A stretch of DNA of 64,000 bases, taken from positions 930,001 to 994,000 of the forward strand of contig NZ_CP102250.1 of assembly GCF_025144995.1 (NCBI RefSeq). Direction: 5' to 3'. Shown one piece after another: positions 1 through 64,000 of the stretch. The notes below the pieces were generated by a model. That model did no database searches and was not told the origin of the DNA. It worked only from the letters and a program-made list of their open reading frames with translations. The position numbers were made by a program, and so were the translations under genes. This DNA is from Alistipes indistinctus YIT 12060 (GTDB taxonomy: Bacteria > Bacteroidota > Bacteroidia > Bacteroidales > Rikenellaceae). How positions within the stretch are numbered: position 1 is the first letter of the stretch; every line of letters starts with the position of its first letter.

Positions 1-603
1 GTACACCACCTGAGCGCCAAACACCGTGTAGCCGGGTTCTACCACGACGACGGCGCCTGCAACATGACCGTAATCGGCAACATCCTCTACAAGGCGGGAC
101 TGCATCCCGTGTTGGTGGGAGGCGGTTCTGACCACTATTATGAAAACAATATCTTCATCGACTGTCCTTACGGACTCTATATCGACGACCGGATGACGCA
201 CTGGGGCGACAACGACGATACGAACAACACGTTCAAGAGCCGCTTCGCAGAGGTCAATGCCTCGCAACCTCCCTACTCCACGAAATATCCGTTCATCCTC
301 GATTACATCAACAACGACTACCACAACCCCGTTCGGAACAATTTCACGCGCAACCTCTTCTACAACGTCACCACGCTGGTCCGTGCAGGGGAACGTCCCT
401 ACGAACGCGCCTATTACAACATGACCAACAGCTGGATTACCTGGAGCGGACACGGTTACCCGGCTCCCGGATTCGTAGATGAGGCGAACGAAAACTGGAA
501 CCTGAAACCCGATGCCGAAGTCTTCAAACAGATCCCGGGCTTCAAGGCCATTCCTTTCGACAAGATCGGGTTCACGATGCCGGCCAATACGTGGAAAGAC
601 TGA
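1..603 (+). CDS. right-handed parallel beta-helix protein, C-terminal part
   Basis: The reading frame is open from base 1 and ends at a TGA at 601-603, so the start lies outside the window and about 200 C-terminal residues are visible. The visible part is rich in Asn, Asp, Tyr and Gly, with short repeating segments (for example NMTVIGNILYKAG, then YYENNIFIDCPYGLYIDD) typical of beta-helix coils with Asn ladders. The family is known for extracellular polysaccharide lyases and glycosidases, but no catalytic residues can be assigned from this fragment. A strong hairpin terminator follows about 45 bases after the stop. The fold call is moderately sure; the substrate is unknown. Confidence 0.7.
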   Translation, partial: VHHLSAKHRVAGFYHDDGACNMTVIGNILYKAGLHPVLVGGGSDHYYENNIFIDCPYGLYIDDRMTHWGDNDDTNNTFKSRFAEVNASQPPYSTKYPFILDYINNDYHNPVRNNFTRNLFYNVTTLVRAGERPYERAYYNMTNSWITWSGHGYPAPGFVDEANENWNLKPDAEVFKQIPGFKAIPFDKIGFTMPANTWKD

Positions 604-646
604 CAAGCGGAAACTTTCCCCGAAAGAGGCGGCAAATTCATTACGG

Positions 647-679
647 AAAACGCGGATACCATATGGTATCCGCGTTTTT
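647..679. terminator. perfect palindromic terminator between convergent genes
   Basis: Bases 647-678 form a perfect 32-bp palindrome: AAAACGCGGATACCAT followed by its reverse complement. It has a run of A on the left and a run of T on the right, so it can act as an intrinsic terminator on both strands. It lies between the convergent genes ending at 603 (+) and 733 (-). Confidence 0.85.
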
Positions 680-732
680 AATTCAACCGGCATTTTCCGA
701 AATCCGGCCTGCTCGGCACGTCCCGGCCGGAC

Positions 733-1779
733 CTATTCGATCCCGAGGAAATGGAAAGGCGCCGTTGCGACGAACTCCGCGGCGGTATTGCCCGCATAAG
801 TCTTACCGTGATTCAGGTCCAGCATTTTGACAGGCGCTCCAGGCGAAAAATCGACATCCTTGAAATCGACCCAAAAGATATTGGGATAAAACGTCGATTC
901 ATAAAAATAGATTTTGCTTTTCTGGTCGGAGAGCGTACGCCAACGGGTCGAGGAGATATTCGGTTCTCCGGGCGTGCTGATACCCAACGGCACCGAGCAA
1001 TTGCGGATCACACTGAAAACAGCGGCCACCGCCTCGCGCGAATCTTTCACTTTGGGAATCGCGTCGATGTAAAACGATGCCCGGACAAAACGGTCGGCCG
1101 CACGGTTCGTCCCGGGAAGGAACGTTGTGCCTCCGATGGTGCGCCAATAGTCGTCGAGCGCCAGCTGCTGGTCGAACACCGGCGAGTTGGTCATCACTTG
1201 GTAGGCTTTGGAATGGTGGATATTCAGTTTCCCGCCGACGTATTCGAAAATGGCGTTGTCGCCCGTGGTATCCGAAATAGACAAATGCAACGTAGCCAGA
1301 CGCGAACCGTCGGGCATCTGATCCGAAACCACCTCGAACCCACCCTTCGAAACTGCCGCTACCGCTTCGTCCACCGTCGCGAAATTATCGAGCATATACT
1401 GTACCCATGCGGCAATCGTGAGCCCCGGCTTTTGACCGTCCCATTTCGGGTATTCAGACTCGGCCAACCACAGCAGATTGGCCACCAGTCCTTTCTCATT
1501 CATGCCGTCGGTACTGCAAATCTCGTAAGCGGAAGCAACTACACTCCCGTATTTCGAGGTCCAATGTACCGAATTGTTCCCCGTTTCCCCGCTCCGGGAC
1601 ATGCCCCGCGGAAAAATCCACAAGTTCGTGTACGGGTCCTCCTTCCAGTCCATCGACCTGGCAGTCATCACCGTGCCATCCAAACCATTGTATACCACCC
1701 GCGTACAGGCGTCTGTCCGGGACAAAGCGGCAACCGACAAGATCAGCGACAAACCAAATGCAACTTTATTAGGTCTCAT
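733..1779 (-). CDS. linear amide C-N hydrolase, choloylglycine hydrolase family
   Basis: A 348-residue protein with an N-terminal signal peptide ending at Ala24, followed directly by CTRVVY. In this Ntn-hydrolase family the Cys freed by processing (here Cys25) is the nucleophile, and the Arg two residues later and the Asp in RSMDW match the active-site pattern of bile salt hydrolases and penicillin V acylases. The signal peptide implies export to the periplasm or surface. The length fits the family. The sequence alone does not decide between bile acid conjugates, N-acyl amino acids and other amides as substrates. It is convergent with the beta-helix gene and divergent from the M1 peptidase gene. 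Confidence 0.88.
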   Translation of the reverse strand: MRPNKVAFGLSLILSVAALSRTDACTRVVYNGLDGTVMTARSMDWKEDPYTNLWIFPRGMSRSGETGNNSVHWTSKYGSVVASAYEICSTDGMNEKGLVANLLWLAESEYPKWDGQKPGLTIAAWVQYMLDNFATVDEAVAAVSKGGFEVVSDQMPDGSRLATLHLSISDTTGDNAIFEYVGGKLNIHHSKAYQVMTNSPVFDQQLALDDYWRTIGGTTFLPGTNRAADRFVRASFYIDAIPKVKDSREAVAAVFSVIRNCSVPLGISTPGEPNISSTRWRTLSDQKSKIYFYESTFYPNIFWVDFKDVDFSPGAPVKMLDLNHGKTYAGNTAAEFVATAPFHFLGIE

Positions 1780-1931
1780 ATTTCTTTTTTTTGCAATCTT
1801 GGGTTGTTATACCGCAAAGTCCGAACCAAAAAACGCCAGCAACTCCCCTATAAACGATTATATCGGACCGCATTCCCGGAAATCTGCATAAATATGCGTA
1901 AATTCGCAGTAGCAACCTGTTCCGCTTTCCG

Positions 1932-4631
1932 ATGAATAGATATACGACCTTTCCGACCCGCACGCCGCTCCACGTCTGGACAATCGCGCTGCTTATCCTG
2001 CTCTGTACGGCCTGCAATGGACCGCAGCCCGAAGACCTTACCGCCCCGGGCGTAAGCCTCGAACTGGCCCGTTACCGCAAAACACGCTACCAGAATATCC
2101 GCTACGACCTGCACTTCAACCTTCCCGGCAACCGCGCCGACAAGGTGACCGGAAAAGCCCGTATCACGTTCACACTCGATAAACCCGACGCACTGATTGC
2201 AGATTTCCGCGGCGATACGTCCCAAATCCATAGCGTCGTACTAAACGGACAGCAAACGCCTTATTCGTTAACCGACGAACACATCGTCATCCCCCGGTCG
2301 GCCCTCCGCAAGGGAGAGAACACCCTCGACGTAAGTTTCACGGCCGACGACCAATCGCTCAACCGGCGTGACGATTTCCTCTACACCCTGCTGGTGCCGG
2401 ACCGGGCCCGGACTCTTTTCCCCTGCTTCGACCAACCCGACCTGAAGGCCCGGTTCACACTAAGCCTCGAACTGCCGGCCGAGTGGAAAGCGATTGCCAA
2501 CGGAGCCACAGCCCGGACCGACACGTTGAATACCGCATCCGGACCTACAGCCGGAACCGAGACCTCCGGTAGCGGTCCGGCTCGGACGGCTGCCCGAGCC
2601 GGCAGCCAAATGGCCGCCGGAGCCGAAACGACCGGAGCCCGCAAGCGAATCTCTTTCCACGAAACCGAACCGATCCCCACCTACCTGTTCTCATTCGTGG
2701 GCGGGCGGTTCGAACGGGTCACCGAAAACCGCAACGGCCGCAGTATATCGCTGTACCACCGCGAAACCGATCCGCAGAAAACGGCCCAATGCCCTGAAAT
2801 CCTCGGACAGGTATTCCATGCGCTCGACTGGCTGGAAACATATACCGGAGTACCCTATCCGTTCGCCAAATACGACCTGATCGTCATCCCCGGTTTCCAG
2901 TACGGCGGTATGGAGCACATGGGGGCGACACTCTACGCCGACCGTTCGATGTTCCTCGAAAACAATGCGACGACCGAAAACCGCATGGCGCGAGGCAGCC
3001 TGATCGCGCACGAAACGGCGCACATGTGGTTCGGCGACTACGTGACGATGCAGTGGTTCGACGACGTCTGGACCAAAGAGGTTTTCGCGAATTTCTTCGC
3101 TGCGATGATCGTGCGCGAACAGTTCCCGCAGATCGACCACCGGCTCAACTTCATCCGCTCCAACGTACCGGGAGCCTACGGCGAAGACCGCACTGCGGGA
3201 AGCACGGCCATCCGGCAACAGTTACCGAACCTTTCCGATGCGGGATTGCTGTACAGCCAGATCATTTACAGCAAATCCCCGGTGGTCATGGAGATGCTTT
3301 TCACCAAACTGGGGCCTGAAAAATTCCGCGACGGCATCCGCGAGTATCTGGCCGACCACCGTTACGGCAATGCCACATGGGACGACCTGATCGCCGTTCT
3401 GGACTGCCGATGCGACGAAGACCTCGCCGCATGGAGCCGGGTATGGGTCGACGAAAAAGGAATGCCGACGATCGACATGACCCGGCATGAAAACAGGCTC
3501 CGCATCATGCAAAGCGATCCGTTCGGACGCCGTCTGGCGTGGAACCAACCGCTGCAGCTGCTCGCTTTCGGCGACGGGAACGCCACGGATACCCTGCAAT
3601 GCCTGCTCGACGGACCGGAAACGGAACTCGTCCTCCCTGCCGGAACCCGCTGCGTGCTGCCCAATGCGGACGGACGCTCCTACGGCTACTTCCGGCTGGA
3701 CAGCGTCACATCGGAATACCTGATGAAACGCCTGACCGGCTTGCCCGACGACGTGGCCCGGCTCTCTGCACTGATTACGCTGAACGAAAACCTGCTCGGG
3801 GGCACGATTGCCCCGCAACGGTTTCTCCGGGCGATGATCGCCTACCTTCCGCAGGAACGCAACCAACAACTGTTCACACAAGCGCTCACCTACATCCGGG
3901 GTTGTTTCGGCCTATACTACGACGAAACGGCCTCTCCCGAACTGGAAGGTGCTTTATGGGAGATCGCGCAAAACGATCCCGACCGCCAGCGGCGCATCAT
4001 GGCAACCCAGGCTTGGTGCGGTATCGCCCGCAGCCCGCAGGCGATAAACACGCTTTACGAATTATGGGACGATGAACGGTTAGCGAACCGGATGCTGCTC
4101 GGCGAAAACGACCTGACAAACCTCTCATACACGCTCGCATTGCGTTTCCCGGACCGGGCTGCAGCGATCATCGCGCGTCAAGGGGCACGCATCACCAATC
4201 CCGACCGGCAAAAACAGTACGCTTACATCGCACCGGCCGTATCGCCTTCGGCTTCGGTCCGCGATTCGGTGTTCCGCAGCCTGCTCGACCCGGCGAACCG
4301 GAGCATCGAACCGTGGGCCTGCACGGCACTCTCCCTGCTGAACCATCCGGTACACGGCGCCCGTTCGGCCGCGTATATCCGTCCGGGACTCGAAGAGTTG
4401 CAGGAAATACAACGTACGGGGGATATTTTCTTTCCCCGTAAGTGGACGGCCGCCCTACTGGGCAGCCAACATTCGGAAGCAGCCGCTACGGCCGTAGATG
4501 CCTTCATCGCCGACCATCCCGGTTATCCGCCGCTGCTGGGCAGCAAAATCCTCCAACAGGCCGACCTGCTTTTCCGGTTATGGAACCGGAATGCACAGAA
4601 CCGCCCAACTTCGGATCACACCTCCGAATAA
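1932..4631 (+). CDS. M1 family zinc aminopeptidase, lipoprotein
   Basis: An 899-residue M1 metallopeptidase. The N-terminus has a hydrophobic stretch ending in LLCTAC, a lipobox, so the mature protein is probably lipid-anchored. GGMEHMG near residue 325 is the exopeptidase signature that binds the substrate amino terminus. HETAHMWF at about residues 360-367 is the HEXXH zinc site, and the Glu of WTKEVF 18 residues after the second His is the third zinc ligand. The M1 beta-sandwich precedes the catalytic domain and a long helical C-terminal region follows. Odd feature: a low-complexity segment rich in Gly, Ala, Thr and Ser at about residues 195-236 lies inside the N-terminal domain. It probably trims peptides in the periplasm. 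Confidence 0.93.
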   Translation: MNRYTTFPTRTPLHVWTIALLILLCTACNGPQPEDLTAPGVSLELARYRKTRYQNIRYDLHFNLPGNRADKVTGKARITFTLDKPDALIADFRGDTSQIHSVVLNGQQTPYSLTDEHIVIPRSALRKGENTLDVSFTADDQSLNRRDDFLYTLLVPDRARTLFPCFDQPDLKARFTLSLELPAEWKAIANGATARTDTLNTASGPTAGTETSGSGPARTAARAGSQMAAGAETTGARKRISFHETEPIPTYLFSFVGGRFERVTENRNGRSISLYHRETDPQKTAQCPEILGQVFHALDWLETYTGVPYPFAKYDLIVIPGFQYGGMEHMGATLYADRSMFLENNATTENRMARGSLIAHETAHMWFGDYVTMQWFDDVWTKEVFANFFAAMIVREQFPQIDHRLNFIRSNVPGAYGEDRTAGSTAIRQQLPNLSDAGLLYSQIIYSKSPVVMEMLFTKLGPEKFRDGIREYLADHRYGNATWDDLIAVLDCRCDEDLAAWSRVWVDEKGMPTIDMTRHENRLRIMQSDPFGRRLAWNQPLQLLAFGDGNATDTLQCLLDGPETELVLPAGTRCVLPNADGRSYGYFRLDSVTSEYLMKRLTGLPDDVARLSALITLNENLLGGTIAPQRFLRAMIAYLPQERNQQLFTQALTYIRGCFGLYYDETASPELEGALWEIAQNDPDRQRRIMATQAWCGIARSPQAINTLYELWDDERLANRMLLGENDLTNLSYTLALRFPDRAAAIIARQGARITNPDRQKQYAYIAPAVSPSASVRDSVFRSLLDPANRSIEPWACTALSLLNHPVHGARSAAYIRPGLEELQEIQRTGDIFFPRKWTAALLGSQHSEAAATAVDAFIADHPGYPPLLGSKILQQADLLFRLWNRNAQNRPTSDHTSE

Positions 4632-4721
4632 GAGACTGAAACCCGAACTATACCATCCGAACTTATATCGGCAGGTTCAGCGTAAAAGCTGTTCACGGAT
4701 CGATCCGGCCCCGGTACCGGG

Positions 4722-5492
4722 TCAGTTCCGGGTATCGCGTGTAAAAAGATAGCGTTCGGGCCCCGAGGCGGCCTCATTGAAACGAAATCCTTCCCATTCG
4801 AACCCCTTGAGGGCTTCAGGCGTCTCGATACGCTGCTGAAGAATATAGCGGGTCATTTCGCCCCGTGCCATTTTCGCATAAGTCCGCACCGTTTCGAACC
4901 GGCCGTCGCGCCGTTCCTGAAACTCCGGCGTCACTACGCGCACCTGCCCGCGGATACGGTCCATATCGAGCGCTCCCAACACATCGAGGCTCGCCAGATT
5001 GACCAGTACGCCGCCGGCACCGCGTACCGTACCGATCAACGGATCGGTAAGCAGCGGCCGCCAATAATCGTACAGGCTGCCCGGCATACCGGGCAGTTTC
5101 AGCCCGAAAGCGATACGATAGGCTTTGATCCGGTCGAACGGGCGGACCAACCCGTAAAGAGTCGAAATCATCCGTACGTGCGACTGGGCATATTCGAGAT
5201 CCGGAACGGAGAGCGTCGCAGGATCTATATGTTGGAAAACGCTGCCGACATAAGCGAGAATCGCCTGCTTGGCCGGCGTGGAAGGGTCGTCGAAATTTTG
5301 ATAACGCAGATAATTCTCCTGCGCAAGCTTAGGACTTACCTTCAATAACGTCGCGAGGTCTGCAGCCGAATAGCGGCGCATCTTGGCCGCGAGCAATTCG
5401 GCATCGTTACGGAATTCGGGGTCCGTAACAGGTAGTCCTGCCGGGGCCGGCGACATATCCATCATTTTGGCGGGAGAAAGAATAATTAACAT
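4722..5492 (-). CDS. yaaA: peroxide stress protein YaaA (DUF328/UPF0246)
   Basis: About 256 residues beginning MLIILSPAKMMDM, the characteristic start of the YaaA family. The longer open frame adds 32 residues that do not look like the family, so the start at 5492 is preferred. YaaA proteins lower free intracellular iron and limit oxidative DNA damage during peroxide stress, and can bind unusual DNA structures. The conserved features seen are the SPAK motif at the start, the YLRYQNF segment, FDRIKAYR and the C-terminal ARGEMTRYIL. The length matches the family. It is divergent from the pirin gene across a 244-bp gap. The cytoplasmic protein has no signal peptide. Confidence 0.92.
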   Translation of the reverse strand: MLIILSPAKMMDMSPAPAGLPVTDPEFRNDAELLAAKMRRYSAADLATLLKVSPKLAQENYLRYQNFDDPSTPAKQAILAYVGSVFQHIDPATLSVPDLEYAQSHVRMISTLYGLVRPFDRIKAYRIAFGLKLPGMPGSLYDYWRPLLTDPLIGTVRGAGGVLVNLASLDVLGALDMDRIRGQVRVVTPEFQERRDGRFETVRTYAKMARGEMTRYILQQRIETPEALKGFEWEGFRFNEAASGPERYLFTRDTRN

Positions 5493-5672
5493 AATCGGGT
5501 GTTTTATTGCATAAAAATATTCTATAACTTCGATACAAAGTCTGTTTTTCAAAAAGATACAAATATGATACCCGATTGGTATTTTCACTGCAAATCCACT
5601 GCCGAACCGATCGGGAGCATCTCGGTGACAGTCATTTCCCTTTTTCCGCCCCCGGCTTGGCAGGCTATTTGA

Positions 5673-5705
5673 TACGATTGTACATACAAATCATCCGCAA
5701 TCGTA
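5673..5705. promoter_or_regulatory. inverted repeat upstream of pirin gene
   Basis: TACGATTG (5673-5680) and CAATCGTA (5698-5705) form an 8-bp perfect inverted repeat with a 17-base spacer in the divergent gap between yaaA and the pirin gene, about 32 bases before the pirin start codon. It could be an operator for either gene. No regulator is identified. Confidence 0.35.
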
Positions 5706-5736
5706 TGTAAAATTATATAAAAGAACCGAATCAATT

Positions 5737-6471
5737 ATGAAAGCTATCGTTCACAAAGCAAACACCCGCGGCTATTTCGACCACGGCTGGCTCCAAACCG
5801 CACATACCTTCAGTTTTGCGGATTATTACGATCCCGAGCGGGTCCATTTCGGCGCGCTGAGGGTTCTCAATGACGACCGCATCGCACCGGGAACGGGTTT
5901 CGGCATGCACGCCCACCGCAACATGGAGATCGTCAGCATTCCGCTCCGGGGCGGGCTCGAACACCGCGACAGCATGGGCCATGTGTCGGTTCTGCACAAA
6001 GGCGAGGTCCAGGTCATGAGCGCCGGTACCGGCGTCCACCACAGCGAATCGAACCTATCGAAGGATGAAACCACCGAATTCCTGCAAATCTGGGTAGTCC
6101 CGGCCGTGGAAAACGTCGAACCGCGCTACGTCAACGCGCCGATAGAGAAATTGATCGTACCGAACCAGATCAGCACCATCGTTTATCCCTATTCGGCCCA
6201 CCACCCCGAAGAGAATGAAAAACGCCTGTGGATCTACCAACGGGCATGGTTCTCGATCGCCAAACTCGACAAAGGTAAGAAGGTACATTACCGGCTTTAC
6301 AATGCGGACAGCTTCGGCGTATATCTTTTTGTCATAAACGGCGCCATAGACGCTGAAAGTTATGCGCTCGAAAAACGCGACGGAATCGGAATCGGAGACG
6401 CCGAAGAGTTCGACATTACCGCCCGCGAGGATTCGACCGTACTGCTGATCGAAGTTCCGCCGGTCGAATAA
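5737..6471 (+). CDS. pirin family protein (bicupin)
   Basis: A 244-residue protein with the pirin N-terminal cupin: HAHRNMEIVSIPLRGGLEHRDSMGH supplies the metal-binding His residues, followed by GEVQVMSAGTGVHHSE. The C-terminal cupin half (about residues 150-240) is less conserved, as usual. Bacterial pirins are cytoplasmic metal-binding proteins; some have quercetin dioxygenase activity and others modulate enzymes. Which applies here cannot be told. The gene is monocistronic: a strong terminator begins 25 bases after the stop. Its position across from yaaA may suggest a shared stress role, which is inference. Confidence 0.92.
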   Translation: MKAIVHKANTRGYFDHGWLQTAHTFSFADYYDPERVHFGALRVLNDDRIAPGTGFGMHAHRNMEIVSIPLRGGLEHRDSMGHVSVLHKGEVQVMSAGTGVHHSESNLSKDETTEFLQIWVVPAVENVEPRYVNAPIEKLIVPNQISTIVYPYSAHHPEENEKRLWIYQRAWFSIAKLDKGKKVHYRLYNADSFGVYLFVINGAIDAESYALEKRDGIGIGDAEEFDITAREDSTVLLIEVPPVE

Positions 6472-6495
6472 CATCGCCCCGCACAACCACACCTC

Positions 6496-6525
6496 AGCCC
6501 TTCCGCCATACGGAAGGGCTTTTTT
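6496..6525 (+). terminator. intrinsic terminator after pirin gene
   Basis: The perfect 10-bp stem AGCCCTTCCG / CGGAAGGGCT with loop CCATA is followed by a run of T (6521-6525). Confidence 0.92.
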
Positions 6526-6547
6526 ACGGATTATCGGTTTTGTTTCT

Positions 6548-6555
6548 TACATTTG
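6548..6555 (+). promoter_or_regulatory. Bacteroidetes -7 element before adenine deaminase
   Basis: TACATTTG matches the TAnnTTTG consensus of the Bacteroidetes primary sigma factor and lies about 75 bases before the start at 6629. No convincing -33 TTTG is seen. Confidence 0.5.
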
Positions 6556-6628
6556 CTCCGGACCGTTACCCATCGCTCCGACCAGCGGCGAGCGGGCGAT
6601 ATTCAATCATTCAACTCATTCCGGATCC

Positions 6629-8233
6629 ATGCCTCAGCTCACAGGAAATATCGTCGATCTGATCAGACGGGAGATCTACCCCGGCACCGTCACGATTGCC
6701 GACGGGCGAATCGCCCGCATCGACAGGTTCGGCAATACCCCGGCAGACGACTCTCGGCACAACGGAAGCCTGCCGTTCCTGCTTCCGGGTTTTATCGACT
6801 CACACGTCCACATCGAAAGTTCGATGCTCTCCCCGGCCTTATACGGACACACCGCGCTGGGACACGGCACTGTCGCCATTGTGGCCGATCCTCACGAAAT
6901 CGCGAACGTCTGCGGGACCGATGGAATCCGGTACATGGTCGAACAAGCCCGGCGTACGCCGCTGAAGATCCACTACACCGTCCCGTCGTGCGTTCCGGCC
7001 ACGCCGTTCGAGACGTCCGGCGCAACCCTCGACAGTCGTACGGTCGAAGAGCTGTTGGAGTCGGGCGTTTTTGTCGCACTGGGCGAAATGATGAACTATC
7101 CCGGCGTCCTCGGTGGCGATGACCAGTGCATACGCAAAATCGAAGCGGCCCGGCGCCGGGGAATACCCGTGGACGGCCATGCACCGTTACTGGAAGGAGC
7201 GGATTTACGCCGGTATATCGGCACGGGCATCTCGACCGACCACGAGTCCTGCTCGCTGCGGGAGGCCCGGGAGAAGATCGACGCCGGAATGATGATCCAG
7301 ATCCGGGAGGGCAGCCAAAGCCGGGAATTCGACACGTTGATCCCCCTGCTGGGTTACCGTCCGGACCGGGTGATGCTGTGTACCGACGACCTGAAAGCCT
7401 CCGGACTGAGCCGCGGGCATATCAACCGGCTGGTGAGCCGGGCCGTCGCGCTGGGGTACGACCTGTTCGACGTACTGGCCGCTGCGACATTGAATCCCAT
7501 TCGCCATTACAGGCTGAAAGTCGGATTGCTGCAACCGGGCGATCCGGCCGATCTGATCTGCTGCCCCGACCTGATTCATTTCACTCCTTCGCAGGTATGG
7601 ATCGAGGGCAAACGGGTCGATACGCTCCCCGCTCCCGGAACCGACCGCACCGTCAATCACTTCCTGGCCGAACCGATCACGACCGGCATAATCGCGACAT
7701 CCTCCGCCGGCAATGAATTGTTACGGGTCATTCGTCCCGAAGAGGGAACGCTGATTACCGGTGAAGAACTGATCCCGGCCGGGGAAAAAGGGCGCTACCA
7801 AAAGATGATCGTCCTGAACCGCTACGCCCCGCACGCTCCGGCGGCCATCGGCTACGTCTCCGGATTCAACCTGCAGGACGGAGCCTTCGGATCGACCATC
7901 GCGCACGACAGCCACAACCTGATCGTCACGGGCAGCAGCGACGAATTGATCGTGCAAGCCGCAAACCGGCTGATCGCCATGCAGGGCGGTATCGTCTGCT
8001 GCGACCGAGATACCATGACCGAAATGCCGCTGCCGGTCGGCGGCCTGATGTCGGATGCGGATCTCGGGACGGTCATCCGGCAATACGACCGGATCGAACG
8101 GCATATCCACGCACTGGGTTGTCCCTTCTCCACTCCGGTCATGCAGCTCGCCTTCCTGGCTCTTCCGGTGATCCCGTCGCTCAGGCTCACCGACCGGGGA
8201 CTCTTCGACGCGACCCGGTTCGAATTTGTCTGA
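6629..8233 (+). CDS. ade: adenine deaminase
   Basis: A 534-residue amidohydrolase-superfamily enzyme converting adenine to hypoxanthine and ammonia in purine salvage. LPGFIDSHVHIESSML at about residues 53-68 is the metal-binding HxH motif of the adenine deaminase subfamily. VADPHEIANVCG, a second family signature, follows, and the C-terminal domain contains the SGFNLQDGAFGSTIAHDSHNL segment typical of bacterial Ade. The protein is somewhat shorter than the roughly 580-residue Bacillus enzyme because the N-terminal extension is short. It is cytoplasmic. The NAD synthetase gene follows after 113 bases with its own putative promoter. Confidence 0.93.
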   Translation: MPQLTGNIVDLIRREIYPGTVTIADGRIARIDRFGNTPADDSRHNGSLPFLLPGFIDSHVHIESSMLSPALYGHTALGHGTVAIVADPHEIANVCGTDGIRYMVEQARRTPLKIHYTVPSCVPATPFETSGATLDSRTVEELLESGVFVALGEMMNYPGVLGGDDQCIRKIEAARRRGIPVDGHAPLLEGADLRRYIGTGISTDHESCSLREAREKIDAGMMIQIREGSQSREFDTLIPLLGYRPDRVMLCTDDLKASGLSRGHINRLVSRAVALGYDLFDVLAAATLNPIRHYRLKVGLLQPGDPADLICCPDLIHFTPSQVWIEGKRVDTLPAPGTDRTVNHFLAEPITTGIIATSSAGNELLRVIRPEEGTLITGEELIPAGEKGRYQKMIVLNRYAPHAPAAIGYVSGFNLQDGAFGSTIAHDSHNLIVTGSSDELIVQAANRLIAMQGGIVCCDRDTMTEMPLPVGGLMSDADLGTVIRQYDRIERHIHALGCPFSTPVMQLAFLALPVIPSLRLTDRGLFDATRFEFV

Positions 8234-8273
8234 ATAAAAGCCGTCTGATTCCGGGATTTTAACCGGTTTTCAC

Positions 8274-8281
8274 TACTTTTG
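8274..8281 (+). promoter_or_regulatory. Bacteroidetes -7 element before nadE
   Basis: TACTTTTG fits TAnnTTTG and lies 65 bases before the nadE start. The upstream -33 element is weak. Confidence 0.5.
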
Positions 8282-8346
8282 CGTATAGCTGTCGGCCCCC
8301 CGGCTGTGGAACCTTCAGTGAAATTTTCGCATAACCCCGATCACGT

Positions 8347-10272
8347 ATGAATTTCGGATTCGTCAGAATAGCGGCCGCCACACCTGTCGTTCAAGTGGCC
8401 GATTGCCAGCACAACGTTTCACACATCGCCACGCTCGTCCGGCAAGCTGCCTCACAAGGAGCGGCCATCGTCGCCTTCCCCGAACTTTCGATCACAGGCT
8501 ACACCTGTGGCGACCTGTTCACACAGCCCTTCCTGTTGCAGCAGGCCGAAGCCGCCCTGACCCAATTGCTGGAAGAAACGGCCCCACTGCCGCTGCTTTG
8601 CATAGCAGGACTGCCGGTAGCGCTCGACAACCGGCTTTACAATACCGCCGTCGTATTCAGCCGGGGACAAATCCTCGGCGCAGTACCGAAAAGCTACCTG
8701 CCCAACTACAACGAATTTTATGAAAACCGCTGGTTCGCTCCGGGAACCGAATCTCACGCAGAACGAATATCGCTCTGCGGGCAGGAAACTCCCTTTTCGA
8801 CCCGCTTGCTGTTCGAATGCGGCGATGTATGCCTCGGCGTAGAGATATGCGAAGACCTTTGGGTACCCGTGCCTCCCTCATCGATGCAGGCCCTTGCCGG
8901 AGCAAACCTGTTAGTCAATATTTCGGCCAGCAACGAGATGGTCGGCAAACATGCCTACCTGCGTTCGCTTATCGAACAACAGTCGGCCCGCACGATGGCG
9001 GCCTACCTGTACAGCTCGGCCGGTTGCGGCGAATCGACCACCGACATCGTATTTGCCGGAAACGGCATAATCGCCGAAAACGGAGCGATCCTGCGTGAAA
9101 GCGAACGTTTCACATTCGGCGAACAGCTGACCCTGTGCGACGTGGACATCGAACGACTGATGGCACTGCGGCGCAAAACCAATACCTTCACATCGGAAAG
9201 TCCACAAAAGGAATACCGCCGCATCCGTGCCGGACTACCGGTTCAGGACTACACCCGGACTCCCCTGCTGCGGGAAATCAGCCCCTATCCTTTCATTCCA
9301 GGAAAAGACGCACACATCGACGAACGCTGTGAAGAGATTTTCAACATTCAGATCAGCGGTCTGGCCCAACGTATCCGCCATACGAACTGCCGCTCAGCCG
9401 TCATCGGCATTTCGGGAGGCCTCGACTCGACGCTGGCTCTGTTGGTTGCCGTCCGCACATTCGACAAACTCGGGCTGCCGCGCACATGTGTCACAGGGAT
9501 AACCATGCCCGGTTTCGGGACAACGGGACGCACCTACAATAACGCACTCAGGCTGATGGAGACCCTCGGTATTACGATCCGCGAAGTAAATATCCGCGCA
9601 GCCTGCGAACAGCACTTTTCAGACATCGGACTGGACCCCGGCGACCGGAGTGTCACGTACGAAAATGCGCAGGCTCGCGAACGCACCCAAATCCTGATGG
9701 ACATCGCCAACCAAACGGGCGGCCTGGTCATCGGCACGGGAGACCTTTCCGAACTGGCACTCGGCTGGGCAACCTACAACGGCGACCACATGTCCATGTA
9801 CGGAGTCAACTGCGGAATTCCGAAAACGCTCGTCCGTCATCTGGTAGGATGGGTGGCCGCTAAAGGTCCTGATGAGGCAGCCCGACCGTGGCTGTTGGAT
9901 ATTCTCGACACCCCGATCAGCCCCGAACTGTTACCGGCCGACGGCAACGGGCAAATCGCCCAATGCACCGAAGAGTTGGTAGGTCCCTATGACCTTCACG
10001 ATTTTTTCCTCTATTATTTCGTTCGGTTCGGCTTCCGCCCGGCCAAACTCTACCTGATGGCCCGGCAAGCATTCGCAGGCAAATATGAAGATCGAACGAT
10101 CAAACGGTGGCTCATTACCTTTTTGCGCCGCTTTTTCTCCCAACAATTCAAACGCTCGGCACTACCCGACGGACCAAAAGTGGGTTCGGTAAGCCTCTCT
10201 CCGCGCGGCGATTGGCGTATGCCCAGCGATGCAAGCTGCACAATGTGGTTACACGAGGCCGAAAATCTGTAA
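8347..10272 (+). CDS. nadE: glutamine-dependent NAD+ synthetase
   Basis: A 641-residue two-domain enzyme that amidates deamido-NAD to NAD using ammonia released from glutamine. The N-terminal nitrilase-type amidase (residues 1 to about 280) shows FPELSITGYTCGD with the catalytic Glu and GVEICEDLWVP with the catalytic Cys. The C-terminal synthetase domain has the PP-loop GISGGLDSTLAL and the downstream GTGDLSELALGW segment. The length is typical of bacterial glutamine-dependent NadE. It is a cytoplasmic housekeeping gene and the last one before the tRNA-Gly island. Confidence 0.96.
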   Translation: MNFGFVRIAAATPVVQVADCQHNVSHIATLVRQAASQGAAIVAFPELSITGYTCGDLFTQPFLLQQAEAALTQLLEETAPLPLLCIAGLPVALDNRLYNTAVVFSRGQILGAVPKSYLPNYNEFYENRWFAPGTESHAERISLCGQETPFSTRLLFECGDVCLGVEICEDLWVPVPPSSMQALAGANLLVNISASNEMVGKHAYLRSLIEQQSARTMAAYLYSSAGCGESTTDIVFAGNGIIAENGAILRESERFTFGEQLTLCDVDIERLMALRRKTNTFTSESPQKEYRRIRAGLPVQDYTRTPLLREISPYPFIPGKDAHIDERCEEIFNIQISGLAQRIRHTNCRSAVIGISGGLDSTLALLVAVRTFDKLGLPRTCVTGITMPGFGTTGRTYNNALRLMETLGITIREVNIRAACEQHFSDIGLDPGDRSVTYENAQARERTQILMDIANQTGGLVIGTGDLSELALGWATYNGDHMSMYGVNCGIPKTLVRHLVGWVAAKGPDEAARPWLLDILDTPISPELLPADGNGQIAQCTEELVGPYDLHDFFLYYFVRFGFRPAKLYLMARQAFAGKYEDRTIKRWLITFLRRFFSQQFKRSALPDGPKVGSVSLSPRGDWRMPSDASCTMWLHEAENL

Positions 10273-10443
10273 TTGCAAGCATATAACATCGCTATTGCAA
10301 ACGTAAAGGAAGAGAAAACAGTACCATAACCTAACCGGAGCCGCTATTATGTCTACTCGCCCGAATACATACTCCGCCGGATTCTTGAATTAGGCCGTAT
10401 CCGGCGCCGGCATTCAGAAAAATGCAAAAAAATCGCATGGAAA

Positions 10444-10474
10444 TTTGGATTTTCAAATTTTCGTCGTACATTTG
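10444..10474 (+). promoter_or_regulatory. promoter of tRNA-Gly
   Basis: TTTG (10444-10447), a 19-base spacer and TACATTTG (10467-10474) exactly match the Bacteroidetes -33/-7 consensus. The predicted start is near 10481, about 57 bases before the tRNA. Confidence 0.78.
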
Positions 10475-10537
10475 CATCACCGAAAACGATACAGGCTGCT
10501 AGCAGTCGGCATAGTTTGAGGAGTTCATAACATAATT

Positions 10538-10613
10538 GCGGAAATAGCTCAGTTGGTAGAGCACAACCTTGCCAAGGTTGGGGTCGCGAGTTCGAGTCTC
10601 GTTTTCCGCTCCA
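10538..10613 (+). tRNA. tRNA-Gly (anticodon GCC)
   Basis: The full cloverleaf is visible. Acceptor GCGGAAA pairs with TTTCCGC, the D-arm is GCTC..GAGC, the anticodon stem CAACC/GGTTG encloses loop TTGCCAA with anticodon GCC at 10571-10573, and the T-arm is GCGAG TTCGAGT CTCGT. The discriminator is T and CCA is encoded at 10611-10613. The 3' end of this tRNA is the integration site of the adjacent island. Confidence 0.97.
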
Positions 10614-10691
10614 GAGGCTAAGACAGCGAAAGACGCTGTCGCGCCAAAATCAGACAAAAACCCTTTGAAACGATGTTTCAGAGGGTTTTTT
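10600..10691 (+). repeat. left attachment-site repeat (attL) at tRNA-Gly
   Basis: This 92-bp stretch is identical to 21242-21333 (constant offset 10,642). It begins within the last 14 bases of the tRNA and continues through a small hairpin (GACAGCG/CGCTGTC at 10622-10640) and the following terminator. Weaker homology continues past it because both copies are followed by related integrase regions. The true crossover core is probably only part of the 92 bp. Confidence 0.85.
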
Positions 10692-10692
10692 T
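10656..10692 (+). terminator. intrinsic terminator after tRNA-Gly
   Basis: The stem AAAAACCCTTTGAAAC / GTTTCAGAGGGTTTTT has one G-T wobble, a three-base loop GAT and a final run of seven T. It lies inside the attachment repeat, so it separates the tRNA transcript from the integrase gene. Confidence 0.88.
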
Positions 10693-10754
10693 ATGCCCTC
10701 TCCCAAGACATCGCAGGACATCGAAAAGCCATTTCCGGACAACTTGGTGTCCCC

Positions 10755-10823
10755 AAAGTGTCCCACTCGCGTGGTGCAACCTAAAAGTGGGACACTTTAG
10801 ACGTAAGAGGTGGGACACTTTAG
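10755..10823. repeat. three copies of GTGGGACACTTT upstream of the integrase
   Basis: GTGGGACACTTTAG occurs at 10787-10800 and 10810-10823 in direct orientation, and its inverse AAAGTGTCCCAC at 10755-10766. The same arrangement, slightly diverged, lies before the broken integrase at 21397-21464. Repeated short sites near an att site and integrase promoter suggest arm-type integrase sites, an excisionase site or an operator. Confidence 0.65.
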
Positions 10824-10912
10824 CGTGCTATAATCTGACGGACAAATCATTACCAAGACTAAACTGTTTGACTCCGGTTTATCTAATCTTAATTAAATGA
10901 CAGGTAAACGGT

Positions 10913-12145
10913 ATGAAAAGTACATTCAGAATCCTATTCCTTGCGAGGTGGGAATTGAAGAAAGAAAACGGTAAAGTGCCCCTATGCGCACGGATTACCA
11001 TTGACGGCGAAAAGGTAAAGTTCAGCCTCAAAGCTGAGATATTCGGAAACCACTGGGATCCAAAATCAGGTAGAGCCAAGGGGCAAACAAAAGAAGCCCT
11101 GCAATTAAACCGCTACCTTGATAGCATCAAGGGGCAAATGATCATGCATTATCATAACCTCTCGGAGGCTAATGAGATCGTGACTGCCGCGATGGTGCGG
11201 GATGCTTTTCTCGGCACGAATATCAAAAGCAATACGCTGCTGACCGTGTTCGAAGAATTCAACGACCGGCAGGAAAAATTGATCGGTATTGACATCGCCC
11301 AATCCACCTTTAACAAATATGATCTGACCTATCGACGGCTGAAGGAATTCCTGAAAGTCAAGATGCGGAAAAACGATATCCTGCTTTGCCAGGTTGATCG
11401 CAATTTCGTAATGGACTTTGAAACGTGGTTGAAAACCGAATATAAACTCGACACCAACTCCTCGGAGAAACTGATGCGGATATTCAAACGCATTACTACC
11501 ATGTGCTTCAAGAATGGCCAGATGCCGCGAGATCCATTTTGTGACCATAAACTCAAAAAAGTAAAGAAAGATCGCGGCTATCTGACCAGAACCGAACTGG
11601 AAAAGATTATCGATTTCAAACCCGATAGTAAGCGGCTCGAAAAGGTGCGCGACATCTTTCTGTTCTGCTGCTTTACCGGCTACGATTATTCGACAACTGC
11701 TGCCCTTACTGACAAGGAATTGGTCATGGACGATGATGGGCACGAATGGATCGACACCCATCGCATCAAAACAGGTACACCTTCAAAGGTCAAGCTTCTC
11801 GACATTCCTCTAACCATTTTGAAGAAGTACGAACTCAAGCGTGATGGCAATTACCTCCTCCCGGTAATGAGTAACGCCAAGTACAATCTATATCTGAAAG
11901 AAATTGCGGCAGCCTGCGGAATTGAAAAGCGTGTGACCTCGCATCTCGCTAGGCACACGTTCGCCACTACCGTTACTTACGCCAACGGGGTCTCTATCGA
12001 ATCCATCAGCAAGATGCTCGGCCATACTAAAATCAGCACCACCCAGATCTACGCCCGGATCGTCGACAAGACCATCAACGACGAGATGGACAAGCTGGCG
12101 CAAAAACTCGGAAACACGAAGTTCAGTCTTCAGGGAAACCGGTAA
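10913..12145 (+). CDS. tyrosine recombinase (site-specific integrase)
   Basis: A 410-residue integrase of the Bacteroidetes mobile-element type. Residues 1-90 form an arm-type DNA-binding domain, about 105-215 a SAM-like core-binding domain and about 230-400 the catalytic domain. Catalytic residues are visible: His344 and Arg347 in HLARHTFA, His371 in LGHTKIS and the nucleophile Tyr380 in TQIYARI. The usual first Arg is replaced in CCFTGYDYSTT, as is known for IntDOT-like Bacteroides integrases. It lies 299 bases after tRNA-Gly, reading away from it, the standard position for an element integrase. A closely related broken copy lies at 21522-22596. It probably excises and integrates the 10.6-kb element. 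Confidence 0.93.
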   Translation: MKSTFRILFLARWELKKENGKVPLCARITIDGEKVKFSLKAEIFGNHWDPKSGRAKGQTKEALQLNRYLDSIKGQMIMHYHNLSEANEIVTAAMVRDAFLGTNIKSNTLLTVFEEFNDRQEKLIGIDIAQSTFNKYDLTYRRLKEFLKVKMRKNDILLCQVDRNFVMDFETWLKTEYKLDTNSSEKLMRIFKRITTMCFKNGQMPRDPFCDHKLKKVKKDRGYLTRTELEKIIDFKPDSKRLEKVRDIFLFCCFTGYDYSTTAALTDKELVMDDDGHEWIDTHRIKTGTPSKVKLLDIPLTILKKYELKRDGNYLLPVMSNAKYNLYLKEIAAACGIEKRVTSHLARHTFATTVTYANGVSIESISKMLGHTKISTTQIYARIVDKTINDEMDKLAQKLGNTKFSLQGNR

Positions 12146-12313
12146 AACGATGCTGTGGAAATGTGTCCGTATAAATCGACTGCAATCGACCGCCGATCAA
12201 AGAATATTAAAAAAATCGATTCTTTTCAACCTTTTTCTTTTAAGGTGACCTATTCGCTATTGTAACCTTTCCCGTGAAAGGCGAAAGGAGTATTTATCGA
12301 AAAAAGATCGATT

Positions 12314-13192
12314 ATGAATGAAAATGTATCGCAAGCTTTCGAGCAGATGATCGAACGGCAGTCACAAAAGAAATGCATCCGCAACGGCATTGTCGTATAC
12401 GGTGCGTCGAGCGCCCGTAAATTCCGCTACCTCAGGGATTCCCTGAAACGGTTCTCGGAAACGGTCCTCTGCCGGGACTTCGAAACCTTGACTTTCACCG
12501 ATATCGACAGCGGATTCCTGCAACGGTATGTGAGCCATTTACAAGGCCGCAACGTCGCAGAAAAAATCCGAAAGCTGAAACAAATCTTCCGTTCTGCACA
12601 TGCCGGTACCGAGGTTTTCGATCCGGTCGAGGCCATCCCTGCGGTTCGGAAAACAACAGACCCGTTCATTCCCTATTCAGAGATTGTCCGGATCAGGGAA
12701 ATGGAGCGGAGCGGCCTTACGAACAAAGAGTCGTTCTGCCTGGATCTATTCCTGTTCGGATTCTATTCCGGCGGCTCGTCGGTCGCGGAGATGGCCGCAC
12801 TCCGGGAAGAAAACGTACATGGTGATTATCTCTGTTGCGAACGGACAGGCTGCTCGGGGACAGCCCGGATTCCGCTGAACAAATATGCCAAAGCGATCCT
12901 TCGGAAATACCGGAAAGACGGCTTTGGGGATTACCTGCTGCCTGTATTTACTCATAAACACCTTTCTTCAGAACAGCAGCAGGGCCGGATCAAACGGATA
13001 ACCGAGCAGACGAACGGGTTGATGAAAGAGATCGCCCGCAAACTACAGTTGGAATGCGAACTTACTTTGGGTATGACAAGGCGCATTTTTATCGAACACA
13101 TGCTCGCCTGTCGGATGCCGCTCGAAACGATCGCAGAAGTTACCGGATGTACCCTCGATACCATCATCCGTTATCTTGAAAAACATAAGTAA
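12314..13192 (+). CDS. degenerate tyrosine-recombinase-like protein
   Basis: A 292-residue protein with a SAM-like domain (ARKFRYLRDSLKRF) followed by a recombinase catalytic-domain fold. It aligns by eye with the C-terminal three quarters of the protein at 13664-14932, for example in the ARKxRYL segment and the LDLFLF segment. It lacks an arm-type domain. In the catalytic box the usual HxxRH is GMTRR, and the later LGH is TGC, so both histidines are missing, although an Arg and a C-terminal Tyr (IIRYLEKHK) remain. It may be an accessory DNA-binding factor, a recombinase using a different active-site set, or a decaying copy. The frame is intact, which argues against simple decay. Confidence 0.75.
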   Translation: MNENVSQAFEQMIERQSQKKCIRNGIVVYGASSARKFRYLRDSLKRFSETVLCRDFETLTFTDIDSGFLQRYVSHLQGRNVAEKIRKLKQIFRSAHAGTEVFDPVEAIPAVRKTTDPFIPYSEIVRIREMERSGLTNKESFCLDLFLFGFYSGGSSVAEMAALREENVHGDYLCCERTGCSGTARIPLNKYAKAILRKYRKDGFGDYLLPVFTHKHLSSEQQQGRIKRITEQTNGLMKEIARKLQLECELTLGMTRRIFIEHMLACRMPLETIAEVTGCTLDTIIRYLEKHK

Positions 13193-13300
13193 GATAAAGC
13201 CCATGGATATACCGTATTTTCTGCCGGGGGTGCACTTACAGTAAAACGGGTCGAAAAGCAGGACGTTTACTGTATATCTGAAAATGAAGAAATTCAAAAT

Positions 13301-13335
13301 AAAAAAGGTGAGCCACGGAAAGGGTCACCTTTTTC
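13301..13335 (+). terminator. intrinsic terminator after the second recombinase-like gene
   Basis: AAAAAGGTGA (13302-13311) and TCACCTTTTT (13325-13334) pair across a 13-base loop and end in a T run. It lies in the 471-base gap 13193-13663, which holds no convincing gene. The only other structure seen there is the inverted repeat at 13629-13659. Confidence 0.75.
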
Positions 13336-13628
13336 ATTTGTATGTTCCTGACTCCCTAGATATATCGGGAATGTGTCATATTCCATTAAAAATCAATCCA
13401 TTATATAATCTGGGGTTGTTTCAGTCTTGTATATTTACATCGTTCGTATCTTCAAAAAGACATTTAGTATTCACATTCAGCACACAACTAATAAATAATC
13501 AACACATTAAATCATAATATTACTAACGGCCGATCCAAAAGCAAAATTACCCGCAGGAACCGGTCTTCGAAACTGTAACGGATATATTTTTGCCTCGTCT
13601 TTCAGATAGCCGAGAGTAAACGACAAAC

Positions 13629-13659
13629 GGTATTTTAAGCCGAAATTACTTAAAATACC
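13629..13659. promoter_or_regulatory. 11-bp inverted repeat just before a recombinase gene
   Basis: GGTATTTTAAG (13629-13639) and CTTAAAATACC (13649-13659) are perfect inverted arms with a 9-base spacer, ending four bases before the ATG at 13664. It could be an operator or translation-control hairpin. Arms of 11 bp around a short spacer also resemble the core sites of tyrosine recombinases. Confidence 0.6.
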
Positions 13660-13663
13660 AATT

Positions 13664-14932
13664 ATGTTTACAGTCAACATCAAAGGGCGGAGGGATTCGA
13701 AGAACATCGAACTGGTCAAACTCGACCTGATTTTTTACAAGCGCGGATATGCCCGCGTTTCAAAAGTGCTCCGCATCACGGGACTCTACCGGGAATGGGA
13801 TCGAAAGAGCCAGTCGTTCATCGGAACGGATGCGGCCGAAAAGAACAAACTGCTCCGGCAGGAAAAACTCAGATACCTGAAGATCGCGGAGAAATGGGAG
13901 TATCAGGGCAAAGATTGGATTCCTGTCGAGTTATCCCATTATTACGATGACGATCCCCGGGTCAGAAACCGGTATATTACCGTCTCAGAGACGATCGACA
14001 CCATGGCGGAAAGAACGGCTGCCCGGAAACGATACAAGAACGGACTGATACTGACAAGCGAGCCGACAGCCCGAAAATATCGCTATCTGAAAACTTCGCT
14101 CGAACGGTTTACCCGTAGCAAATATCACAGGGACTTCTCGAAATACCGATTCCGGGACATCACGGAGCAGTTCTTGCTCGATTATACGCTTTGGACACAG
14201 GTTTACGGCGGAAAGAAAGGAAACAACGGCGGCATCCGGGAAAAGCTCCGGAAACTGCGGGCGGTCTGCCTGTATGCCAAAGAAACCGGTGTCTACAATG
14301 TCAATCCGAATGCGTTTCGTCCTCTGCAGGAGAAACTAAAACCACGCCTTGTCACTCCTAAAGGCGTTTCCCCTGAAATCATCCGCAGGATCGAAACGTT
14401 CGATCGGTCAGGTCTCGATAAAAAGGAACCGTTTTATCTCGATCTGTTCCTGTTCAGCTACTATGCCGGCGGAATGTCGGCCATCGATGTTTGCTTGCTG
14501 ACAAGGGATCGGATAAAGGACGATATGATCGTCTACGACCGTACGAAATTCGATAAGCAGGCACGGGTAATCCTGACCGACAAAGCGATCGGGATCATCG
14601 ACCGTTACCGTGATGCCGCGTATATGAATTATGTTTTTCCGACGATCAAACGGTGCAATCCGACACAAGCGAAACTTTATGGCCGGGTCAAGCGGATCAA
14701 CGAGAAAGTTAACCGGACGCTGAAGAAAATCTGCGACCTTTCCGGCATCGGCCAACGGGTCACATGGAGCACTGCCCGCAGCAGTTACATCTCCCGCATG
14801 ATCGACGAGGGATTCCATCCGCTTCAGGTCGCCGAGCTCGCAGGAAACTCTCCACAAACCATCTACAGGCATTATTACACCATCTCGGACAAAGAAAAAA
14901 TGAAAGAAAAGATGAACCGAATATTTGAATAA
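13664..14932 (+). CDS. tyrosine-recombinase-like protein with altered active site
   Basis: A 422-residue protein with the layout of an integrase: an arm-type N-terminal domain (residues 1-90), a SAM-like domain (about 130-220) and a catalytic domain (about 240-415). The second catalytic box reads TWSTARSSYIS, with the Arg kept but His replaced by Trp. The LGH box reads AGNSPQT, without His, and Tyr residues remain in IYRHYY. It is paralogous to the shorter protein at 12314-13192. Three recombinase-type genes in a row recall recombinase-in-trio arrangements, but these are spaced by 168 and 471 bases rather than overlapping, and only the first has canonical histidines. Family membership is sure; activity is uncertain. 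Confidence 0.8.
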   Translation: MFTVNIKGRRDSKNIELVKLDLIFYKRGYARVSKVLRITGLYREWDRKSQSFIGTDAAEKNKLLRQEKLRYLKIAEKWEYQGKDWIPVELSHYYDDDPRVRNRYITVSETIDTMAERTAARKRYKNGLILTSEPTARKYRYLKTSLERFTRSKYHRDFSKYRFRDITEQFLLDYTLWTQVYGGKKGNNGGIREKLRKLRAVCLYAKETGVYNVNPNAFRPLQEKLKPRLVTPKGVSPEIIRRIETFDRSGLDKKEPFYLDLFLFSYYAGGMSAIDVCLLTRDRIKDDMIVYDRTKFDKQARVILTDKAIGIIDRYRDAAYMNYVFPTIKRCNPTQAKLYGRVKRINEKVNRTLKKICDLSGIGQRVTWSTARSSYISRMIDEGFHPLQVAELAGNSPQTIYRHYYTISDKEKMKEKMNRIFE

Positions 14933-15000
14933 AATTTCTATTTACATTATTTTTATTTTTGAAAATACTACATGAAATATATATATTCTTATCGCACTAC

Positions 15001-16866
15001 TTATCTTATTGAAACCAATGTTTCTAAATATCTTATATTTTCCGCTCTTGTTTTAGATTTGTAATTGAGACGCAGGCAGACATCTTCTATTTTCTGGCAA
15101 AAGATATCTGCAGAAAGCATAGACATTCTGAGTTCGTTATCTTCTCGGAAAGTCGTATGCCATTGCGCATTATCATCTAACGGATGTTCTGGCCTGAAGG
15201 GATTTATATTAAATATCTTATGGTCGATTTGTGTAATCCAAGAGGCTCCTACTTCTGTAATTGCACCCCATGATGCTTTTGTATTTTCACTTGTAACAAA
15301 AAGAACAAATATTTTTTGGGCCGAATAACTTTCAACAAAAAAATCTTTTAAATAGTCATAAACCGAACTACCTTCAGGGACTCTGCAAACTTCATCATCA
15401 CAGTTCGTGTACAAAATATCTTCTGCCGGTACATTATTGAACAATAGTAATTGGAAAATAATATCGGCGAGAGGTTTATCTTGATAGGTTTGGCTAATTA
15501 GAATCTTCTTTTTTTGTGAATTGACAATAGCTTTTAGACCTAAATCTGGAGCATTACTATTAATTGAGTCGGACACTGCTTTTTCAATCGTTTCGCGGGA
15601 AACATCGGCGCCTGCCTTTCGAATATTTTCCGCCGCACCTTTACTTGCATTATTACGAAAATCATCAATCTCTTTCTTCAGTTCTTCTTCTTTTTGCTTC
15701 AGATTCGCTTCTGCTGCTTTTTTCTTTTCTGCATTATTTAGATCTGTAAATATTTCCCTTTTCCTTAATATAGCCGGCAATAAATCTTTTCGAACATATT
15801 CCACTACCGCCTCATATCTCGGATCGTCCGATTTATACCCTTGACGATTACTCAAAGCCATATCGGGAAGTTCAGATAATTCGAATAAATCGACATGTAA
15901 TTGTCCAACGACGTAAACTTCATTCAGTTTGTTTTGTCCAACTATTGGTAATATATTAAATTCCCCCATTTTCTTATTAGCATACAGGGAAATAAAATTG
16001 TCAGGAAAATCTGTCATCTCGGCTTTCCGACCTCGTGTCGATCTATATGTACCGATCCAACCGACAATCTCAAGCGGGTATTCCCGGATCGTTCCTTCAT
16101 TGTTTTTTACAGATACCGATGTCCTAAACGGGGGACGAGACTCTATCAAATCATATCTTCTATCGGGAAATTCTGTCGGGACTAAATCGCATAAACTAGA
16201 ATATTCATCACCCAAAGATATAAGAGTATTCAGTTCATTCATAATATTTTCATCGAAACGATCGACAACCTCGTATTCTTGCCCTCTAATTATATGTATC
16301 TTAAAATCGCTACCGACTAAAGGAAAAATTTTCAATAGATTTCTCTTAACAGCATATAGTCCCTTGTGCAATCTATATTGTGGATTTTTCATAACGATAG
16401 CCGTTCCATGATTTTCAATCCGGCTAAATATAACATCGTTATCGTCTATCGCTTGTAGTTTATTGCCATCTATAGGCCTTCGGGCAAGAACGAATCCAGA
16501 TTTTTCTCCATTCTCAATAGTCAAAACATTGACACATTCAGAAACAGATAGTGCGGCAAGTTTACCGACTCCTTTTCGCCCCATTTTTTTGCGAGTTCCC
16601 GCCTTAGTGTATGAGTCGTCTTCTCCGATACGAGAAATCCCGGCAACATTCAAGAATTTATTTATGTCGCCTTTTTCATAAGACATTCCATGTCCGTCGT
16701 CTTCAACGCGAATATCGTCTTGATTGGAGATAATATATACATTTTCAGCATCTGCGTCGTATGCATTAGCGATAAGTTCGGCTAATACATAATATATATT
16801 CGAATATAAATTCGGACCCAATAATTCCAAGATACGAGGATCTACATTTAAGCTATATTCTTTCAT
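15001..16866 (-). CDS. GHKL (Hsp90/MutL-type) ATPase fused to a C-terminal TIR domain
   Basis: A 621-residue protein. Residues 1 to about 200 form a Bergerat ATP-binding fold: ELIANAYDADA (Glu30, Asn34, Asp37) is the N box, DDGHGM (57-61) the first glycine box, and GRKGVGK (96-102) the lid motif. A middle region runs to about 370, then an Ala/Lys/Glu-rich coiled-coil segment to about 430. From about 452 a TIR domain starts (KKILISQTYQDKPLAD), with DILYTNC, VPEGSSVYDYL and then TSENTKASW...TEVGASW. Glu538 sits at the catalytic Glu position of bacterial TIR NADases. Inference: ATP-dependent sensing or clamping coupled to NAD-depleting or signal-making TIR activity. It is co-directional with vsr (77 bases apart) and AT-rich like the rest of the cassette. 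Confidence 0.85.
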   Translation of the reverse strand: MKEYSLNVDPRILELLGPNLYSNIYYVLAELIANAYDADAENVYIISNQDDIRVEDDGHGMSYEKGDINKFLNVAGISRIGEDDSYTKAGTRKKMGRKGVGKLAALSVSECVNVLTIENGEKSGFVLARRPIDGNKLQAIDDNDVIFSRIENHGTAIVMKNPQYRLHKGLYAVKRNLLKIFPLVGSDFKIHIIRGQEYEVVDRFDENIMNELNTLISLGDEYSSLCDLVPTEFPDRRYDLIESRPPFRTSVSVKNNEGTIREYPLEIVGWIGTYRSTRGRKAEMTDFPDNFISLYANKKMGEFNILPIVGQNKLNEVYVVGQLHVDLFELSELPDMALSNRQGYKSDDPRYEAVVEYVRKDLLPAILRKREIFTDLNNAEKKKAAEANLKQKEEELKKEIDDFRNNASKGAAENIRKAGADVSRETIEKAVSDSINSNAPDLGLKAIVNSQKKKILISQTYQDKPLADIIFQLLLFNNVPAEDILYTNCDDEVCRVPEGSSVYDYLKDFFVESYSAQKIFVLFVTSENTKASWGAITEVGASWITQIDHKIFNINPFRPEHPLDDNAQWHTTFREDNELRMSMLSADIFCQKIEDVCLRLNYKSKTRAENIRYLETLVSIR

Positions 16867-16943
16867 AAGAAGTTGTAAACGAAAAGAAAACTCTATTTAT
16901 TTTTTGTTTAAATTTAAATGTTATTAGCCGAATCCCCAATTAT

Positions 16944-17357
16944 TTATTGCTTTATTTCTTCGACCAACCTCTCCAATCGCTGTTTTCGACTTTCAATATT
17001 TTTTATCTCACATTGCCAGACGATCAATACTTTCCATTCGAGAGCTTCAATTTGCTCGATCTTTTTTCTATCTCGTATGATATTTCCTTCTAATTTTTCA
17101 TTCCAGTATGCTTCGTTCGATTGCGGTCTTCGTCCGGCACGACAATCGTGTCCATGCCAGAAGCAACCGTTTACGAATACTACTGTCTTATATTTAGGTA
17201 AAACAATATCTGGAGACCCGGGAAGCCTTCTGTCATTTTTACGATACCTGAACCCGGCTGCAAATAAATATTTCCGTACAACTAACTCTGGTTTCGTGTC
17301 TTTTTGATTTACCAGAGACATTATCTTAGAACGCGAGCTCTTATTCCAGATATCCAT
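16944..17357 (-). CDS. vsr: very short patch repair endonuclease (Vsr)
   Basis: A 137-residue Vsr-family endonuclease, the normal length. The family pattern is clear: DIWNKSSRSKIMS at the start, DTKPELVVRKYLFAAGFRYR, GSPDIVLPKYKTVVFVNGCFWHGHDC with the catalytic Asp of PDIV and the conserved His/Cys residues, and a later VLIVWQCEI strand. Vsr nicks next to T:G mismatches created by deamination of 5-methylcytosine, so it usually accompanies a cytosine-5 methyltransferase, as here: the methyltransferase gene is divergent 119 bases away. It is transcribed together with the GHKL-TIR gene. Confidence 0.95.
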   Translation of the reverse strand: MDIWNKSSRSKIMSLVNQKDTKPELVVRKYLFAAGFRYRKNDRRLPGSPDIVLPKYKTVVFVNGCFWHGHDCRAGRRPQSNEAYWNEKLEGNIIRDRKKIEQIEALEWKVLIVWQCEIKNIESRKQRLERLVEEIKQ

Positions 17358-17431
17358 ATTTTCAATACTTTAAATCGCATCTAAGTTAAGAATTTTACTC
17401 GTCACTGTCAATTTATACTCGAATCTTTTAT

Positions 17432-17439
17432 TAACTTTG
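17432..17439 (+). promoter_or_regulatory. -7 element before the cytosine methyltransferase gene
   Basis: TAACTTTG fits TAnnTTTG and lies 37 bases before the start codon at 17477, in the 119-base divergent gap with vsr. No clear -33 element is seen. Confidence 0.5.
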
Positions 17440-17476
17440 TGAAAAAGATTGGATAGAGTTTTATATAAAGTATTGT

Positions 17477-18547
17477 ATGATACGGCGTAACGACATAGGT
17501 GTGGTCGATTTGTTTTGTGGGGTAGGTGGACTCAGCTTCGGAATGAAGAAACGAGGATTCAATATTATAGCAGGTTTCGATACGGATACGACATGTAAAT
17601 ATGCATACGAGACGAATAACGAATCGCAGTTTATTTCCCAGGATGTTCGTGAAGTAACAGGAGAGCAAATAAAAGCATTATTCGGCGATCATAAAATTAA
17701 GATATTAGCGGGGTGTGCACCCTGTCAACCTTTTTCTTCCTATGCATTTAAAGTCAAGAAAAAAGATCAGACGAAATATACACTATTATATCATTTCGGA
17801 AGGCTTATAAAAGAGGTCCAACCGGATATCGTTACGATGGAGAACGTTTCACAGATTTTATCTTTTAAACAAAAGCCGGTATTTAATGATTTTGTTGCAA
17901 AATTAGAAAGATTAGGATATAAAGTAAAGTACCAAGTCGTATACTGTCCTGATTATGGAATACCTCAAACTCGAAAAAGATTAGTCTTACTCGCTTCGAG
18001 ATTTGGAGAAATCGAACTTATAAAACCGACGCATACTCCTGATCAATATGTAACAGTGGAACAAACTATAGGCAATCTTCCTCCATTAGTCGCCGGAGAA
18101 ACCGATAAAAAGGATTCTTTGCACAGGGCTAGAGCTCTATCGCCATTAAATATGGAGCGTATGAGAGCCACACCTTATGGAGGAAGCTGGAAAGATTGGC
18201 CGATTCATTTACAGCTCGAATGTCATAAACGAGAATCGGGACAATCGTTCGGAAGCGTTTATGGAAGAATGAAATGGGACGCGCCGGCACCGACTATGAC
18301 AACGTTATGCACAGGCATCGGAAACGGCAGATTCGGACATCCTACTCAGGATCGAGCGATATCTTTACGCGAAGCCGCACTCTTCCAAACATTTCCTAAA
18401 GGATATAGCTTTTTCGCCCCAGACGAGAATATCTCTATCTCGAAAGCATCTCGTTATATCGGAAATGCAGTACCGCCAACCTTGGGCAAGATTACAGCAG
18501 ATAGTATTATTCGTCATTTAAAACGATTTAAACTTATCGATAAGTAA
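17477..18547 (+). CDS. DNA (cytosine-5-)-methyltransferase
   Basis: A 356-residue m5C methyltransferase. Motif I is DLFCGVGGLSFGM (residues 11-23), motif IV is GCAPCQPFS with catalytic Cys83, motif VI is MENVSQI, motif VIII is GIPQTRKRLVLLASR, and motif X is IGNAVPPTLGK at the C-terminus. The variable target-recognition region lies between motifs VIII and IX and does not reveal the recognised sequence by eye. Its neighbours Vsr and a possible nuclease make it the modification half of a putative restriction-modification system. The region is clearly more AT-rich than the flanking chromosome, consistent with transfer. Confidence 0.95.
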   Translation: MIRRNDIGVVDLFCGVGGLSFGMKKRGFNIIAGFDTDTTCKYAYETNNESQFISQDVREVTGEQIKALFGDHKIKILAGCAPCQPFSSYAFKVKKKDQTKYTLLYHFGRLIKEVQPDIVTMENVSQILSFKQKPVFNDFVAKLERLGYKVKYQVVYCPDYGIPQTRKRLVLLASRFGEIELIKPTHTPDQYVTVEQTIGNLPPLVAGETDKKDSLHRARALSPLNMERMRATPYGGSWKDWPIHLQLECHKRESGQSFGSVYGRMKWDAPAPTMTTLCTGIGNGRFGHPTQDRAISLREAALFQTFPKGYSFFAPDENISISKASRYIGNAVPPTLGKITADSIIRHLKRFKLIDK

Positions 18548-18592
18548 ACGAGTCTACTAATTGCGATAAGAGTTTATCATTAAAGTTAATAC

Positions 18593-20236
18593 ATGATGCA
18601 AGATGCAGGAGCTGAATTAGTTGATATCATAAAATCGGAGAAGAACTTTATTGACAAAAAAATTGCGGTCAACAATACCCCATTTCTTTTTATAGATCTT
18701 ATTAAAGCCATTGATTACTATTGGCTTTGTCCATATGAAAATAAGGATAATTTTGAAGGTTTTATTCAATATGGATTTCCTGTTTTTTTAAAACAGTTCT
18801 ATTTGACTAGCAATTTTAAAGCGGATTCCCTCCCGATCCATCATTCTTCTTCCGATTCTTTGTCTTTTTGCCATTATTATTTATGGATGTATGGAAAATG
18901 CAAATTATTGGAGCGATATGTAAGACTAGCCTCTCAAAAGGAGGTTTCGATTGCGCGAAATACCCCTACCGAATTCACTATAGAGGCAGATTCATGTCAT
19001 TTAGAATATGTAGAGAATAGATCTCTTGATGAGTACTTTAAAGTAATCAGAGAGTCTGTTTTAAAAAATAAGATTGCGGATTTAGATAAAATTAATAACC
19101 TAATCCTCAAGTCTTTAGATAGCAGAGTAGAGGCCTGGAAAAAGGATTATATCAGATATGATAGCAGTCCGGATATTGACGATTATTATTATCAGACCGG
19201 ATATGTCGCACTGGCTACTTCTCAACTATATGACGACTTTAATGATGATTTCACATTCGGAAATATAACATACAAACACATATTAGATGTAATCCAATCC
19301 GTAATGGGAGTAGCTCTTAAACACATTGATGCATGTATGTTGTTATTAGATAAGTCTCCTCAAACGAAGATATACAATATTTTATCAATACCATTTTTGC
19401 CCGAGGAACTTTATTCCTCATATTCAAATTATTTGGGCATAGATAAGGATGAAGTAAAACAAATTTTTGATTTACTGATCGTTTCACCAGAAAATATCGA
19501 CGACCATTTGAGTTCCGAGAAGGATTTCTCTCCTCCGTTCATTAAGATTGGTAATAAATTTATATACAGATCGATTAAGGGGTGTTTGAGATCGCCTGTA
19601 TTATTTGTTCAAAATGAATTAAAACGAAAATATCCAAAGGACTATTTTCGATGGATTAATGAAAGAGAAAAGATTTTTAGAGACCAATTATACAACCTCT
19701 TTAGTTCGGATCGATTTATAAAAGTAAATAGAAATATCGAAATTAACTCGAATGGAATCAGAACCGATATAGATGCGGCGATATTCGACACACAAACAAA
19801 ATCTTTGAGTATATTCCAATTAAAATGGCAAGATAAATTTGCATCGGACATGCAGGCTAGAAAAAGCCGAATTGCAAATTTTTACCCCAAAGCTAAAGAA
19901 TGGATTGATAAAATCGATTCTTGGAAATCAGAAAATACTTCCAAGAACATACTCAGTGCCCTAAATATAAAAGGCAATGATATCTCTGTAATTTATTTAT
20001 TTGTTATAGGGCGATATAACACTCATTTCAGCAATCAAGAAATTGACAAACGTGCTGCGTGGGGGTCATGGTATCATGTTGTAGAACTAATGCATAAGAT
20101 CAGGACTAATTTCGACAATCCCGTTCAAGAGCTACATTTTAAATTGCAATTAGACTCTCCAATGAATAAAAAATTGGATGTTACTACGGAAAAGCTTGAA
20201 TTCTCAAACTATTTGATAACATGGAACTATAAATGA
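18593..20236 (+). CDS. uncharacterised protein with PD-(D/E)XK-like motif, putative restriction nuclease
   Basis: A 547-residue protein that I do not recognise as a whole. It is Lys-, Asp- and Ile-rich and AT-rich, with no signal peptide or membrane segment. Residues 392-412 read TDIDAAIFDTQTKSLSIFQLKW: an acidic residue on one strand (Asp392 or Asp394) followed after 14-16 residues by QLK, the pattern of a PD-(D/E)XK nuclease core with Gln in place of Glu. A basic segment (KRKYPKDYFRWINEREKIFRDQLYNLF) precedes it. It starts 45 bases after the methyltransferase stop on the same strand, where a restriction enzyme would be expected. The restriction role is inference from position and this short motif. 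Confidence 0.6.
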   Translation: MMQDAGAELVDIIKSEKNFIDKKIAVNNTPFLFIDLIKAIDYYWLCPYENKDNFEGFIQYGFPVFLKQFYLTSNFKADSLPIHHSSSDSLSFCHYYLWMYGKCKLLERYVRLASQKEVSIARNTPTEFTIEADSCHLEYVENRSLDEYFKVIRESVLKNKIADLDKINNLILKSLDSRVEAWKKDYIRYDSSPDIDDYYYQTGYVALATSQLYDDFNDDFTFGNITYKHILDVIQSVMGVALKHIDACMLLLDKSPQTKIYNILSIPFLPEELYSSYSNYLGIDKDEVKQIFDLLIVSPENIDDHLSSEKDFSPPFIKIGNKFIYRSIKGCLRSPVLFVQNELKRKYPKDYFRWINEREKIFRDQLYNLFSSDRFIKVNRNIEINSNGIRTDIDAAIFDTQTKSLSIFQLKWQDKFASDMQARKSRIANFYPKAKEWIDKIDSWKSENTSKNILSALNIKGNDISVIYLFVIGRYNTHFSNQEIDKRAAWGSWYHVVELMHKIRTNFDNPVQELHFKLQLDSPMNKKLDVTTEKLEFSNYLITWNYK

Positions 20237-20432
20237 TTTTGAGTTAAAATAAAATCATTGTTCGAAAAACTTAATACCTTAACTCAAAGGGTTGTGAATG
20301 ATGCAGAATTGCATCGGATTATGGATATGCTGCAGGCAAAATGATATCAAACTTCTTTTTGAAGAAAAGAAATAGTCAGCCCTCCCTTGTGTAGTAGCGC
20401 TTTAGTTAACCACAATAAAAAGGGAATAATAA

Positions 20433-20462
20433 ATTTGTCCGAATTTTAAAATTCGGACAAAT
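20433..20462. promoter_or_regulatory. 30-bp perfect palindrome
   Basis: ATTTGTCCGAATTTT is followed directly by its exact reverse complement. It lies in the 354-base gap 20237-20590 between the putative nuclease and the HTH gene, about 130 bases before the latter. It lacks a T run, so it looks more like an operator or cruciform site than a terminator. Apart from it, nothing convincing is seen in this gap. Confidence 0.6.
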
Positions 20463-20590
20463 AATACGGTGTACTTTAGTATATGCGACAAACATTTTCA
20501 CTTTATTCTCCTATTTCTTTATGTAACGATTGACTGAAGAATGGTTGTAAAGTGATTTGCATTAGATTTTCCGGTAAGCAATTTTGCAAA

Positions 20591-20953
20591 ATGGAGGTAA
20601 TAACTATTGAGTCGAAGGCTTTTAGGCAGCTGATGGAGAAACTGGATGCATTGTCCGATTATGTAAGTTCGTTGAAACCTCCGGTGGAGAATGAGGATGA
20701 AAGTTGGGTGGATAGTCACGATATCTGCGATTTCCTGAAGATAAGCGAACGGACACTGCAACGACTGAGGACGAATGGAAAGATTTCGTATACCAATCTC
20801 GGCGGGAAGTATTACTATCGGATCAGTCAGGTTAAAAAACTGCTGAAGGAGAACATAATTAAAAGTACCGAAGAACACTTCCATGAATTAGCTGAGCACC
20901 ATAAGCGCCATAGTTTCGACCGGGATCCCGAGAAAAACACCGCACTTAAGTAA
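20591..20953 (+). CDS. helix-turn-helix protein, excisionase/MerR-like
   Basis: A 120-residue small DNA-binding protein. The start MEVITIESKAFRQLMEKL matches a family common on Bacteroidetes mobile elements, so the inner start at 20591 is preferred over the longer frame from 20552. Residues about 43-85 form a winged HTH of the HTH_17 type (SHDICDFLKISERTLQRLRTNGKI, then YYRISQVKKLL). Such proteins serve as excisionases or regulators of element transfer. Its position near the right end of the element fits a role in excision or in controlling element genes. Confidence 0.82.
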   Translation: MEVITIESKAFRQLMEKLDALSDYVSSLKPPVENEDESWVDSHDICDFLKISERTLQRLRTNGKISYTNLGGKYYYRISQVKKLLKENIIKSTEEHFHELAEHHKRHSFDRDPEKNTALK

Positions 20954-21049
20954 TTTGTAAAACAATTATTGAAAAGCAATAATCAAAAGATTATAATCGT
21001 AAAACAATAATTAACGACATAGGCCATCCCTCATGACTCATTTCCCCTA

Positions 21050-21080
21050 TTTGTGATATCGGGAATAACCGTTATCTTTG
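21050..21080 (+). promoter_or_regulatory. consensus promoter near the right end of the element
   Basis: TTTG (21050-21053), a 19-base spacer and TATCTTTG (21073-21080) form a full Bacteroidetes promoter pointing into the right attachment repeat. No gene starts between it and the terminator copy at 21298-21333. In the gap 20954-21521 I otherwise see only AT-rich sequence, the repeat and the short motif cluster. Confidence 0.65.
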
Positions 21081-21241
21081 CATTGTAAACCGAAGAAAAA
21101 CAGTCTTGGCGAGGTTAACCACCGTCAGAAATAGGTTTCGGTAAATGTCCCCACTGGTGTCTCATTATGCAAGTTGAACCCAGTGAAGTCAAAGGGAAGT
21201 CATTGATGAGCAATACATAAGGAAGGCGGAGGTCAGACTCC

Positions 21242-21333
21242 CGTTTTCCGCTCCAGAGGCTAAGACAGCGAAAGACGCTGTCGCGCCAAAATCAGACAAA
21301 AACCCTTTGAAACGATGTTTCAGAGGGTTTTTT
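21242..21333 (+). repeat. right attachment-site repeat (attR)
   Basis: A perfect 92-bp copy of 10600-10691, starting with the last 14 bases of the tRNA-Gly 3' end and containing the same hairpin and terminator. No complete tRNA precedes it: only a T-arm-like fragment is seen, so this is a junction and not a second tRNA gene. Confidence 0.85.
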
Positions 21334-21396
21334 CATGCCTTCTCCGAAGACTTCGCAAGACATCCGAAAGCCGTTTTCAGACACCTTGGCATCCCA

Positions 21397-21464
21397 AAAG
21401 TGTCCCCACCGGTTCGATATGAACCTAAAATGGGACACTTTGAGAAAAAAGGTGGGACACTTAG
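21397..21464. repeat. diverged copies of the GTGGGACACTTT motif
   Basis: AAAGTGTCCCCAC (from 21397), TGGGACACTTTGAG (21431-21444) and GTGGGACACTTAG (21452-21464) repeat the order and orientation seen before the intact integrase. Their conservation while the integrase decayed supports a real binding site. Confidence 0.6.
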
Positions 21465-21521
21465 GCTTTTTTCAAACTGTTCTTCAACGATTTACCTAAT
21501 CTGAATAACAGGTAAACAGTT

Positions 21522-22596
21522 ATGAAAAGCACATTCAGAATCTTATTCCTCGCGAGGTGGGAATTGAAGAAAAAAATGGCAAGGTGCCCCTCTGCGCACG
21601 GATTACCATCGACGGCGAAAGAGTGAAGTTCAGCCTCAAAAGCGAGGTAACCGCAAAAATCTGGGACCCGAAGTCCGGCAGAGCAACAGTACAGACAAAA
21701 GAGGCACTTCAGCTCAACCGCTATCTCGACAGCATCAAGGGGCAAATGATATGCACTATCATAGCCTCTCGGAAGCTAACGAAGTCGTGACTGCCTCGAT
21801 GATGCGGGGTGCTTTCCTCGGCACGAATATCAAAAGCAATACGCTGCTGACCGTGTTCGAGGAATTCAACGACCGACAGGAAAAACTAATCGGCATCGAC
21901 CTCGCTCAGTCCACTTTCAATAAGTATGACCTGACCTACCGTCGGCTCAAGGAATTCTTGAAAGTCAAAATGCAGAAGAACGATATTTTGCTCTACCAAT
22001 TAGATCGGAATTTCGTTATAGATTTTGAGACATACCTGAAAACCGAGTATAAGCTGGATACAAACTCTTCCGAAAAGCTGATGCGGATTTTCAAGCGCAT
22101 CACGACTATGTGCTTCAAGAACGGCCAGATGTCTAAAGATCTCTTCTGTGACCACAAACTCAAAAAAGTCAAGAAAGATCGCGGGTATCTCACCAAAGCA
22201 GAACTTGAAAGTATCATCGACTATAAGCCGGATAACAAGCGTCTCGAAAAAGTTCGCGACATTTTCCTGTTTTGCTGCTTTACCGGCTACGATTATTCCA
22301 CTACCGCCGCCCTGACCGACAAAGATTTGGTCGCCGACGATGACGGCGCCCTCTGGATCGATACCCACCGGATAAAGACCAAAACTGCGGCAAAGGTCAA
22401 ACTCCTCGATATTCCGCTATCCATCATCAAAAAGTACGAGCGTAAACGGGACAGCATTTTTTTACTGCCGGTTATGAGTAACGCCAAGTATAATTTCTAC
22501 CTGAAAGAGATTGCAAGTATCTGTGGAATAGAGAAAAACGTCACCTCGCATCTTGGCCGGCACACTAACTACTTAACAGAGTTAAGAGTTCTGTAG
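21522..22596 (+). pseudogene. broken tyrosine recombinase, relative of the intact integrase
   Basis: The nucleotide sequence tracks the intact integrase (10913-12145) closely from its ATG. A one-base deletion near 21549 shifts the frame, and a second near 21749 shifts it again. Homology stops abruptly at about 22565, just after HLGRHT, where sequence unlike the integrase begins and a stop follows at 22594. The second catalytic His and the nucleophile Tyr are therefore lost and the protein cannot act as a recombinase. It marks the left end of an older, mostly deleted element. Confidence 0.9.
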
Positions 22597-22653
22597 AATA
22601 TTATCAACGGTATATCCAGTGACAATCGAATGTCCTCTCCATTTTATCCCTTC

Positions 22654-25212
22654 TTATTCCGCCTTGACGCACCGTAAACTCATAGCGGAAGCTTTCGAAC
22701 TCTCAAGTTGCTGAGCATTAGCTGTACCTATCAGATACCACATATTCCCAGTGTCGGAAGCCGAGGCCGTCAACAGGGCCGCGCACTGTCCAGCTTCTAT
22801 AAGTTCTCCGTCGAAAGAATATTTGTATCCGGCGCCCGGCACAAAAATGGACGCATTCCGGCGGGGACTGTTCGTTGACGGGTTGAAGAACAGCGTGCCT
22901 ATGTAGGCTATGTCTTTGGTGCCCCATGCCACGGCCGTATTGCCTTCCCTGACATCATACCCATTTACGCCTGGCCCTACATAGGGGTTATTGTGAGCTC
23001 TCCGGTCAAAAAAACCGTCCGCATAAAAGCCCCATCTCATATTGCCGTTTGATTGATTCCCCCCAATGGGAGGGTTGGCGTACAAAGACTGCCTGATCTC
23101 CGAATTGGATATATTTGATGCCGAGTTATTCAACGCGACTGCAGAAGTCGAACCGTCGTTCGGCCGGCGGTACCCCGGGGGGCAAGTTTCGTATGTATTT
23201 TTTATACTCTCCCAAAAGTTTGGGTTTGTTTGAGACAACCACCCTGTCGGTACCGTCGTAATGTCGACATTATAAGCACGTCGCGGGTAGATAAGAGGTG
23301 CCCATTGATAGAGCGCTCCGGCCTGTGAAGGATAATCCGTGAACGCGGCATTCGACAGATTTCCCAGGATATCGGTATAAATACTGGAATTGGCCATATC
23401 TGATGCCGTGGCATTGTAGGCGGAAAAACGCACAGCCGATAGACCGCGACTGTTATCGTTAGGATGCATCAGGTAGTCGGCCTCTTCCCCCTGCCGTATA
23501 AATATTACATGATATTTTTGGGGAGACCCGTAACGCAGCAACACCAAAGCATAGCGGACAGGGACGGCAGTGGTAGGCGTATAGGTGGAGGTCAGGCCTA
23601 TGCGGAAAGAAATATAGTTGCCGGTTCCGCTGACAACGCTTCCTGAGGCCGAAGACAAATGCCCGGAAACGATGAAAGTGGCGTCATTGGCCGGCAAAAG
23701 CATATCGGCCGGAGTTTCAGTGCTGCGGTTATAGGTTATGCCCGCATCGTCGGAATCCTCCGTACTGAATACGATATCACCCGCGCTCCATCCGTCGCCC
23801 AGCCAGAATACCGATGCATCCCAGCTTCCCGCGAGCAATGATGAACTGACAGGTATGCGTATGATACGCTCCCCTTTCTGATTGTTTTTCCAGTATGCTC
23901 CGACGTATTGATCGTGGATATAGCTGGCGTGTATCACTGATGACGCATAGTCGGGCAGTTGCACAAGGTTGATTTTTATGTCCGTATCGTCCGTATTGAC
24001 AATGGTCCCGGTTATTTCGTTCGTCGTACTGTTGTTAGAGGTGGGTTTCCATGCATAGAGCGTCGTCGTTCCCGATCCGCTGTAAGAGCCAATGACCGGA
24101 ATGGTTCCGTCCAGGTTTTTCACATTGGCGGCAGTAAGCGTTCCGGCCGCCCAGCCCTGCAGGTCGGCGAGGTTGTCGCAAATATAGAAATTGGTGCCCG
24201 CTATGGTCCAGGCCTTGGGAGACTCGTTTTGCACGATCACGTTGAACTGCGAGAACCCTCCCATAGGCGGAAGAACAATTTTTTCCGGGGTAAGCATAAT
24301 GATGGCATCGGGGGATACGGATAAACTGTAATTGATACGCTGCCCGGGCGACCATGTAATTCCGCTCAGGTCGAACTCAACATCCGGACGCCCGTCATCG
24401 ACACCCACGATCAGCCTGGCGCCGGTCGGGAGAGTCTGCGGAATCATCATCAAGTAACCGCCGCCGGTATTGACCAGCTGCGACGAAGGATCCAGGTATA
24501 CATCCGTATCCACCGTGGCTTCAAAATTTCCTGTGGAGGAGGAAGCGATATTCCATGAGAATGTTCCGTCAGCATTGGTTGTCAAGATGCCGTCGATCTT
24601 AACTCCCTGTATTTCAAGCTTAATTATTTGCTGTCCGTTGCCAGAAGCCTTGAATCCGATGCATGTCAGGGCGTGCCTCATCTGAAAATTGACAGGTGCA
24701 GAGCCGTTATTGGTTTTGTTGCGGTCTGCCACAAGAGCCGAAACCATTAGATCAGGCTGGTCGGAGCAGTTCGTGGGAACGGTATAGCTGATAGTCGGAA
24801 TGCCTGTAGTAACATTTGGAGTTATCCCGTTAGCAGCGGCAGCGTGGGGCGAATAGGCGAAAAAGCTAATATTCGCATCCGCGGCCTGAGGCCAGTAGGC
24901 CGGATTGTCGTAGGTCCAGGAGCCGCTGTTGTGGGAAACCTTCACGTTATTCATAAAATCAGGGGTCGCTGTCGCTCCGTTCGCCCCCCAGTTATTGGAG
25001 GTTCCGTTGCCGGTATAATATGCAAATACTCCCATATCCGGGATGTCCGCTACCGATTCCACCGGCATTCCGCGGGTGAAGGCATCACCCGGGTTACCAA
25101 TGAAACCGATCCTGCCGTCACCGTACCCGTAGCCTTCCATTTCGTTTTTAGTACAGGACACAGCTGCAACAGCTGCGGTCAAGCTTATTATTATAAATCG
25201 GATAGTATTCAT
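22654..25212 (-). CDS. large fimbrillin-family lipoprotein (Mfa-like)
   Basis: About 852 residues. The start at 25212 (MNTIRFIIISL) is preferred because it gives a clean signal peptide with a lipobox at AVSC. The N-terminal third resembles fimbrillins (GRIGFIGN, then DMGVFAYYTG and YWPQAADANISFFAYSPH). A middle region (PPMGGFSQFNVIVQNESPKAWTI) resembles the Ig-like BACON or fimbrial domains of Bacteroidetes surface proteins. The C-terminal portion has CPPGYRRPNDG and ends in SLRCVK, typical of tip or adhesin subunits. It is much longer than a shaft fimbrillin (about 300-400 residues), so it is probably a tip or anchor adhesin. It is the last gene of a four-gene leftward cluster. Confidence 0.8.
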   Translation of the reverse strand: MNTIRFIIISLTAAVAAVSCTKNEMEGYGYGDGRIGFIGNPGDAFTRGMPVESVADIPDMGVFAYYTGNGTSNNWGANGATATPDFMNNVKVSHNSGSWTYDNPAYWPQAADANISFFAYSPHAAAANGITPNVTTGIPTISYTVPTNCSDQPDLMVSALVADRNKTNNGSAPVNFQMRHALTCIGFKASGNGQQIIKLEIQGVKIDGILTTNADGTFSWNIASSSTGNFEATVDTDVYLDPSSQLVNTGGGYLMMIPQTLPTGARLIVGVDDGRPDVEFDLSGITWSPGQRINYSLSVSPDAIIMLTPEKIVLPPMGGFSQFNVIVQNESPKAWTIAGTNFYICDNLADLQGWAAGTLTAANVKNLDGTIPVIGSYSGSGTTTLYAWKPTSNNSTTNEITGTIVNTDDTDIKINLVQLPDYASSVIHASYIHDQYVGAYWKNNQKGERIIRIPVSSSLLAGSWDASVFWLGDGWSAGDIVFSTEDSDDAGITYNRSTETPADMLLPANDATFIVSGHLSSASGSVVSGTGNYISFRIGLTSTYTPTTAVPVRYALVLLRYGSPQKYHVIFIRQGEEADYLMHPNDNSRGLSAVRFSAYNATASDMANSSIYTDILGNLSNAAFTDYPSQAGALYQWAPLIYPRRAYNVDITTVPTGWLSQTNPNFWESIKNTYETCPPGYRRPNDGSTSAVALNNSASNISNSEIRQSLYANPPIGGNQSNGNMRWGFYADGFFDRRAHNNPYVGPGVNGYDVREGNTAVAWGTKDIAYIGTLFFNPSTNSPRRNASIFVPGAGYKYSFDGELIEAGQCAALLTASASDTGNMWYLIGTANAQQLESSKASAMSLRCVKAE

Positions 25213-25294
25213 AACCGTGTCTATTTTTAAATCTTTAGTGACCGGAAGAGGTATCACCCTCTTCCGGCCTGTGTTACCAAAACGTCTCCTTTAT

Positions 25295-26212
25295 TTATGG
25301 CTGGGGAAGTTCGGGATCGGGCGTCACAGCAGTCCAATCTTCAGCAATGGAAGACTCGAATTCGATTATATTGAAGATCGGATCCGTTCCGCCGCCGTGC
25401 GAATCGGCGTCAATAATCATCTTCAACAAATAATGCTTGCCTTTTTCGAACTCATCGGCGGGGATATTGCCAGTCGCAATCGTATACTGCTGCAGATCGC
25501 CACTGTAGATTGTGGTTCCGTTTTTCGTTATCGTTATGCCGGCTGTAATCTTCACTTTACATCCTACCGAACTTTGCGGCATAATCATGTAAGAAGCTGC
25601 TCCTGCATAGGTTGCAGACGTTGAATTAGGAGAGGCCCATGCGGGAGTAGTGGCCGTCGGATCGATTGTTCCTCCTGTCGATTGAACATCCAGACTGGCA
25701 GTAAGCCCTGTTGTGCTGAGTTGGTAGCCAGCATCTGACAAGTCATCATGCAATTGGGCTGTAACGGTGATCTTGGCCAACATATGGGAAAAAGCCAAAC
25801 CTACAGTGCCGGAAGTCAGGCCCAGTTGAGGAGCGGCAATGGTAAAATCCTTGTTGGCATTTGCTGGAACTTCATAGGCGATTGAGAGAGCCGGATACGC
25901 TCCGGTCGCCGCAACGTCTGCCGGAGCCCATGCGTAAAAATCCACACTGCCGGAAGCGGGCCAGTAGTAAGGGCCACCGCTGGGGACATCGCTTGCGCTT
26001 ACCTGATCGTTGATAAACCAGCCTGTCCCACCACTCCAGGCTGCATAAACCCGGTAAGGATCGTTCCCATCGTTTGCGGCACGGGTCAATTTGTCGTTAA
26101 GGTTGGTAAATTTGATCTGCTTCGGAGTGAATCCGTCAACGTTTTCCTGTTCGTTTTTCGAACAGCCTGCTAATATGGCTGCCGCGGCCAAAGCCATTAA
26201 GATTTTTTTCAT
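25295..26212 (-). CDS. fimbrillin-family lipoprotein
   Basis: A 305-residue protein with signal peptide and lipobox (AAAAILAGCSKNE). The mature part shows fimbrillin features: IKFTNLNDKLTRAA near the N-terminus, where a protease-processed Arg site is known in related pilins, PYYWPASGSVDFYAWAP, and the AFSHMLAKITVTA segment. It is probably a pilus shaft or accessory subunit polymerised by donor-strand exchange after processing, as known for FimA/Mfa1-type V pili. It lies between the DUF5119 gene and the large fimbrillin, with gaps of 167 and 82 bases. Confidence 0.85.
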   Translation of the reverse strand: MKKILMALAAAAILAGCSKNEQENVDGFTPKQIKFTNLNDKLTRAANDGNDPYRVYAAWSGGTGWFINDQVSASDVPSGGPYYWPASGSVDFYAWAPADVAATGAYPALSIAYEVPANANKDFTIAAPQLGLTSGTVGLAFSHMLAKITVTAQLHDDLSDAGYQLSTTGLTASLDVQSTGGTIDPTATTPAWASPNSTSATYAGAASYMIMPQSSVGCKVKITAGITITKNGTTIYSGDLQQYTIATGNIPADEFEKGKHYLLKMIIDADSHGGGTDPIFNIIEFESSIAEDWTAVTPDPELPQP

Positions 26213-26379
26213 TTTGATTCGAATTATGTGTTGTTCGCTAATCTTTTAAAATTTCGTTTTCTTTATTTTCACTTTCGCCTTGCAAAGGTGAAAATTAGGA
26301 GTATTCCCCTGTCCGGTCGGTAATCGCTTTTTTCTACTTTATCACGTTTAAACAATATTATTTATTGATAACCACTATC

Positions 26380-27441
26380 TTATTTCGATGTTAAGGGTAC
26401 ATCTATCACATCCCAATCGATAAGCTCCGAGTCAAAACCGGAACCTCCTCCCTCGGGCTCCACATCGGGCAGCCGCTCGGGCAAGTCCACCTCCACTTCG
26501 AGAGCCGTCGCCCCATGCTGCCCCGGCAGATACCGGATCAGCCCGGTAACATTCGCCTGCTGGTGCACAACGGTCCGGTCCCTGTCCTTCAAGATGAAGA
26601 AAAAGTCCATTGCGATCTGACGGTCGGGCTGGGGAGTAAGCGACGAGGGCTGTTGGCCCGGGATCCCGAACGTGCGGACAGTGGTTGAAATCGTACCTGC
26701 CGTGGTCGAGCCGGGGTTATAGGTTCTGTTGTTTATGGTGAACTGCTGGCTAACGGCCTGCAGTGTACTCCTGTCCCCGCTGAAATTATAGGCCCCCGCC
26801 ATCCCGTTCAAATCGATCAGTGCCGGCATACGAGCATTATTCAAACCCTCCACATGGACAGTGACATTCAATTCGTGCACCTTACGTTCGGGTATCAATC
26901 CTACCAGGGCTTCGATGGATTCCTGCATCCCCGGAGAAGGCGTCTGCCCTTCTGGATTCTGGGTATACCTGACCATTGCACAACTCACTTCGAAATCACG
27001 TACCGTAACCGAAGCCAGGATATCCGGTTCGTAAACGTACGGAACATCGCCCGACCTTAACGGTACGGTGGGGTTGGAATTGATCGTGGCGTACGCTTCG
27101 AGTGTCGACAGATTCTCATATCCGCGTATACCGACCCCATATAGCTGTCCCCGGATCTCATTGAAAACGACAACCGTGTAGGCCCCTTCGGGCACATAGG
27201 CATAGGTCTGTATCCGGTTGGCGCTGTTTTCAAACCGGTGTTCCAGAACCAATTTGCCGTCATTTTTGCTGTAAAACAATGCGGTTACGTTTTGCGGGGC
27301 TATACCGGCTTTCTCCCACAGCGTTCCCATGGGGATAACGGCACGCAGACCCACCACTTCTTCAATAGGGCGGCGGCAACTGCAGAAGAGCAGTGCGACG
27401 GCCAGCATCAATACTGTATATTCATTGTATATGCGTTTCAT
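26380..27441 (-). CDS. DUF5119 domain lipoprotein of a fimbrial locus
   Basis: A 353-residue protein with an N-terminal signal peptide ending in a lipobox (LLFCSC). The pattern IPMGTLWEKAG, ALFYSKNDGKLVLEH and AYVPEGAYTVVVFNEI is that of DUF5119 proteins, which accompany fimbrillin genes in Bacteroidales. The exact role is not established; a pilus assembly or anchoring role fits the context. The gene begins 11 bases after the DUF3575 gene stop, so the two are very likely cotranscribed. Confidence 0.8.
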   Translation of the reverse strand: MKRIYNEYTVLMLAVALLFCSCRRPIEEVVGLRAVIPMGTLWEKAGIAPQNVTALFYSKNDGKLVLEHRFENSANRIQTYAYVPEGAYTVVVFNEIRGQLYGVGIRGYENLSTLEAYATINSNPTVPLRSGDVPYVYEPDILASVTVRDFEVSCAMVRYTQNPEGQTPSPGMQESIEALVGLIPERKVHELNVTVHVEGLNNARMPALIDLNGMAGAYNFSGDRSTLQAVSQQFTINNRTYNPGSTTAGTISTTVRTFGIPGQQPSSLTPQPDRQIAMDFFFILKDRDRTVVHQQANVTGLIRYLPGQHGATALEVEVDLPERLPDVEPEGGGSGFDSELIDWDVIDVPLTSK

Positions 27442-27452
27442 TATTCGCTTTC

Positions 27453-28781
27453 TTACTTGCGGTAACCGCGGTTAATCATCCATACCAGGGATACCTTCAA
27501 TTGGGTCGGACCAACCCAGTGGAAGTTCCCCCGGTTCTTGAGAATAAGGTGCCACTGATCGTCCTCTCCGCATTTTTTGGCAGTGTATTCCCTGTACTTG
27601 CTTCCCATATATCCTAAACCGAGCGAATACTCCATCCGCCAGTTTTTGCTGATGCTGTGGGCAAAACCTCCGGTAATACCCGCTGAAACAAACTCGCCCT
27701 GATATCCTTTTGTCTTCCATTCCACATCATAATAACCACCGCCCGCATATAGACCCGTAAACCATCCCGTCATTTGACTGCGTCCTGTACGCTCACCCCA
27801 CCAGTAACGCAATTCCAGGTTCCCGTTCAGCACTTCCAGGGCGTGTTGTTTTTTTTCCCAAAGCCACCACGGGAACACCCATTCCGTAGCCAATGACCAG
27901 CGCTGCCCCATAGGTATTTCGATACCGGCATTGACCGCAGCTCCTAAATCGTACAGAAGGTTGGTTTTTATCGCAAAAAGCGGCTTGCGTGCCATTGTCG
28001 TCAACGATGGGATTGACAAGGTGTCGCTCGGATCGTTTACCGGATCAGTGCCAGCTTCCGGCACCACCACCTGCCCGGGAAAATCAATAGTCGTTTCTAT
28101 CGCGGTACTGTCTGGCGGGACGGGTACTGTGACAAACTCTTCCTGTTGCTGTGCTTTTTCGGGATTTTCTTCCTTTAAGTAGAATACAACGCTTGTTCCC
28201 GACCGCATAAGCCTTGCAAAGTTGCGTGTCAGGTAATTCTCTGTTGCGCCGCCGCCCAGACGCTTTATCTGAATGAACTTCGATTCTTCATCAAGCGGCA
28301 TCGAAAGTATGCGCAGAAGATCATCCCTGTATGGAACCATCCTGTCAAGTCGGACCTGTTCGAAAAGGTAGCCCCAATTGATAACCGACGGTTTTATAAA
28401 TATTTTCTGTTCATTCAACTCCACATCGGGGAATTTCCATCGGATATGACTTCTTACCGCCATGGCACGTTCGTACGATAAGCGTGAATTGGTCCGGAAC
28501 GATCCGATAAGGGACGAGCTTCCTTCGATGACAATGGAATCCAGTGCGGAGCTAACCGTTATATCCCGGAGTATTTCTTCCAGTTTATTCAATTCGGCCT
28601 GGTTGGTGCGGTACTCCCGCATCAGAAGCGAACTGTTGTTGGCAAAATAAAATACCGCAGTCAATGTATCCTGCCGGTGCCCAGGAGACGCGGCATAGCT
28701 GTAGTTTGTCGCCCCAAAAAACAGCGTCATCGAGGCAAACATGAGCGTGCGCCATAATATATATCTGTTCAATCTGTTCAT
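27453..28781 (-). CDS. DUF3575 outer-membrane protein with OmpA-like N-terminal half
   Basis: 442 residues with a signal peptide. The first half has FYFANNSSLLMREYRTNQAEL and VIEGSSSLIGSF...RLSYERAMAVRSHI, which resembles a periplasmic OmpA-type peptidoglycan-binding fold. The second half (from about residue 270) is the DUF3575 beta-barrel: FAIKTNLLYDLGAAVNAGIEIP, WWLWEKK and RYWWGER, ending in a strand-like LKVSLVWMINRGYRK. DUF3575 proteins are first genes in many Bacteroidales fimbrial loci and are thought to anchor or export subunits. It is the first gene of the cluster, facing the regulator gene across 483 bases. Confidence 0.82.
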   Translation of the reverse strand: MNRLNRYILWRTLMFASMTLFFGATNYSYAASPGHRQDTLTAVFYFANNSSLLMREYRTNQAELNKLEEILRDITVSSALDSIVIEGSSSLIGSFRTNSRLSYERAMAVRSHIRWKFPDVELNEQKIFIKPSVINWGYLFEQVRLDRMVPYRDDLLRILSMPLDEESKFIQIKRLGGGATENYLTRNFARLMRSGTSVVFYLKEENPEKAQQQEEFVTVPVPPDSTAIETTIDFPGQVVVPEAGTDPVNDPSDTLSIPSLTTMARKPLFAIKTNLLYDLGAAVNAGIEIPMGQRWSLATEWVFPWWLWEKKQHALEVLNGNLELRYWWGERTGRSQMTGWFTGLYAGGGYYDVEWKTKGYQGEFVSAGITGGFAHSISKNWRMEYSLGLGYMGSKYREYTAKKCGEDDQWHLILKNRGNFHWVGPTQLKVSLVWMINRGYRK

Positions 28782-28933
28782 TTTTTTATTAATGTGGTGC
28801 TGATAATTATAAAGAGTACAATATATTCGTGTTCAATCGGTTTCAGGAGTACAGAGAATACCATAACTGGTTGCGGATAAACTCTTTAAATTTGATTATC
28901 TGTGATTAGCTGAAGTTTAGTGAAAAACGCTGC

Positions 28934-28941
28934 AAAATTAG
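28934..28941 (-). promoter_or_regulatory. -7 element for the fimbrial cluster
   Basis: CAAAATTA on the plus strand reads TAATTTTG on the minus strand, matching TAnnTTTG. It predicts a leader of about 145 bases before the start at 28781. The divergent gap 28782-29264 is AT-rich and holds no gene. Confidence 0.5.
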
Positions 28942-29160
28942 ACTTTGTTATGCTTGATTTTGTGGTAATTAGCTGTAATATTAGTGTTTTGGTTAAGTGC
29001 CGCGAATCAGAAAAACGATTAATTATCAGCAACATACACATGATTGACAATTATATAATGTTAGGTATATGTTATGTAGTATAGTAGGTCTCTAATTCGA
29101 TTGATTGGAGGTAGATGCAGATTGAGAAAGGATATGGGGCTTAGTTGCACGGAAAATGCA

Positions 29161-29168
29161 TACTTTTG
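29161..29168 (+). promoter_or_regulatory. -7 element for the TPR/HTH regulator gene
   Basis: TACTTTTG fits TAnnTTTG and lies 97 bases before the regulator start at 29265. The -33 element is unclear. Confidence 0.45.
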
Positions 29169-29264
29169 GTATACAATTCGAATCCATATAGCCGCGTGTA
29201 ACTTTCACGAATGAACGGCAATTGTCAACATGTTTAAGGGATTGTTGTTTTTGTGACGGAAATT

Positions 29265-30860
29265 ATGAAACAGACTATAATTTTGACATTATGTCTCTTG
29301 GGGTGCTGTGTGGCGTCCGGAGAATCATTGGCGCCAGACTCGCTTTTCATCAGGTTGGATGCGTCTATCGCTAACCGTTCGTTTTACATAGAGCAAAAGA
29401 ACGATACATTGATCGAGCTCAAGAACCGGTTGCTCAATGCTGCTTCGCTGGAACAGAAATATGAGCTTTCCAAAGAATTGGTCTCTCAATACAGCAATTA
29501 TGAAAACGCCCCCACGTTATATTATGCCGACCAATGTCTGGAAATAGCCAGGCAATTGGGCGACCGGAACCTCATTACGGAATCTCTCCTGCGCCGGGCA
29601 AACTACCTGCGCTTTTCAGGGCTTACACACGAGTCCCTCTCCATTCTGGAATCAATTGATCCCGATAAGCTGCCCGTTGAATTACGGAAAACGTATTATA
29701 AAGTGTATATGCACGTATGCCACAGTTACACCAAGCTTCAGAATGATTCTCACTACAGGGATAAATACATAGAGCTGGCACTTCGGAATGCGGATTCATA
29801 CCTGGCCTTGGAAAGAGGCGATGAATCGGAATATTTAAGTGTCCAGGCTTACAAATTTTATTTGGAAAAAAATTACCAACAAGCCATCAATACCATTAAA
29901 ACCCTGCAGAAAAGGGATGACGTCAAGCCTTATCTGAGTGCCGAATATCTGTATTATCTGGGGTTGGTTTATCTCGAACTGGGAGATAACTATAAGCGTG
30001 TGTCTCTCGAAGCATTCACAAGAAGCGCGATAATTTCCAATGAGTTGGCTATGACAAATTTGCTGTCACTTTTATATGTAGGCAGATTGCTGATCAATTC
30101 TGACAATCCTTACGCACACATGGCCGATGAATACATAAATGTTGCCGTCGAAGATGCGGTTATCTTCGGAGACAGTTATAGAGCGGACCTTATCAAATCC
30201 ACCTATTATTACACATTGCAGATCAATCTGGAGAGAGCTGAAGCGCGCAAAAAAACGTTAGAAATAGTCGCTGTTGTCGTTTCCATCTTTTTAGTGACGC
30301 TGGGGTTTTGTCTGTTTTTGTTGCTGCGCAGCAACAAGGAGAACAAAAACAACCGTAAAAAATTGTCGGTAACGAATGCCCGCCTGCAGGATTCCGCACT
30401 GAGGATGGAGGCATATCTTAAATTATTCATCAACCGAAATTTAGTACAGATAGAAAAGGCAGAAAAATACAAAAAGCAGCTATTGAAAATGCTAAACGGC
30501 AGTACGTCCTGCGAAAAAATAAAGCAGGATATATCCTCTATGTTCGATATGAACGAGGATTATAATAGCCTATTGGCCGATTTCGACAAATCGATCACCG
30601 ACCTTTTCCCCCATTTTGCCGACGAGGTCAATAAACTGCTCAAGCCGGATCAGTTATATACGTACGATCAGAATTCGGCCAATAAATTGAATACCGAGTT
30701 ACGTATATTGGCGCTGGTAAGACTGGGAGTTGCCGATAACAAGCAGATCGCCTCCTTTTTCCGTATTACGCTCCAATCGGTGTATAACTACAGGAGCAAG
30801 GCCCGGGGCCGGGCCGTAAACGAAGATACCTTCGATGACGATATAATGAAGATTTTATAG
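29265..30860 (+). CDS. membrane-bound TPR regulator with C-terminal HTH (DUF6377-like)
   Basis: About 531 residues from the ATG at 29265, chosen because it gives a proper signal sequence (MKQTIILTLCLLGCCVAS). A periplasmic tetratricopeptide-like helical region spans about 30-320. A single transmembrane helix follows at about 332-354 (VAVVVSIFLVTLGFCLFLLL), then a charged coiled coil, then a LuxR-like HTH near residues 475-510 (ILALVRLGVADNKQIASFF, then SVYNYRSKARGR). Periplasmic sensing is thus linked to DNA binding in one chain. It is divergent from the fimbrial cluster, so it is the obvious candidate regulator of it. The family name is from memory. Confidence 0.78.
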   Translation: MKQTIILTLCLLGCCVASGESLAPDSLFIRLDASIANRSFYIEQKNDTLIELKNRLLNAASLEQKYELSKELVSQYSNYENAPTLYYADQCLEIARQLGDRNLITESLLRRANYLRFSGLTHESLSILESIDPDKLPVELRKTYYKVYMHVCHSYTKLQNDSHYRDKYIELALRNADSYLALERGDESEYLSVQAYKFYLEKNYQQAINTIKTLQKRDDVKPYLSAEYLYYLGLVYLELGDNYKRVSLEAFTRSAIISNELAMTNLLSLLYVGRLLINSDNPYAHMADEYINVAVEDAVIFGDSYRADLIKSTYYYTLQINLERAEARKKTLEIVAVVVSIFLVTLGFCLFLLLRSNKENKNNRKKLSVTNARLQDSALRMEAYLKLFINRNLVQIEKAEKYKKQLLKMLNGSTSCEKIKQDISSMFDMNEDYNSLLADFDKSITDLFPHFADEVNKLLKPDQLYTYDQNSANKLNTELRILALVRLGVADNKQIASFFRITLQSVYNYRSKARGRAVNEDTFDDDIMKIL

Positions 30861-31136
30861 ACTGAATTTTGGTAATGGGGGATTACGGGTAGACGAAACT
30901 GCTTAGCCGGCTTAAACCTCGCCTAAATTCGCATTCGAAGGGTATTTGCTGTTAATTCCGGAGGTATTAAAGATCCCCAGGCGGATCACATAAGGCTCCT
31001 GCCGGATTACATTTTAAAATATTAAAAATAAGCCTCTTGCACACGACATTATCAGTTTTCATAACAGATACGATACGGGATCTATACAGAGTCTCGTAAT
31101 GACTATATTAATGATGTCCTGTGATCTCTGGCAGAA

Positions 31137-31640
31137 TCACATTAGTCGTTCCTTCGTAAACTTCATGCTGCTTATAGTAACCGCCGCGCACTGGGCATTG
31201 CTTTTCGCCATTTCATGTATTTCCCGCAAGGATGATCTTTCCTCTGTTCTGTCGAAAAATTTCTTTGGCTTATATTTGATCTTGAAATAATCGAGCTGCG
31301 CTTTGTAGTTGTCCTGTGACGTGAGACAAGTATCGAGCAGATATTCTTTGATTTGCGGCCACTACTGAAGTCCCCCGACAGTAAAACATCTTCAGTTCAT
31401 CGGTGATGATGAACGGAACGAAACCGTTTGCCAGACACTCTTTGAACATAAGCAGGCGTCCTACGCGCCCGTTGCCGTCCTGGAACGGGTGTATCACCTC
31501 AAAACGCTGATGCAGGTCGATCACATCCTCAAATGTTTTTATCTTCTTTGCATTGTATTCTTTCAATAAGATTTTCATTTTTTATGTACCTCCGCAGGTG
31601 TGGTTTGAAAAGCCCTCACATACAATGACGGACGATATAT
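31137..31640 (-). pseudogene. Fic-family AMPylase remnant, frameshifted
   Basis: The central part (31270-31578) encodes the Fic motif HPFQDGNGRVGR, followed by LLMFKECLANGF and PFIITDELKMFY. After FYCRG the expected continuation is in another frame: KEYLLDTCLTSQDNYKAQLDYFKIKYK, running to a stop at 31137-31139. Upstream, QTTPAEVHKK is in a different frame from MKILLKEYN, joined at an A run near 31580. At least two frameshifts and loss of the N-terminal part therefore make this a decaying gene. An active short protein from 31578 would keep the motif but lack the surrounding helices. Confidence 0.8.
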
Positions 31641-31866
31641 GATTGCAACCGTACAGCAGAAAACATCCACCCCACCTACACCACATTTTCGCAAAATGCT
31701 GTCAAGCGGTTACCGGAGCGAAAATCCGAGATAGAAGTGAGGGTAAATACTTCCATTGCTCTCATCCACGGAAAACAGGATGAAAAGACTAACGAAACTC
31801 ATTATCTAACCCGCCTATTTTCATTCACCATTTTCATCCGATCCAAACCGCCAAAACAAAGCCGCC

Positions 31867-31902
31867 CTTTTTCGTATCCGGAAAGAGCCGGATACGAAAA
31901 AG
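31867..31902. other. long perfect hairpin downstream of the cupin gene
   Basis: CTTTTTCGTATCCGG and its exact complement CCGGATACGAAAAAG form a 15-bp stem with a 6-base loop, 27 bases beyond the cupin stop. There is no T run outside the stem, so it may be a 3' stabilising structure or an unusual terminator for the leftward operon. The rest of 31641-31929 holds nothing I recognise. Confidence 0.6.
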
Positions 31903-31929
31903 GATGGCTCCGACAGCGTCGAAGGTCGG

Positions 31930-32256
31930 TTAGTCTCTTATCATTGTCAGCAACATCTTGAAGCGGGTGACCGCACGCAGGGAGTGTTTCACTCCGGCCG
32001 GCATAATAACCGACTCCCCTCTCTTCAAACGCAACGGCTGCCCAGCGAGCACAATTTCCACCTCGCCTTCCAGATTCTGCACCAATGCATCGAAGGGGGC
32101 AGTGTGTTCGCTCAAGCCCTGCCCTTCATCGAACGAGAAAAGCGTAATATTACCCGCGTCGTTTTTCAACACCTGTTTGCTGACGACACCTCCGTCCGCA
32201 TAACCGACCATATCAGCCATAATCATAACGGAGGATTTCGGGAAAGTCTCTTTCAT
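31930..32256 (-). CDS. small cupin-domain protein
   Basis: A 108-residue single-domain cupin. Motif 1 is FSFDEGQGLSEHTAPFDALVQNLEGEV with His and Glu ligands, and motif 2 is RLKRGESVIMPAGVKHSLRA with the second His. Similar small cupins bind a metal, and their substrates are mostly unknown. It starts 11 bases after the hydroxylamine reductase stop, so it is almost surely in that operon and probably takes part in nitrosative or redox stress handling (inference). Confidence 0.88.
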   Translation of the reverse strand: MKETFPKSSVMIMADMVGYADGGVVSKQVLKNDAGNITLFSFDEGQGLSEHTAPFDALVQNLEGEVEIVLAGQPLRLKRGESVIMPAGVKHSLRAVTRFKMLLTMIRD

Positions 32257-32267
32257 AACGTCTTATT

Positions 32268-33911
32268 TTATTGAATCCAGTTTTTCATATCGTTTTCCAC
32301 ATCGGAGATTCCGCCGATTCCGAATTTTTCGACCAACACCTTGGTTACGTTCGGAGAGAGGAAAGCAGGGAGCGTCGGGCCGAGGTGAATGTTCGTGATG
32401 CCCAGGCTGAGCAGGGCAAGCAGTACGATCACCGCCTTCTGCTCGTACCAGGCAATGTTGTAAACGATCGGCAGGTCATTGACACTCTTCAGCCCAAAGG
32501 CCTTTTGCAGGGCCAGTGCGATCATCACCAGCGAGTAACTGTCGTTGCACTGTCCGGCATCGAGTACGCGCGGAATGCCCCCGATATCCCCAAGCGGCAG
32601 CTTGTTGTAACGGTACTTGGCGCAGCCGGCCGTTAGGATTACCGTATCTTTTGGCAGCGCTTCAGCGAAATCGGTATAATACTGGCGGGATTTGAAGCGT
32701 CCATCACATCCGGCCATCACGACGAATTTACGGATCGCTCCCGATTTCACGGCCTCCACCACTTTGTCGGCCAATGCGATCACCTGGTTGTGGGCGAATC
32801 CTCCGACGATCTCACCCTGTTCGATCTCGGTCGGCGGAGCGCACCGTTTGGCATGTGCGATCAGCGCGGAGAAATCTTTCGGCTTGCCCTCCTGCCGGTC
32901 GGGAATGTGGGTTGCGCCGGAAAGCCCCGACGAGCCGGTCGTATAAATCCGGCCGGCATAGGTCGCATTTTTGAGCGGAGGCACGATGCAGTTGGTCGTG
33001 AAAAGGATCGGGCCGTTGAATGTCGCGAACTCCTCGCGTTGGCGCCACCAGGCGTTGCCGTAGTTGCCGACGAAATGCGGGTATTTCTTAAATGCCGGAT
33101 AGTAATGGGCCGGCAGCATTTCGCTGTGGGTATAGACGTCCACGCCGGTTCCGGCCGTCTGTTCGAGCAATTCTTCAAAATCCTTCAAATCATGTCCGCT
33201 GACGAGAATACCCGGATTTTTGCCCACCCCGATATTGACTTTAGTGATTTCGGGATTGCCGTAGGTAGTCGTATTGGCTTTGTCGAGCAGTGCCATGGCT
33301 TTGACTCCGCATTCGCCAACGTTCAGAACCAGCGCCGTAAGCGCGTCTGCATCGATATCCGGGCGGCAGACTTCGGCAAGCGCATTTTCGATCATCGCAA
33401 AAATATCGGGATCGGCAAATCCGAGGTTCAGGGCGTGCTCGGTATAGGCTGCCGCACCTTTTACCCCGTAAATAACCATCTGTTTGAGCGAACGGATATC
33501 TTCGTTTTCCATGCTCAATACGCCGACCCTCTCTGCTGCCGATTCATACCGGTCCGGGGCAGGATGGAACGCTACCTCCGGCAGCGAAGGCAACCCGATG
33601 CTGCGTTTTTTCGCCGTCCCGATCAATTCGTTTTTCATCGAAAGAGCTTTGTCGATACGCATTTTAAGCGCCTCATCGTCGAAATTAGCGTTGGTAATCG
33701 TACTGAACAGCGCGTCGATTATCTGGCGGCTGGCCTTCTCTTCGGCTGCGCCTTTATCGCGCAGGGCTCGGTTGACAATCGCCTCCCCGCGAACGGCATA
33801 CAGCAGTACATCCATCAATTCGGCCGTCCGGGGCAGCTTGCCGCAAACTCCCTGTATCGTGCAACCTTTTCCTCCGGCCGCTTCCTGACACTGAAAACAG
33901 AACATTTCCAT
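32268..33911 (-). CDS. hcp: hydroxylamine reductase / hybrid cluster protein
   Basis: A 547-residue hybrid cluster protein. The N-terminal [23 protein letters not shown] binds the first Fe-S cluster with the Cys spacing of class I/II Hcp. The hybrid cluster ligands appear later in GECGVKAM, in the [34 protein letters not shown] segment, and in a Glu/Cys pair. Hcp reduces hydroxylamine in vitro and is known to act on nitric oxide and in S-nitrosylation in anaerobes. It is the middle gene of an operon with a ferredoxin-like protein (24-base gap) and a cupin. A start two codons later (33905) is also possible. Confidence 0.96.
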
Positions 33912-33935
33912 AATTGTTTTGTATTTAGTGAGTAA

Positions 33936-34859
33936 TTAGATCCATTGGTCGTCGATTACCTCGCCGCCGGCCGAGAGGACGACCGTTTTGACTGGAATGT
34001 GCCTGCGGGCCTTTTCCCGCGCCTGTCGGGCGATCTGCACCAATCCCCGGCAGCAGGGGACTTCCATGACGAGCACGGTCAGCGTATTGATTTTCGCTCC
34101 ATCGATCATTTCCGTCAGTTTGCCGACGTAGGTCTGCGTGTTGCTGTCGAGCTTCGGACATGCGATTGCCAGCGATTTCCCGCGCAGGAAACGATTGTGG
34201 AAATCCCCGCAGGCAAAAGCGGTGCAATCGGCCGCCAACAGCAGGTCGGCATCCCGGAGGAACCCGGCCTGCGGATTGAGCAGATGAAGCTGAACCGGGA
34301 ATTGCCGCAGTTCAGAACATCGTAACTCCCCGTACGGAGCGGCGTTTGGTGCCGGGGCCGCTGCGAATCCGGCTTGCGGCCACCTGATCTCCCGCGCCAT
34401 CGTTCCCGGACAGCCGCAGGCGAGCGGTTCGTTCCGTCCGGCGGTATCCGGCCGGAATGAACCGGACACGCAATTTCCACTCGACTCCGAAGTAATCCCG
34501 ATTTTTTTCGGATCAACATGTATGCCGCGTTTTTTCAGGCAATCCAATCCCTGCGCAACCCACTTGTGTTCATTGTGTTCGTGCAGGTGCCTGAGGTGCG
34601 CGATGAGAACGGCTTCACCTTTCGGGGCGAGGCGCTCCATGACGGCCTCCTCATCGTAGGGGGCCGCCTCACGCTCTTCGAACGCGATCGCCCCCACCGG
34701 GCACTCCCCGATACAGGTGCCGAGGCCATCACAGTAAAGGTCGCTGATCATGACCGCTTTACCGTCAATCAGTTGCAGGGCTCCTTCGTGGCAACCGTCG
34801 ATGCAGTTTCCACAGCCGTTGCAAAAGGCTTCGTCTATTCTGATAACCGTGCGTTTCAT
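33936..34859 (-). CDS. 4Fe-4S ferredoxin-type protein, likely Hcp electron donor
   Basis: A 307-residue protein with two N-terminal 4Fe-4S motifs: CNGCGNCIDGC and, further on, CDGLGTCIGEC. The C-terminal half contains paired Cys residues in CGCPG and ADCTAFACGDFHNRFL and a VMEVPCCRG segment, resembling larger iron-sulfur proteins that accompany Hcp in anaerobes. It is the first gene of the operon and its promoter carries the likely Crp/Fnr site. The role of passing electrons to Hcp is inferred from gene order. It is cytoplasmic. Confidence 0.88.
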   Translation of the reverse strand: MKRTVIRIDEAFCNGCGNCIDGCHEGALQLIDGKAVMISDLYCDGLGTCIGECPVGAIAFEEREAAPYDEEAVMERLAPKGEAVLIAHLRHLHEHNEHKWVAQGLDCLKKRGIHVDPKKIGITSESSGNCVSGSFRPDTAGRNEPLACGCPGTMAREIRWPQAGFAAAPAPNAAPYGELRCSELRQFPVQLHLLNPQAGFLRDADLLLAADCTAFACGDFHNRFLRGKSLAIACPKLDSNTQTYVGKLTEMIDGAKINTLTVLVMEVPCCRGLVQIARQAREKARRHIPVKTVVLSAGGEVIDDQWI

Positions 34860-34882
34860 TTTTTCGTGCTTTTTGTTTCAGG

Positions 34883-34890
34883 CAAAATTA
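34883..34890 (-). promoter_or_regulatory. -7 element of the hcp operon
   Basis: CAAAATTA on the plus strand is TAATTTTG on the minus strand, a consensus -7. The predicted start is near 34880, about 20 bases before the first gene. Confidence 0.6.
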
Positions 34891-34909
34891 TGGCAACAGA
34901 CAGCCAACA

Positions 34910-34929
34910 AGTGTCACTATTGTTACACT
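34910..34929. promoter_or_regulatory. palindromic Crp/Fnr-type operator in the hcp divergent gap
   Basis: AGTGTCACTATTGTTACACT is a 20-bp palindrome with 7 of 8 arm positions matching. Its centre is about 40 bases upstream of the predicted start of the hcp operon, the classic position for activation by a Crp/Fnr protein. The divergent gene encodes such a protein. Confidence 0.75.
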
Positions 34930-34975
34930 CGAAAAAATTATTCTACCTTCGCATACGCACCGACAAGAGACTGCT

Positions 34976-35683
34976 ATGGACTATTCGGCATTGACCCACA
35001 TCCCCCTGTTTGGGCAGATAACGCCCGATGAGCTCGAAGGAATCTTCAATGAATTGAACATTCATGAAAACAGCTTCAAGAAAGGCGAGATTCTCGCTTT
35101 GCAGGACGAACCGGCAAACCGGCTTATCATCCTGCTCAAAGGGAGTGTCAAGGCCGAAATGACCGATCCGTCGGGGAAAGTGGTCAAGGTGGAGGATATC
35201 GAAGCCCCCAACCCGTTGGCGGTCCTGTTCCTGTTCGGGCGGGACAACCGTTTCCCGGTACAGGCCACCGCGCGGGAGCACGTCGAAGCGGTCGTAATCC
35301 CTAAGCAGTCAATCCTGAAAATGCTCTCCATGAACGAAACGATCCTGAAAAACTACCTCGATATTTCGGCCGATTTTGCCTCCCGGCTGAGCCGGAAACT
35401 GCACTTCATGTCATTCCGCACGATCCGGCAGAAGACCGCCATGTACCTGCTGCACCTCGCTAAAGTATCCGGCACGGAGACGGTCGAACTGGACAAAACG
35501 AAAGCCGCTTTGGCCGAATATTTCGGGGTGTCGCGCCCTTCGCTCGAACGGGAGATGACCCGTATGCAGCAGGAGGGGCTCATCGTCGCCGAACGCCGCA
35601 GGATAACGATCTCCGACAAACGAAAATTAGCTCAACTTCTTCATTGTATATTCACTTTAGTCATTATACATTTAAATACCTAA
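34976..35683 (+). CDS. Crp/Fnr family regulator, HcpR-like
   Basis: A 235-residue protein with an N-terminal cyclic-nucleotide-binding-type sensor domain (residues 15-125, with ILALQDEPANRLIILLKGSVKAEM), a dimerisation helix and a C-terminal winged HTH (TKAALAEYFGVSRPSLEREMTRMQQEGLI). It lacks the clustered Cys residues of classical oxygen-sensing Fnr, consistent with the HcpR branch, which responds to nitrosative stress in anaerobes and controls hcp. It is divergent from the hcp operon with a matching palindrome between them. The HcpR assignment rests on context. Confidence 0.88.
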   Translation: MDYSALTHIPLFGQITPDELEGIFNELNIHENSFKKGEILALQDEPANRLIILLKGSVKAEMTDPSGKVVKVEDIEAPNPLAVLFLFGRDNRFPVQATAREHVEAVVIPKQSILKMLSMNETILKNYLDISADFASRLSRKLHFMSFRTIRQKTAMYLLHLAKVSGTETVELDKTKAALAEYFGVSRPSLEREMTRMQQEGLIVAERRRITISDKRKLAQLLHCIFTLVIIHLNT

Positions 35684-35803
35684 GAGATCAGAGTATGGAA
35701 TAAGTCCGATTTTTCATTAGTCTGCGAGACCGGAAAAATATTCCGACCCCATACTCTTTACACCAGAATCCGGATAGTTCGTTGCATGGACAGCCGAAAA
35801 CAT

Positions 35804-35835
35804 CTTGCATCCGAAGGTTTTATTCCGTATTTTTG
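35804..35835 (+). promoter_or_regulatory. promoter before the secreted Cys-rich protein gene
   Basis: CTTG (35804-35807), a 20-base spacer and TATTTTTG (35828-35835) fit the Bacteroidetes -33/-7 pattern, with the start codon at 35923. Confidence 0.55.
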
Positions 35836-35922
35836 TCATAAGGAACACCCTTTGAAGGTATTGTCTGCAAGAGCCATCATCCCAAACTGCTCGCAATATA
35901 TTAAGCTAAAATTTTCGATCCC

Positions 35923-37155
35923 ATGAGAATCTCCCGCCTCTTTCCTCTTTTGAGCGCCATGTTATTGCTCACCGCTCCGGCCTCAAAAGCCGGGAAAACC
36001 GCACAAACCGGACGGTCGGCACTGGCTTGTCCAACGTGCTGCAAGACATGTTGCACGCCTGAGTTGTCGAAATTGCCCCGGGAGGTTTTCTCAGGCGTCC
36101 GGGGACCGTTCCATGTGCAGGGTATCACAGTAGACCTCAAAAACGGCTACATGTATTTTTCGTTCACCACCGAACTGCTCAAAACGGACCTGCAAGGCAA
36201 GCTGATCGGCAGCGTGAAGGGCATGACAGGCCATCTGGGCTGCCTGACGGTCAATCCTGAAGACGGCCGGGTGTACGGTTCACTGGAGTACAAGAACGAT
36301 GAAATCGGTCGCGGCATCCTGCGCCAACTCAACAAAGAAGGCAATGGGGAAAATCCATCGGACGCCTTTTACGTGGCGATCTTCGATGTCGATAAGATTA
36401 CGCGGCCCGATATGGATGCGGAAACAGACGGCGTGATGACGGCCGTTTACCTTAAAGAGGTCGTGGACGATTATTATGGAACGGCCGTCAACGGCGGCCG
36501 CGAGGTGAAACACCGTCTGGGCTGCTCGGGCATCGACGGCATCTCGTTCGGACCCGCATTCGGCGCACCGAAAGGGAGCAAACCCTACCTCAATGTCGCC
36601 TACGGCATTTACGGCGACACGACCCGTAGCGACAACGACTACCAGGTGATCCTGAATTACGATCCCGAGACCTGGAAACAATACGAACAGACGCTCACGC
36701 AACAGGCTCCGCACCGGAGCGGCCCGGCGGCTCCCGACCATAAATATTTCGTTCGCACGGGCAATACCTCTTACGGCATCCAAAACCTCGCTTACGACTG
36801 TGCGTCCGGAAACTGGTACGCCGCCGTATACCGGGGCAAAAAAAGCCAATATCCGAACTATTCGCTCTTCGTGATCGACGGTTCGAAAGCCCCCCGGAAA
36901 GAGACGCTCGCCGGATTCGACACCCCGGTCGAGGGCGAAGTGCTTTCATTGGTGCAGGAAGGTGAAAACGACCCCGCCAGCGGCATCCGGGGCTGGCAGT
37001 TCGAATGGGGGACCACGGGCCTGTGTCCGATCGGAGGCGGCTATTTCTACATTTCACACCAGGACGGCGGCCCCGGCGGCAAACTGCAGAGCAGCACGGT
37101 GCACCTCTACCAATGGACGGGCGACTCCAAAGAACCGTTCCGGCTGGTGGAATAA
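35923..37155 (+). CDS. secreted protein of unknown function, probably beta-propeller
   Basis: A 410-residue protein with a clear signal peptide (FPLLSAMLLLTAPASKAG). A Cys-rich stretch CPTCCKTCC follows at about residues 37-45, unusual for the rest of the protein. The body has repeated strand-like units (GITVDLKNGYMYFSF, CLTVNPEDGRVYGS, NLAYDCASGNWYAAVY and GLCPIGGGYFYISHQDGG) that look like propeller blades. I do not recognise a named family or catalytic residues. The Cys cluster may bind a metal or form disulfides. The next gene, 65 bases on, encodes a redox-type Cys protein, which may be related in function. Confidence 0.65.
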   Translation: MRISRLFPLLSAMLLLTAPASKAGKTAQTGRSALACPTCCKTCCTPELSKLPREVFSGVRGPFHVQGITVDLKNGYMYFSFTTELLKTDLQGKLIGSVKGMTGHLGCLTVNPEDGRVYGSLEYKNDEIGRGILRQLNKEGNGENPSDAFYVAIFDVDKITRPDMDAETDGVMTAVYLKEVVDDYYGTAVNGGREVKHRLGCSGIDGISFGPAFGAPKGSKPYLNVAYGIYGDTTRSDNDYQVILNYDPETWKQYEQTLTQQAPHRSGPAAPDHKYFVRTGNTSYGIQNLAYDCASGNWYAAVYRGKKSQYPNYSLFVIDGSKAPRKETLAGFDTPVEGEVLSLVQEGENDPASGIRGWQFEWGTTGLCPIGGGYFYISHQDGGPGGKLQSSTVHLYQWTGDSKEPFRLVE

Positions 37156-37220
37156 TCCAGCGCCCCCCTATATACGAGCTACCATCCATCACACCGGACT
37201 GTAAAGAGACAACCGAAAGC

Positions 37221-37793
37221 ATGACAATCGAGGAAAAAGGGAAGCCGGTCAGCGATGCAGACCGGCAAATGTTAAACGCCCGGGTCGAACAGGCAGGCGA
37301 ACTGTTCGGCAGCGGCTACAACTGTTCGCAATCGGTAGTCGCCGCTTTTGCCGACCTGTACGGCGTGGAACGCGAGTTGGCGCTGAGAATGTCCGCCCCG
37401 TTCGGCGGAGGTATCGGTCGTATGCGCGAAACCTGCGGTGCTGCATGCGGACTTTTCATGCTGGCCGGACTCGAAAACGGATCGACCGAGGCGGGCGACA
37501 GAAAAGGTAAGGGCAACAATTACAAACTGGTACAGGAACTGGCCGCCGAATTCCGGCGGCGCAACGGTTCCTGCGTCTGCCGCGAACTGCTGGGCATCAC
37601 GACAGGCGCTCCGCTCTCCCCTACTCCCGAAGCACGAACGGAAAACTACTATAAAAAACGTCCCTGTCCGGAAATCGTCCGCGAAGCGGCGGCCATCTAC
37701 TGCGACCACCTTTGCGGGGTATCGTTCCGAGGTGACGACGGAGACGAAAACGCAAGCGGGAGCGGAAAAGGGAATCGGGACGAGAACGGATAA
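37221..37793 (+). CDS. C_GCAxxG_C_C family protein
   Basis: 190 residues from the ATG at 37221. The upstream open frame is not preferred because it overlaps the preceding gene and lacks family similarity. The family's ordered Cys pattern is visible: GYNCSQSVV, then GGGIGRMRETCGAACG, then CVCRELLG, then CPEIVREAAAIYCDHL. These proteins are thought to be redox-active or to bind a cluster, often near other redox genes. The C-terminal tail after residue 165 is low-complexity (Gly, Asp, Glu, Lys). No signal peptide is present. Confidence 0.85.
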   Translation: MTIEEKGKPVSDADRQMLNARVEQAGELFGSGYNCSQSVVAAFADLYGVERELALRMSAPFGGGIGRMRETCGAACGLFMLAGLENGSTEAGDRKGKGNNYKLVQELAAEFRRRNGSCVCRELLGITTGAPLSPTPEARTENYYKKRPCPEIVREAAAIYCDHLCGVSFRGDDGDENASGSGKGNRDENG

Positions 37794-37840
37794 CAGGACC
37801 TGAATACCGGCAACCGGTTATACGGCAAGGGGCATTCCCG

Positions 37841-38863
37841 TCAAAGGAATTCGAGCGCCGCACCCTCGGGCGTGACGACGACCGACACCCGGCGCCCCAT
37901 ATAGAGGCTCATATTCGGACTGGCGTGCCCGGCGGGAAAGCCGAAAATTACAGGTACCCCCAAAGATGCCGTATAGGCGTTGATCAATGCCTCGGCATCC
38001 GCACCCCACTCCTTCTCGAACTTCATTTTGTTGAAATATCCCACCACGACGGCTTTGGCTCGCGCAAGCTGGCCGCTGCGCTTCAGGTTCTGCATCATCC
38101 GGTCTATATGGTAGATATTTTCCCCTACATCCTCGATAAAAAGCACCGAGGGTTCGTCCATATCGTTATCCAGGTCGGTACCGTTCAGCGCATAAATCAG
38201 CGACAGATTGCCGCCGACCAGCCGTCCTTCGGCCCGGCCCGGCCGGTTATAAGCATGCGGCGGCGTACGGTAACCGCCGATCTCCCCGAACAGGGCGTCC
38301 CGCAACGAAAGTGCGGAGGTATCGGTCTTCAGGGTATCGGTTCGGAACAGGACGGGCATTGTGCCGTGGATCGATTCCACACCGATCTTCCGCAGCGCCT
38401 GATGCAAGACCGTCACATCGCTGAACCCGGCCAGCCATTTCGGATGTTTCCGGAGCACTTTCAGGTCGAGATGGTCCAGCGTGCGTATCGCACCGTAGCC
38501 CCCTTTGTAGAAAATCACTGCCCGGACGGAGGGATCATCGAGTGCCCGCTGCAAATCACCGGCACGCTCCCGGTCGGTTCCGGCAAACCAACCGCTGTCC
38601 CGGCTGAAAAGGTGTTCGCCCAATTTGACCGTCAATCCCCACGAAGCGATCGTACGGATAAACGACGTATCGACCTTTTTCGGCAATTTGGACGACACGG
38701 CTACGACGGACACCGTATCACCGGGCCGCAGGAACGGCGGGCGCAGGTAGGAGTGATGCTCCGGTTGTCGGGACACATCGGCGCCGGCACGCGGCGTTCC
38801 CTGGAAAAAAAGCAGAAAAAGGCCGGAAAGCAGCAACCCTCCGGCATATCGGCGGCAATTCAT
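37841..38863 (-). CDS. LD-carboxypeptidase, S66 family
   Basis: About 340 residues from the start at 38863, chosen because it gives a signal peptide (YAGGLLLSGLFLLFFQ). The S66 pattern is clear: RPGDTVSVVAVSS at the N-terminus, FYKGGYGAIRTLDHLD, then WLAGFSDVTVLH where the nucleophile-bearing segment lies, VGGNLSLIYAL, FIEDVGE with the catalytic Glu, and a final GFPAGHASPN with the catalytic His. The family cleaves the L,D bond of the murein tetrapeptide in peptidoglycan recycling, or confers immunity to microcin C7. The usual nucleophile Ser is hard to place exactly by eye. It is probably periplasmic. Confidence 0.88.
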   Translation of the reverse strand: MNCRRYAGGLLLSGLFLLFFQGTPRAGADVSRQPEHHSYLRPPFLRPGDTVSVVAVSSKLPKKVDTSFIRTIASWGLTVKLGEHLFSRDSGWFAGTDRERAGDLQRALDDPSVRAVIFYKGGYGAIRTLDHLDLKVLRKHPKWLAGFSDVTVLHQALRKIGVESIHGTMPVLFRTDTLKTDTSALSLRDALFGEIGGYRTPPHAYNRPGRAEGRLVGGNLSLIYALNGTDLDNDMDEPSVLFIEDVGENIYHIDRMMQNLKRSGQLARAKAVVVGYFNKMKFEKEWGADAEALINAYTASLGVPVIFGFPAGHASPNMSLYMGRRVSVVVTPEGAALEFL

Positions 38864-38896
38864 ATCGTTTGGCTGTAATTTAGTATAATCGGGTTG

Positions 38897-38904
38897 CAAA
38901 GGTA
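38897..38904 (-). promoter_or_regulatory. -7 element of the LD-carboxypeptidase gene
   Basis: CAAAGGTA on the plus strand reads TACCTTTG on the minus strand and matches TAnnTTTG. It is about 34 bases before the start codon. Confidence 0.5.
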
Positions 38905-39030
38905 CGAATAATCCGGCACAAGGATATACGGTATCACAGAGACGGGCAGAATTTGGAAAAGTGTCGAAAAAATGTCAATTTTATCTTCCGATTCGGGAAA
39001 ACCCGGTATCTCCCGCAAAATTCACCTGAC

Positions 39031-39810
39031 ATGAAAAAGATTCCAGCCCTTTCCATATCGCTGGCCGCAGTATTATTAACACTCTCCGCACTCCCGGGGT
39101 TCCGCACGCCGGTCGGTGCTGCACCACCCGCAACACCGGGCGCCCCATCGCAACCTGCCGCAGGCAAGACGGTCGTGCTGACTTTCGACGATGCCGCCGC
39201 CAGCCACCGGACCGTAGTCGCACCGCTCCTGAAAAAGTACGGTCTCGGGGGTACATTCTTCGTCTGCGAATTCCGCGGATTCGAAAACAAGGAACACTAC
39301 ATGAGCTGGGAACAAATCCGGGAATTGTCGGAAATGGGTTTCGAAATCGGCAACCATACCCGCTCCCATCCGGCCATGAGCAAGCTCGACCGTGAACAAA
39401 TAGAGGAACAAATCCGCTACATCGAGGATAAATGCGCGCAATACGGCATTCCCCATCCGACGACGTTCGCCTATCCGGGCTACGACACCAGCGCGGAAGG
39501 CATTGCCCTACTCCGGGAACGGGGTTACCGCTATGCGCGTCACGGCGGCGACCGGCCTTACCTGCGGGACATATCCGACCCGATGATGGTCCCGAGCTAC
39601 TCGATCAACCACAAAACCGGGCACACGCTGGCCTATGTCCGCCAAGCAGTCGAAGCTTGTCCGGAGGGGGGCGCAGTAGTTCTCTGCCTGCACGGGGTAC
39701 CCGATCTCGCACACGATTTCGTCAGCACGTCGCCCAAAGAGTTCCGGAAGATCCTGAAATACCTGAAAAAGCAACATTGCCGGGTTATTCCGCTCCGGGA
39801 CCTGCAATGA
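39031..39810 (+). CDS. polysaccharide deacetylase family protein, exported
   Basis: 259 residues from ATG 39031, which starts a signal peptide (MKKIPALSISLAAVLLTLSAL). NodB-homology motifs are seen in order: TFDDA (motif 1, catalytic base Asp and metal Asp), NHTRSHPAMS (motif 2, metal His residues), AYPGYDTSAEG (motif 3-like) and a late VVLCLHGVPD (motif 5-like). It is probably a CE4 de-N-acetylase acting on peptidoglycan or another surface glycan. It is divergent from the LD-carboxypeptidase gene, also a wall enzyme. Confidence 0.88.
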   Translation: MKKIPALSISLAAVLLTLSALPGFRTPVGAAPPATPGAPSQPAAGKTVVLTFDDAAASHRTVVAPLLKKYGLGGTFFVCEFRGFENKEHYMSWEQIRELSEMGFEIGNHTRSHPAMSKLDREQIEEQIRYIEDKCAQYGIPHPTTFAYPGYDTSAEGIALLRERGYRYARHGGDRPYLRDISDPMMVPSYSINHKTGHTLAYVRQAVEACPEGGAVVLCLHGVPDLAHDFVSTSPKEFRKILKYLKKQHCRVIPLRDLQ

Positions 39811-39973
39811 ACGGCAAAAATCACAAAACGGAGGAACAGATACGCAAAAAATGGGCGACACAATCCTGACAACCTGACAATTATCCTCTGTCGCACGGAT
39901 TTATTCCGTGAAGTTCTTGAAAATTCCGATTTTATTTCCCAAATTTGCACCCGGAATTCAAACAGGAATCTCC

Positions 39974-40046
39974 GCCTCAATAGCTCAGTTGGTAGAGCAT
40001 TTCATTCGTAATGAAAAGGTCGCCGGTCCGAGTCCGGCTTGAGGCT
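39974..40046 (+). tRNA. tRNA-Thr (anticodon CGT)
   Basis: Acceptor GCCTCAA pairs with TTGAGGC. The anticodon stem TTTCA/TGAAA encloses loop TTCGTAA with CGT at 40007-40009, and the T-arm is GCCGG TCCGAGT CCGGC. CCA is not encoded (the bases after the discriminator read CA). A weak promoter-like CAAATTTG lies at 39940-39947. Confidence 0.96.
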
Positions 40047-40051
40047 CAGGG

Positions 40052-40081
40052 AAAAGCACCTGCAAAAGCAGGTGCTTTTTT
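40052..40081 (+). terminator. intrinsic terminator after tRNA-Thr
   Basis: AAAAGCACCTGC and GCAGGTGCTTTT pair across an AAAA loop and are followed by T residues. Confidence 0.9.
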
Positions 40082-40134
40082 CATATCCGCGCCTTTCCCA
40101 CCGCCGGTCAACGAACGGTACTTCCCGGAATATT

Positions 40135-41097
40135 TTAACGGCTTAACGGCTCTTTACTACCTGCCCTTTTCCGCCCCCCGACGGAGAGCCGCGGAAACAG
40201 TTTCCTGAACCGGATCAGGTACAGGGTAATATTGCTGCCTGCGATCACAAAAGTGACAGCCGTCACGATCATGACCAACCCTATGCTCTCACGGAGGGTC
40301 AGCATCTCCCCGAATACGGTCACCCCAAAGAATATGGCCGTCACAGGTTCCAGTGCTCCCAGAATGGCCGTGGGTGTGGAACCGATATACTGGATGGCAC
40401 TGGTCGTACACAGGAACGACACGGCAGTCGGGAAAACGGCCAGGGCCAGTAAATTTCCCCACAAATACCATTGGTCCGGCACGCATAAATTACCAGACAT
40501 ACCCAGACGGACGACAAACAGCGACAATCCGAACAACAGCACGTAGAAAGTTACCTGAAGAGTCGCCATATCTTTCAGTGCCGACTGGTTAATGCCGACG
40601 AGGTAGATGGCATACGAAAGCGCCGAAACCATGACCAGCATCGTCCCGACAAGGCTGAGCGCAGCCCCGTCCCCGCCTTTATACAGCAAACCGATCCCGC
40701 CCAACGCCAGCACAATGCACAAGAGGGTCTGCGGGGTCAATTTTTCCTTGAAAACAACCGCCATAATCAGTGCGACCATAATCGGATAAACGAACAGCAA
40801 CGTCGATGCGATACCGGCCTCCATATAATTGTAACTCTGGAACAAGGTCAGGGAAGAGAGGGCCACCAACAGGCCCATCACAACCAGCGGCAGCACTTCC
40901 CTTCGCCGGAGGGTAAAGTGCCGTCCCCTCGCCCTGATCATAACGCCGAGAATGGGAATGGCGAACAAATACCTGAAAAAGAGCACGGAATCGGGATTCA
41001 TCCCCGCTTTGTAAAGCGGCAGGGCAAACAAGGGATTCATCCCGTAGGTCGCAGCTGCGACAGCTCCCAGAATATAGCCTTTGGCTTTCATGTTCAT
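40135..41097 (-). CDS. EamA-family (DMT superfamily) transporter
   Basis: A 320-residue polytopic membrane protein with about ten hydrophobic helices in two EamA repeats. The first begins GYILGAVAAATYGMNPLFALPLY and contains FFRYLFAIPIL. The second begins near SLVGTMLVMVSALSYAIYLV and contains SAIQYIGSTPTAILGALEPVTAIFFGV, the conserved Glu/Pro segment of the family. Such proteins export amino acids, nucleobases or other metabolites, and the substrate cannot be told. The C-terminus is basic and cytoplasmic. It is transcribed alone. Confidence 0.92.
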   Translation of the reverse strand: MNMKAKGYILGAVAAATYGMNPLFALPLYKAGMNPDSVLFFRYLFAIPILGVMIRARGRHFTLRRREVLPLVVMGLLVALSSLTLFQSYNYMEAGIASTLLFVYPIMVALIMAVVFKEKLTPQTLLCIVLALGGIGLLYKGGDGAALSLVGTMLVMVSALSYAIYLVGINQSALKDMATLQVTFYVLLFGLSLFVVRLGMSGNLCVPDQWYLWGNLLALAVFPTAVSFLCTTSAIQYIGSTPTAILGALEPVTAIFFGVTVFGEMLTLRESIGLVMIVTAVTFVIAGSNITLYLIRFRKLFPRLSVGGRKRAGSKEPLSR

Positions 41098-41114
41098 GAC
41101 CCGGAATTTTCCCG

Positions 41115-41122
41115 CAAAGATA
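41115..41122 (-). promoter_or_regulatory. -7 element of the EamA gene
   Basis: CAAAGATA on the plus strand is TATCTTTG on the minus strand, matching TAnnTTTG, 18 bases before the start codon. The rest of 41098-41357 holds nothing recognised. Confidence 0.5.
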
Positions 41123-41357
41123 GCATCTTAAGGCCCGAATCGCTCCGGCATTCACACGAAAAGGGGGGGCGCCCGATATGCGTACGACGAGGATGCATAC
41201 AGCAAAACCAATCCGCCCCTGTCCGGCCGGACGACATCCGGAATGCCGGGAACGAAACGCCCGTGCCTTTATCCCCGCGATTATTTGGCCGCCACCTGCA
41301 ATCGGGTACATTTCTTGCATTATCCTTACATAAAACAACCCGTTAAATCCCAACACC

Positions 41358-41801
41358 ATGAGCAAATCTGTTTCCCGACTCACTAACCTGCTCCTGTCGA
41401 GCAACGGTTCGGACATCGCATTGTTGTTGCTGCGTATCTTCGTGGGCATTATGATGCTGACGCACGGCGTAGCCAAAATAGAAAATTTCAGCGCGCTGAA
41501 AGCGAATTTTCCCGATCCGGTCGGGTTGGGCGCGGGCTTTTCACTATTGCTGATCACCTGCGCCGAAGTGGGCTGTTCCCTGCTGGTGATCGTAGGCCTG
41601 GTTACCCGGCTGGCGGTTATCCCGCTGATTGTCGGGATGTGCGTGGCCGCCTTCCTCACCTTTCCCGGCTTCACGATGGCTGCCTCGGAACTCGCGCTGC
41701 TGTACCTGAGTATCTACATCACGCTGCTGATCGCCGGACCGGGCGAATATTCGCTCGACGAATTGCTTCGCATGACGTTACGCCGCAAAAACAGTAATTA
41801 A
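41358..41801 (+). CDS. DoxX family membrane protein
   Basis: A 147-residue protein with four hydrophobic helices: IALLLLRIFVGIMMLTHG at the start, SLLLITCAEVGCSLLVIVGL, AVIPLIVGMCVAAFLTF and ELALLYLSIYITLLIAGPG. The RIFVGIMMLTHGVAKIENF segment and the ending PGEYSLDELL are typical of DoxX. The function is poorly defined; DoxX proteins are often linked to redox or membrane stress. The asparagine synthase gene follows after 51 bases but has its own -7 element. Confidence 0.9.
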   Translation: MSKSVSRLTNLLLSSNGSDIALLLLRIFVGIMMLTHGVAKIENFSALKANFPDPVGLGAGFSLLLITCAEVGCSLLVIVGLVTRLAVIPLIVGMCVAAFLTFPGFTMAASELALLYLSIYITLLIAGPGEYSLDELLRMTLRRKNSN

Positions 41802-41811
41802 AATCTTTTAT

Positions 41812-41819
41812 TATATTTG
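41812..41819 (+). promoter_or_regulatory. -7 element before asparagine synthase
   Basis: TATATTTG fits TAnnTTTG, 33 bases before the asnB start codon. The -33 element is weak. Confidence 0.5.
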
Positions 41820-41852
41820 CGGGGTAACCTTATCGTGTAAAAGCAAACATCT

Positions 41853-43517
41853 ATGTGTGGAATCGTCGGGATGTTTGACATCTCTTCCGACGCGGAGAGT
41901 TTCAGACCCCAGGTACTGAAAATGGCCCGGAAAATCCGCCACCGGGGCCCCGACTGGTCGGGCATTTATTGCGGAACAAACACAATCCTCGCCCACGAAC
42001 GACTCTCGATCGTAGATCCCGAATCGGGAGGACAACCCCTCAAAAGCAAAGACGGAAAACTGATTCTGGCCGTCAACGGAGAGATTTACAACCACCGGCA
42101 ATTGCGCGAGCAGCTTGCAGGCGAGTATGAATTCCTGACCGGCTCGGACTGCGAGGTAATCCTTGCATTGTACCGCAAAAAGGGGATCAATTTTCTGGAA
42201 GAGCTGAACGGTATCTTCGCATTCGCACTGTATGACAGCGAAAAGGATCTTTATCTGGTGGCCCGTGACCACATGGGGATCATCCCGCTCTACATGGGCT
42301 GGGACGAACGGAACCATTTTTACGTCGCTTCGGAACTCAAAGCGCTCGAAGGGATATGCAAAGTGATCGATCCGTTCCTGCCGGGGCACTATCTCTGCAG
42401 TACGGACAAGAAAATGACCCGGTGGTATACGCGCGACTGGATGCAGTACGATGCAGTGAAAAACAACGGCGCCGACATCGAACAGCTACGCGAGGGGCTG
42501 GAAGAGGCCGTACGCCGCCAATTGATGTCGGACGTTCCGTACGGAGTGCTCCTTTCGGGCGGACTCGATTCGTCGGTCATTTCGGCCATAGCGAAGAAAT
42601 TCGCCGCCAAGCGTATCGAAACGGACGGACGCAGCGATGCGTGGTGGCCGCAGCTACACTCGTTCGCCGTAGGGCTCAAAGATGCACCCGACCTGGCCGC
42701 AGCTCGTAAAGTAGCCGACCACATCGGCACCGTGCACCACGAAATCCACTACACGATCCAGGAGGGCCTGGATGCGCTGCGGGATGTCATCTATTACCTC
42801 GAGACCTACGATGTGACCACCGTGCGGGCTTCTACGCCGATGTACCTGCTCTCCCGCGTAATCAAGTCGATGGGTATCAAAATGGTCCTTTCCGGCGAAG
42901 GAGCCGACGAGCTTTTCGGCGGTTACCTCTATTTCCACAAAGCGCCCGATGCACGCGCCTTCCACGAAGAGACCGTGCGCAAATTGGGCAAACTGCACCT
43001 GTACGACTGCCTGCGGGCGAACAAGGCACTGGCGGCCTGGGGCGTGGAAGGGCGCGTACCGTTCCTCGACAAAGAGTTCATGGATATCGCCATGCGTATC
43101 AATCCCGAAGCGAAAATGGCCAAGGACGGCCGCATGGAAAAATGGATCGTCCGCAAAGCGTTCGAGGACCTGCTGCCCGAAAGCGTGGTATGGCGCCAGA
43201 AGGAGCAGTTCTCCGACGGAGTGGGCTACGGTTGGATCGACTCGCTGAAAAAAGTCACCTCGGAGGCTGTCTCGGACGAACAGATGAGCCATGCCGCCGA
43301 GCGCTTCCCGATCAACCCGCCGATGAACAAGGAAGAGTATTATTACCGTTCGATCTACGAGGAGCACTTCCCCTCGCAATCGGCCGCCCGCTGCGTGCCG
43401 TCGGTGCCTTCCGTCGCCTGCAGCACCGCCGAGGCACTGGCCTGGGACGCTTCGTTCCGGAACCTGAACGATCCCTCGGGCCGGGCGGTTAAACATGTAC
43501 ATAACCAAAGTTTGTAA
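41853..43517 (+). CDS. asnB: asparagine synthase B (glutamine-hydrolysing)
   Basis: A 554-residue two-domain enzyme making asparagine from aspartate, glutamine and ATP. Cys2 (MCGIVGMFD) is the glutaminase nucleophile. RIRHRGPDWSG-type and LAVNGEIYNH segments complete the N-terminal Ntn domain (1 to about 200). The synthetase domain has the PP-loop LLSGGLDSSVISAIA, LSGEGADELFGGY, and the late WGVEGRVPFLDKEF. The length matches bacterial AsnB. It is cytoplasmic. The next gene starts 11 bases after the stop and is probably cotranscribed, although it encodes an unrelated exported hydrolase. Confidence 0.96.
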   Translation: MCGIVGMFDISSDAESFRPQVLKMARKIRHRGPDWSGIYCGTNTILAHERLSIVDPESGGQPLKSKDGKLILAVNGEIYNHRQLREQLAGEYEFLTGSDCEVILALYRKKGINFLEELNGIFAFALYDSEKDLYLVARDHMGIIPLYMGWDERNHFYVASELKALEGICKVIDPFLPGHYLCSTDKKMTRWYTRDWMQYDAVKNNGADIEQLREGLEEAVRRQLMSDVPYGVLLSGGLDSSVISAIAKKFAAKRIETDGRSDAWWPQLHSFAVGLKDAPDLAAARKVADHIGTVHHEIHYTIQEGLDALRDVIYYLETYDVTTVRASTPMYLLSRVIKSMGIKMVLSGEGADELFGGYLYFHKAPDARAFHEETVRKLGKLHLYDCLRANKALAAWGVEGRVPFLDKEFMDIAMRINPEAKMAKDGRMEKWIVRKAFEDLLPESVVWRQKEQFSDGVGYGWIDSLKKVTSEAVSDEQMSHAAERFPINPPMNKEEYYYRSIYEEHFPSQSAARCVPSVPSVACSTAEALAWDASFRNLNDPSGRAVKHVHNQSL

Positions 43518-43528
43518 AACAACCGGCA

Positions 43529-44185
43529 ATGAGAACAACAGGATTTCTGCTCGGCATGCTCTTATGCGGCACCACTTTGTTCGGGCAGCAGAAAGATTGG
43601 GCGGGTTTCGATCGTTACCGCGAAGCGAACCGCACCGCGAAGCAAGGCGCTGAAGCCGTCTTCATGGGCAATTCGATCACCGAAGGATGGGCGAGGATGC
43701 GCCCCGGTTTTTTCGCGGACAACGGCTACATCGGCCGGGGCATCAGCGGCCAAACCTCGGCGGAAATGCTCGCGCGCTTTCGTCCGGACGTCATCGAACT
43801 GGCCCCGAAGGCGGTCGTGATTCTGGCCGGAACGAACGATATCGCACAGAACAACGGCCCGATCGAACTCGAAAACGTGATGGACAATATCGCCTCGATG
43901 TGTGAACTGGCCCGGTTGCACAACATCCGGGTACTCCTCTGTTCGGTACTCCCCGCCGCCGCATTCCCGTGGCGCGAAGGAATCGAACCTGCCGATTCGA
44001 TCATCCGGCTCAATGCGATGATCGAAGCTTATGCCCGCGAAAACGGCATCGAATACGTCGATTACCACTCCCGGATGAAGGACGGCCGAAACGGATTGCC
44101 GCCCGAATACTCGAAAGACGGCGTCCACCCCAATCCGGAAGGATACCGGGTCATGGAAGGAATTATCGCTTCGTACCTCAAATGA
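43529..44185 (+). CDS. SGNH/GDSL hydrolase, exported
   Basis: 218 residues with a signal peptide (TTGFLLGMLLCGTTLFGQ). SGNH blocks are visible: FMGNSITEGW (block I, with Ser in the GNSI variant of GDS), GRGISGQTSAEML (block II), ILAGTNDIAQN (block III, Asn) and KDGVHPNPEGY (block V, Asp and His). It is probably an esterase or carbohydrate acetylesterase acting in the periplasm. It ends before a strong terminator and is likely the last gene of the asnB unit. Confidence 0.9.
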   Translation: MRTTGFLLGMLLCGTTLFGQQKDWAGFDRYREANRTAKQGAEAVFMGNSITEGWARMRPGFFADNGYIGRGISGQTSAEMLARFRPDVIELAPKAVVILAGTNDIAQNNGPIELENVMDNIASMCELARLHNIRVLLCSVLPAAAFPWREGIEPADSIIRLNAMIEAYARENGIEYVDYHSRMKDGRNGLPPEYSKDGVHPNPEGYRVMEGIIASYLK

Positions 44186-44193
44186 TTATCCCT

Positions 44194-44223
44194 AAAAAGC
44201 CGCTGCAAAACAGCGGCTTTTTT
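44194..44223 (+). terminator. intrinsic terminator after the SGNH hydrolase gene
   Basis: AAAAAGCCGCTG and CAGCGGCTTTTT pair across loop CAAAA, followed by T residues. Confidence 0.9.
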
Positions 44224-44235
44224 AATATTTTTAGG

Positions 44236-44243
44236 TATCTTTG
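44236..44243 (+). promoter_or_regulatory. -7 element before the sialidase-fold gene
   Basis: TATCTTTG fits TAnnTTTG, 77 bases before the ATG at 44320 and just after a terminator, marking a new transcription unit. Confidence 0.5.
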
Positions 44244-44319
44244 GTTAAACCCGGCAAGGAGCGGCAACGACGGATCCGCCCGGCCGGGGAAATCGGCTTT
44301 ATTCTTAATTCCTACTGTC

Positions 44320-45327
44320 ATGAAACCCGCACGCTTGTTCGGAATGCTCCTGGCAGGAGTATTCGCCGCATTCACCTTTTCCCCTGCTTCAGCCCTGGAA
44401 CTGACCGGCACACGCCGCATCTGGGACCAAGCTCCGCACTCGGCGTTCACCGGACTGATCGACTACGAGGGCAAACTCTACTGCTGTTTCCGCGAAGCGA
44501 AAAGCCATGTCCCGCAACTCACGGGCGAAGATGGCAAGATCCGCATCCTGGTCTCCGACACCGGAGAAGCATGGGAACCGTTCGCACTGGTCGAATCGCA
44601 GGGCACCGACCTGCGCGACCCGCAACTGAGCAGGACGCCCGACGGGCGGCTGATGCTGCTGATGGGCGGCAGCCGTTACGAGAACGGACAATTCCTCGGG
44701 GGAATTTCGCATGTATCGTTCCTCAATTCGAGGAGCAGAACTTTTTCCGCCCCGATACCGATCGAGGTGGACAAAACGCTCTTCCCGAATAAAATCTGGC
44801 TTTGGAAAATCACCTGGCACGGCCCGGAAGGTTACGCGACGATCTACGAAAACGACCGTCTGTCATTGGTAAAAACGTCGGACGGATTGCATTACGATCT
44901 CGTTACCAGGCTGCGCTGCGACAGCATGCCGAACGAAACGGCGCTGCTGTTCGGCCCCAACGACGAACTCTACCTGCTCGTCCGGCGAGAAATAGGCGGT
45001 GCCACGGGCGTGTGGGGAGAAAGCCGTCCTCCATATACGGAATGGGAATGGAACGACCTGGGCATCCGCCTCGGCGGCCCTAACCTGTGCGCACTGCCCG
45101 ACGGAAGCATCCTGATCGGCTCACGGGAGGTGCAAAAGGAACCCCATTGCGGCCTGTACGGGCTGGATGGATCGAAACGCGCCGAACTGCTCCTGCGGCT
45201 GCCCAGCGGCGGCGACTGCAGTTATCCGGGTTTTGTTGTCCGCGGTAACACGCTTTGGATCTCTTACTACTCGTCGCACGAAGGACACGCTGCGATCTAC
45301 CTCGCTACAGTGCGGCTGGACCGGTAA
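44320..45327 (+). CDS. sialidase-fold (six-bladed propeller) exported protein
   Basis: 335 residues from ATG 44320, where a signal peptide begins (LFGMLLAGVFAAFTFSPASA). The upstream open frame overlaps the preceding gene and its terminator. The body shows propeller-like repeats: APHSAFTGLIDYEGKLYCCFREA, then RILVSDTGEAWEPF (an Asp-box-like turn), DLRDPQLSRTPDGRLML, LVKTSDGLHYDLV and LCALPDGSILIGSRE, ending in GNTLWISYYSSHEGHAAIY. This resembles exo-sialidase-superfamily proteins, but the full sialidase arginine triad cannot be confirmed, so the substrate is unknown. It probably works on glycans in the periplasm or outside. Confidence 0.72.
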   Translation: MKPARLFGMLLAGVFAAFTFSPASALELTGTRRIWDQAPHSAFTGLIDYEGKLYCCFREAKSHVPQLTGEDGKIRILVSDTGEAWEPFALVESQGTDLRDPQLSRTPDGRLMLLMGGSRYENGQFLGGISHVSFLNSRSRTFSAPIPIEVDKTLFPNKIWLWKITWHGPEGYATIYENDRLSLVKTSDGLHYDLVTRLRCDSMPNETALLFGPNDELYLLVRREIGGATGVWGESRPPYTEWEWNDLGIRLGGPNLCALPDGSILIGSREVQKEPHCGLYGLDGSKRAELLLRLPSGGDCSYPGFVVRGNTLWISYYSSHEGHAAIYLATVRLDR

Positions 45328-45510
45328 CTGCCGGTATACTTTTCCAAAACAAAATAAGGCAAAACCGAACTTCCCGGCCCCGCACCCGAGAGAGACGCCA
45401 AAAAGACACCTGGGAAATACCCGAAACAACATACCCGAGACACAACATCAAACTGTACACACAGCACCATAGAATATCAGGAAACACCCGGAAGGGACTT
45501 CCGGAAGAAT

Positions 45511-48495
45511 CTATACGTCTGCGGGACGGATTATCGCCCGGTTTTTGCGGCCGTCTACAAAGATGTAAAGCGGCTCCGGAAAACGCACATGGCGGACATA
45601 CGCACTTTCGTACAGGGCGGGCTGCGTATCGAGCTGTGCGATATCGAAGCGGCCGTCCCCCTGGAACGGATTGATCGTCAGGTAGCCGACCCCGAACGAG
45701 GTGAGATTCTGAAAAAAGTGCGTGCCTTGGCTCGGTTCGACACGGAAATTATCCAGCCCGCACTCGACGATCACTTTCGCCTCTGAAATATGCGGCCACT
45801 TGACCGGTACGCCGAGCCACGGATCGCTCGATCCCCAACGGCCCGGACCGACCAGCACATAGGAGCGTTTCTGGTCGCGCAACTCCGTATTGAGCCGGTT
45901 CACCTCGTCGGCCATTTGTTGCGTATGGGCGGTATCGAACCTGTCGGGGCGGATGTAGACCACGTCGGTAACCCCTTCGATCGCACCTAACCCCAGCGCG
46001 CTCTCGGCATAGATGAGCGCACCGGAGGTATCCACCTGATCCCAGTCGAGCGAACGGTTCGACGGACTGTCCACGATCGGACGGATCTGGAGCATATCGA
46101 ACACCTTGTCCTCCCCGTACGGCACATCCATATTGACGGCAAATTCGATCTCGACCGGACAGCGCAACTCCCGTTCGCCGAGGGCGAGCATATCGCTCAG
46201 AATCCCGGCCAGCGGCATCGTATCGTATTTCAGGATTTGCGAAAAAGTGACGATCTTGCGCCCCTCTTCGAAATTGCTGTCCGAAATACGCTGGTTTTGC
46301 ATGTCCCAGGTCGAAGCCACATAGCGCATGTTGCGGAAATGTTTGGCTTTGTTGATTTCGAAACGCTGCAGGTTCACCGCATCGTCGAGCGACGTTTTGA
46401 ACTCCTCGGGACGCAGGTTCAGCGCATACATCTCGCGCTGGGTATCCCGCAACGTCAGTTCGGTCGTCGAAAGCTGCAGCACATTGCGCGGGTAACGCGG
46501 TGAAAAACGCAGCGTTAATCCGCCTTCGACCACCAGTTTACCCAATCCGAAAGCCAGATTCACGATCCCGTCCTGCGGCTGCTCGTCGCCGATCGGGTAA
46601 AAATTCAGCGAGCGCGCCACGCCGGAGATGGTCGGGAAGAAATAACCGCTGTCCTCGGTACCGCAGACATCCTGGATCACCACAGCCATTTTTTCCTCGC
46701 TCAGCAGGTTCGAACTGGCCTGGATATAGGCCCGGCTCGCCGCGAAATAGACCGACGCATAGACGCTCTTGACCGCTTTGCCCAACAGACGCAACATCTG
46801 GTCTTCATTGTCCGTCTTGGGAATCATATAGGTCGAGTAGATACCGGCGAAGGGCTGGTAATGCGAATCCTCCAGTTTCGAGCTCGACCGAATCGCCAAC
46901 GGCCCGGAAACGGTGCGGATGTAAGCCCGCAGATCGTTCACGAGCGTTTCCGGCAACCGCGAGCTGACGAATTCCGAGAGAATCTCCTCATCGCCCACAT
47001 CGGCATTGATCACATACATCAGCCCGTTGTCCCGGACGAACTGGTCGAAATAGTCGGTGGCCACGACCACCGTGCGGGGCAGCATCACTTTGACTCCCTC
47101 GTATTTATCGTAGAGGTCGTAACGCTGCAACATATTATTGATGAAGGCCAGTCCTCGGGCCTTTCCCCCCAGCGACCCCTCGCCGATACGGGCAAACCAG
47201 ATGTAGCGGTTATAGGTCTGCGCGTCGAAATGCGCGACCACGCCGTGCCCCTGTACGATGCGGTATTCGGTAATCGCTTTGGCAATGAACTCGCGGAGCC
47301 CGTCCACCGTCGGAAAATGGCTCTCGGAAACGGATTTGAACATACCCGCCAGCCGGAACAATCCCCGTGAATACATCCACTTCGACAGTCGGTTCCGGGA
47401 GGTGTAATAGAGCAACACCTCTTCGGGAATCTCCTGCACGAGCCGCTGCATATCGCGCAGGTCGCGCGCACGGCCGATCACCTCGCCGCTGCCGGGATCG
47501 CGGAATACGAAATCGCCGAAAGCGAACTCCTCGCTGATGTAGTCGCTCAGCTCGATCAACAGCGTTTTCGAATACTTGACGACAAATCCCACCCCCAGTT
47601 CCTCAGCCGTCTTGCGCATGCTCTCCTGGGAGGATTGCAACAGGAAAGGCATGTGCGGATCGTCGCTCTTGATCAGCCGGCACAGGTCGATCCCCGCATC
47701 GAGTTTCTCGCTGTCCGCAGGATCGTTCTTGTGCAGCACGAACCCCACATCGGAGATTACGCCCAGCAGGTTACGCTTGTAACGCTCGTAAAGCATCACC
47801 GCCTCTTCGTAATTGGTCGCCAGCAGGATTTTGGGACGCCCGCGTTTGCGCAGCATCTGTTGCTGCTCGTTGAGCGCCTCTTTGAGAAACTCAGCGCTCT
47901 GCTGCAGCACCAACTTATAAATTGCGGGCAGGTAGGTCGAGTAATAACGGATCGAATCTTCGACCAGCAGGATCGACTGCACGCCCACCCCGAGAATATC
48001 GTCGTCGGCGTTCATCCGGTCCTCGATCAGCTTGACGATCGCCAGGATCAGGTCGGCGTTGCCGTGCCAGCTGAAGATATAGTCGATCGCAGAACGGTCT
48101 TCGCCCTCTATGCGGCGGTAAATATCCTTCGAGAAGTTGGTCAGCAGCACGAACGGAATTTCGGGATGCAGCGCCTTGAGTTGTTTAGAGAAGTGGAATA
48201 CGTCGAGATCCCCGACGTTGAACATACTGATAACCAGGTCGAAATCATTTTCACCCTGCAACAACTCCAGCGCCTCGGTCGAACTGCTCACCCGCGTGAA
48301 CGACGGCGGGTTGCTCAGGTTCAGCTCCATATACTCGTGGTTGAGCTGCACCTCCAGGCGCCCGTCCTCTTCGAGGGTATAGGCATCATAGCTGCTGCAG
48401 ATCAGCAAAATTCTGCGGATGCGCCGGCGCATCAGGTTACGGTAGTCGGTTTTGGCGAGCCTGCGCGCGCCGGATGGGATCGTTTTTTGTGCCAT
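45511..48495 (-). CDS. receiver-like / PEP-synthase-type ATP-grasp protein
   Basis: 994 residues. Residues about 28-170 resemble a response-regulator receiver whose phosphoacceptor position is not Asp (FDLVISMFNVGD). A second receiver-like unit at about 175-330 has an acidic pair (LLVEDS) and an Asp in LGVISDVGF. Residues about 430-760 form the ATP-grasp PPDK/PEP-synthase N-domain (GEGSLGGKARGLAFINN, then IRSSSKLEDSHYQPFAGIYSTYM). The C-terminus has LVGPGRWGSSDPWLG and GTHFFQNLTSF. No swivelling phosphohistidine motif or PEP-binding barrel is seen, so it is not a complete PEP synthase. It lies downstream of the kinase gene on the same strand (73-base gap), suggesting a signalling role. Confidence 0.78.
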   Translation of the reverse strand: MAQKTIPSGARRLAKTDYRNLMRRRIRRILLICSSYDAYTLEEDGRLEVQLNHEYMELNLSNPPSFTRVSSSTEALELLQGENDFDLVISMFNVGDLDVFHFSKQLKALHPEIPFVLLTNFSKDIYRRIEGEDRSAIDYIFSWHGNADLILAIVKLIEDRMNADDDILGVGVQSILLVEDSIRYYSTYLPAIYKLVLQQSAEFLKEALNEQQQMLRKRGRPKILLATNYEEAVMLYERYKRNLLGVISDVGFVLHKNDPADSEKLDAGIDLCRLIKSDDPHMPFLLQSSQESMRKTAEELGVGFVVKYSKTLLIELSDYISEEFAFGDFVFRDPGSGEVIGRARDLRDMQRLVQEIPEEVLLYYTSRNRLSKWMYSRGLFRLAGMFKSVSESHFPTVDGLREFIAKAITEYRIVQGHGVVAHFDAQTYNRYIWFARIGEGSLGGKARGLAFINNMLQRYDLYDKYEGVKVMLPRTVVVATDYFDQFVRDNGLMYVINADVGDEEILSEFVSSRLPETLVNDLRAYIRTVSGPLAIRSSSKLEDSHYQPFAGIYSTYMIPKTDNEDQMLRLLGKAVKSVYASVYFAASRAYIQASSNLLSEEKMAVVIQDVCGTEDSGYFFPTISGVARSLNFYPIGDEQPQDGIVNLAFGLGKLVVEGGLTLRFSPRYPRNVLQLSTTELTLRDTQREMYALNLRPEEFKTSLDDAVNLQRFEINKAKHFRNMRYVASTWDMQNQRISDSNFEEGRKIVTFSQILKYDTMPLAGILSDMLALGERELRCPVEIEFAVNMDVPYGEDKVFDMLQIRPIVDSPSNRSLDWDQVDTSGALIYAESALGLGAIEGVTDVVYIRPDRFDTAHTQQMADEVNRLNTELRDQKRSYVLVGPGRWGSSDPWLGVPVKWPHISEAKVIVECGLDNFRVEPSQGTHFFQNLTSFGVGYLTINPFQGDGRFDIAQLDTQPALYESAYVRHVRFPEPLYIFVDGRKNRAIIRPADV

Positions 48496-48568
48496 GTCGG
48501 ATAAGGCTTTCCTACAAAACTACACAAAATCCGGTACTTCCGTCCTCCGGAGCCGCCGATTTTTCACA

Positions 48569-49879
48569 TTAGCGGAACACCAGCCGGAACCGCGTCTCCC
48601 GGGGCGTCGAATGCTGCAACTTGAGGCTGCCGCGGTGCAGGCGCATGATCTGCCGCGAAACGCTCAGGCCGATGCCCGATCCATGCTCCTTCGTGGTAAA
48701 GAAGGGTACGAAAATATGCTGGGACACCTCTTCCGAAATCGGTTCGCCGTTGTTGGCCACATCGACGATCACATGCTTCTCGTCGTTGCAGAAAGCCGAA
48801 AGCGCGATCACACCTCCTTCGCGAGTACCGATCGCACCGGCGGCATTTTTCAACAGGTTCAGGATCACCTGCGTAATTTGGTTGCCATCGGCATAGAGGA
48901 TCAAATCTTCGGGCTCGACGCGGATATCGACACGAATGTGCTGCTCTTCGATCTGGCGGCTGACCAGCATCACGATCCGCTCGAGGAATTTGCGCACGTC
49001 GAGCAGTTCCATCTCCGGCGCGGGAATCCGGGTAAAGCTACGGTAAGACTCGACGAATGAAATCAGGCTTTTGCTGGTCGCATGAATCGCTTCGAGACCG
49101 CGATAGGTGTCGTCATCGCGGTTGCCGTGCAGCCTGAGGAGCGTATCGCTGAGCGACATCACCGGCGTAACGGCGTTCATAATCTCGTGGGTCAGCACGC
49201 GCGTCAGTCGTATCCACGACTCCAACTCCTTATCGTCCAGCTCACGGTCGATGTCGTTCACGGCAATGATACGCAGCCTCGTGCCCCGGATCGTCACCTC
49301 AGAAGCCTGCAACGCCAAATTGACCTCTCCCCGCTCGTGATGCAGCGTCACACGCGTTCCTTCGCCAACTTCGAGCGCCCGGAACTTTTCGGTCAGCCCC
49401 TCCTCAACCCGGTCGAGCTGGCTCAGGTGCGTAAAAACCGACAACCCCAGCAAACGCAACGCCTCGGAATTGGTCTGCATGACGCTGCCCCGTTCGTTCA
49501 CGACCACAATGCCGGTAATGATCCGTTCGAGGATCAGCTCATAATATTTCTCGCGCTCGATCGCCTCGTTCTTGGCCTTGACCAGCAACTCCTTGATCCG
49601 GTTGAGCGACCGGTTGAACAGGTCGTCCGAAAGCGAACTGCCGTAACGGGTGAACTGAAAGGCATAGTCGTTGTTTTCGATCGCATTGAACATAAACGTG
49701 ATCTTGCGCGTATTGGACCGGTAGAGCCGGAAAACACCGCCTAACAACAAACAGGCGACGGCTGCCGTCAGGATTCCGTAAAACCAGAGATTGTGGATAA
49801 TCAGCAGGGTTGCCCCCACCGTCGCCGCAATCAGCAACAGCAGCACCAACGCCAGCTTCGAGGCCACTCCCCTGAACAT
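48569..49879 (-). CDS. sensor histidine kinase, NtrB/NtrY-like
   Basis: 436 residues. Two adjacent transmembrane helices near the N-terminus (LVLLLLIAATVGATLLII and FYGILTAAVACLLLGG) have almost no periplasmic loop. A HAMP-like linker and a PAS-like region follow (ERIITGIVVVNERGSVMQTN). Then come the dimerisation/phosphoacceptor helix VLTHEIMNAVTPVMSLSDTLL with its His, and the ATPase domain: ITQVILNLLKNAAGAI (N box), VANNGEPISEEV (G1) and GSGIGLSVSRQIM (G2). Its gene starts 2 bases after the stop of the sigma-54 response regulator gene, so they form a two-component pair. Sensing is probably membrane- or cytoplasm-based. Confidence 0.93.
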   Translation of the reverse strand: MFRGVASKLALVLLLLIAATVGATLLIIHNLWFYGILTAAVACLLLGGVFRLYRSNTRKITFMFNAIENNDYAFQFTRYGSSLSDDLFNRSLNRIKELLVKAKNEAIEREKYYELILERIITGIVVVNERGSVMQTNSEALRLLGLSVFTHLSQLDRVEEGLTEKFRALEVGEGTRVTLHHERGEVNLALQASEVTIRGTRLRIIAVNDIDRELDDKELESWIRLTRVLTHEIMNAVTPVMSLSDTLLRLHGNRDDDTYRGLEAIHATSKSLISFVESYRSFTRIPAPEMELLDVRKFLERIVMLVSRQIEEQHIRVDIRVEPEDLILYADGNQITQVILNLLKNAAGAIGTREGGVIALSAFCNDEKHVIVDVANNGEPISEEVSQHIFVPFFTTKEHGSGIGLSVSRQIMRLHRGSLKLQHSTPRETRFRLVFR

Positions 49880-49881
49880 CC

Positions 49882-51240
49882 CTAAAGATTGTATTTTTTG
49901 ATTTTGTTATAAAGTGTCTGCCGTGTAATCCCGAGTTGTACGGCCACCTGCGACAGATTGCCCTTGTGCTGGTCCATCGCCCGGCGGATCAGCGAGGATT
50001 CCATCTCCTCGAGCGTCGTGACGCCGCCCGGCATAACCGTTTCGTCGCGCTGCGCCAATACGAAATCGGCAGCTTGCAACCGCTCCCCTTCGCACAGAAT
50101 CACCGCTTTCTCCACTGCATGCTGCAATTCGCGGATATTTCCGTACCAGGGATAGGCGCCCAGCTTCTCGGCCGCAGTCCTGTCGATCGCGGTAATGTTC
50201 TTGCCGTACCGCGCGGCATATTGTGACAGGAAACGTTCAGCCAGCGGCAGGATGTCCTCCGGGCGGTCGCGCAGCGGCGGCAGCGTCACATGGATCGTAT
50301 TGATCCTGTAAAAAAGGTCTTCACGGAAAGAGCCGGACGCGACCATTTCCGGCAGGTTACGGTTCGTCGCGCAAATCAGCCGGATATCGACCGGCACCGG
50401 CGTATTGCTGCCCACGCGCGTCACGGTACGGCTCTGGATGACCGACAACAATTTGGACTGCAAATGGTACGGCAGGTTGCCGATCTCGTCGAGAAAGAGC
50501 GTCCCGCCCGAGGCCACTTCGAATTTGCCGGCCCGGTCGCTGCGGGCATCCGTAAAAGCCCCCTTGACATGGCCGAACAACTCGCTCTCGAAAAGCGTCT
50601 CGGTCAGGGCCCCCATATCGACGCTCACCAGCGACTCGTCCCGCCGCGCGGAAAGCGCATGGATCTCCCGCGCCAGCATATCCTTGCCCGTGCCGTTTTC
50701 CCCCGCAATCAGGATCGTGGCATCGGTAGGCGCCACCTTTTCAATCATCTGCCTGAGGGTCCGCATAGCCTCGGAATCACCCCAGAACATCGACGCCTCG
50801 CTGCGGAATTCACGCTTAATCTCGCGCAACTGCTTAACTTCCTGCTTCGAAATGCTCAGGTTATAGGCCGCCTGCAACGTGGCGATCAGTTTCGAATTAT
50901 CCCAGGGCTTCACAACGAAATCGACCGCCCCCTTTTTGATCGCCTTGACGGCCAGATCGATGTCGGCATAGGCTGTAAAAAGCACCACCTGCGAGGCGGG
51001 AGACTCTTTCTTCACTTCGGAAAGCCAGTAAAGCCCTTCGTTGCCGTTGTTGATACCGGCCGAAAAGTTCATATCGAGCAGCACCACGTCGAATTTTTCC
51101 GAACGGAGCGTCGAAACCAGCGCGGTCGGCGCCGGAAGCGTCACCACCCTGTTGAAATAATTGCCCAGCAAGAGTTTCAACGCCGTGAGGATGCTTTTGT
51201 TGTCATCCACGATCAATATACTGCCCGCCTTACCCGTCAT
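49882..51240 (-). CDS. sigma-54-dependent response regulator, NtrC family
   Basis: 452 residues in three domains. The receiver (about 5-130) has the acidic pair in LIVDDNKS, the phosphoacceptor Asp in VVLLDMNFS, Thr in LFTAYAD and Lys in VVKPWD. The AAA+ domain (about 150-380) has Walker A GENGTGKDM, the sigma-54 contact loop as GAFTDA (a variant of GAFTGA) and Walker B in GGTLFLDEIGNL. A Fis-type HTH follows (LSQVAVQLGITRQTLYNKIKKYNL). It is the first gene of the leftward unit and is divergent from the efflux operon, whose promoter region carries a sigma-54 site and an inverted repeat, its probable target. Confidence 0.95.
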   Translation of the reverse strand: MTGKAGSILIVDDNKSILTALKLLLGNYFNRVVTLPAPTALVSTLRSEKFDVVLLDMNFSAGINNGNEGLYWLSEVKKESPASQVVLFTAYADIDLAVKAIKKGAVDFVVKPWDNSKLIATLQAAYNLSISKQEVKQLREIKREFRSEASMFWGDSEAMRTLRQMIEKVAPTDATILIAGENGTGKDMLAREIHALSARRDESLVSVDMGALTETLFESELFGHVKGAFTDARSDRAGKFEVASGGTLFLDEIGNLPYHLQSKLLSVIQSRTVTRVGSNTPVPVDIRLICATNRNLPEMVASGSFREDLFYRINTIHVTLPPLRDRPEDILPLAERFLSQYAARYGKNITAIDRTAAEKLGAYPWYGNIRELQHAVEKAVILCEGERLQAADFVLAQRDETVMPGGVTTLEEMESSLIRRAMDQHKGNLSQVAVQLGITRQTLYNKIKKYNL

Positions 51241-51388
51241 TTCATTTTTCCTTAAAAACTACCGGTCCTGTCGCGCCGACATTCCGGCGAATATCAAATC
51301 AAATATACCTAAAAAATCATCTGCGAAAACAAGCGCACAACCTTTACCCTCCATTTACAAAACGCAGGTTCGTCTAAAAATTATACAA

Positions 51389-51411
51389 GAGTGTCAAATT
51401 TATTGACACTC
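51389..51411. promoter_or_regulatory. inverted repeat, probable NtrC-type activator site
   Basis: GAGTGTCAA (51389-51397) and TTGACACTC (51403-51411) are perfect 9-bp arms with a 5-base spacer. The centre is about 64 bases upstream of the -24 element and about 90 upstream of the predicted start, normal for an enhancer site of a sigma-54 activator. Confidence 0.8.
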
Positions 51412-51463
51412 ACCCGCACCAACCGAGCAACTAACACACTATACAACAAACACTTAATCCACA

Positions 51464-51479
51464 AGGCATACTTTTGGCA
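51464..51479 (+). promoter_or_regulatory. sigma-54 (-24/-12) promoter of the efflux operon
   Basis: AGGCATACTTTTGGCA matches 14 of 16 positions of TGGCAYRNNNNTTGCW, with GG and GC at the required 10-base spacing. The predicted start is near 51490, giving a leader of about 27 bases before the TolC gene start at 51517. Confidence 0.78.
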
Positions 51480-51516
51480 CAAAAGAGAACCAAACACATC
51501 AGAAATTACACTAAAA

Positions 51517-52878
51517 ATGTCACGAACCCGAATCATTCCCTTGATCACTCTGGTCACGGCAATCGGCACCCTTCCGGCCCGTGCGGCAGATGAGGGCAAA
51601 GCCTGGACGCTGCACGACTGTATGGCCTATGCGGTCGAACATTCGCCGCGCAGCAAGATACAGGAGCTGACGAATGCCAATACCGACCGCGATCACCTCG
51701 CAGCGATCATGAATTTTCTGCCTTACATCAGCGGTTCGGTAGGAGCCAATGCCAACTTCGGCCGATCGCTCGACCCCGAGACCAACACCTACACCGCTCA
51801 AAACAACTTCAATAACTCTTACAGCGTCTCCGGTTCGCTGCCATTGTTCAACGGTTTCAAAGTAGTCAACAACCTTCGCATCGCAAAAATAGCCCGGCTG
51901 CAGGGTGCCGAAAACATGCAGCTGATCAATGATGAAATCGCGCTCGAAACGATGCAGGCCTATGCCGACGTACATTATTACCGCGGGATGGTCAACCTGG
52001 CGGGGGAACAGCTCGCGGAGAGCAAAAACACGCTGTACCAGGCCAAAGTACAGGAGGAGTTGGGACTGAAAGGCAACGCCGACGTACTGGAAATCGAGGC
52101 TAAAGTGGCCAGCGAGGATTTCAATCTCACCCGGCAGCAAAACCTTTACGCCGATGCAATGCTGAAACTCAAGGAAGCGATGTTCTACCCGATCGGCGAC
52201 ACGCTTCCGCTCGATACCACACAGCACTGGGCAATGGCGCCTCTCGCACCGCACGTTCCTGCCGACAGCATCTACCGGACGGCCACCGATTTTCTGCCGA
52301 AAGCGCGGATCGCACAGCTCGACTTCCAAACCGCAATGCTCAACTTCCGGACAGCCAAATGGCAATTGCTGCCTTCTTTGTCACTCAGCGGCGGTGTCTC
52401 TACCAGTTACAGCCAGACAATCGGAGGAAACGCCGTAGAGCACGCTCCTTTCCGCCAACAATTCAAAGACCGGGTAGGTAAATATGTCAGTGTCGGACTT
52501 AATATTCCTATTTTTAAGAACTACTCGCAACAGATCACCATCGCCAAACAACGCAACCTGATGAAAATAAGCGATCAGGAACAAAAACAAACGCTGCACG
52601 AGATCGAAAGCGAAATCCAACGCGCCGTACAGGATATGGAAGGAACCGCCAAAGAATACATACAATGCACCAAACAAGTAATCGCCCAGGAGATGGCATA
52701 CAAAGCCATGCGCAGGAAATACGAAGAGGGGCTCGCCAGCGTCATCGACCTGCAAACCTCTTCGAACCAGTTACTCGTGGCAAAAGCCGCGAAACTCAAC
52801 GCACTGCTGCAATACCTGATCAAAAAACGTGTGGTCGATTACTACAAGGGTACTCCCTACCTCGAACAGGACTATTAA
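51517..52878 (+). CDS. TolC family outer-membrane efflux protein
   Basis: 453 residues from ATG 51517, which gives a signal peptide (RIIPLITLVTAIGTLPARAA); the longer frame extends back through the promoter. WTLHDCMAYAVEHSPRSKIQEL begins the first OEP helix repeat. FNNSYSVSGSLPLFNGFKVVNNL and YVSVGLNIPIFKNYSQQI mark the two beta-strand/helix junctions of the TolC trimer fold, and the last repeat ends YEEGLASVIDLQTSSNQLL. It forms the outer-membrane channel of a tripartite exporter. It is the first gene of the rightward operon, controlled by the sigma-54 promoter. Confidence 0.95.
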   Translation: MSRTRIIPLITLVTAIGTLPARAADEGKAWTLHDCMAYAVEHSPRSKIQELTNANTDRDHLAAIMNFLPYISGSVGANANFGRSLDPETNTYTAQNNFNNSYSVSGSLPLFNGFKVVNNLRIAKIARLQGAENMQLINDEIALETMQAYADVHYYRGMVNLAGEQLAESKNTLYQAKVQEELGLKGNADVLEIEAKVASEDFNLTRQQNLYADAMLKLKEAMFYPIGDTLPLDTTQHWAMAPLAPHVPADSIYRTATDFLPKARIAQLDFQTAMLNFRTAKWQLLPSLSLSGGVSTSYSQTIGGNAVEHAPFRQQFKDRVGKYVSVGLNIPIFKNYSQQITIAKQRNLMKISDQEQKQTLHEIESEIQRAVQDMEGTAKEYIQCTKQVIAQEMAYKAMRRKYEEGLASVIDLQTSSNQLLVAKAAKLNALLQYLIKKRVVDYYKGTPYLEQDY

Positions 52879-52969
52879 CACAACCTGTACGGAATTAAAA
52901 CAGAACCTGCGACAAACGGATACACCGCCCGAAACACGATAAGAACAAGAATCATTCAGACATACGGAT

Positions 52970-54220
52970 ATGGACAGAGTCATCGAAAACAAACGTTGGA
53001 TCAAAAAGAAATACATCCCTTACCTGGCCGGCGGAGCGCTGGCGCTGATACTGGTTATCTGGCTGATTTTCGGCAACCACCTTTCGACGCTAAAAGTCGA
53101 CAAAAGGCTGCTGACAATCGAACCCGCACAGCAAGGACAGTTCAACGACTACGTACGCGTGAACGGACAAGTACAGCCGGTCACGACCATTCAACTCAGT
53201 CCGCTCGAGAGCGGCATGGTGGAAGAAAAGCTCGTCGAAGAGGGAGCTATGGTACATAAGGGCCAGGTGATCGTCCGGCTGAGCAACTCTTCGCTCAGCA
53301 TCGCGATCCTGCAAAGCGAGGCCGACCTGGCCGAAAAAGACAACTTCCTGCGCAATACGATGGTGTCGATGGAACAGCAGAAGCTCGACCTGCAGAAAGA
53401 ACGCCTAAGCCTGAACATCGACGTGCAACGCAAAGAGCGCAAATACCGCCAGAACGAACGGCTTTACAAGGAAAAACTGATCGCACGCGAAGACTACCTT
53501 CAGGCCAAAGAAGATTACGAGCTGGCGCTCGAAACGCGCCATGTGGTACAGGAGCGCCAAAAGCAGGACTCGATCTACCGCACCACCCAGATCGAAAGCC
53601 TCGAAGAGAACCTGCAGAGCATGCGGCAAAATATGATGCTGATCCGTCAACGGATGGACAATCTCAACGTTAAATCGCCGATCGACGGCCAACTCGGAAC
53701 GCTCGACGCAGAGCTGGGTCAATCAGTTTCCAATACGGTCAAGATCGGTCAAATCAACGACCTGTCGGACTACAAGATCGAAGCGCTGATCGACGAGCAC
53801 TATATCGACCGCGTGCGCAGCGGACTGCCCGCATCGTTCGAACGGCAGGATGCCCGGTACGACCTGGTCGTCAGCAAGGTGTACCCCGATGTCAAGGAAG
53901 GTCAGTTCAAAACCGACTTCACCTTTACTTCGAAACGTCCCGACAACATCCGCACCGGCCAGACCTACTACATTAACCTCGAGCTCGGTCAACCTTCCGA
54001 CGCAATTCTGATCCCGCGCGGCGCGTTCTATCAGAAGACGGGCGGCAACTGGATTTATGTGGTAACCGAAGACGGCAGCCGGGCATACCGCCGCACGATC
54101 CGTATCGGGCGTCAAAATCCGCAATATTACGAAGTGGTCGAAGGACTTCAGGCTGGCGAGAAAGTGATCGTATCGGGCTACGACACTTTCGGCGACAACG
54201 AAATGCTGGTGCTGAAATAG
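52970..54220 (+). CDS. HlyD/MacA-type periplasmic adaptor
   Basis: A 416-residue membrane fusion protein. One N-terminal transmembrane helix (YLAGGALALILVIWLIFG) follows a basic cytoplasmic start. The lipoyl half (VQPVTTIQLSPLESGMVEEKLVEEGAMVHKGQVIVRL) and a long alpha-hairpin (about 115-225, with KERKYRQNERLYKEKLIAREDYLQAKEDYEL) come next, then the second lipoyl half (LNVKSPIDGQLGTLDAELGQSV), a beta-barrel and a membrane-proximal domain ending in GLQAGEKVIVSGYDTF. It links the inner-membrane permeases to the TolC channel. Confidence 0.95.
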   Translation: MDRVIENKRWIKKKYIPYLAGGALALILVIWLIFGNHLSTLKVDKRLLTIEPAQQGQFNDYVRVNGQVQPVTTIQLSPLESGMVEEKLVEEGAMVHKGQVIVRLSNSSLSIAILQSEADLAEKDNFLRNTMVSMEQQKLDLQKERLSLNIDVQRKERKYRQNERLYKEKLIAREDYLQAKEDYELALETRHVVQERQKQDSIYRTTQIESLEENLQSMRQNMMLIRQRMDNLNVKSPIDGQLGTLDAELGQSVSNTVKIGQINDLSDYKIEALIDEHYIDRVRSGLPASFERQDARYDLVVSKVYPDVKEGQFKTDFTFTSKRPDNIRTGQTYYINLELGQPSDAILIPRGAFYQKTGGNWIYVVTEDGSRAYRRTIRIGRQNPQYYEVVEGLQAGEKVIVSGYDTFGDNEMLVLK

Positions 54221-54290
54221 CACACAGAGAGGCTCTCGTTGCCAGAGCGGCAGATCGTCTCCGGCAACGGGAGTATATCTTCGGAGCACA

Positions 54291-54310
54291 AGACAAGACA
54301 AGACAAGACA
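54291..54310. repeat. AGACA x4 tandem repeat
   Basis: Four exact AGACA units lie in the 172-base gap between the HlyD and first permease genes. It could vary in copy number. No gene is seen in the gap. Confidence 0.7.
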
Positions 54311-54392
54311 CACCCCACCAGAATCAAACACGACACTACTACAACTACCGCTACAAAACACTACTACTCACCTTACATTTAACACCAATCCG

Positions 54393-56723
54393 ATGAAAAA
54401 CCTGTTTTTTGCGCTCCGGTATTCGCTCAAATCATTGCGCGGCAACATCTCCCGGGTCGTTTCGATCACGCTGGGGCTGGCATTAGGGCTGCTCGCTTTC
54501 TCATTCATCGTATTCGACCTGTCGTACAATTCTTTCCTACCGGATAAAGAGCGCGTCTATCAATTTTGGGTATACTACGATGTTGACGGACAGAAAGGCA
54601 ATTTCGACACAACATTCGGAACGGTCGCACCGGCCCTGAAGGCGGACTTCCCGCAAATAGAAACCGCCACCAGGTTTCGGCGCGAAGGCGCCGTGCCGTT
54701 CGAATCGGACAAACGCGACTTCGAAGCCAACCTGGTCGTTGCCGATACATCGTTTTTCGATGTGCTCGACCTCGGGGTCATAAGCGGTGACCCCCACCGA
54801 GCACTTGCCGGCAAGGACAAAGTGATGATCTCGGAGAGTTTCGCCCGTCGGCTGTTCGGGCGGGAGGACCCGGTCGGCAAAGAGCTAAGATATCAAAACA
54901 AACGACCCGTAACGGTCAGCGGAGTTTTCAAGGATATACCCCACAACAGTACTTTGTGGCCATTGGAAGCGATCCTATCGGAAAACGACTCTGAGATCAG
55001 CTGGAATAACGGCGATGGTTTCGATACTTACATCAAAATGCAACCCGGGACCGATCCCCGCACAATTGAACCGGAACTGAACGCTTTTTTCATCCGGCAC
55101 GGAGCGCCCGATTTCATGGTCGATGCCATCCAGCAAGGTCTTCCGCGTTTCTTTTTCGTTCCCGTCACCTCCACCAACCTCGTCGACGGCAATACGGTAC
55201 GCATGGCACTGATAATAGGCATTCTCGCGCTACTGATTATTTTCGTTTCGTCGATGAACTATGTGCTGATCTCCGTATCGATGCTGGTACGCCGCAGCAA
55301 GACGATCGGGACGCTTAAATGCAACGGTGCCGGAAGAGGCGACATCCTGGCCATTTCGCTTTACGAGACAGCCCTGCTGGTCAGTGCGGCGCTGCTGCTG
55401 GCGACCGTCCTGATCTACGCAATGCGTGCCCAGGTAGAAACGCTCACCGGCATCCCGGTTTCAGTGCTGTTCGCCCCGGCACGCATCTGGGCCCCGCTGT
55501 CGGTCATCCTGCTGGTATTCCTGCTCTCGAGCCTGATCCCCGCACTGTTGTTCGCTTCGGTATCGGTACAGGCCGCGTTCCGCAACTGTTCGGGCAACCG
55601 GCGGCGGTGGAAGCAATTGCTGCTGGCCATAGAACTGATCTGCGTCAGTTTCGTCACGGTATTCGTACTGATCACCGGACTGCAATTCCGGCACATGGTT
55701 TCGCTCGACATGGGCTACCAACACGACCGGCTTATCTACACAGAACTTAAAACGGACAGCCGTACCGCAAACCTATACCGCGAAGCGCTGCGGTCACTGC
55801 CCGAAGTGGAATGGATCGGGATGAGCCTTAACGTGCCTCTTAACAAATTTTACAACGGCACTCTCTGTACCGAGGGTGCAACGAACAATACGCTGTTCTC
55901 GTCCCGTACGGATATGGTCGACACAGGATACCTGGCCACGATGGGTATCGAGTTGGTCGCAGGCCGTAATTTCACCGACGGCACGCCCTACGATCAGGTG
56001 ATCGTCAATGAACTGTATGCTAAACTACAAGGGTGGACAGACGATCCCGTAGGAAAAATTACTTATAACTTCGGTTCGCCGATGACGGTGATCGGCGTAA
56101 TCCGCGATTTCAAAATCAAAGCCGTCAATGCAGAAGTCCCCCCCATGCAGTTACACTTTCTCTCGTTGCAAGGCAACCAAAACTTCGACAACCTCGTGCT
56201 CTCGATCCGGCTGCGGGAGATGAACAGCCGATCGATCCGGGCCGTCGAAGCCAAACTCAAACAAGTTACGCCGCAAGTCCGGTTCAAATTCCAGATTTTC
56301 GACGAGCAACTGACCGTGGAACGCCATTACGAACGGGCCTTTCGCAACACGGTAACGACTGTCTCGCTGGCGACGCTGATTATCGCGCTGATGGGGCTGA
56401 TCGGCTACGTCAACGACGAAATCCGGCGACGCACCAAAGAGATCGCCATCCGCAAAGTCAACGGCGCCACCGCCCGCGATATCCAGCGACTGATCCTGCA
56501 CGACCTGTCGGTGATCACGCTGCCGGCCATCCTGCTGGGCATAACCTCCGCCTACCTCTTCAGCCGCGAGTGGCTGATGCGGTTCAACGACCGGATTACG
56601 CTCCACTGGTGGATTTTCGCCGTAGGCGCGCTGTTCGTCGCAGTAATCGTCGCCTGCGTGGCGCTCTGGCAAACCCACCGATCCGCCCACGGCGATCCGA
56701 TCAAAATGATCCGCACCGAATAA
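54393..56723 (+). CDS. FtsX/MacB-type ABC transporter permease 1
   Basis: 776 residues. An N-terminal helix (ISRVVSITLGLALGLLAFSFIVFDL) precedes a MacB-like periplasmic domain (about 45-265, with FDVLDLGVISGDPHRAL and GVFKDIPHNS). Three helices form a first FtsX domain (about 270-400), a second periplasmic domain follows, and the C-terminal FtsX helices (about 650-770) contain RRRTKEIAIRKVNGATARDIQ. This is the double FtsX layout of large Bacteroidetes permeases. It is the most diverged of the four permeases in the row. No ATPase domain is present, so a separate ATP-binding subunit is needed. Confidence 0.93.
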   Translation: MKNLFFALRYSLKSLRGNISRVVSITLGLALGLLAFSFIVFDLSYNSFLPDKERVYQFWVYYDVDGQKGNFDTTFGTVAPALKADFPQIETATRFRREGAVPFESDKRDFEANLVVADTSFFDVLDLGVISGDPHRALAGKDKVMISESFARRLFGREDPVGKELRYQNKRPVTVSGVFKDIPHNSTLWPLEAILSENDSEISWNNGDGFDTYIKMQPGTDPRTIEPELNAFFIRHGAPDFMVDAIQQGLPRFFFVPVTSTNLVDGNTVRMALIIGILALLIIFVSSMNYVLISVSMLVRRSKTIGTLKCNGAGRGDILAISLYETALLVSAALLLATVLIYAMRAQVETLTGIPVSVLFAPARIWAPLSVILLVFLLSSLIPALLFASVSVQAAFRNCSGNRRRWKQLLLAIELICVSFVTVFVLITGLQFRHMVSLDMGYQHDRLIYTELKTDSRTANLYREALRSLPEVEWIGMSLNVPLNKFYNGTLCTEGATNNTLFSSRTDMVDTGYLATMGIELVAGRNFTDGTPYDQVIVNELYAKLQGWTDDPVGKITYNFGSPMTVIGVIRDFKIKAVNAEVPPMQLHFLSLQGNQNFDNLVLSIRLREMNSRSIRAVEAKLKQVTPQVRFKFQIFDEQLTVERHYERAFRNTVTTVSLATLIIALMGLIGYVNDEIRRRTKEIAIRKVNGATARDIQRLILHDLSVITLPAILLGITSAYLFSREWLMRFNDRITLHWWIFAVGALFVAVIVACVALWQTHRSAHGDPIKMIRTE

Positions 56724-56781
56724 GAGCACCAACGATAACGACCCAAACGAACCGTTCACCGAACTTCAATCTTTTTACCGC

Positions 56782-59145
56782 ATGAGAAATATAACCCTGG
56801 CCCGACGGAACCTTTTTAAAAGAGGACAAAACAACGGAATCAAAATTCTGTCGCTGGGCGTCGGTCTGGCGGTAGGATTGGTGCTGACCGCCAAAATCTA
56901 CTTCGAACAGACCTACGACACTTTCTATCCCGATGCCGACCGAATCTGCAAAATTCAAGAGAATTTCTCGGTAAACGGCGAGAAACTAGAGGGAGGAACC
57001 GTGCCGGGAGGCATAGCTCCGGGGTTGAAGAACGACATTCCGGAAATCGAAGCGGCAACCCGGTTTACTCCTCTGGAAGAAGACAACACTCGCTTCGTCA
57101 TTTTTACTGCCGACAGGCAACGCCACACCGGGAAAGTAATTCTGGCAGATTCATGCCTGTTCGACGTCCTGCCGCGCCCGATGATAAGCGGCAATGCAAA
57201 GGAAGTGCTGAGCCGTCCGCAATACGTACTGGTTTCCGAATCGCTGGCCCGCAGCCTGAACAAAGGCGGCGACCCGGTGGGCATGACCCTCCGGCTGGAC
57301 AATTATGCGGACGTGGAACTGACCGTAGGCGGGGTCTTCAAAGACATTCCCGAAAACAGCCAGATTTCCTACGACGTCATCATTTCGATGAGTTCGATCG
57401 CAAAATTTATCTGGGACGGTACAGACAACTGGTATGCTAATGACCGCTACCATGCTTACGTGAAACTACGCCCCGGCGTGCGATACGAAACCGTCGGTCC
57501 AGCAATCCGCCGGTGTGTCGAAAAACATCTCGATGAGGCAAAACTCAAAGAAAGAGGCACCGAACTGTGCTACTACCTTCTCCCGCTGACCGACATTCAC
57601 AAGCAGTCCCCCGGTGTGCGCCACATGAGCGTCCTGCTCGGCATGCTGGCTTTTGCGCTGCTGTTTACCGCCATGATGAACTACATCCTGATCATCGTCT
57701 CATCGATGATGGGACGCAGCCGGGAAATCGCCATCCAGAAATGTTACGGGGCACAAGGCAAAAACATCACGGGACTGATCCTGACCGAAACATTGTTGCA
57801 CATAGGACTCGCGCTGCTGCTGACCGTTTTATTGCTGACTCTGTTCAGAGGCATGACGGAAGAGCTGCTCTCCGCTTCGCTGTCGTCCCTTTTTACGGGA
57901 ACCAGCCTCGCGATCCTACTGGCGGTTTGCCTGTCGGTATTCGTTGTAACCGGCCTGATTCCTTCGGGCCTTTTTTCCCGGATTCCAGTATCGACCGCTT
58001 TCCGCCGCTCCACGCAATCCCGGAAAATATGGAAACGGATATTGCTTTTCATTCAATTCATGGCCGCCACTTTCCTGATTATCCTGCTGATCATCATCAG
58101 CAGGCAGTACGACCGGATGGTCAACGACCGACCGGGATACAACTACGAACGGGTGGTCTATTGCACCACCGACGGAGCGAAAACATCCGACAGGATAAAA
58201 GCGCTGGAGGAACTGCGCAGGCTGCCGGAAGCCGAAGAGGTAGGGTCTTGTTCCCTACTGCCTGTCCTGACCGGAAACAATGGAAATGATGCCACACTGA
58301 ACGGTCGCACCCTTTTCAATTTTGAAGATCTCGACATGGTGGACACGGGTTTCGTCCGGACGATGGGGATAAAAATCATCGACGGGAAGATGTTCGAGGC
58401 CAGTGCGCCCAAAACATTTTCTGTCATGGTGAGCCGTTCGTTTGCGGAAAAACTGGCCCTGACCGCCGGATGGCACGACGGAGTGGTCGGAAAAATGTTC
58501 GAGATAAACAACTACACCCCTGCCACGGTCTATGGCGTCTACGAAGACATCCGCACCGGCAAAAACAGAATGGACGAACATCCGACGATCATGTATCATA
58601 CCAATTGGTCGAGCCGCTACATCGTCATCCGGCTGCAATCGCTCACCCCGCAGGCCATCCGGCAGGTAAGCGACGTACTAAAGCGAATGCTGCCCGACAA
58701 GGATATCGTGGTCATACCCTATAAGGCCGAAATGGCTTACCTGTACAACGACTCCCGCCTGATGCGCAATACCGTGATGATCGGGGGAATCATCACGCTG
58801 CTGATCGCGCTGATCGGACTGATCGGCTATGTGCGTGACGAAACGAACCGCCGCAGCAAAGAGATAGCGATCCGCAAAGTGAACGGCGCCACGGCTGCGC
58901 AAGTTATCGCGCTCCTTTCGCGGGAGATCGGATATCTCGCCCTTCCCGCCACGCTGCTCGGCGCCGGGTTCGCCTACCTGGCAGGGAAAAGCTGGCTCGA
59001 ACAGTACCCGGAAAAAATCACGCTGTCACCGTGGATGTTCCTCGCAGGCATCCTTTTCACTATACTGACCATATTTGTCTGCGTCACACTGCAGTCCTGG
59101 CGTATCGCAACCGAAAACCCGGCCAAAGCGATCAAATCGGAATAA
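56782..59145 (+). CDS. FtsX/MacB-type ABC transporter permease 2
   Basis: 787 residues with the same layout as its neighbours: an N-terminal helix in ILSLGVGLAVGLVLTAKIYF, a MacB-like domain (SLARSLNKGGDPVGM, GVFKDIPENSQ), central FtsX helices (LLGMLAFALLFTAMMNYIL, RSREIAIQKCYGAQGKNI) and a C-terminal RRSKEIAIRKVNGATAAQVI. It is strikingly similar to permease 3 along its whole length, including the N-terminal NGIKILSLGVGLAVGLVL, which indicates a recent tandem duplication. It starts 58 bases after permease 1 and is cotranscribed. Confidence 0.94.
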   Translation: MRNITLARRNLFKRGQNNGIKILSLGVGLAVGLVLTAKIYFEQTYDTFYPDADRICKIQENFSVNGEKLEGGTVPGGIAPGLKNDIPEIEAATRFTPLEEDNTRFVIFTADRQRHTGKVILADSCLFDVLPRPMISGNAKEVLSRPQYVLVSESLARSLNKGGDPVGMTLRLDNYADVELTVGGVFKDIPENSQISYDVIISMSSIAKFIWDGTDNWYANDRYHAYVKLRPGVRYETVGPAIRRCVEKHLDEAKLKERGTELCYYLLPLTDIHKQSPGVRHMSVLLGMLAFALLFTAMMNYILIIVSSMMGRSREIAIQKCYGAQGKNITGLILTETLLHIGLALLLTVLLLTLFRGMTEELLSASLSSLFTGTSLAILLAVCLSVFVVTGLIPSGLFSRIPVSTAFRRSTQSRKIWKRILLFIQFMAATFLIILLIIISRQYDRMVNDRPGYNYERVVYCTTDGAKTSDRIKALEELRRLPEAEEVGSCSLLPVLTGNNGNDATLNGRTLFNFEDLDMVDTGFVRTMGIKIIDGKMFEASAPKTFSVMVSRSFAEKLALTAGWHDGVVGKMFEINNYTPATVYGVYEDIRTGKNRMDEHPTIMYHTNWSSRYIVIRLQSLTPQAIRQVSDVLKRMLPDKDIVVIPYKAEMAYLYNDSRLMRNTVMIGGIITLLIALIGLIGYVRDETNRRSKEIAIRKVNGATAAQVIALLSREIGYLALPATLLGAGFAYLAGKSWLEQYPEKITLSPWMFLAGILFTILTIFVCVTLQSWRIATENPAKAIKSE

Positions 59146-59203
59146 CAAACAGACTCCTGTAAACCTAACGCATGAAAAACCATATCCCCTAAGCATACAC
59201 CTA

Positions 59204-61582
59204 ATGAAAAACATCACCCTGGCATACCGGAGCCTTTTCAAAAAAGGACGAAGCAACGGGATTAAAATCCTCTCGCTGGGCGTCGGCCTGGCGGTAGGAT
59301 TGGTGCTGATCGCCAAAATCTACTTCGAACAGACCTACGACGATTTCTATCCGGCCGCCGACCGGATTTACCGCATATACGGGAACTATTCGATGCCCGG
59401 CGAAGAGGGCGGCGAACCCTCTCTGATGCTTTCCGGTTATACCAGCGGCGGAGTCGCTCCGGGCCTGAAAACCGAAATTCCGGCGATCGAAGCGGCCACC
59501 CGGTTTACCGTTTTCAATTTCTCAGACAAAGAGGATGTCTTTTTCACCGAAGACGAAGAGCGTCGCTCCGGGAAATTCATCATGGCGGACTCCTGCTTCT
59601 TCGACGTGCTGCCACGCCCTATGCTGATCGGAAACGCCAAAGAGGTGCTCGCCCGGCCGATGTACGCGCTCGTTTCGGAAACGCTGGCCCGCAGTATCGG
59701 GCACGGAGAAAACGTCGTGGGGAAAAACATCCGGCTGGACAGCTACCCGAACAACACGATCATCATAGGTGGGATATTTGAAGAGATGCCCGAAAACAGC
59801 CACATCCAATACGATGCGATCGTCTCACTAGCCTCTATTTCCAAGTTTTTCTGGGACGGAACCGACAATTGGATAGGCAACGAGCGCTACGGCAGTTTCG
59901 TCAAATTGCATCCCAGTGCCAGCCCCGAAAGCATAACGCCGGCCATAGAGAAAGCCAAAGGAAAATACCTGGACACAGAATCCCTGCAAAAAGCCGGTTA
60001 CCAAGTATCTTACACATTACAACCGCTGACCGGATTGCACAGCAGCGATCCGGCCACCGGGCGGATGAGCGTAATGCTAGCTCTGCTGGCTTTCGCGCTG
60101 TTGTTCACAGCCGTGATGAATTACATCCTGATCGTCATCTCGTCGATGGTAGGGCGCAGCAAGCAGGTGGCCATCCAAAAGTGTTACGGAGCCTCGGGCC
60201 GCAATATCTCGGGATCGATCCTGACCGAAACGTTATTGCACCTGTTCCTGTCGCTGGGCATAGCGGTTCTGTTCGTCATCGCATTCCGGACGACGGCTGA
60301 AGAGTTGCTGAACGTCCGGATTTCAAGCCTCCTTTCGTGGAGCAGCGGAGTAATCCTGACGGGAGTATGTCTGATCGTATTCATCATCACAGGCCTGATT
60401 CCCTCCAGCCTCTTCTCCCGCATTCCGGTGGCAACGGCCTTCCGGCGCTACAGCAAATCGAAGCGACACTGGAAACGGGCCCTACTGCTCGTCCAGTTCA
60501 CGGCCTGCACACTGCTGACCATCCTGTTGATTATCATCGTACGGCAATATCATATGCTGGTGAACGACAATCCGGGCTACTCCTTCGACCGGCTGCTCTA
60601 TTGCCAAACCGAAGGCGTCGCCCCGGCAGCCCGCGCCAAAGCGATCGAAGAGCTCAGGCGCCTGCCGTGCGTCGAACGGGTCTCCTCAGCCGACGCATTG
60701 CCCGTATTCGGGTCGGGAGGTAACAATGCCTTCTACGACGACAAAAAGGCTTTCAATTTTTCGGATCTTTCGGAAGTGGACACGGCCTATTTCGCGACGA
60801 TGAACATCCCGATCATCGACGGCCGGAGATTCGAATCAGGCAGCTACAAATCTCCTTCGATCATGGTCAGCCGCGCGTGGGCCGACAAAATGGTGACCGT
60901 TTCGGGCTGGAAAAACGGCGTCACAGGCAAAACCGTCCGGATGACCCAACACGGCAACGTACTGATTACCGGAGTATACGACGACATTCGAATCGGGGGG
61001 AGCGGCCTGCACGACGACCCGTCAATCCTCGTGTACAGCAATCAGCCGCAGCGCTTTATCCTGATCCGGCTGTACGAAATGTCGCAGGAAAACATCCGGC
61101 GGGTAAGCGACCTGCTGACCCGCACGTTGACCGGGAAAGACATCGTCGTGATTCCATATAAAGCGGAGATAGCCTATCTCTATAACGATTCGCGGCTGTA
61201 CCGCAATTCGGTTCTCATCGGGGGAATCATCACGCTGATCATTTCGGTTATCGGCCTGATCGGTTACGTTCGCGACGAGACCGTGCGGCGCAGCAAGGAG
61301 ATCGCCTTGCGCAAGGTGAACGGTGCGACTGCAGGACAGATCATCGGCATGCTGACACGCGAAGTCTGCCTGTTGGCCCTGACCGGCGCCCTGGCCGGAG
61401 GTGCGCTCGCGTACCTGGCCGCAAGGAAATGGCTCGAACAATTCCCCGAAAAGATCGCGCTGTCGGCGTGGATATTCCTCGCCGGAATTCTTTTCATGCT
61501 GCTGATCGTCACAGGCTGCGTCATCCTCCAGTCCTGGCGCATCGCAACCGAAAATCCCGTCAACGCGATCAAAGCCGAATAA
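59204..61582 (+). CDS. FtsX/MacB-type ABC transporter permease 3
   Basis: About 792 residues from ATG 59204 (MKNITLAYRSLFKKG). The longer frame overlaps the end of permease 2 and adds 43 residues without similarity. It has the same order of helices and periplasmic domains as permease 2, with GVGLAVGLVLIAKIYFEQTYDDFYP, LLALLAFALLFTAVMNYIL and RRSKEIALRKVNGATAGQII. The two periplasmic regions differ most from permease 2, as expected if they bind different substrates or partners. Gaps to its neighbours are short (58 and 42 bases). Confidence 0.94.
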   Translation: MKNITLAYRSLFKKGRSNGIKILSLGVGLAVGLVLIAKIYFEQTYDDFYPAADRIYRIYGNYSMPGEEGGEPSLMLSGYTSGGVAPGLKTEIPAIEAATRFTVFNFSDKEDVFFTEDEERRSGKFIMADSCFFDVLPRPMLIGNAKEVLARPMYALVSETLARSIGHGENVVGKNIRLDSYPNNTIIIGGIFEEMPENSHIQYDAIVSLASISKFFWDGTDNWIGNERYGSFVKLHPSASPESITPAIEKAKGKYLDTESLQKAGYQVSYTLQPLTGLHSSDPATGRMSVMLALLAFALLFTAVMNYILIVISSMVGRSKQVAIQKCYGASGRNISGSILTETLLHLFLSLGIAVLFVIAFRTTAEELLNVRISSLLSWSSGVILTGVCLIVFIITGLIPSSLFSRIPVATAFRRYSKSKRHWKRALLLVQFTACTLLTILLIIIVRQYHMLVNDNPGYSFDRLLYCQTEGVAPAARAKAIEELRRLPCVERVSSADALPVFGSGGNNAFYDDKKAFNFSDLSEVDTAYFATMNIPIIDGRRFESGSYKSPSIMVSRAWADKMVTVSGWKNGVTGKTVRMTQHGNVLITGVYDDIRIGGSGLHDDPSILVYSNQPQRFILIRLYEMSQENIRRVSDLLTRTLTGKDIVVIPYKAEIAYLYNDSRLYRNSVLIGGIITLIISVIGLIGYVRDETVRRSKEIALRKVNGATAGQIIGMLTREVCLLALTGALAGGALAYLAARKWLEQFPEKIALSAWIFLAGILFMLLIVTGCVILQSWRIATENPVNAIKAE

Positions 61583-61624
61583 ACAGACACCAAAATCCGT
61601 CCACACACTATACTACGCCAAGTT

Positions 61625-63979
61625 ATGCAACTGATTCTGCGAAACTTTATAACCATCCTCAAACGCTTCAAAACGGCAAGCATCCTCAACGTCCTGGGGC
61701 TGTCAACGGCTTTCGCGGCTTTCCTCATTCTCCTGATGCAGGTTCGCTATGAACAGAGTTTCGATAAGTTCCACTCGAAAGCGGAACGTATTTACCGCCT
61801 GGAAGCGCAGGACGAAGAGGCGGGACGTACCTTATATGCCTGTATCCTGTCGCGCCCGCAAATCGAAGAGTTCGCCGCCTCTTCGCCGCACATCGCAGCC
61901 GGAGCGCTGACCGAAGACCAGGATGAGGTTTACCTGACCGTGAAACAGGGTGACCACCCGACGGGAATGCGCGAGCAGATGGTACTCTGCACCCCGGAGC
62001 TGGCGCAAATTTTCGATTTTGCCATGCTCGAAGGAGATACCACCGCCCTGCGCACTCCGGATCAGGTCCTCATTCCCCAAAGCATGGCCCGCAGGATGTT
62101 CGGCCACCGACCGGCCTATGGAGCGCAAATTACTTACGGATCGGAGCGCCTGACCGTCGGGGGCGTCTACCGGGATTTCCCGCGCAACACCCAAATCCAC
62201 AATGCGCTGTACCGCAACATGGGCAAGCGGTTCGCCAACCAGCGGGGCATGTGGGCATTCAAGGGATACATCCTGCTCGACAGGGCCGCAAACAAGCAGC
62301 AAGTTGTGGACAACTACATGAAGAACTATGTGGCACCCCATCCCGACCAACGGCAAAAAGACTACCGGTTAACGCTGCTCTCCGACGTTTATTACACGAA
62401 CGACTCCGAAGACATGACCCCGCAAACGCATGGGGACAAAGCGCAGACACGCCTGCTGCTGATCGTGGCGTTCCTGGTAATCGCCATCGCAGCGATCAAC
62501 TTCATCAACTTCACCACGGCACTCGCTCCGATGCGCATCAAGAGCATCAACACACAAAAGGTGTTGGGCTGTTCCACGGGAATCCTGCGTGCCGGACTTA
62601 TTTTCGAAGCCGTCGGGCTGAGCCTGATCGCTTATCTGGTCGCACTGGTTATCGTCCATGTGCTGTCATTGACCTCTTATGCCGACCTGATCTCGGCGGA
62701 CATGGCCCTCACGGCCAACCTGCCGCTGGCAGCTTATGTCGCCGCAGGCGCATTGCTGGCGGGCCTGATCGCCGGACTCTATCCGGCCTGGTACATTACT
62801 TCCTTTCCGCCGGCCCTGGTACTGAAAGGTTCTTTCGGGCTTTCGCCAAAAGGGAAACGATTGCGAACCGTTTTGATTTCCATCCAGTTCATCGTATCGA
62901 TCGTCCTGATTATCTCACTGCTGTTCGTCAAGATACAAACCCGTTACATGCAAACCACCCCGCTGGGATTCGACAAAGACAACATCGCCATCACGGAAAT
63001 CAGCCCCGATATTTACCGCAACCACCGCGAGGCACTGACCGACAGGCTCGAATCGTTCCCGGGCATTACACATGTCAGTTACGCAAACAAAAAGTTGTGC
63101 AATTCGGACGATTACGGTGTTCAAGGCATTATGGATCAAGGGATAAACATCCATTTCGGCATTATGGCCGTCTCCCATAACTTCCTGACGACGATGAGCA
63201 TCCCGATCATCGACGGCCGGAATTTCACCGATGTCGACGCCCGCAAGCAGGATGCGGCCACCCTGATCTGCAATCAAAAAATGGTCCTGGGGAATCCCCA
63301 ACTTATCCCCGGGAAGCGCCTTGCAGACGGATTTGTCGCGGACATCGTAGGAACCTCTGCCGACATGCATTTCACCTCGCTGAGGAAACCGGTCGATCCG
63401 TTTGCCCTGATGCTGGTCTCAACAAAAAGTTCCCAGGTATTGAATTTCTGTTATGTGAAAATCAAAGCCGGCACCGACCTTAAGGCTGCGGTCGGACACA
63501 TCAACCAGTCGATCCACGCCATCGACCCGGCCTACCCGGTGAACGTGGAGTTCTTCGACAATGTGTTGAATGCACTGTACCAGGGTGAAATCAAACTGAA
63601 CCGACAAATTACCCTATTCAGCCTGCTGGCGATTCTCATTTCGATGATTGGCGTTTTCGGGCTCGTCATCTTCGACACGCAATACCGCCGCAAGGAGATC
63701 GGGATCCGCAAGGTATTCGGCGCGACAGTCGGAGAAATCCTCACGATGTTCAACAGGACTTATCTCTACATTGTTGCCGTCTGCTTCGTAATCGCCGTAC
63801 CGGTAGCGTGGTACGAAATAAAACTCTGGCTGCAAAATTTCGCCTACCAACCCCCCATCCGCATCTGGGTTTTTGCCGTAGCGCTGCTGGTCGTACTGGC
63901 TGTCACTATCCTCACCGTCACGCTGCAAAGCTATAAAGCTGCGACCGAAAACCCCGCTCAATCCATCAAAACAGACTAA
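61625..63979 (+). CDS. FtsX/MacB-type ABC transporter permease 4
   Basis: 784 residues with an N-terminal helix (ILNVLGLSTAFAAFLILLMQV), a MacB-like periplasmic domain, central FtsX helices (RLLLIVAFLVIAIAAINFINF, SINTQKVLGCSTGILRAGLIFEAVGLSLIAYLVAL) and C-terminal FtsX helices with QYRRKEIGIRKVFGATVGEILTMFN. It is clearly of another subgroup than permeases 2 and 3; the RRKEIGIRKVFGAT form is typical of a separate branch. It ends 21 bases before the window edge, so whether an ATP-binding gene follows cannot be seen. Confidence 0.94.
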   Translation: MQLILRNFITILKRFKTASILNVLGLSTAFAAFLILLMQVRYEQSFDKFHSKAERIYRLEAQDEEAGRTLYACILSRPQIEEFAASSPHIAAGALTEDQDEVYLTVKQGDHPTGMREQMVLCTPELAQIFDFAMLEGDTTALRTPDQVLIPQSMARRMFGHRPAYGAQITYGSERLTVGGVYRDFPRNTQIHNALYRNMGKRFANQRGMWAFKGYILLDRAANKQQVVDNYMKNYVAPHPDQRQKDYRLTLLSDVYYTNDSEDMTPQTHGDKAQTRLLLIVAFLVIAIAAINFINFTTALAPMRIKSINTQKVLGCSTGILRAGLIFEAVGLSLIAYLVALVIVHVLSLTSYADLISADMALTANLPLAAYVAAGALLAGLIAGLYPAWYITSFPPALVLKGSFGLSPKGKRLRTVLISIQFIVSIVLIISLLFVKIQTRYMQTTPLGFDKDNIAITEISPDIYRNHREALTDRLESFPGITHVSYANKKLCNSDDYGVQGIMDQGINIHFGIMAVSHNFLTTMSIPIIDGRNFTDVDARKQDAATLICNQKMVLGNPQLIPGKRLADGFVADIVGTSADMHFTSLRKPVDPFALMLVSTKSSQVLNFCYVKIKAGTDLKAAVGHINQSIHAIDPAYPVNVEFFDNVLNALYQGEIKLNRQITLFSLLAILISMIGVFGLVIFDTQYRRKEIGIRKVFGATVGEILTMFNRTYLYIVAVCFVIAVPVAWYEIKLWLQNFAYQPPIRIWVFAVALLVVLAVTILTVTLQSYKAATENPAQSIKTD

Positions 63980-64000
63980 ATATAAAACAATCCGGGAATA

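Follow-up and report, generated by a model that had tools for sequence, protein, structure and literature searches.

Textbook restriction-modification (R-M) is a defence that cuts unmethylated DNA. BbrUII/HgiDII R-M systems pair a GHKL-nuclease with a C5-methyltransferase, and GTCGAC is the sequence methylated by M.HgiDII. The Vsr endonuclease carries out very-short-patch repair of m5C deamination. SpbK, encoded on Bacillus ICEBs1, is a phage-activated TIR NADase whose G194R and W197A mutants are inactive (PMC12847820). A GHKL-TIR architecture, paraMORC4, was noted in 2008 by Iyer, Abhiman and Aravind as an architecture only, along with the suggestion that its TIR might be a nuclease or an allosteric site; that paper's description of paraMORC4 mentions neither an NADase function nor methyltransferase interchange (PMC2292703). 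The related paraMORC-Ymh proteins have been likened to PrrC and RloC (Anantharaman et al. 2013, PMC3710099). No study of the GHKL-TIR architecture after 2008 was found in the open-access literature searched, and the initial annotation of the present locus was thus fair in calling such a system under-described.

Four AT-rich genes on a mobile island

We analyzed a window of 64,000 nucleotides from Alistipes indistinctus YIT 12060 (contig NZ_CP102250.1, positions 930,001 to 994,000). The four open reading frames of the initial annotation were recovered at the same positions and on the same strands (Table 1). Its description of AT-rich genes in a GC-richer surround also held, as GC content was 32-39% across 15-21 kb and 46-60% in most flanking windows. 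The integrative element that it had proposed was delimited as a 10.6-kb island sited at a tRNA-Gly gene and containing all four AT-rich ORFs. Attachment repeats of 91% identity adjoined a tyrosine integrase, of which a further copy was present in degraded form.

Table 1. Features of the locus and its island (window coordinates)
Feature	Position	Strand	Description
tRNA-Gly(GCC)	10538-10613
Left attachment repeat	10594-10764	+	3' end of tRNA-Gly(GCC) and adjoining DNA
Island tyrosine integrase	10913-12145	+	Arm-DNA-bind_5, Phage_int_SAM_5, Phage_integrase
Second tyrosine-recombinase-like protein in island	12314-13192	+	Domain search
Third tyrosine-recombinase-like protein in island	13664-14932	+	Domain search
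GHKL-TIR ORF	15001-16866	-	621 aa
TIR-encoding part of GHKL-TIR	15001-15528	-	Residues about 447-621; E538, G540, W543
Vsr ORF	16944-17357	-	137 aa
Intergenic region, 119 bp	17358-17476		Lies between the vsr/GHKL-TIR and DCM units, which are transcribed divergently; presumably contains the promoters
C5-cytosine methyltransferase (DCM) ORF	17477-18547	+	356 aa
QxK-nuclease-like ORF	18593-20236	+	547 aa
Further feature	20552-20953	+	Domain search
Right attachment repeat	21236-21406	+	91% to left repeat; island boundary, where a second related element begins

The island, and with it the GHKL-TIR/DCM pair, was missing from 8 congeners. Congener G1136 retained synteny from nadE to tRNA-Gly without the cassette; similarity to the window was not resumed within 20 kb downstream, so that a joined empty site could not be demonstrated there. 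E. coli genomes searched at the DNA level gave no match. The window genes examined around the GHKL-TIR locus included none of the DISARM core genes drmA, drmB and drmC.

The 137-aa protein matched Vsr in Pfam (7.8e-36), and its gene lies upstream of, and colinear with, that of GHKL-TIR. The divergent arrangement of vsr/GHKL-TIR and DCM recurred in locus L020. The main scan comprised 32 related GHKL-TIR loci besides the window. Vsr was found in a minority of the loci and is regarded as an optional accessory.

The initial annotation had treated all four genes as one system. On that reading the 547-aa protein would be a working part, for example a DNA-cutting arm. Its gene begins 45 bp past DCM on the same strand, and the protein carries a PD-(D/E)xK-like motif in a QxK variant (TDIDA...FQLKW), of which TD-DA and QLKW were invariant across five aligned sequences. 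The protein had no Pfam match, its structure model was weak overall (parts of 360-480 were better than the rest), and Foldseek returned nothing significant, the best match being a Shedu nuclease (E 0.62). Against a role in the system, a homolog stood near the GHKL-TIR gene in 0/32 other loci, and L020, the closest layout match, had different genes at this place. Relatives of the 547-aa protein occurred alone or in phage contigs, and the flanking DNA examined contained neither DCM nor GHKL. The 547-aa gene is probably a separate stand-alone gene outside the core system, and we consider a four-gene cassette highly improbable.

A restriction-enzyme ATPase half joined to an SpbK-type TIR

The 621-aa protein consists of a GHKL-S5 ATPase, a long helix (residues 349-418) and an SpbK-type TIR domain (about 447-617). 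The GHKL ATPase named in the initial annotation was verified by domain search (HATPase_c_3, 7.9e-17). Residues 4-410 aligned to positions 1-390 of the 659 of the NCBIfam BbrUII/HgiDII REase model NF050001 (3.3e-64); the full equivalog cut-off was not reached (217.6 bits vs 550), and the C-terminus is a TIR. Bona fide BbrUII/HgiDII members have a PD-(D/E)xK-like C-terminus in its place. PADLOC type II REase models were matched by 22/22 aligned family members. The proposal in the initial annotation that an abortive effector is coupled to restriction is thus supported, and the homology of the ATPase half to true restriction enzymes makes the link to restriction stronger than that annotation could know. 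In the predicted structure, the GHKL-S5 part resembled MORC3 (VIA Z 17.4) and also Hsp90 and topoisomerase VI. The model was of middling confidence, with parts of the TIR below pLDDT 50, and when the complete model was searched with Foldseek and VIA, matches to the GHKL half took up the lists. For this reason a sequence profile was used to assess the TIR fold.

The family profile matched the SpbK TIR chain 9phb over residues 447-560 (1.3e-13), and the PADLOC spbK model matched the 621-aa protein at 5.6e-18. In the alignment to SpbK, E538 corresponded to the catalytic glutamate E192, as the initial annotation had placed it, and G540 and W543 to the helix-C assembly residues G194 and W197. All three were invariant in 22/22 aligned sequences. 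Pfam TIR models detected no TIR in the window protein and matched one of 22 family members, at 0.01; this was not read as a missing TIR domain. The Hx[ST]xD motif of the first TIR loop was present in three loci (L013, L024 and L032), and Q replaced H in the window protein and many others. The profile match and the invariant residues identify an SpbK-type TIR, which may act as an NADase. The 2008 proposal, put forward for paraMORC4 by analogy with the nuclease-bearing paraMORC3, would have the protein act in restriction or DNA looping rather than as an NADase, its TIR serving either as a nuclease or as an allosteric domain that binds nucleotides (PMC2292703, in its account of paraMORC4). The grouping of the TIR with SpbK, a proven NADase, and the invariance of the catalytic glutamate make this proposal very doubtful. 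The 621-aa protein is predicted to be the sensor and effector, and the first core gene, of the system.

The methyltransferase pair and a candidate mechanism

The second core gene of the two-gene unit encodes DCM. The 356-aa protein matched DNA_methylase in Pfam (7.8e-63), contained the PCQ, ENV and GNAVPP motifs, and had an HgiDII-like target-recognition domain between motifs VIII and IX. This domain was conserved above the rest of DCM in 84/84 TIR-nuclease pairs, compared to 257/726 control pairs. GHKL and DCM distances were modestly correlated within TIR systems (Mantel r=0.33). Tree interleaving and the conserved target-recognition domain suggest that DCM belongs to the specificity group of BbrUII/HgiDII-type methyltransferases, and by analogy the predicted target is GTCGAC or a closely related site. 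No GTCGAC site was present in 12063-23262, a count that is uninformative since only about one was expected by estimate.

As the initial annotation had proposed, GHKL-TIR was linked to an m5C methyltransferase: DCM lay within about 1 kb in 23/32 scan loci, often overlapping GHKL-TIR by 4 bp, and in most of the other loci a DCM was located farther off on the contig or at another place in the genome. The adjacency was retained across several gene orders. The pair occurred in many phyla, one archaeal MAG included, and in Listeria it was a clean two-gene insertion. DCM and GHKL-TIR together form the conserved unit; the initial annotation's own check of TIR fold and co-occurrence was positive for this pair and negative for the 547-aa gene. 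Full-length relatives were nearly absent from plasmid and phage collections, where a single Listeria record and one distant phage paraMORC3 were the exceptions, and one IMG/VR contig carried a full-length relative (L079).

C-termini in the related GHKL family were PD-(D/E)xK nuclease, TIR or HEPN domains. GHKL-TIR proteins were monophyletic on the tree (support 100/100), whereas their DCMs did not form one clade (AU p=0.0004), and the starred branches mixed in nuclease- and HEPN-linked DCMs. At the level of sequence, the data show the domain make-up, the linkage, the REase homology, the conserved catalytic residues and the interchange of DCMs with nuclease-type systems.

We give even chances to a two-gene, R-M-like defence unit whose restriction subunit would kill or stall the cell and leave DNA uncut. 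DCM would methylate its site on host DNA, and Vsr, where present, would mend m5C deamination at that site. The GHKL-S5 half, akin in shape to MORC, MutL and Hsp90 clamps, would dimerise on ATP and load onto DNA without the DCM mark. Multiple loaded clamps would gather their C-terminal TIR domains, which may build composite active sites as in SpbK, degrade NAD+ and abort infection. With the nuclease replaced by a TIR, the chain is not expected to cut DNA; foreign DNA may be recognised in the fashion of a restriction enzyme and answered by cell shutdown. We infer that clamping depends on ATP, that unmethylated DNA is the trigger, that the TIR is an active NADase, which site is targeted and that the unit defends against phage.

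Seven loci had GHKL-TIR within a DISARM operon, with drmA/B/C and mostly also drmD/drmMI, accompanied by other methyltransferases and helicases; in another locus (L034) a GHKL-nuclease adjoined drmB/drmC. The trigger may thus be the state of a protein and not a DNA site. Instead of reading DNA sequence, GHKL-TIR would then monitor the resident methyltransferase, the machinery of R-M or DISARM, or a protein of the phage, and the NADase would fire once that defence had been disabled or overcome, possibly as a backup in the DISARM operons. SpbK, whose TIR type is shared, is triggered by the YonE portal protein, and release of R-M-linked HEPN effectors upon R-M neutralisation was proposed by Anantharaman et al. 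2013 (PMC3710099). However, the sensing half is common to true restriction enzymes and not to the SpbK N-terminus, and the minimal unit holds no nuclease needing a guard. We regard such guarding as a possible but rather unlikely explanation.

R-M systems are known to behave as addiction modules, and the pair sits on a mobile island that 8 congeners lack. GHKL-TIR might primarily kill cells that lose the island, because their new DNA becomes unmethylated, with phage defence secondary. Unmethylated DNA is the trigger here as in the two-gene defence reading, and these observations fit both. The presence of GHKL-TIR in DISARM operons favours defence, and a primary addiction role appears improbable.

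More tentatively, and with somewhat less than even confidence, these loci may represent a general class. A DCM plus GHKL self/non-self chassis, also used in DISARM, would read a DNA site and swap DNase, TIR NADase and HEPN RNase effectors. Unmethylated DNA would lead to NAD+ loss or RNA cleavage, that is, to abortive R-M with a methylation-gated suicide enzyme. If the methylation-gated sensor does drive a TIR NADase, a single chassis would yield either restriction or abortive infection, with the methyltransferase as the antidote to a suicide enzyme. Phages with the right methylation, or with anti-R-M proteins, would be predicted to escape suicide. Such a mechanism would account for the protein class described in 2008, to which no function was assigned in the open-access literature searched. 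There would also be a direct route to testing how DNA methylation is read by ATPases of the MORC/MutL type, which is a question for eukaryotic MORC proteins as well.

Comparison with known systems

DISARM class 1 resembles the present system in the seven loci with GHKL-TIR between or beside drm genes, but no drm genes were among the window genes examined around the locus; no description of GHKL-TIR as a DISARM component was found in the literature searched. VcSduA (Shedu) likewise joins a GHKL ATPase and a defence effector on one chain, but the effector is a DUF4263 nuclease and not a TIR, and VcSduA reportedly defends on its own (PMC12137116). In paraMORC-Ymh, a GHKL half with a non-DNase C-terminal effector stands beside a C5-methyltransferase; that effector is a predicted HEPN RNase rather than a TIR, and its GHKL and DCM are more distant. 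ParaMORC4 shares the GHKL-S5 domain and C-terminal TIR in R-M contexts, and some of its members retain Hx[ST]xD where the window protein has Q for H.

SpbK is also borne on a mobile element and has the matching catalytic glutamate and assembly residues, but its N-terminus binds the phage portal, whereas that of the window protein is an REase ATPase module linked to a methyltransferase. BbrUII/HgiDII R-M systems have a homologous GHKL-S5 half (which is not known to hold the sequence-recognition part), a C5-methyltransferase of the same family with a conserved target-recognition domain, frequent Vsr and a similar gene neighbourhood. The difference lies at the C-terminus, where the window protein has a TIR in place of their PD-(D/E)xK nuclease. 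The best reading of the locus is an R-M chassis whose executioner has been exchanged for a putative NADase.

GHKL–TIR protein and its integrative island

The initial annotation had placed four ORFs in an AT-rich block, encoding GHKL–TIR, Vsr, the C5-methyltransferase DCM and a 547-aa protein. All four were found at those positions, with 32–39% GC against 46–60% across most flanking windows, and they sit within a 10.6 kb island. A second integrative element, with the same attachment repeat, directly abuts the first. GHKL–TIR was not found in eight other genomes of the same genus. In one of these congeners nadE and tRNA-Gly remain together, and the closeness of nadE to a NADase-type gene is therefore probably due to chance.

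Coordinates of the features discussed
Feature	Sequence	Positions	Remark
NAD synthetase gene nadE	window	8347-10272	chromosomal neighbour of island
Attachment repeats	window	10594-10764 and 21236-21406	tRNA-Gly(GCC) end and adjoining DNA; 91% alike
Island integrase	window	10913-12145	beside attachment repeat
GHKL–TIR	window	15001-16866 (-)	621 aa
Vsr	window	16944-17357 (-)	137 aa
DCM	window	17477-18547 (+)	356 aa
547-aa protein	window	18593-20236 (+)	
Second integrative element	window	21236-22596	degraded integrase copy at its start
Fimbrillin-like genes	window	22654-26212	after second element's start
DISARM locus with GHKL–TIR	L008	485-16542	
GHKL–nuclease and Vsr next to drmB, drmC	L034	637-4940	
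GHKL protein beside C5-methyltransferase	L040	958-2607	Rx4H is RDAMAH
GHKL protein beside C5-methyltransferase	L041	967-2655	
Relative of 547-aa protein, phage contig	L080	4355-6025	
Relative of 547-aa protein, phage contig	L082	5902-7701	between regulatory and tail-like genes

By Pfam, the 621-aa protein contains HATPase_c_3, the 137-aa protein is a Vsr and the 356-aa protein is a C5-methyltransferase. Residues 4–410 of GHKL–TIR aligned to positions 1–390 of 659 in the NCBIfam model of the restriction enzymes BbrUII and HgiDII (3.3e-64), at 217.6 bits, far under the 550-bit cut-off. The remainder of the chain carries a TIR domain (PADLOC spbK, 5.6e-18). The spbK model matched 22/22 aligned family members, and the family profile matched the solved structure of SpbK, a TIR NADase of Bacillus ICEBs1 (1.3e-13). 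E538, G540 and W543, invariant throughout the family, align with SpbK E192, G194 and W197 when the 24 extra residues of the PDB chain (290 residues versus 266 in SpbK) are allowed for. SpbK is activated when clustered on a phage portal. Both G194R and W197A abolish its activity, and E192 lies in the modelled NAD+ site (PMC12847820). The nucleotide-binding motifs of the GHKL domain are also conserved. The structure model (mean pLDDT 70.6) comprised GHKL and S5-like domains, a long helix (349–418) and an alpha/beta domain (452–617). MORC3 matched its GHKL–S5 part (VIA Z 17.4, rmsd 4.1 across 287 residues), as did Hsp90 and topoisomerase VI.

Linkage to methyltransferases and DISARM

Scanning 84,980 species genomes yielded 32 GHKL–TIR relatives, mostly full length with 50–72% identity, in Bacteroidota, Fibrobacterota, Pseudomonadota, Verrucomicrobiota, Kiritimatiellota, Thermodesulfobacteriota, Bacillota and one archaeal MAG, where the labels of MAG hosts could be wrong. 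In 23 of the 32 loci, a same-family methyltransferase lay within ~1 kb of GHKL–TIR, usually directly upstream and often with a 4-bp overlap. Among the other nine, it was farther off on the same contig (L002, L003, L004, L008, L009, L018) or on a different contig of the same MAG (L027); none was found in L031, and the L010 contig ends at the start of the GHKL–TIR gene. A nearby methyltransferase was also present in L047, a relative from the genome search, and in viral contig L079. The adjacency persists despite varied order and orientation: upstream colinear, convergent (L024, L028), divergent with Vsr (L020, window) or after Vsr (L079). A Listeria record holds the pair alone, inserted between apparent core metabolic genes. 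The IMG/VR contig L079 has all three genes, in the order GHKL–TIR, Vsr, DCM, and thus the system also moves on phage-like or neighbouring mobile DNA.

The four genes had been proposed to form a single cassette. This was not borne out, as a homolog of the 547-aa protein occurred in 0/32 loci and Vsr adjoined GHKL–TIR in a minority. The 547-aa protein had no Pfam match, and a fold search with its weak structure model gave no significant match. Its relatives (25–34% identity), from other Bacteroidia, rhizobial plasmids and phage contigs, have TDIDA/TDVDA and QLKW in common, a motif like that of PD-(D/E)xK enzymes but with Q replacing E. Neither GHKL–TIR nor DCM was seen in the flanks read, those of the Bacteroidia and phage-contig relatives. 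We favour treating the 547-aa protein as a gene in its own right, perhaps a defence nuclease that acts alone; the placement of the L082 relative is as expected for such a gene.

DISARM genes, drmA/B/C among them, follow or surround GHKL–TIR in L002, L003, L004, L008, L009, L027 and L031, called by direct examination in L008 and L031 and by the neighbours' likeness to L008 in the rest. L008 reads DCM-vsr-drmD-drmMI-GHKL-TIR-drmA-drmB-drmC, and PADLOC scored its drm genes far above chance. These loci have a C5-methyltransferase, and in some cases Vsr, at the operon start. No description of GHKL–TIR within DISARM was found in the literature searched. The GHKL–nuclease of L034, which is of BbrUII/HgiDII type, also adjoins drmB and drmC, so such a restriction enzyme can belong to a DISARM locus too.

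Exchange of C-termini and methyltransferases

We surveyed 395 Bacteroidota genomes and 398 genomes of Alcanivorax's phylum with the BbrUII model. The relatives shared the same kind of GHKL half and differed in their C-termini. Nuclease C-termini (L034–L039, L042, L043, L083, L084) were assigned by eye from PD-(D/E)xK-like motifs or by full-length match to the model; SduA_C or HSDR_N_2 weakly matched a few of those scanned. Pfam identified Ymh/HEPN C-termini in L044, L045 and L048. L040 and L041 end in a region that looks like HEPN by motif only, with Rx4H in L040; this may be one more class of HEPN-type effector, outside Pfam. C5-methyltransferases adjoin several of these non-TIR proteins.

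GHKL–TIR formed one clade in the GHKL tree (support 100/100); long branches between classes make the order of effector classes unsure. The TIR-linked methyltransferases were not monophyletic (AU p=0.0004), and well-supported branches united them with nuclease-linked and HEPN-like-linked ones. The target-recognition domain was more similar than the remainder of the methyltransferase in 362/378 TIR–TIR and 84/84 TIR–nuclease pairs, compared with just 257/726 of the control pairs, the pairs being non-independent and the controls containing a few close core relatives. We therefore read the TIR- and nuclease-linked methyltransferases as a putative single specificity group. Methylation of GTCGAC has been reported for M.HgiDII (PMC5867850), and by analogy this site is predicted for DCM.

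Proposed mechanism and known systems

The sequences themselves show which domains are present, the linkage of the genes, the homology to restriction enzymes and the exchange of methyltransferases. For GHKL–TIR/DCM, we infer a trigger, a target site, NADase activity and a phage phenotype. Most likely, the methyltransferase would mark self DNA, the GHKL clamp would engage unmarked DNA using ATP as in BbrUII-type enzymes, and clustered TIRs would cleave NAD+; Vsr would guard methylated sites. The main rival is that GHKL–TIR acts as a guard, responding to a phage protein or to the blocking of a defence.

Iyer et al. 2008 (PMC2292703) defined paraMORC4 as GHKL-S5-TIR in restriction-modification contexts and suggested its TIR as a possible nuclease or allosteric site. 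Anantharaman et al. 2013 (PMC3710099) described paraMORC–Ymh fusions in such neighbourhoods, proposed as PrrC/RloC analogues. A functional test of the TIR form was not found in the mainly open-access literature searched. New to these descriptions are the direct BbrUII/HgiDII homology with the nuclease exchanged for a SpbK-type TIR, the conservation of that domain's catalytic and assembly residues, the closely paired and exchanged methyltransferase, and the placement of GHKL–TIR within DISARM.

Follow-up and report, generated by a model that had tools for sequence, protein, structure and literature searches.

A candidate restriction-modification-like defense module of Alistipes indistinctus with a TIR domain in place of the nuclease

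What would set off a TIR effector that is joined to a GHKL (Bergerat-fold) ATPase, and why would such a protein be encoded beside a cytosine methyltransferase? This question is raised by a gene from Alistipes indistinctus YIT 12060 that lies in the 64,000 nucleotides of NZ_CP102250.1 (positions 930,001 to 994,000) that we analyzed, which we refer to as the window. The first-pass annotation of the window considered this gene alone and missed two adjoining genes, one for a Vsr endonuclease and one for a C5-methyltransferase, that supply most of the clues to function. The relevant features, in window coordinates, are:

10538-10613: tRNA-Gly
10594..10764, plus strand: left direct repeat of an island, which begins in the 3' end of the tRNA-Gly
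10913-12145, 12314-13192, and 13664-14932, plus strand: three tyrosine recombinases in a row, on the island that carries the module
15001..16866, minus strand: gene for the GHKL-S5-TIR protein, 621 amino acids (ATPase module, residues 5-378; long helices, 349-442; TIR, 450-621)
15001..15519, minus strand: TIR domain, residues 450-621, a predicted NADase (SpbK matches; invariant E538/G540/W543)
15253-15255, minus strand: codon of the predicted catalytic Glu538
15733..16854, minus strand: GHKL+S5 ATPase module, residues 5-378 (NF050001 match and fold alignment to MORC3)
16944..17357, minus strand: Vsr-type T:G mismatch endonuclease, accessory (TIGR00632, 6.6e-43)
17477..18547, plus strand: C5-cytosine DNA methyltransferase, which makes the predicted self mark (PF00145, 7.8e-63)
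18593..20236, plus strand: 547-amino-acid protein with a D..QxK (PD-(D/E)xK-like) motif, a neighbor that is not conserved with the module
21236..21406, plus strand: right direct repeat of the island, 91% identical to 10594-10764

In the list of open reading frames, the GHKL-S5-TIR gene reads from 16866 to 15001 on the minus strand, with an ATG start and 621 codons plus a stop. The first-pass annotation had its extent exactly right but did not state the strand, which is minus. We rejected a plus-strand reading of 15001-16866, as the plus strand is full of stops there and has no open reading frame. The Vsr gene is 77 bases upstream on the same strand, and the methyltransferase gene is divergent from the Vsr gene.

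The island is flanked by the two copies of a 171-base direct repeat, and its GC content is about 35-47%, versus 53-60% to its left. The trio of recombinases (10913-14932) resembles recombinase-in-trio arrangements. We also note that 10538-22596 contains tandem left ends, each with the 171-nt repeat and then a related integrase; the second (21751-22596) is truncated.

The two halves of the protein

Residues 4-410 match NF050001, the NCBIfam family of BbrUII/HgiDII type II restriction enzymes (3.3e-64), and the TIR half has no match. The score of 217.6 bits misses the 550 bits required for membership because the second half of the protein does not match. HATPase_c_3 from Pfam matches as well (7.9e-17). 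The ATPase motifs are where the first-pass annotation placed them: the N box (E30/N34/D37), the G1 box (EDDGHGM, 55-61), the G2 box (GRKGVGK, 96-102), and the GT at 154-155. In our alignment of 29 relatives, E30, N34, D37, D56, G58, G60, G99, G101, and G154 are invariant.

An AlphaFold2 model of the whole protein, built from 25 relatives, was of moderate confidence (pLDDT 69, pTM 0.53). Residues 5-378 of the model align to MORC3 (VIA-align, Z of 16.7 over 290 residues), and the nearest folds are MORC3, MORC4, and MORC2 (Z of 16-17), ahead of Hsp90. The alignment to the MORC3 ATPase (GHKL+S5) places an S5 domain after the GHKL domain. The model makes this half a MORC-type GHKL+S5 ATPase, and a long helix (residues 349-418) connects it to the TIR domain; by sequence, the homolog of this half is the ATPase half of the BbrUII/HgiDII restriction enzymes. 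The earlier label of a MutL/Hsp90-like clamp is weaker than BbrUII by sequence and weaker than MORC by fold. Eukaryotic MORC ATPases dimerize upon binding ATP and can clamp DNA. Activation by DNA or by ATP-driven dimerization, as was suggested in the first pass, is the direction in which the evidence points.

The fold search with the whole protein returned the ATPase half alone, so we built a separate model of the TIR part, again with moderate confidence (pLDDT 70, pTM 0.70). Its best fold match is SpbK (Foldseek, 9.3e-7; VIA, Z of 10.3 over 139 residues). The lower matches are PdTIR, MyD88, TcpB, STING-TIR, the TIR-APAZ of SPARTA, and SARM1, mixed with flavodoxin-like proteins at Z of 8-9. 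The TIR part also matches SpbK in PADLOC (5.6e-18), and SpbK is the only match in PDB to a profile of 24 TIR segments (2.2e-15). Profiles, motifs, and folds all bear out the original description of a TIR effector joined to a GHKL ATPase, and the predicted structure, with SpbK as its best match, removes the earlier concern that the C-terminal fold might not be TIR.

SpbK is a demonstrated NADase: the mutants N191R, G194R, and W197A lose both NADase activity and defense, and E192 has been modeled as touching NAD+ (PMC12847820). It takes a minimum of two TIRs to form one active site of a TIR NADase (PMC12847820). In our sequence alignment, E192, G194, and W197 of SpbK correspond to E538, G540, and W543, which are invariant across the 29 relatives. 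The TIR pattern that the first pass pointed out (S526-E527-N528, W533, and E538) is present, and S526 and W533 are each kept in 28 of the 29. Because the positions of the catalytic Glu and of the αC Gly and Trp of SpbK are invariant in this family, we predict that this is an SpbK-type TIR with NADase activity, and we consider this a strong prediction. The first TIR loop is Q459-T-Y-Q-D463, instead of Hx[ST]xD; the His of that motif is present in 10 of the 29 aligned relatives (such as HASKD in L014).

The methyltransferase partner and the exchange of effectors

Our genome scan identified 32 relatives of the GHKL-TIR protein, most of them at 49-72% identity, from Bacteroidota, Fibrobacterota, Verrucomicrobiota/Kiritimatiellota, Pseudomonadota, Campylobacterota, Thermodesulfobacteriota, Bacillota, and one Methanofastidiosia archaeon. 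As viral contigs yielded just one relative (L081), this is mostly a gene of cells or islands. One relative (L021:9001-10871) is split by a frameshift; the order there, with a divergent Dcm and then Vsr and GHKL-TIR, is as in the window.

We clustered all of the genes within 4.5 kb of the relatives in 25 non-redundant loci outside of DISARM. A C5-methyltransferase is present in all 25 loci, Vsr is present in 9, and any other gene is present in at most 2. (The methyltransferase cluster includes a fusion of Vsr and methyltransferase, which joins both labels.) No nuclease recurs beside GHKL-TIR in these loci. Since the methyltransferase alone is constant, the minimal module is the methyltransferase and GHKL-TIR, without a nuclease. 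Six loci lack an adjacent methyltransferase: five of these genomes contain a member of the family elsewhere (one is a partial match at a contig edge), and in the sixth, a fragmentary MAG, the contig begins partway through the gene. Separately, L015 (5008-6840), L017, and L020 contain a Vsr-C5-methyltransferase fusion of 610 amino acids, about 1-2 kb upstream of the module's methyltransferase.

We considered the 547-amino-acid protein as the module's restriction enzyme and rejected it, as it is missing from the relatives' loci. It has no match in Pfam or PDB and no relative on viral contigs. Its single distant relative (28%; L088:7533-9224, minus strand) is in a locus with neither a methyltransferase nor a GHKL gene, and D..QxK and AAWGSW are conserved between the two proteins. 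The gene is probably a passenger defense gene, and its product may be a nuclease, not described before, that acts in a stand-alone defense.

We searched Bacteroidota genomes for the restriction-enzyme family, as well as plasmids and phages. In the proteins that we found, the common ATPase half is joined to a D..ExK nuclease (L064-L068, L082, L084, and L085), in which R, D, G, H, and K residues are invariant; to a Ymh HEPN C-terminus (L074:5072-6706 and L076:4871-6583); to a probable HEPN C-terminus with RDAMAH, as judged by eye (L072:5277-6965); or to other types of nucleases (L070, L077, and L078). Most of these fusions adjoin a C5-methyltransferase, including the nuclease versions L066, L068, L082, L084, and L085 and the Ymh versions L074 and L076. 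The C-terminus of L074 also matches PD-Lambda-3_B. Predicted RNase (HEPN) fusions of paraMORC were already on record (PMC3710099). L082 is the P2-like coliphage PhiR44_1, which carries, as paired cargo, a BbrUII-family enzyme (annotated as ParaMORC3) together with a Dcm (PV340563.1 6021-9069). In the window protein, a TIR domain stands in place of the nuclease half of a BbrUII/HgiDII-type enzyme.

In a tree of the ATPase halves, the GHKL-TIR proteins form one clade (support of 99/100), and its stem is long (4.2 changes per column). In a tree of the methyltransferases, the partners of the TIR versions are not one group and are interleaved with the partners of the nuclease versions. For example, the partner of L066, which is a full BbrUII-family enzyme, is nested among TIR partners, in a group that is supported (96/92). 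This implies that either methyltransferases were passed between the two versions or the effector was swapped while the methyltransferase stayed.

In C5-methyltransferases, the target is set by the region between motifs VIII and IX. In all 138 pairs of a TIR partner with a nuclease partner, this recognition region is no less similar than the core (mean of 55.5% versus 47.7%). In controls against other methyltransferases, the pattern is reversed (28.4% for the recognition region versus 31.4% for the rest). The methyltransferase partners within DISARM have the same recognition-region pattern, and the adjacent methyltransferase in the window has the recognition region that is common to BbrUII-type partners. 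Because conservation of the recognition region equals or exceeds that of the core, the methyltransferases of the TIR and nuclease versions probably share one DNA target. If the target is constant, then a protein that is about 70% identical across phyla could function alongside methyltransferases whose identity is only about 50%. M.HgiDII is a 5mC enzyme for GTCGAC, and M.BbrUII is a 5mC enzyme (PMC5867850). We predict that GTCGAC is probably the mark of the window's methyltransferase. This genome does not avoid GTCGAC (895 sites, versus 598 of the reversed word), which fits with protected sites but discriminates nothing.

Seven of the relatives are inside DISARM operons; class 1 genes are present at five of these loci (L003, L004, L005, L009, and L010), and the other two are partial (L028 and L032). 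The complete loci have the order DrmD, DrmMI, GHKL-TIR, DrmA, DrmB, DrmC, with a DrmMII-like methyltransferase outside. At L064:3913-10500, a BbrUII-type GHKL-nuclease and Vsr are in a row with DrmA-DrmB-DrmC; both the TIR and the nuclease versions accompany DISARM genes. Among the window's open reading frames, none of DrmA, DrmB, DrmC, DrmD, or DrmMI is beside the module. Two other arrangements in these operons are that DrmA and DrmB are fused in one frame of 1917 codons downstream of GHKL-TIR (L032:1779-7532), and that an AspBHI-like/Mrr restriction gene, which by its family targets modified cytosine, is between GHKL-TIR and DrmA (L010:10884-12083) in an operon that also has a C5-methyltransferase.

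Proposed mechanism and alternatives

We favor, with moderate confidence, the idea that this is a restriction-modification-like anti-phage module whose nuclease has been exchanged for an NADase and which is fired by unmethylated DNA. We propose this because the ATPase half is a homolog of restriction enzymes, the methyltransferase partner is constant, and the effectors exchange; and because DISARM, another methylation-linked defense, holds both GHKL-TIR (seven loci) and GHKL-nuclease (one locus).

The C5-methyltransferase (17477-18547) would mark the host's DNA, probably at the site of M.BbrUII/M.HgiDII (GTCGAC), and a dimer of the MORC-like GHKL-S5 module would inspect DNA. DNA that lacks the mark would lead to ATP-dependent closure of the dimer, and closure would bring the C-terminal SpbK-type TIRs together via the long helices. 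The paired TIRs would form a composite active site (with Glu538) and cleave NAD+, and the loss of NAD+ would arrest the infected cell ahead of phage maturation. Vsr would mend the T:G mismatches that arise from deamination of methylated cytosine.

We give roughly even chances to a broader proposal: that there is one restriction-modification scaffold, comprising a C5-methyltransferase and a GHKL-S5 sensor for the same DNA site, with a nuclease, a TIR NADase, or a HEPN-like domain as interchangeable outputs; that self-methylation gates a suicide enzyme; and that the sensor-effector also plugs into DISARM.

Some considerations argue against gating by methylation. SpbK senses a phage portal protein, so by analogy, an SpbK-type TIR need not be triggered by DNA. 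The long stem of the GHKL-TIR clade means that the trigger could have shifted after the clade diverged from the restriction enzymes. The window protein has Q-x-Y-x-D where some relatives carry Hx[ST]xD. Also, a suicide gene that is gated by methylation is hazardous during replication and transfer.

Alternatively, GHKL-TIR could be the suicide guard of a restriction-modification system or DISARM that cuts DNA: it would be blind to methylation and would fire when that system is inhibited or overrun, like PrrC and RloC. This would fit with the seven relatives within complete or partial DISARM operons, with the PrrC/RloC-like roles that were proposed for paraMORC-HEPN fusions (PMC3710099), and with the further possible nuclease at 18593-20236. 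However, in all 25 of the non-DISARM loci, there is no common nuclease to protect, and only the methyltransferase and GHKL-TIR are constant, so we consider a guard rather unlikely.

It seems distinctly unlikely that the GHKL half senses a phage protein and that the methyltransferase is an orphan or is otherwise employed. The nearest TIR relative with a known trigger is SpbK, whose N-terminal domain senses the phage portal protein YonE (PMC12847820). But the sensor half of our protein is the ATPase half of a restriction enzyme, not the N-terminal domain of SpbK, and a phage-protein trigger leaves the pairing with one family of methyltransferases, over several phyla and an archaeon, unexplained.

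The TIR domain might instead be a nuclease or an allosteric nucleotide- or nucleic-acid-binding site of an otherwise ordinary restriction-modification enzyme. A nuclease or allosteric site was suggested in 2008, before TIR NADases, in the paraMORC4 paper (PMC2292703), and the Hx[ST]xD loop is degenerate in the window protein. We think this quite improbable, as the sole match of the TIR profile is an NADase (SpbK), the catalytic Glu and the αC Gly and Trp are invariant, and there is no nuclease motif. That the TIR acts like Thoeris-type TIRs, which use NAD+ to make a signaling nucleotide and thereby switch on a separate effector, has that precedent but is very improbable, as there is no conserved effector gene nearby and the 547-amino-acid neighbor is private to the window's locus.

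If the module is indeed a methylation-gated NADase, then self/non-self discrimination by methylation, which is the oldest known bacterial immunity, would be coupled directly to suicide by a TIR NADase, and two fields that have been treated as separate would be joined. This would also explain the role of the GHKL-TIR protein in DISARM operons. The module would offer a two-gene system for how MORC-type ATPases read DNA and pass their state to a C-terminal domain, a question that is still open for eukaryotic MORC proteins. To a specialist, the parts are familiar, and the surprise would be a restriction system whose output is the loss of NAD+.

Comparison with known systems

GHKL-S5-TIR proteins in restriction-modification neighborhoods were described as paraMORC4 by Iyer, Abhiman and Aravind in 2008 (PMC2292703), so the architecture of the window protein is not new. 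As described there, paraMORC4 has the same order of domains and the same type of neighborhood, with a cytosine methyltransferase and Vsr. The window protein has the GHKL domain with all four ATP-binding motifs, the S5 domain, and the TIR, but it has QxYxD instead of Hx[ST]xD, a motif that the paper reports as highly conserved, not defining, in TIRs of this kind. We describe the window protein as paraMORC4-like rather than asserting that it is a member. Effector exchange with BbrUII-type enzymes, the common recognition region, and membership in DISARM are not given in the sections of that paper considered here.

To judge from the papers that we searched, the following appear to be new: the assignment of the TIR to the SpbK type, its catalytic residues being invariant; a minimal module of just two genes; interleaved methyltransferases that have a single recognition region; and the occurrence in DISARM loci. 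In the literature that we searched, which mostly did not cover subscription papers and preprints, we found no methylation-gated TIR system and no description of GHKL-TIR within DISARM.

The BbrUII/HgiDII enzymes (NF050001) have a homologous GHKL-S5 half, an adjacent C5-methyltransferase of the same kind, and often Vsr, as in the window, but their C-terminus is a D..ExK nuclease instead of a TIR. The paraMORC3 of phage PhiR44_1 scores as a member of this family. SpbK, from ICEBs1 of Bacillus subtilis, shares the type of TIR, the catalytic Glu, and the αC Gly and Trp with the window protein, and both are on integrative elements. SpbK detects the phage portal with a four-helix sensor, while the window protein carries a MORC-like ATPase and is partnered by a methyltransferase. 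Class 1 DISARM (DrmD-DrmMI-DrmA-DrmB-DrmC) encloses seven of the relatives, while the window's module has no DISARM genes beside it; PADLOC, in the form used here, does not list GHKL-TIR as a DISARM component. In VcSduA, a Shedu protein with a GHKL N-terminal domain, a GHKL ATPase controls a C-terminal effector in phage defense, as we propose here; in the part of that paper considered here, the effector is a PD-(D/E)xK nuclease and no methyltransferase partner is described (PMC12137116), whereas the window has a TIR and a methyltransferase. Finally, type II restriction-modification systems cleave DNA at a site that their cognate methyltransferase protects, while the module in the window has no nuclease domain and is predicted not to cut.

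What the first reader, a model, noticed from the sequence alone, without database searches (positions are those of the whole stretch)
18593..20236. Unrecognised 547-aa partner of the methyltransferase with a possible PD-(D/E)XK core
TDIDAAIF...SIFQLKW fits a nuclease core with Gln for Glu. It sits where a type II restriction enzyme should be, but the rest of the protein matches nothing I know.
Basis: inference. Interest (0 to 1): 0.6.

Follow-up and report, generated by a model that had tools for sequence, protein, structure and literature searches.

The report
Optional nuclease-like gene beside DNA methylase
A gene next to a bacterial DNA-methylating enzyme very probably encodes a DNA-cutting enzyme of a family that databases do not yet name, but comparison with relatives suggests an optional add-on to the defence locus, not the methylase's fixed partner.

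Summary
The ORF and motif are real. Window 18593-20236 (+) is an intact 547-aa gene ("X") with TDID(391-394)...QLKW(409-412). In ten homologues T391, D392, D394, D399, L405, Q409, L410, K411 and an upstream Arg358-Glu359 are invariant: 8 of 22 invariant residues fall in 21 positions. This is the E-D-QxK signature of a PD-(D/E)XK nuclease. Support beyond the motif is modest: a weak, in-register profile match to Pfam DUF234, and a low-confidence alpha-beta-beta-beta-alpha model whose fold searches named nothing useful. X passes no curated cut-off in Pfam or NCBIfam and has no convincing match in PADLOC, PHROGs or the PDB.

"Type II enzyme of this methyltransferase" is not supported. The m5C methylase is linked to Vsr and a GHKL-ATPase-TIR protein whose N-terminus matches the BbrUII/HgiDII restriction family. 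Relatives of this unit occur without X (2 of 2 read). So do Dcm-GHKL-receiver operons and a Dcm-ATPase-Vsr operon. X also sits beside an EcoRII-C enzyme, and in 3 of 9 independent loci with no cytosine methylase nearby. My reading: X is a modular accessory DNase recruited repeatedly to m5C/Vsr loci, here cargo of a ~10.6-kb element in tRNA-Gly. Activity and target are untested.

The parts
18593..20236 (+). X: 547-aa protein, helical N-terminal ~330 aa of unknown fold plus C-terminal PD-(D/E)XK-like core
   Evidence: ORF; homologues; no passing family match
19610..20116 (+). core segment of X, residues 340-508, predicted alpha-beta-beta-beta-alpha at low confidence
   Evidence: pLDDT 44.8, pTM 0.41
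19763..19828 (+). catalytic-motif segment, residues 391-412 (TDID...QLKW)
   Evidence: 8 of 22 invariant columns of the family
19664..19669 (+). Arg358-Glu359 of the helix before the core, candidate first metal-binding acid
   Evidence: invariant in 10 of 10 homologues
17477..18547 (+). C5-cytosine DNA methyltransferase (Dcm type)
   Evidence: PF00145 7.8e-63; TIGR00675 2e-42
16944..17357 (-). Vsr mismatch endonuclease
   Evidence: PF03852 7.8e-36; TIGR00632 6.6e-43
15001..16866 (-). GHKL ATPase with C-terminal TIR domain; N-terminal 410 aa match the BbrUII/HgiDII restriction family below its cut-off
   Evidence: PF13589; spbK TIR, residues 380-560, 5.6e-18; NF050001 217.6 bits against a cut-off of 550
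20552..20953 (+). HTH_17 excisionase-like protein of the carrier element
   Evidence: PF12728 1.5e-9
10913..12145 (+). tyrosine integrase of the carrier element
   Evidence: PF00589, PF13102, PF17293
10594..10764 (+). left attachment-site repeat, overlapping the 3' end of tRNA-Gly (10538-10613)
21236..21406 (+). right attachment-site repeat, 91% identical to the left one

Best explanation
X is a metal-dependent DNA endonuclease of a new PD-(D/E)XK family (E359, D394, Q409-x-K411, perhaps D392). It is an optional defence effector, not the dedicated restriction enzyme of the neighbouring methylase. I infer that the conserved helical N-terminal ~330 aa senses or selects the target and that the C-terminal core cuts. 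The gene has been plugged repeatedly into m5C/Vsr loci built on different ATPases, where a DNase adds a second line of attack on foreign DNA, and it also exists without a linked methylase. Shown: motif invariance, rarity, modular distribution, purifying selection in rhizobial-type copies. Inferred: nuclease fold and activity, the role of the N-terminal part, the trigger.
For: Motif invariance and clustering. Best profile-profile match to DUF234, in register TDID..QLKW with vEFD..GECKW: above 150 of 150 and 200 of 200 column shuffles and 196 of 200 five-column block shuffles; independently the same segment of L001's X scores on PF03008 at E 0.016. Modular context: Dcm in 6 of 9 and Vsr in 5 of 9 independent X loci, neither in 3 of 9. 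None of the 10 X queries hits any of nine related methylase/ATPase loci read (L025-L029, L031, L032, L050, L051), while all 10 hit each of the two X-bearing controls.
Against: No confident structure; the Foldseek and VIA rows shown hold no PD-(D/E)XK enzyme that I recognise. No PDB sequence match. Mrr_cat and NERD profiles do not beat shuffles (62 and 59 of 150 reach the observed score). Gln in place of Glu in the xK motif could also mean an altered or lost activity. Only ten sequences, three of them near-identical. The Dcm and Vsr counts have no measured background.
Confidence: 0.6

Rival explanations
1. X is the cognate type II restriction endonuclease of the Dcm methyltransferase, and the GHKL-TIR protein is a separate layer.
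For: X lies 45 nt downstream of Dcm on the same strand. In L001 it follows the receiver-like gene and precedes Vsr with overlapping ends. Nuclease genes occur in the neighbourhoods of receiver-like genes in the literature (PMC8011034, section 8).
Against: Dcm + GHKL-TIR units without X: G230 (66/66/57% identical Dcm/GHKL/Vsr) and Listeria (50/50%). X beside a full EcoRII-C enzyme. X without a cytosine methylase in 3 of 9 loci. The GHKL protein is itself related to a named restriction family.
Confidence: 0.15
2. X is a type IV-like, modification-dependent nuclease that cuts foreign DNA carrying modified cytosine and is kept compatible with the local m5C pattern.
For: It exists without a linked methylase yet is often next to m5C methylase and Vsr genes; the QxK variant is recalled as typical of Mrr-like type IV enzymes (recall, no call).
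Against: No profile similarity to Mrr_cat above shuffles; no recognised methyl-binding domain; a type IV enzyme next to an active m5C methylase would have to ignore that mark.
Confidence: 0.15
3. X is not an active nuclease; the conserved segment is a DNA-binding or structural relic of a PD-(D/E)XK fold.
For: Gln for Glu in the xK motif; low-confidence model; no fold match.
Against: D392, D394, Q409, K411 and E359 are invariant in 10 of 10 homologues as low as 21% identical to P0001, which a relic would not be expected to keep.
Confidence: 0.1

Closest known systems
Pfam PF03008 DUF234 (C-terminal part of ATPase proteins; recalled as PD-(D/E)XK-like)
   Same: In-register motif (x-D-x-D...QLKW against vEFD...GECKW); four members from related genomes keep an E-D-ExK pattern; best of seven alignments compared with the core.
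   Different: Only 16.0 bits against a cut-off of 22.5, in one X homologue of ten; X lacks the N-terminal ATPase and has Gln for Glu.
BbrUII/HgiDII-type restriction-modification (NCBIfam NF050001) and paraMORC4 GHKL-TIR (Iyer et al. 2008, PMC2292703)
   Same: The window's own Dcm + GHKL + Vsr set; the TIR extension of a GHKL protein in restriction-modification loci is already described there (passages).
   Different: X is not part of that description in the passages and section I read; the window GHKL scores 217.6 against a cut-off of 550 and ends in TIR.
HEF_HK / Response_reg_2 restriction-modification loci (Bellieny-Rabelo et al. 2021, PMC8011034)
   Same: L001 carries X inside such an operon: Dcm, HEF_HK GHKL, Response_reg_2, X, Vsr.
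   Different: Two other such operons read have no X; the X family is not named in the passages and section I read.

Membership tests
PD-(D/E)XK nuclease superfamily | acid in the first helix, then D...(E/Q)xK on adjacent strands, conserved | tested here: met
   E359, D392/D394, Q409 and K411 invariant in 10 of 10
PD-(D/E)XK nuclease superfamily | alpha-beta-beta-beta-alpha-beta core with these residues together | tested here: inconclusive
   fragment model has H349-369, E374-385, E388-399, E404-415, then helices, but pLDDT 44.8; fold searches unhelpful
PD-(D/E)XK nuclease superfamily | statistical match to a known family | tested here: inconclusive
   DUF234 above column shuffles, 4 of 200 block shuffles reach it; Mrr_cat and NERD not above shuffles
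PD-(D/E)XK nuclease superfamily | metal-dependent DNA cleavage | not testable with these tools
   bench assay needed
Type II restriction enzyme cognate to the adjacent Dcm | gene linked to its methylase | tested here: not met
   met in the window, but 3 of 9 independent X loci have no Dcm in the stretch read
Type II restriction enzyme cognate to the adjacent Dcm | the methylase unit lacks another restriction candidate and does not occur without X | tested here: not met
   GHKL-TIR present; units without X in L025 and L026
Type II restriction enzyme cognate to the adjacent Dcm | cuts the site that the Dcm protects | not testable with these tools
   neither recognition site known
Pfam DUF234, Mrr_cat or NERD membership | score over the Pfam gathering cut-off | tested here: not met
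   no family over cut-off for any of 10 members
BbrUII/HgiDII restriction family (for the GHKL neighbour) | score over the NF050001 cut-off | tested here: not met
   217.6 bits against 550, residues 4-410 only
paraMORC4 GHKL-TIR (for the GHKL neighbour) | GHKL ATPase with C-terminal TIR | tested here: met
paraMORC4 GHKL-TIR (for the GHKL neighbour) | Hx[ST]xD motif of the TIR (PMC2292703) | tested here: not met
   window reads QTYQD; the 66% identical L026 reads HASRD

The most novel reading that the evidence does not exclude
X is a transferable DNase cartridge that docks onto at least three different ATPase-based m5C/Vsr defence chassis (GHKL-TIR, HEF_HK-GHKL plus receiver-like protein, HerA-like ATPase). 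The chassis ATPase licenses it when modification fails, so in this element a DNase and a TIR NAD-degrading effector answer to one methylation sensor.
Probability: 0.2. Interest if true: 0.65.

Novelty: new variant of a known kind. Interest (0 to 1): 0.4.

Why it matters
It adds an unnamed nuclease family to the defence catalogue. It also corrects an easy misreading: in GHKL-type m5C restriction loci the conspicuous unknown gene next to the methylase need not be the restriction enzyme. The pattern of presence and absence across chassis makes the question of what X adds testable by deleting one gene.

Tried and rejected
I did not use the first. Fold searches of the second gave coat proteins, COMMD, cystatin-like and capping proteins (PDB Foldseek E 0.018 or worse, VIA Z 5.8 or less, viral library E 8.4e-3 or worse) and no PD-(D/E)XK enzyme that I recognise in the rows shown; I treat this as uninformative.

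Mrr and NERD kinship: rejected as unsupported. DUF234 kinship: kept as a lead only. The weak 47-residue match in G756 (E 8.4e-4) was not counted as a homologue.

Viral contigs: four scans found no relative. Phage collection: one unannotated contig (MT836369.1), whose gene order equals that of the Shinella plasmid, so I treat it as probable bacterial DNA.

Paper searches (Vsr, GHKL, receiver; paraMORC, TIR; Vsr, HerA; HEF_HK) showed no description of X in the listings, passages and sections seen. I did not read any paper whole. No genome-wide background rate for Dcm or Vsr was measured, so the association counts carry no p-value.

Full report
Observation. The ORF at 18593-20236 (+) is open for 547 aa; the reverse strand is full of stops. 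It starts 45 nt after the stop of a C5-cytosine methyltransferase (17477-18547, PF00145 E 7.8e-63; spacing).

Annotation. X has no hit in Pfam, PADLOC or NCBIfam at E <= 1 and none in PDB sequences by phmmer at E <= 10. Scanning ten homologues gave only weak hits, each in one or two members, in Pfam, PADLOC, NCBIfam and PHROGs. A profile of the whole family hits only unrelated proteins in the PDB, in its N-terminal part and at low significance (best E 0.008), and a profile of the core hits none.

Homologues. Found: a Dysgonamonadaceae MAG (L001, 61% identity); G166; G700, G429 and G672; plasmids of Shinella, Sinorhizobium fredii GR64 (two records of one strain), Rhizobium SRDI969 and Rhizobium TAL182; and one contig filed as phage. 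The family is rare: besides the window's own genome, 1 of 394 others in the phylum sample, 4 of 394 in the class sample, none full-length in 294 of the order sample and none in 100 of the family sample. The TAL182 copy is split by an IS66-family element.

Conservation. In ten sequences, the others 21-61% identical to the window's, 22 columns are invariant and 8 of them are in residues 391-411 (p 2.5e-7; permutation over all 21-residue windows 3e-5). R358-E359 in the helix before the core is invariant too. dN/dS is 0.13-0.16 among the Shinella, S. fredii and phage-filed copies.

Fold. With the two rows that the predictor accepts, the full-length model is useless (pLDDT 32.6). The 340-508 fragment gives helix 349-369, strands 374-385, 388-399 and 404-415, then helices, at pLDDT 44.8. 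That is the expected order for a PD-(D/E)XK half-core, but the confidence is too low to count as proof, and Foldseek, VIA-align and the viral library returned nothing useful. Profile-profile comparison of residues 335-520 against seven alignments (DUF234, Mrr_cat, NERD, Vsr, Dcm, GHKL, integrase) gave the highest core score to DUF234 (21.2; the other six 11.2-14.4), in register with its D...ECKW. None of 150 and none of 200 column shuffles reached it, 4 of 200 block shuffles did, and the full-length profile still aligns there first. Mrr_cat and NERD are at shuffle level.

Context. I scanned stretches around X for Dcm and Vsr profiles, counting Shinella, S. fredii and the phage-filed contig as one locus type. 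Of 9 independent loci, 6 have Dcm (window, L001, TAL182, S. fredii type, SRDI969, G700) and 5 have Vsr (all of these except G700). G166, G429 and G672 have neither in about 9 kb on each side. G700's contig begins 1.1 kb before X, so it is only partly read. In L001 the ends of X overlap those of its neighbours, and in S. fredii X is the last gene of a row Dcm, 677 aa, 503 aa, 1820-aa ATPase, Vsr, X.

Is X the restriction enzyme? Three tests say no. First, homologues of the window's unit without X: G230 has Dcm-GHKL-TIR-Vsr at 66, 66 and 57% identity, and Listeria has Dcm-GHKL-TIR at 50%. Second, two Dcm-GHKL-receiver operons and the R. leguminosarum Dcm-677-503-ATPase-Vsr operon lack X. tblastn with all ten X proteins gives no hit in any of nine such X-less loci, while all ten hit both controls. 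Third, SRDI969 has X together with Dcm, Vsr and an EcoRII-C endonuclease. The likely restriction or effector protein of the window's unit is the GHKL-TIR protein, whose first 410 aa match NCBI's BbrUII/HgiDII restriction family below cut-off and whose C-terminus matches the SpbK TIR. M.HgiDII is a GTCGAC m5C methylase (passages of PMC5867850). GHKL-TIR proteins in restriction-modification loci were described as paraMORC4 (PMC2292703, passages and section 4). The Glu of TEVGASW in the TIR is conserved in 3 of 3; its catalytic role is recalled.

Carrier. The 3' end of tRNA-Gly plus about 150 nt is repeated at 21236-21406 (91%), and a broken second integrase follows. The four defence genes are AT-rich (GC 0.32-0.39) against 0.43-0.49 for the integrase stretch and 0.58-0.62 for the left flank. 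The unit is therefore cargo of a ~10.6-kb integrative element next to the remnant of a second one.

Mechanism. I commit to an accessory metal-dependent DNase with a helical targeting part. Conservation and distribution are shown; fold, activity, trigger and target are inferred.

Noticed in passing
window 10594-10764 and 21236-21406; 10913-12145 and 21521-22596: Attachment-site repeats at tRNA-Gly and a broken second integrase copy: two related integrative elements in tandem; three tyrosine recombinase genes in a row (10913, 12314, 13664).
   Followed up: partly
window 15001-16866 (-): GHKL ATPase whose N-terminal part matches a restriction family and whose C-terminus is a TIR domain with the Hx[ST]xD motif changed to QTYQD; full-length relatives in G230 (66%) and Listeria (50%).
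   Followed up: partly
L030:7305-19986 (-) and L050:12585-23452 (+): Dcm, 677-aa, 503-aa, ~1820-aa ATPase, Vsr gene row in rhizobia, with and without X; the 677- and 503-aa proteins have no Pfam or PADLOC name beyond weak hits.
   Followed up: no
L007:4508-8555: X of Rhizobium TAL182 is interrupted by an IS66-family element.
   Followed up: yes
L008 (MT836369.1): Contig filed as phage whose gene order equals that of the Shinella plasmid; probably bacterial DNA.
   Followed up: partly
L025 (NZ_CP030101.1): A 2.9-Mb Listeria record, evidently a chromosome, is filed as a plasmid in PLSDB.
   Followed up: no
window 22654-28781 (-): Fimbrillin-like cluster (Mfa_like_1 twice, DUF5119, DUF3575) directly downstream of the element remnant.
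   Followed up: no
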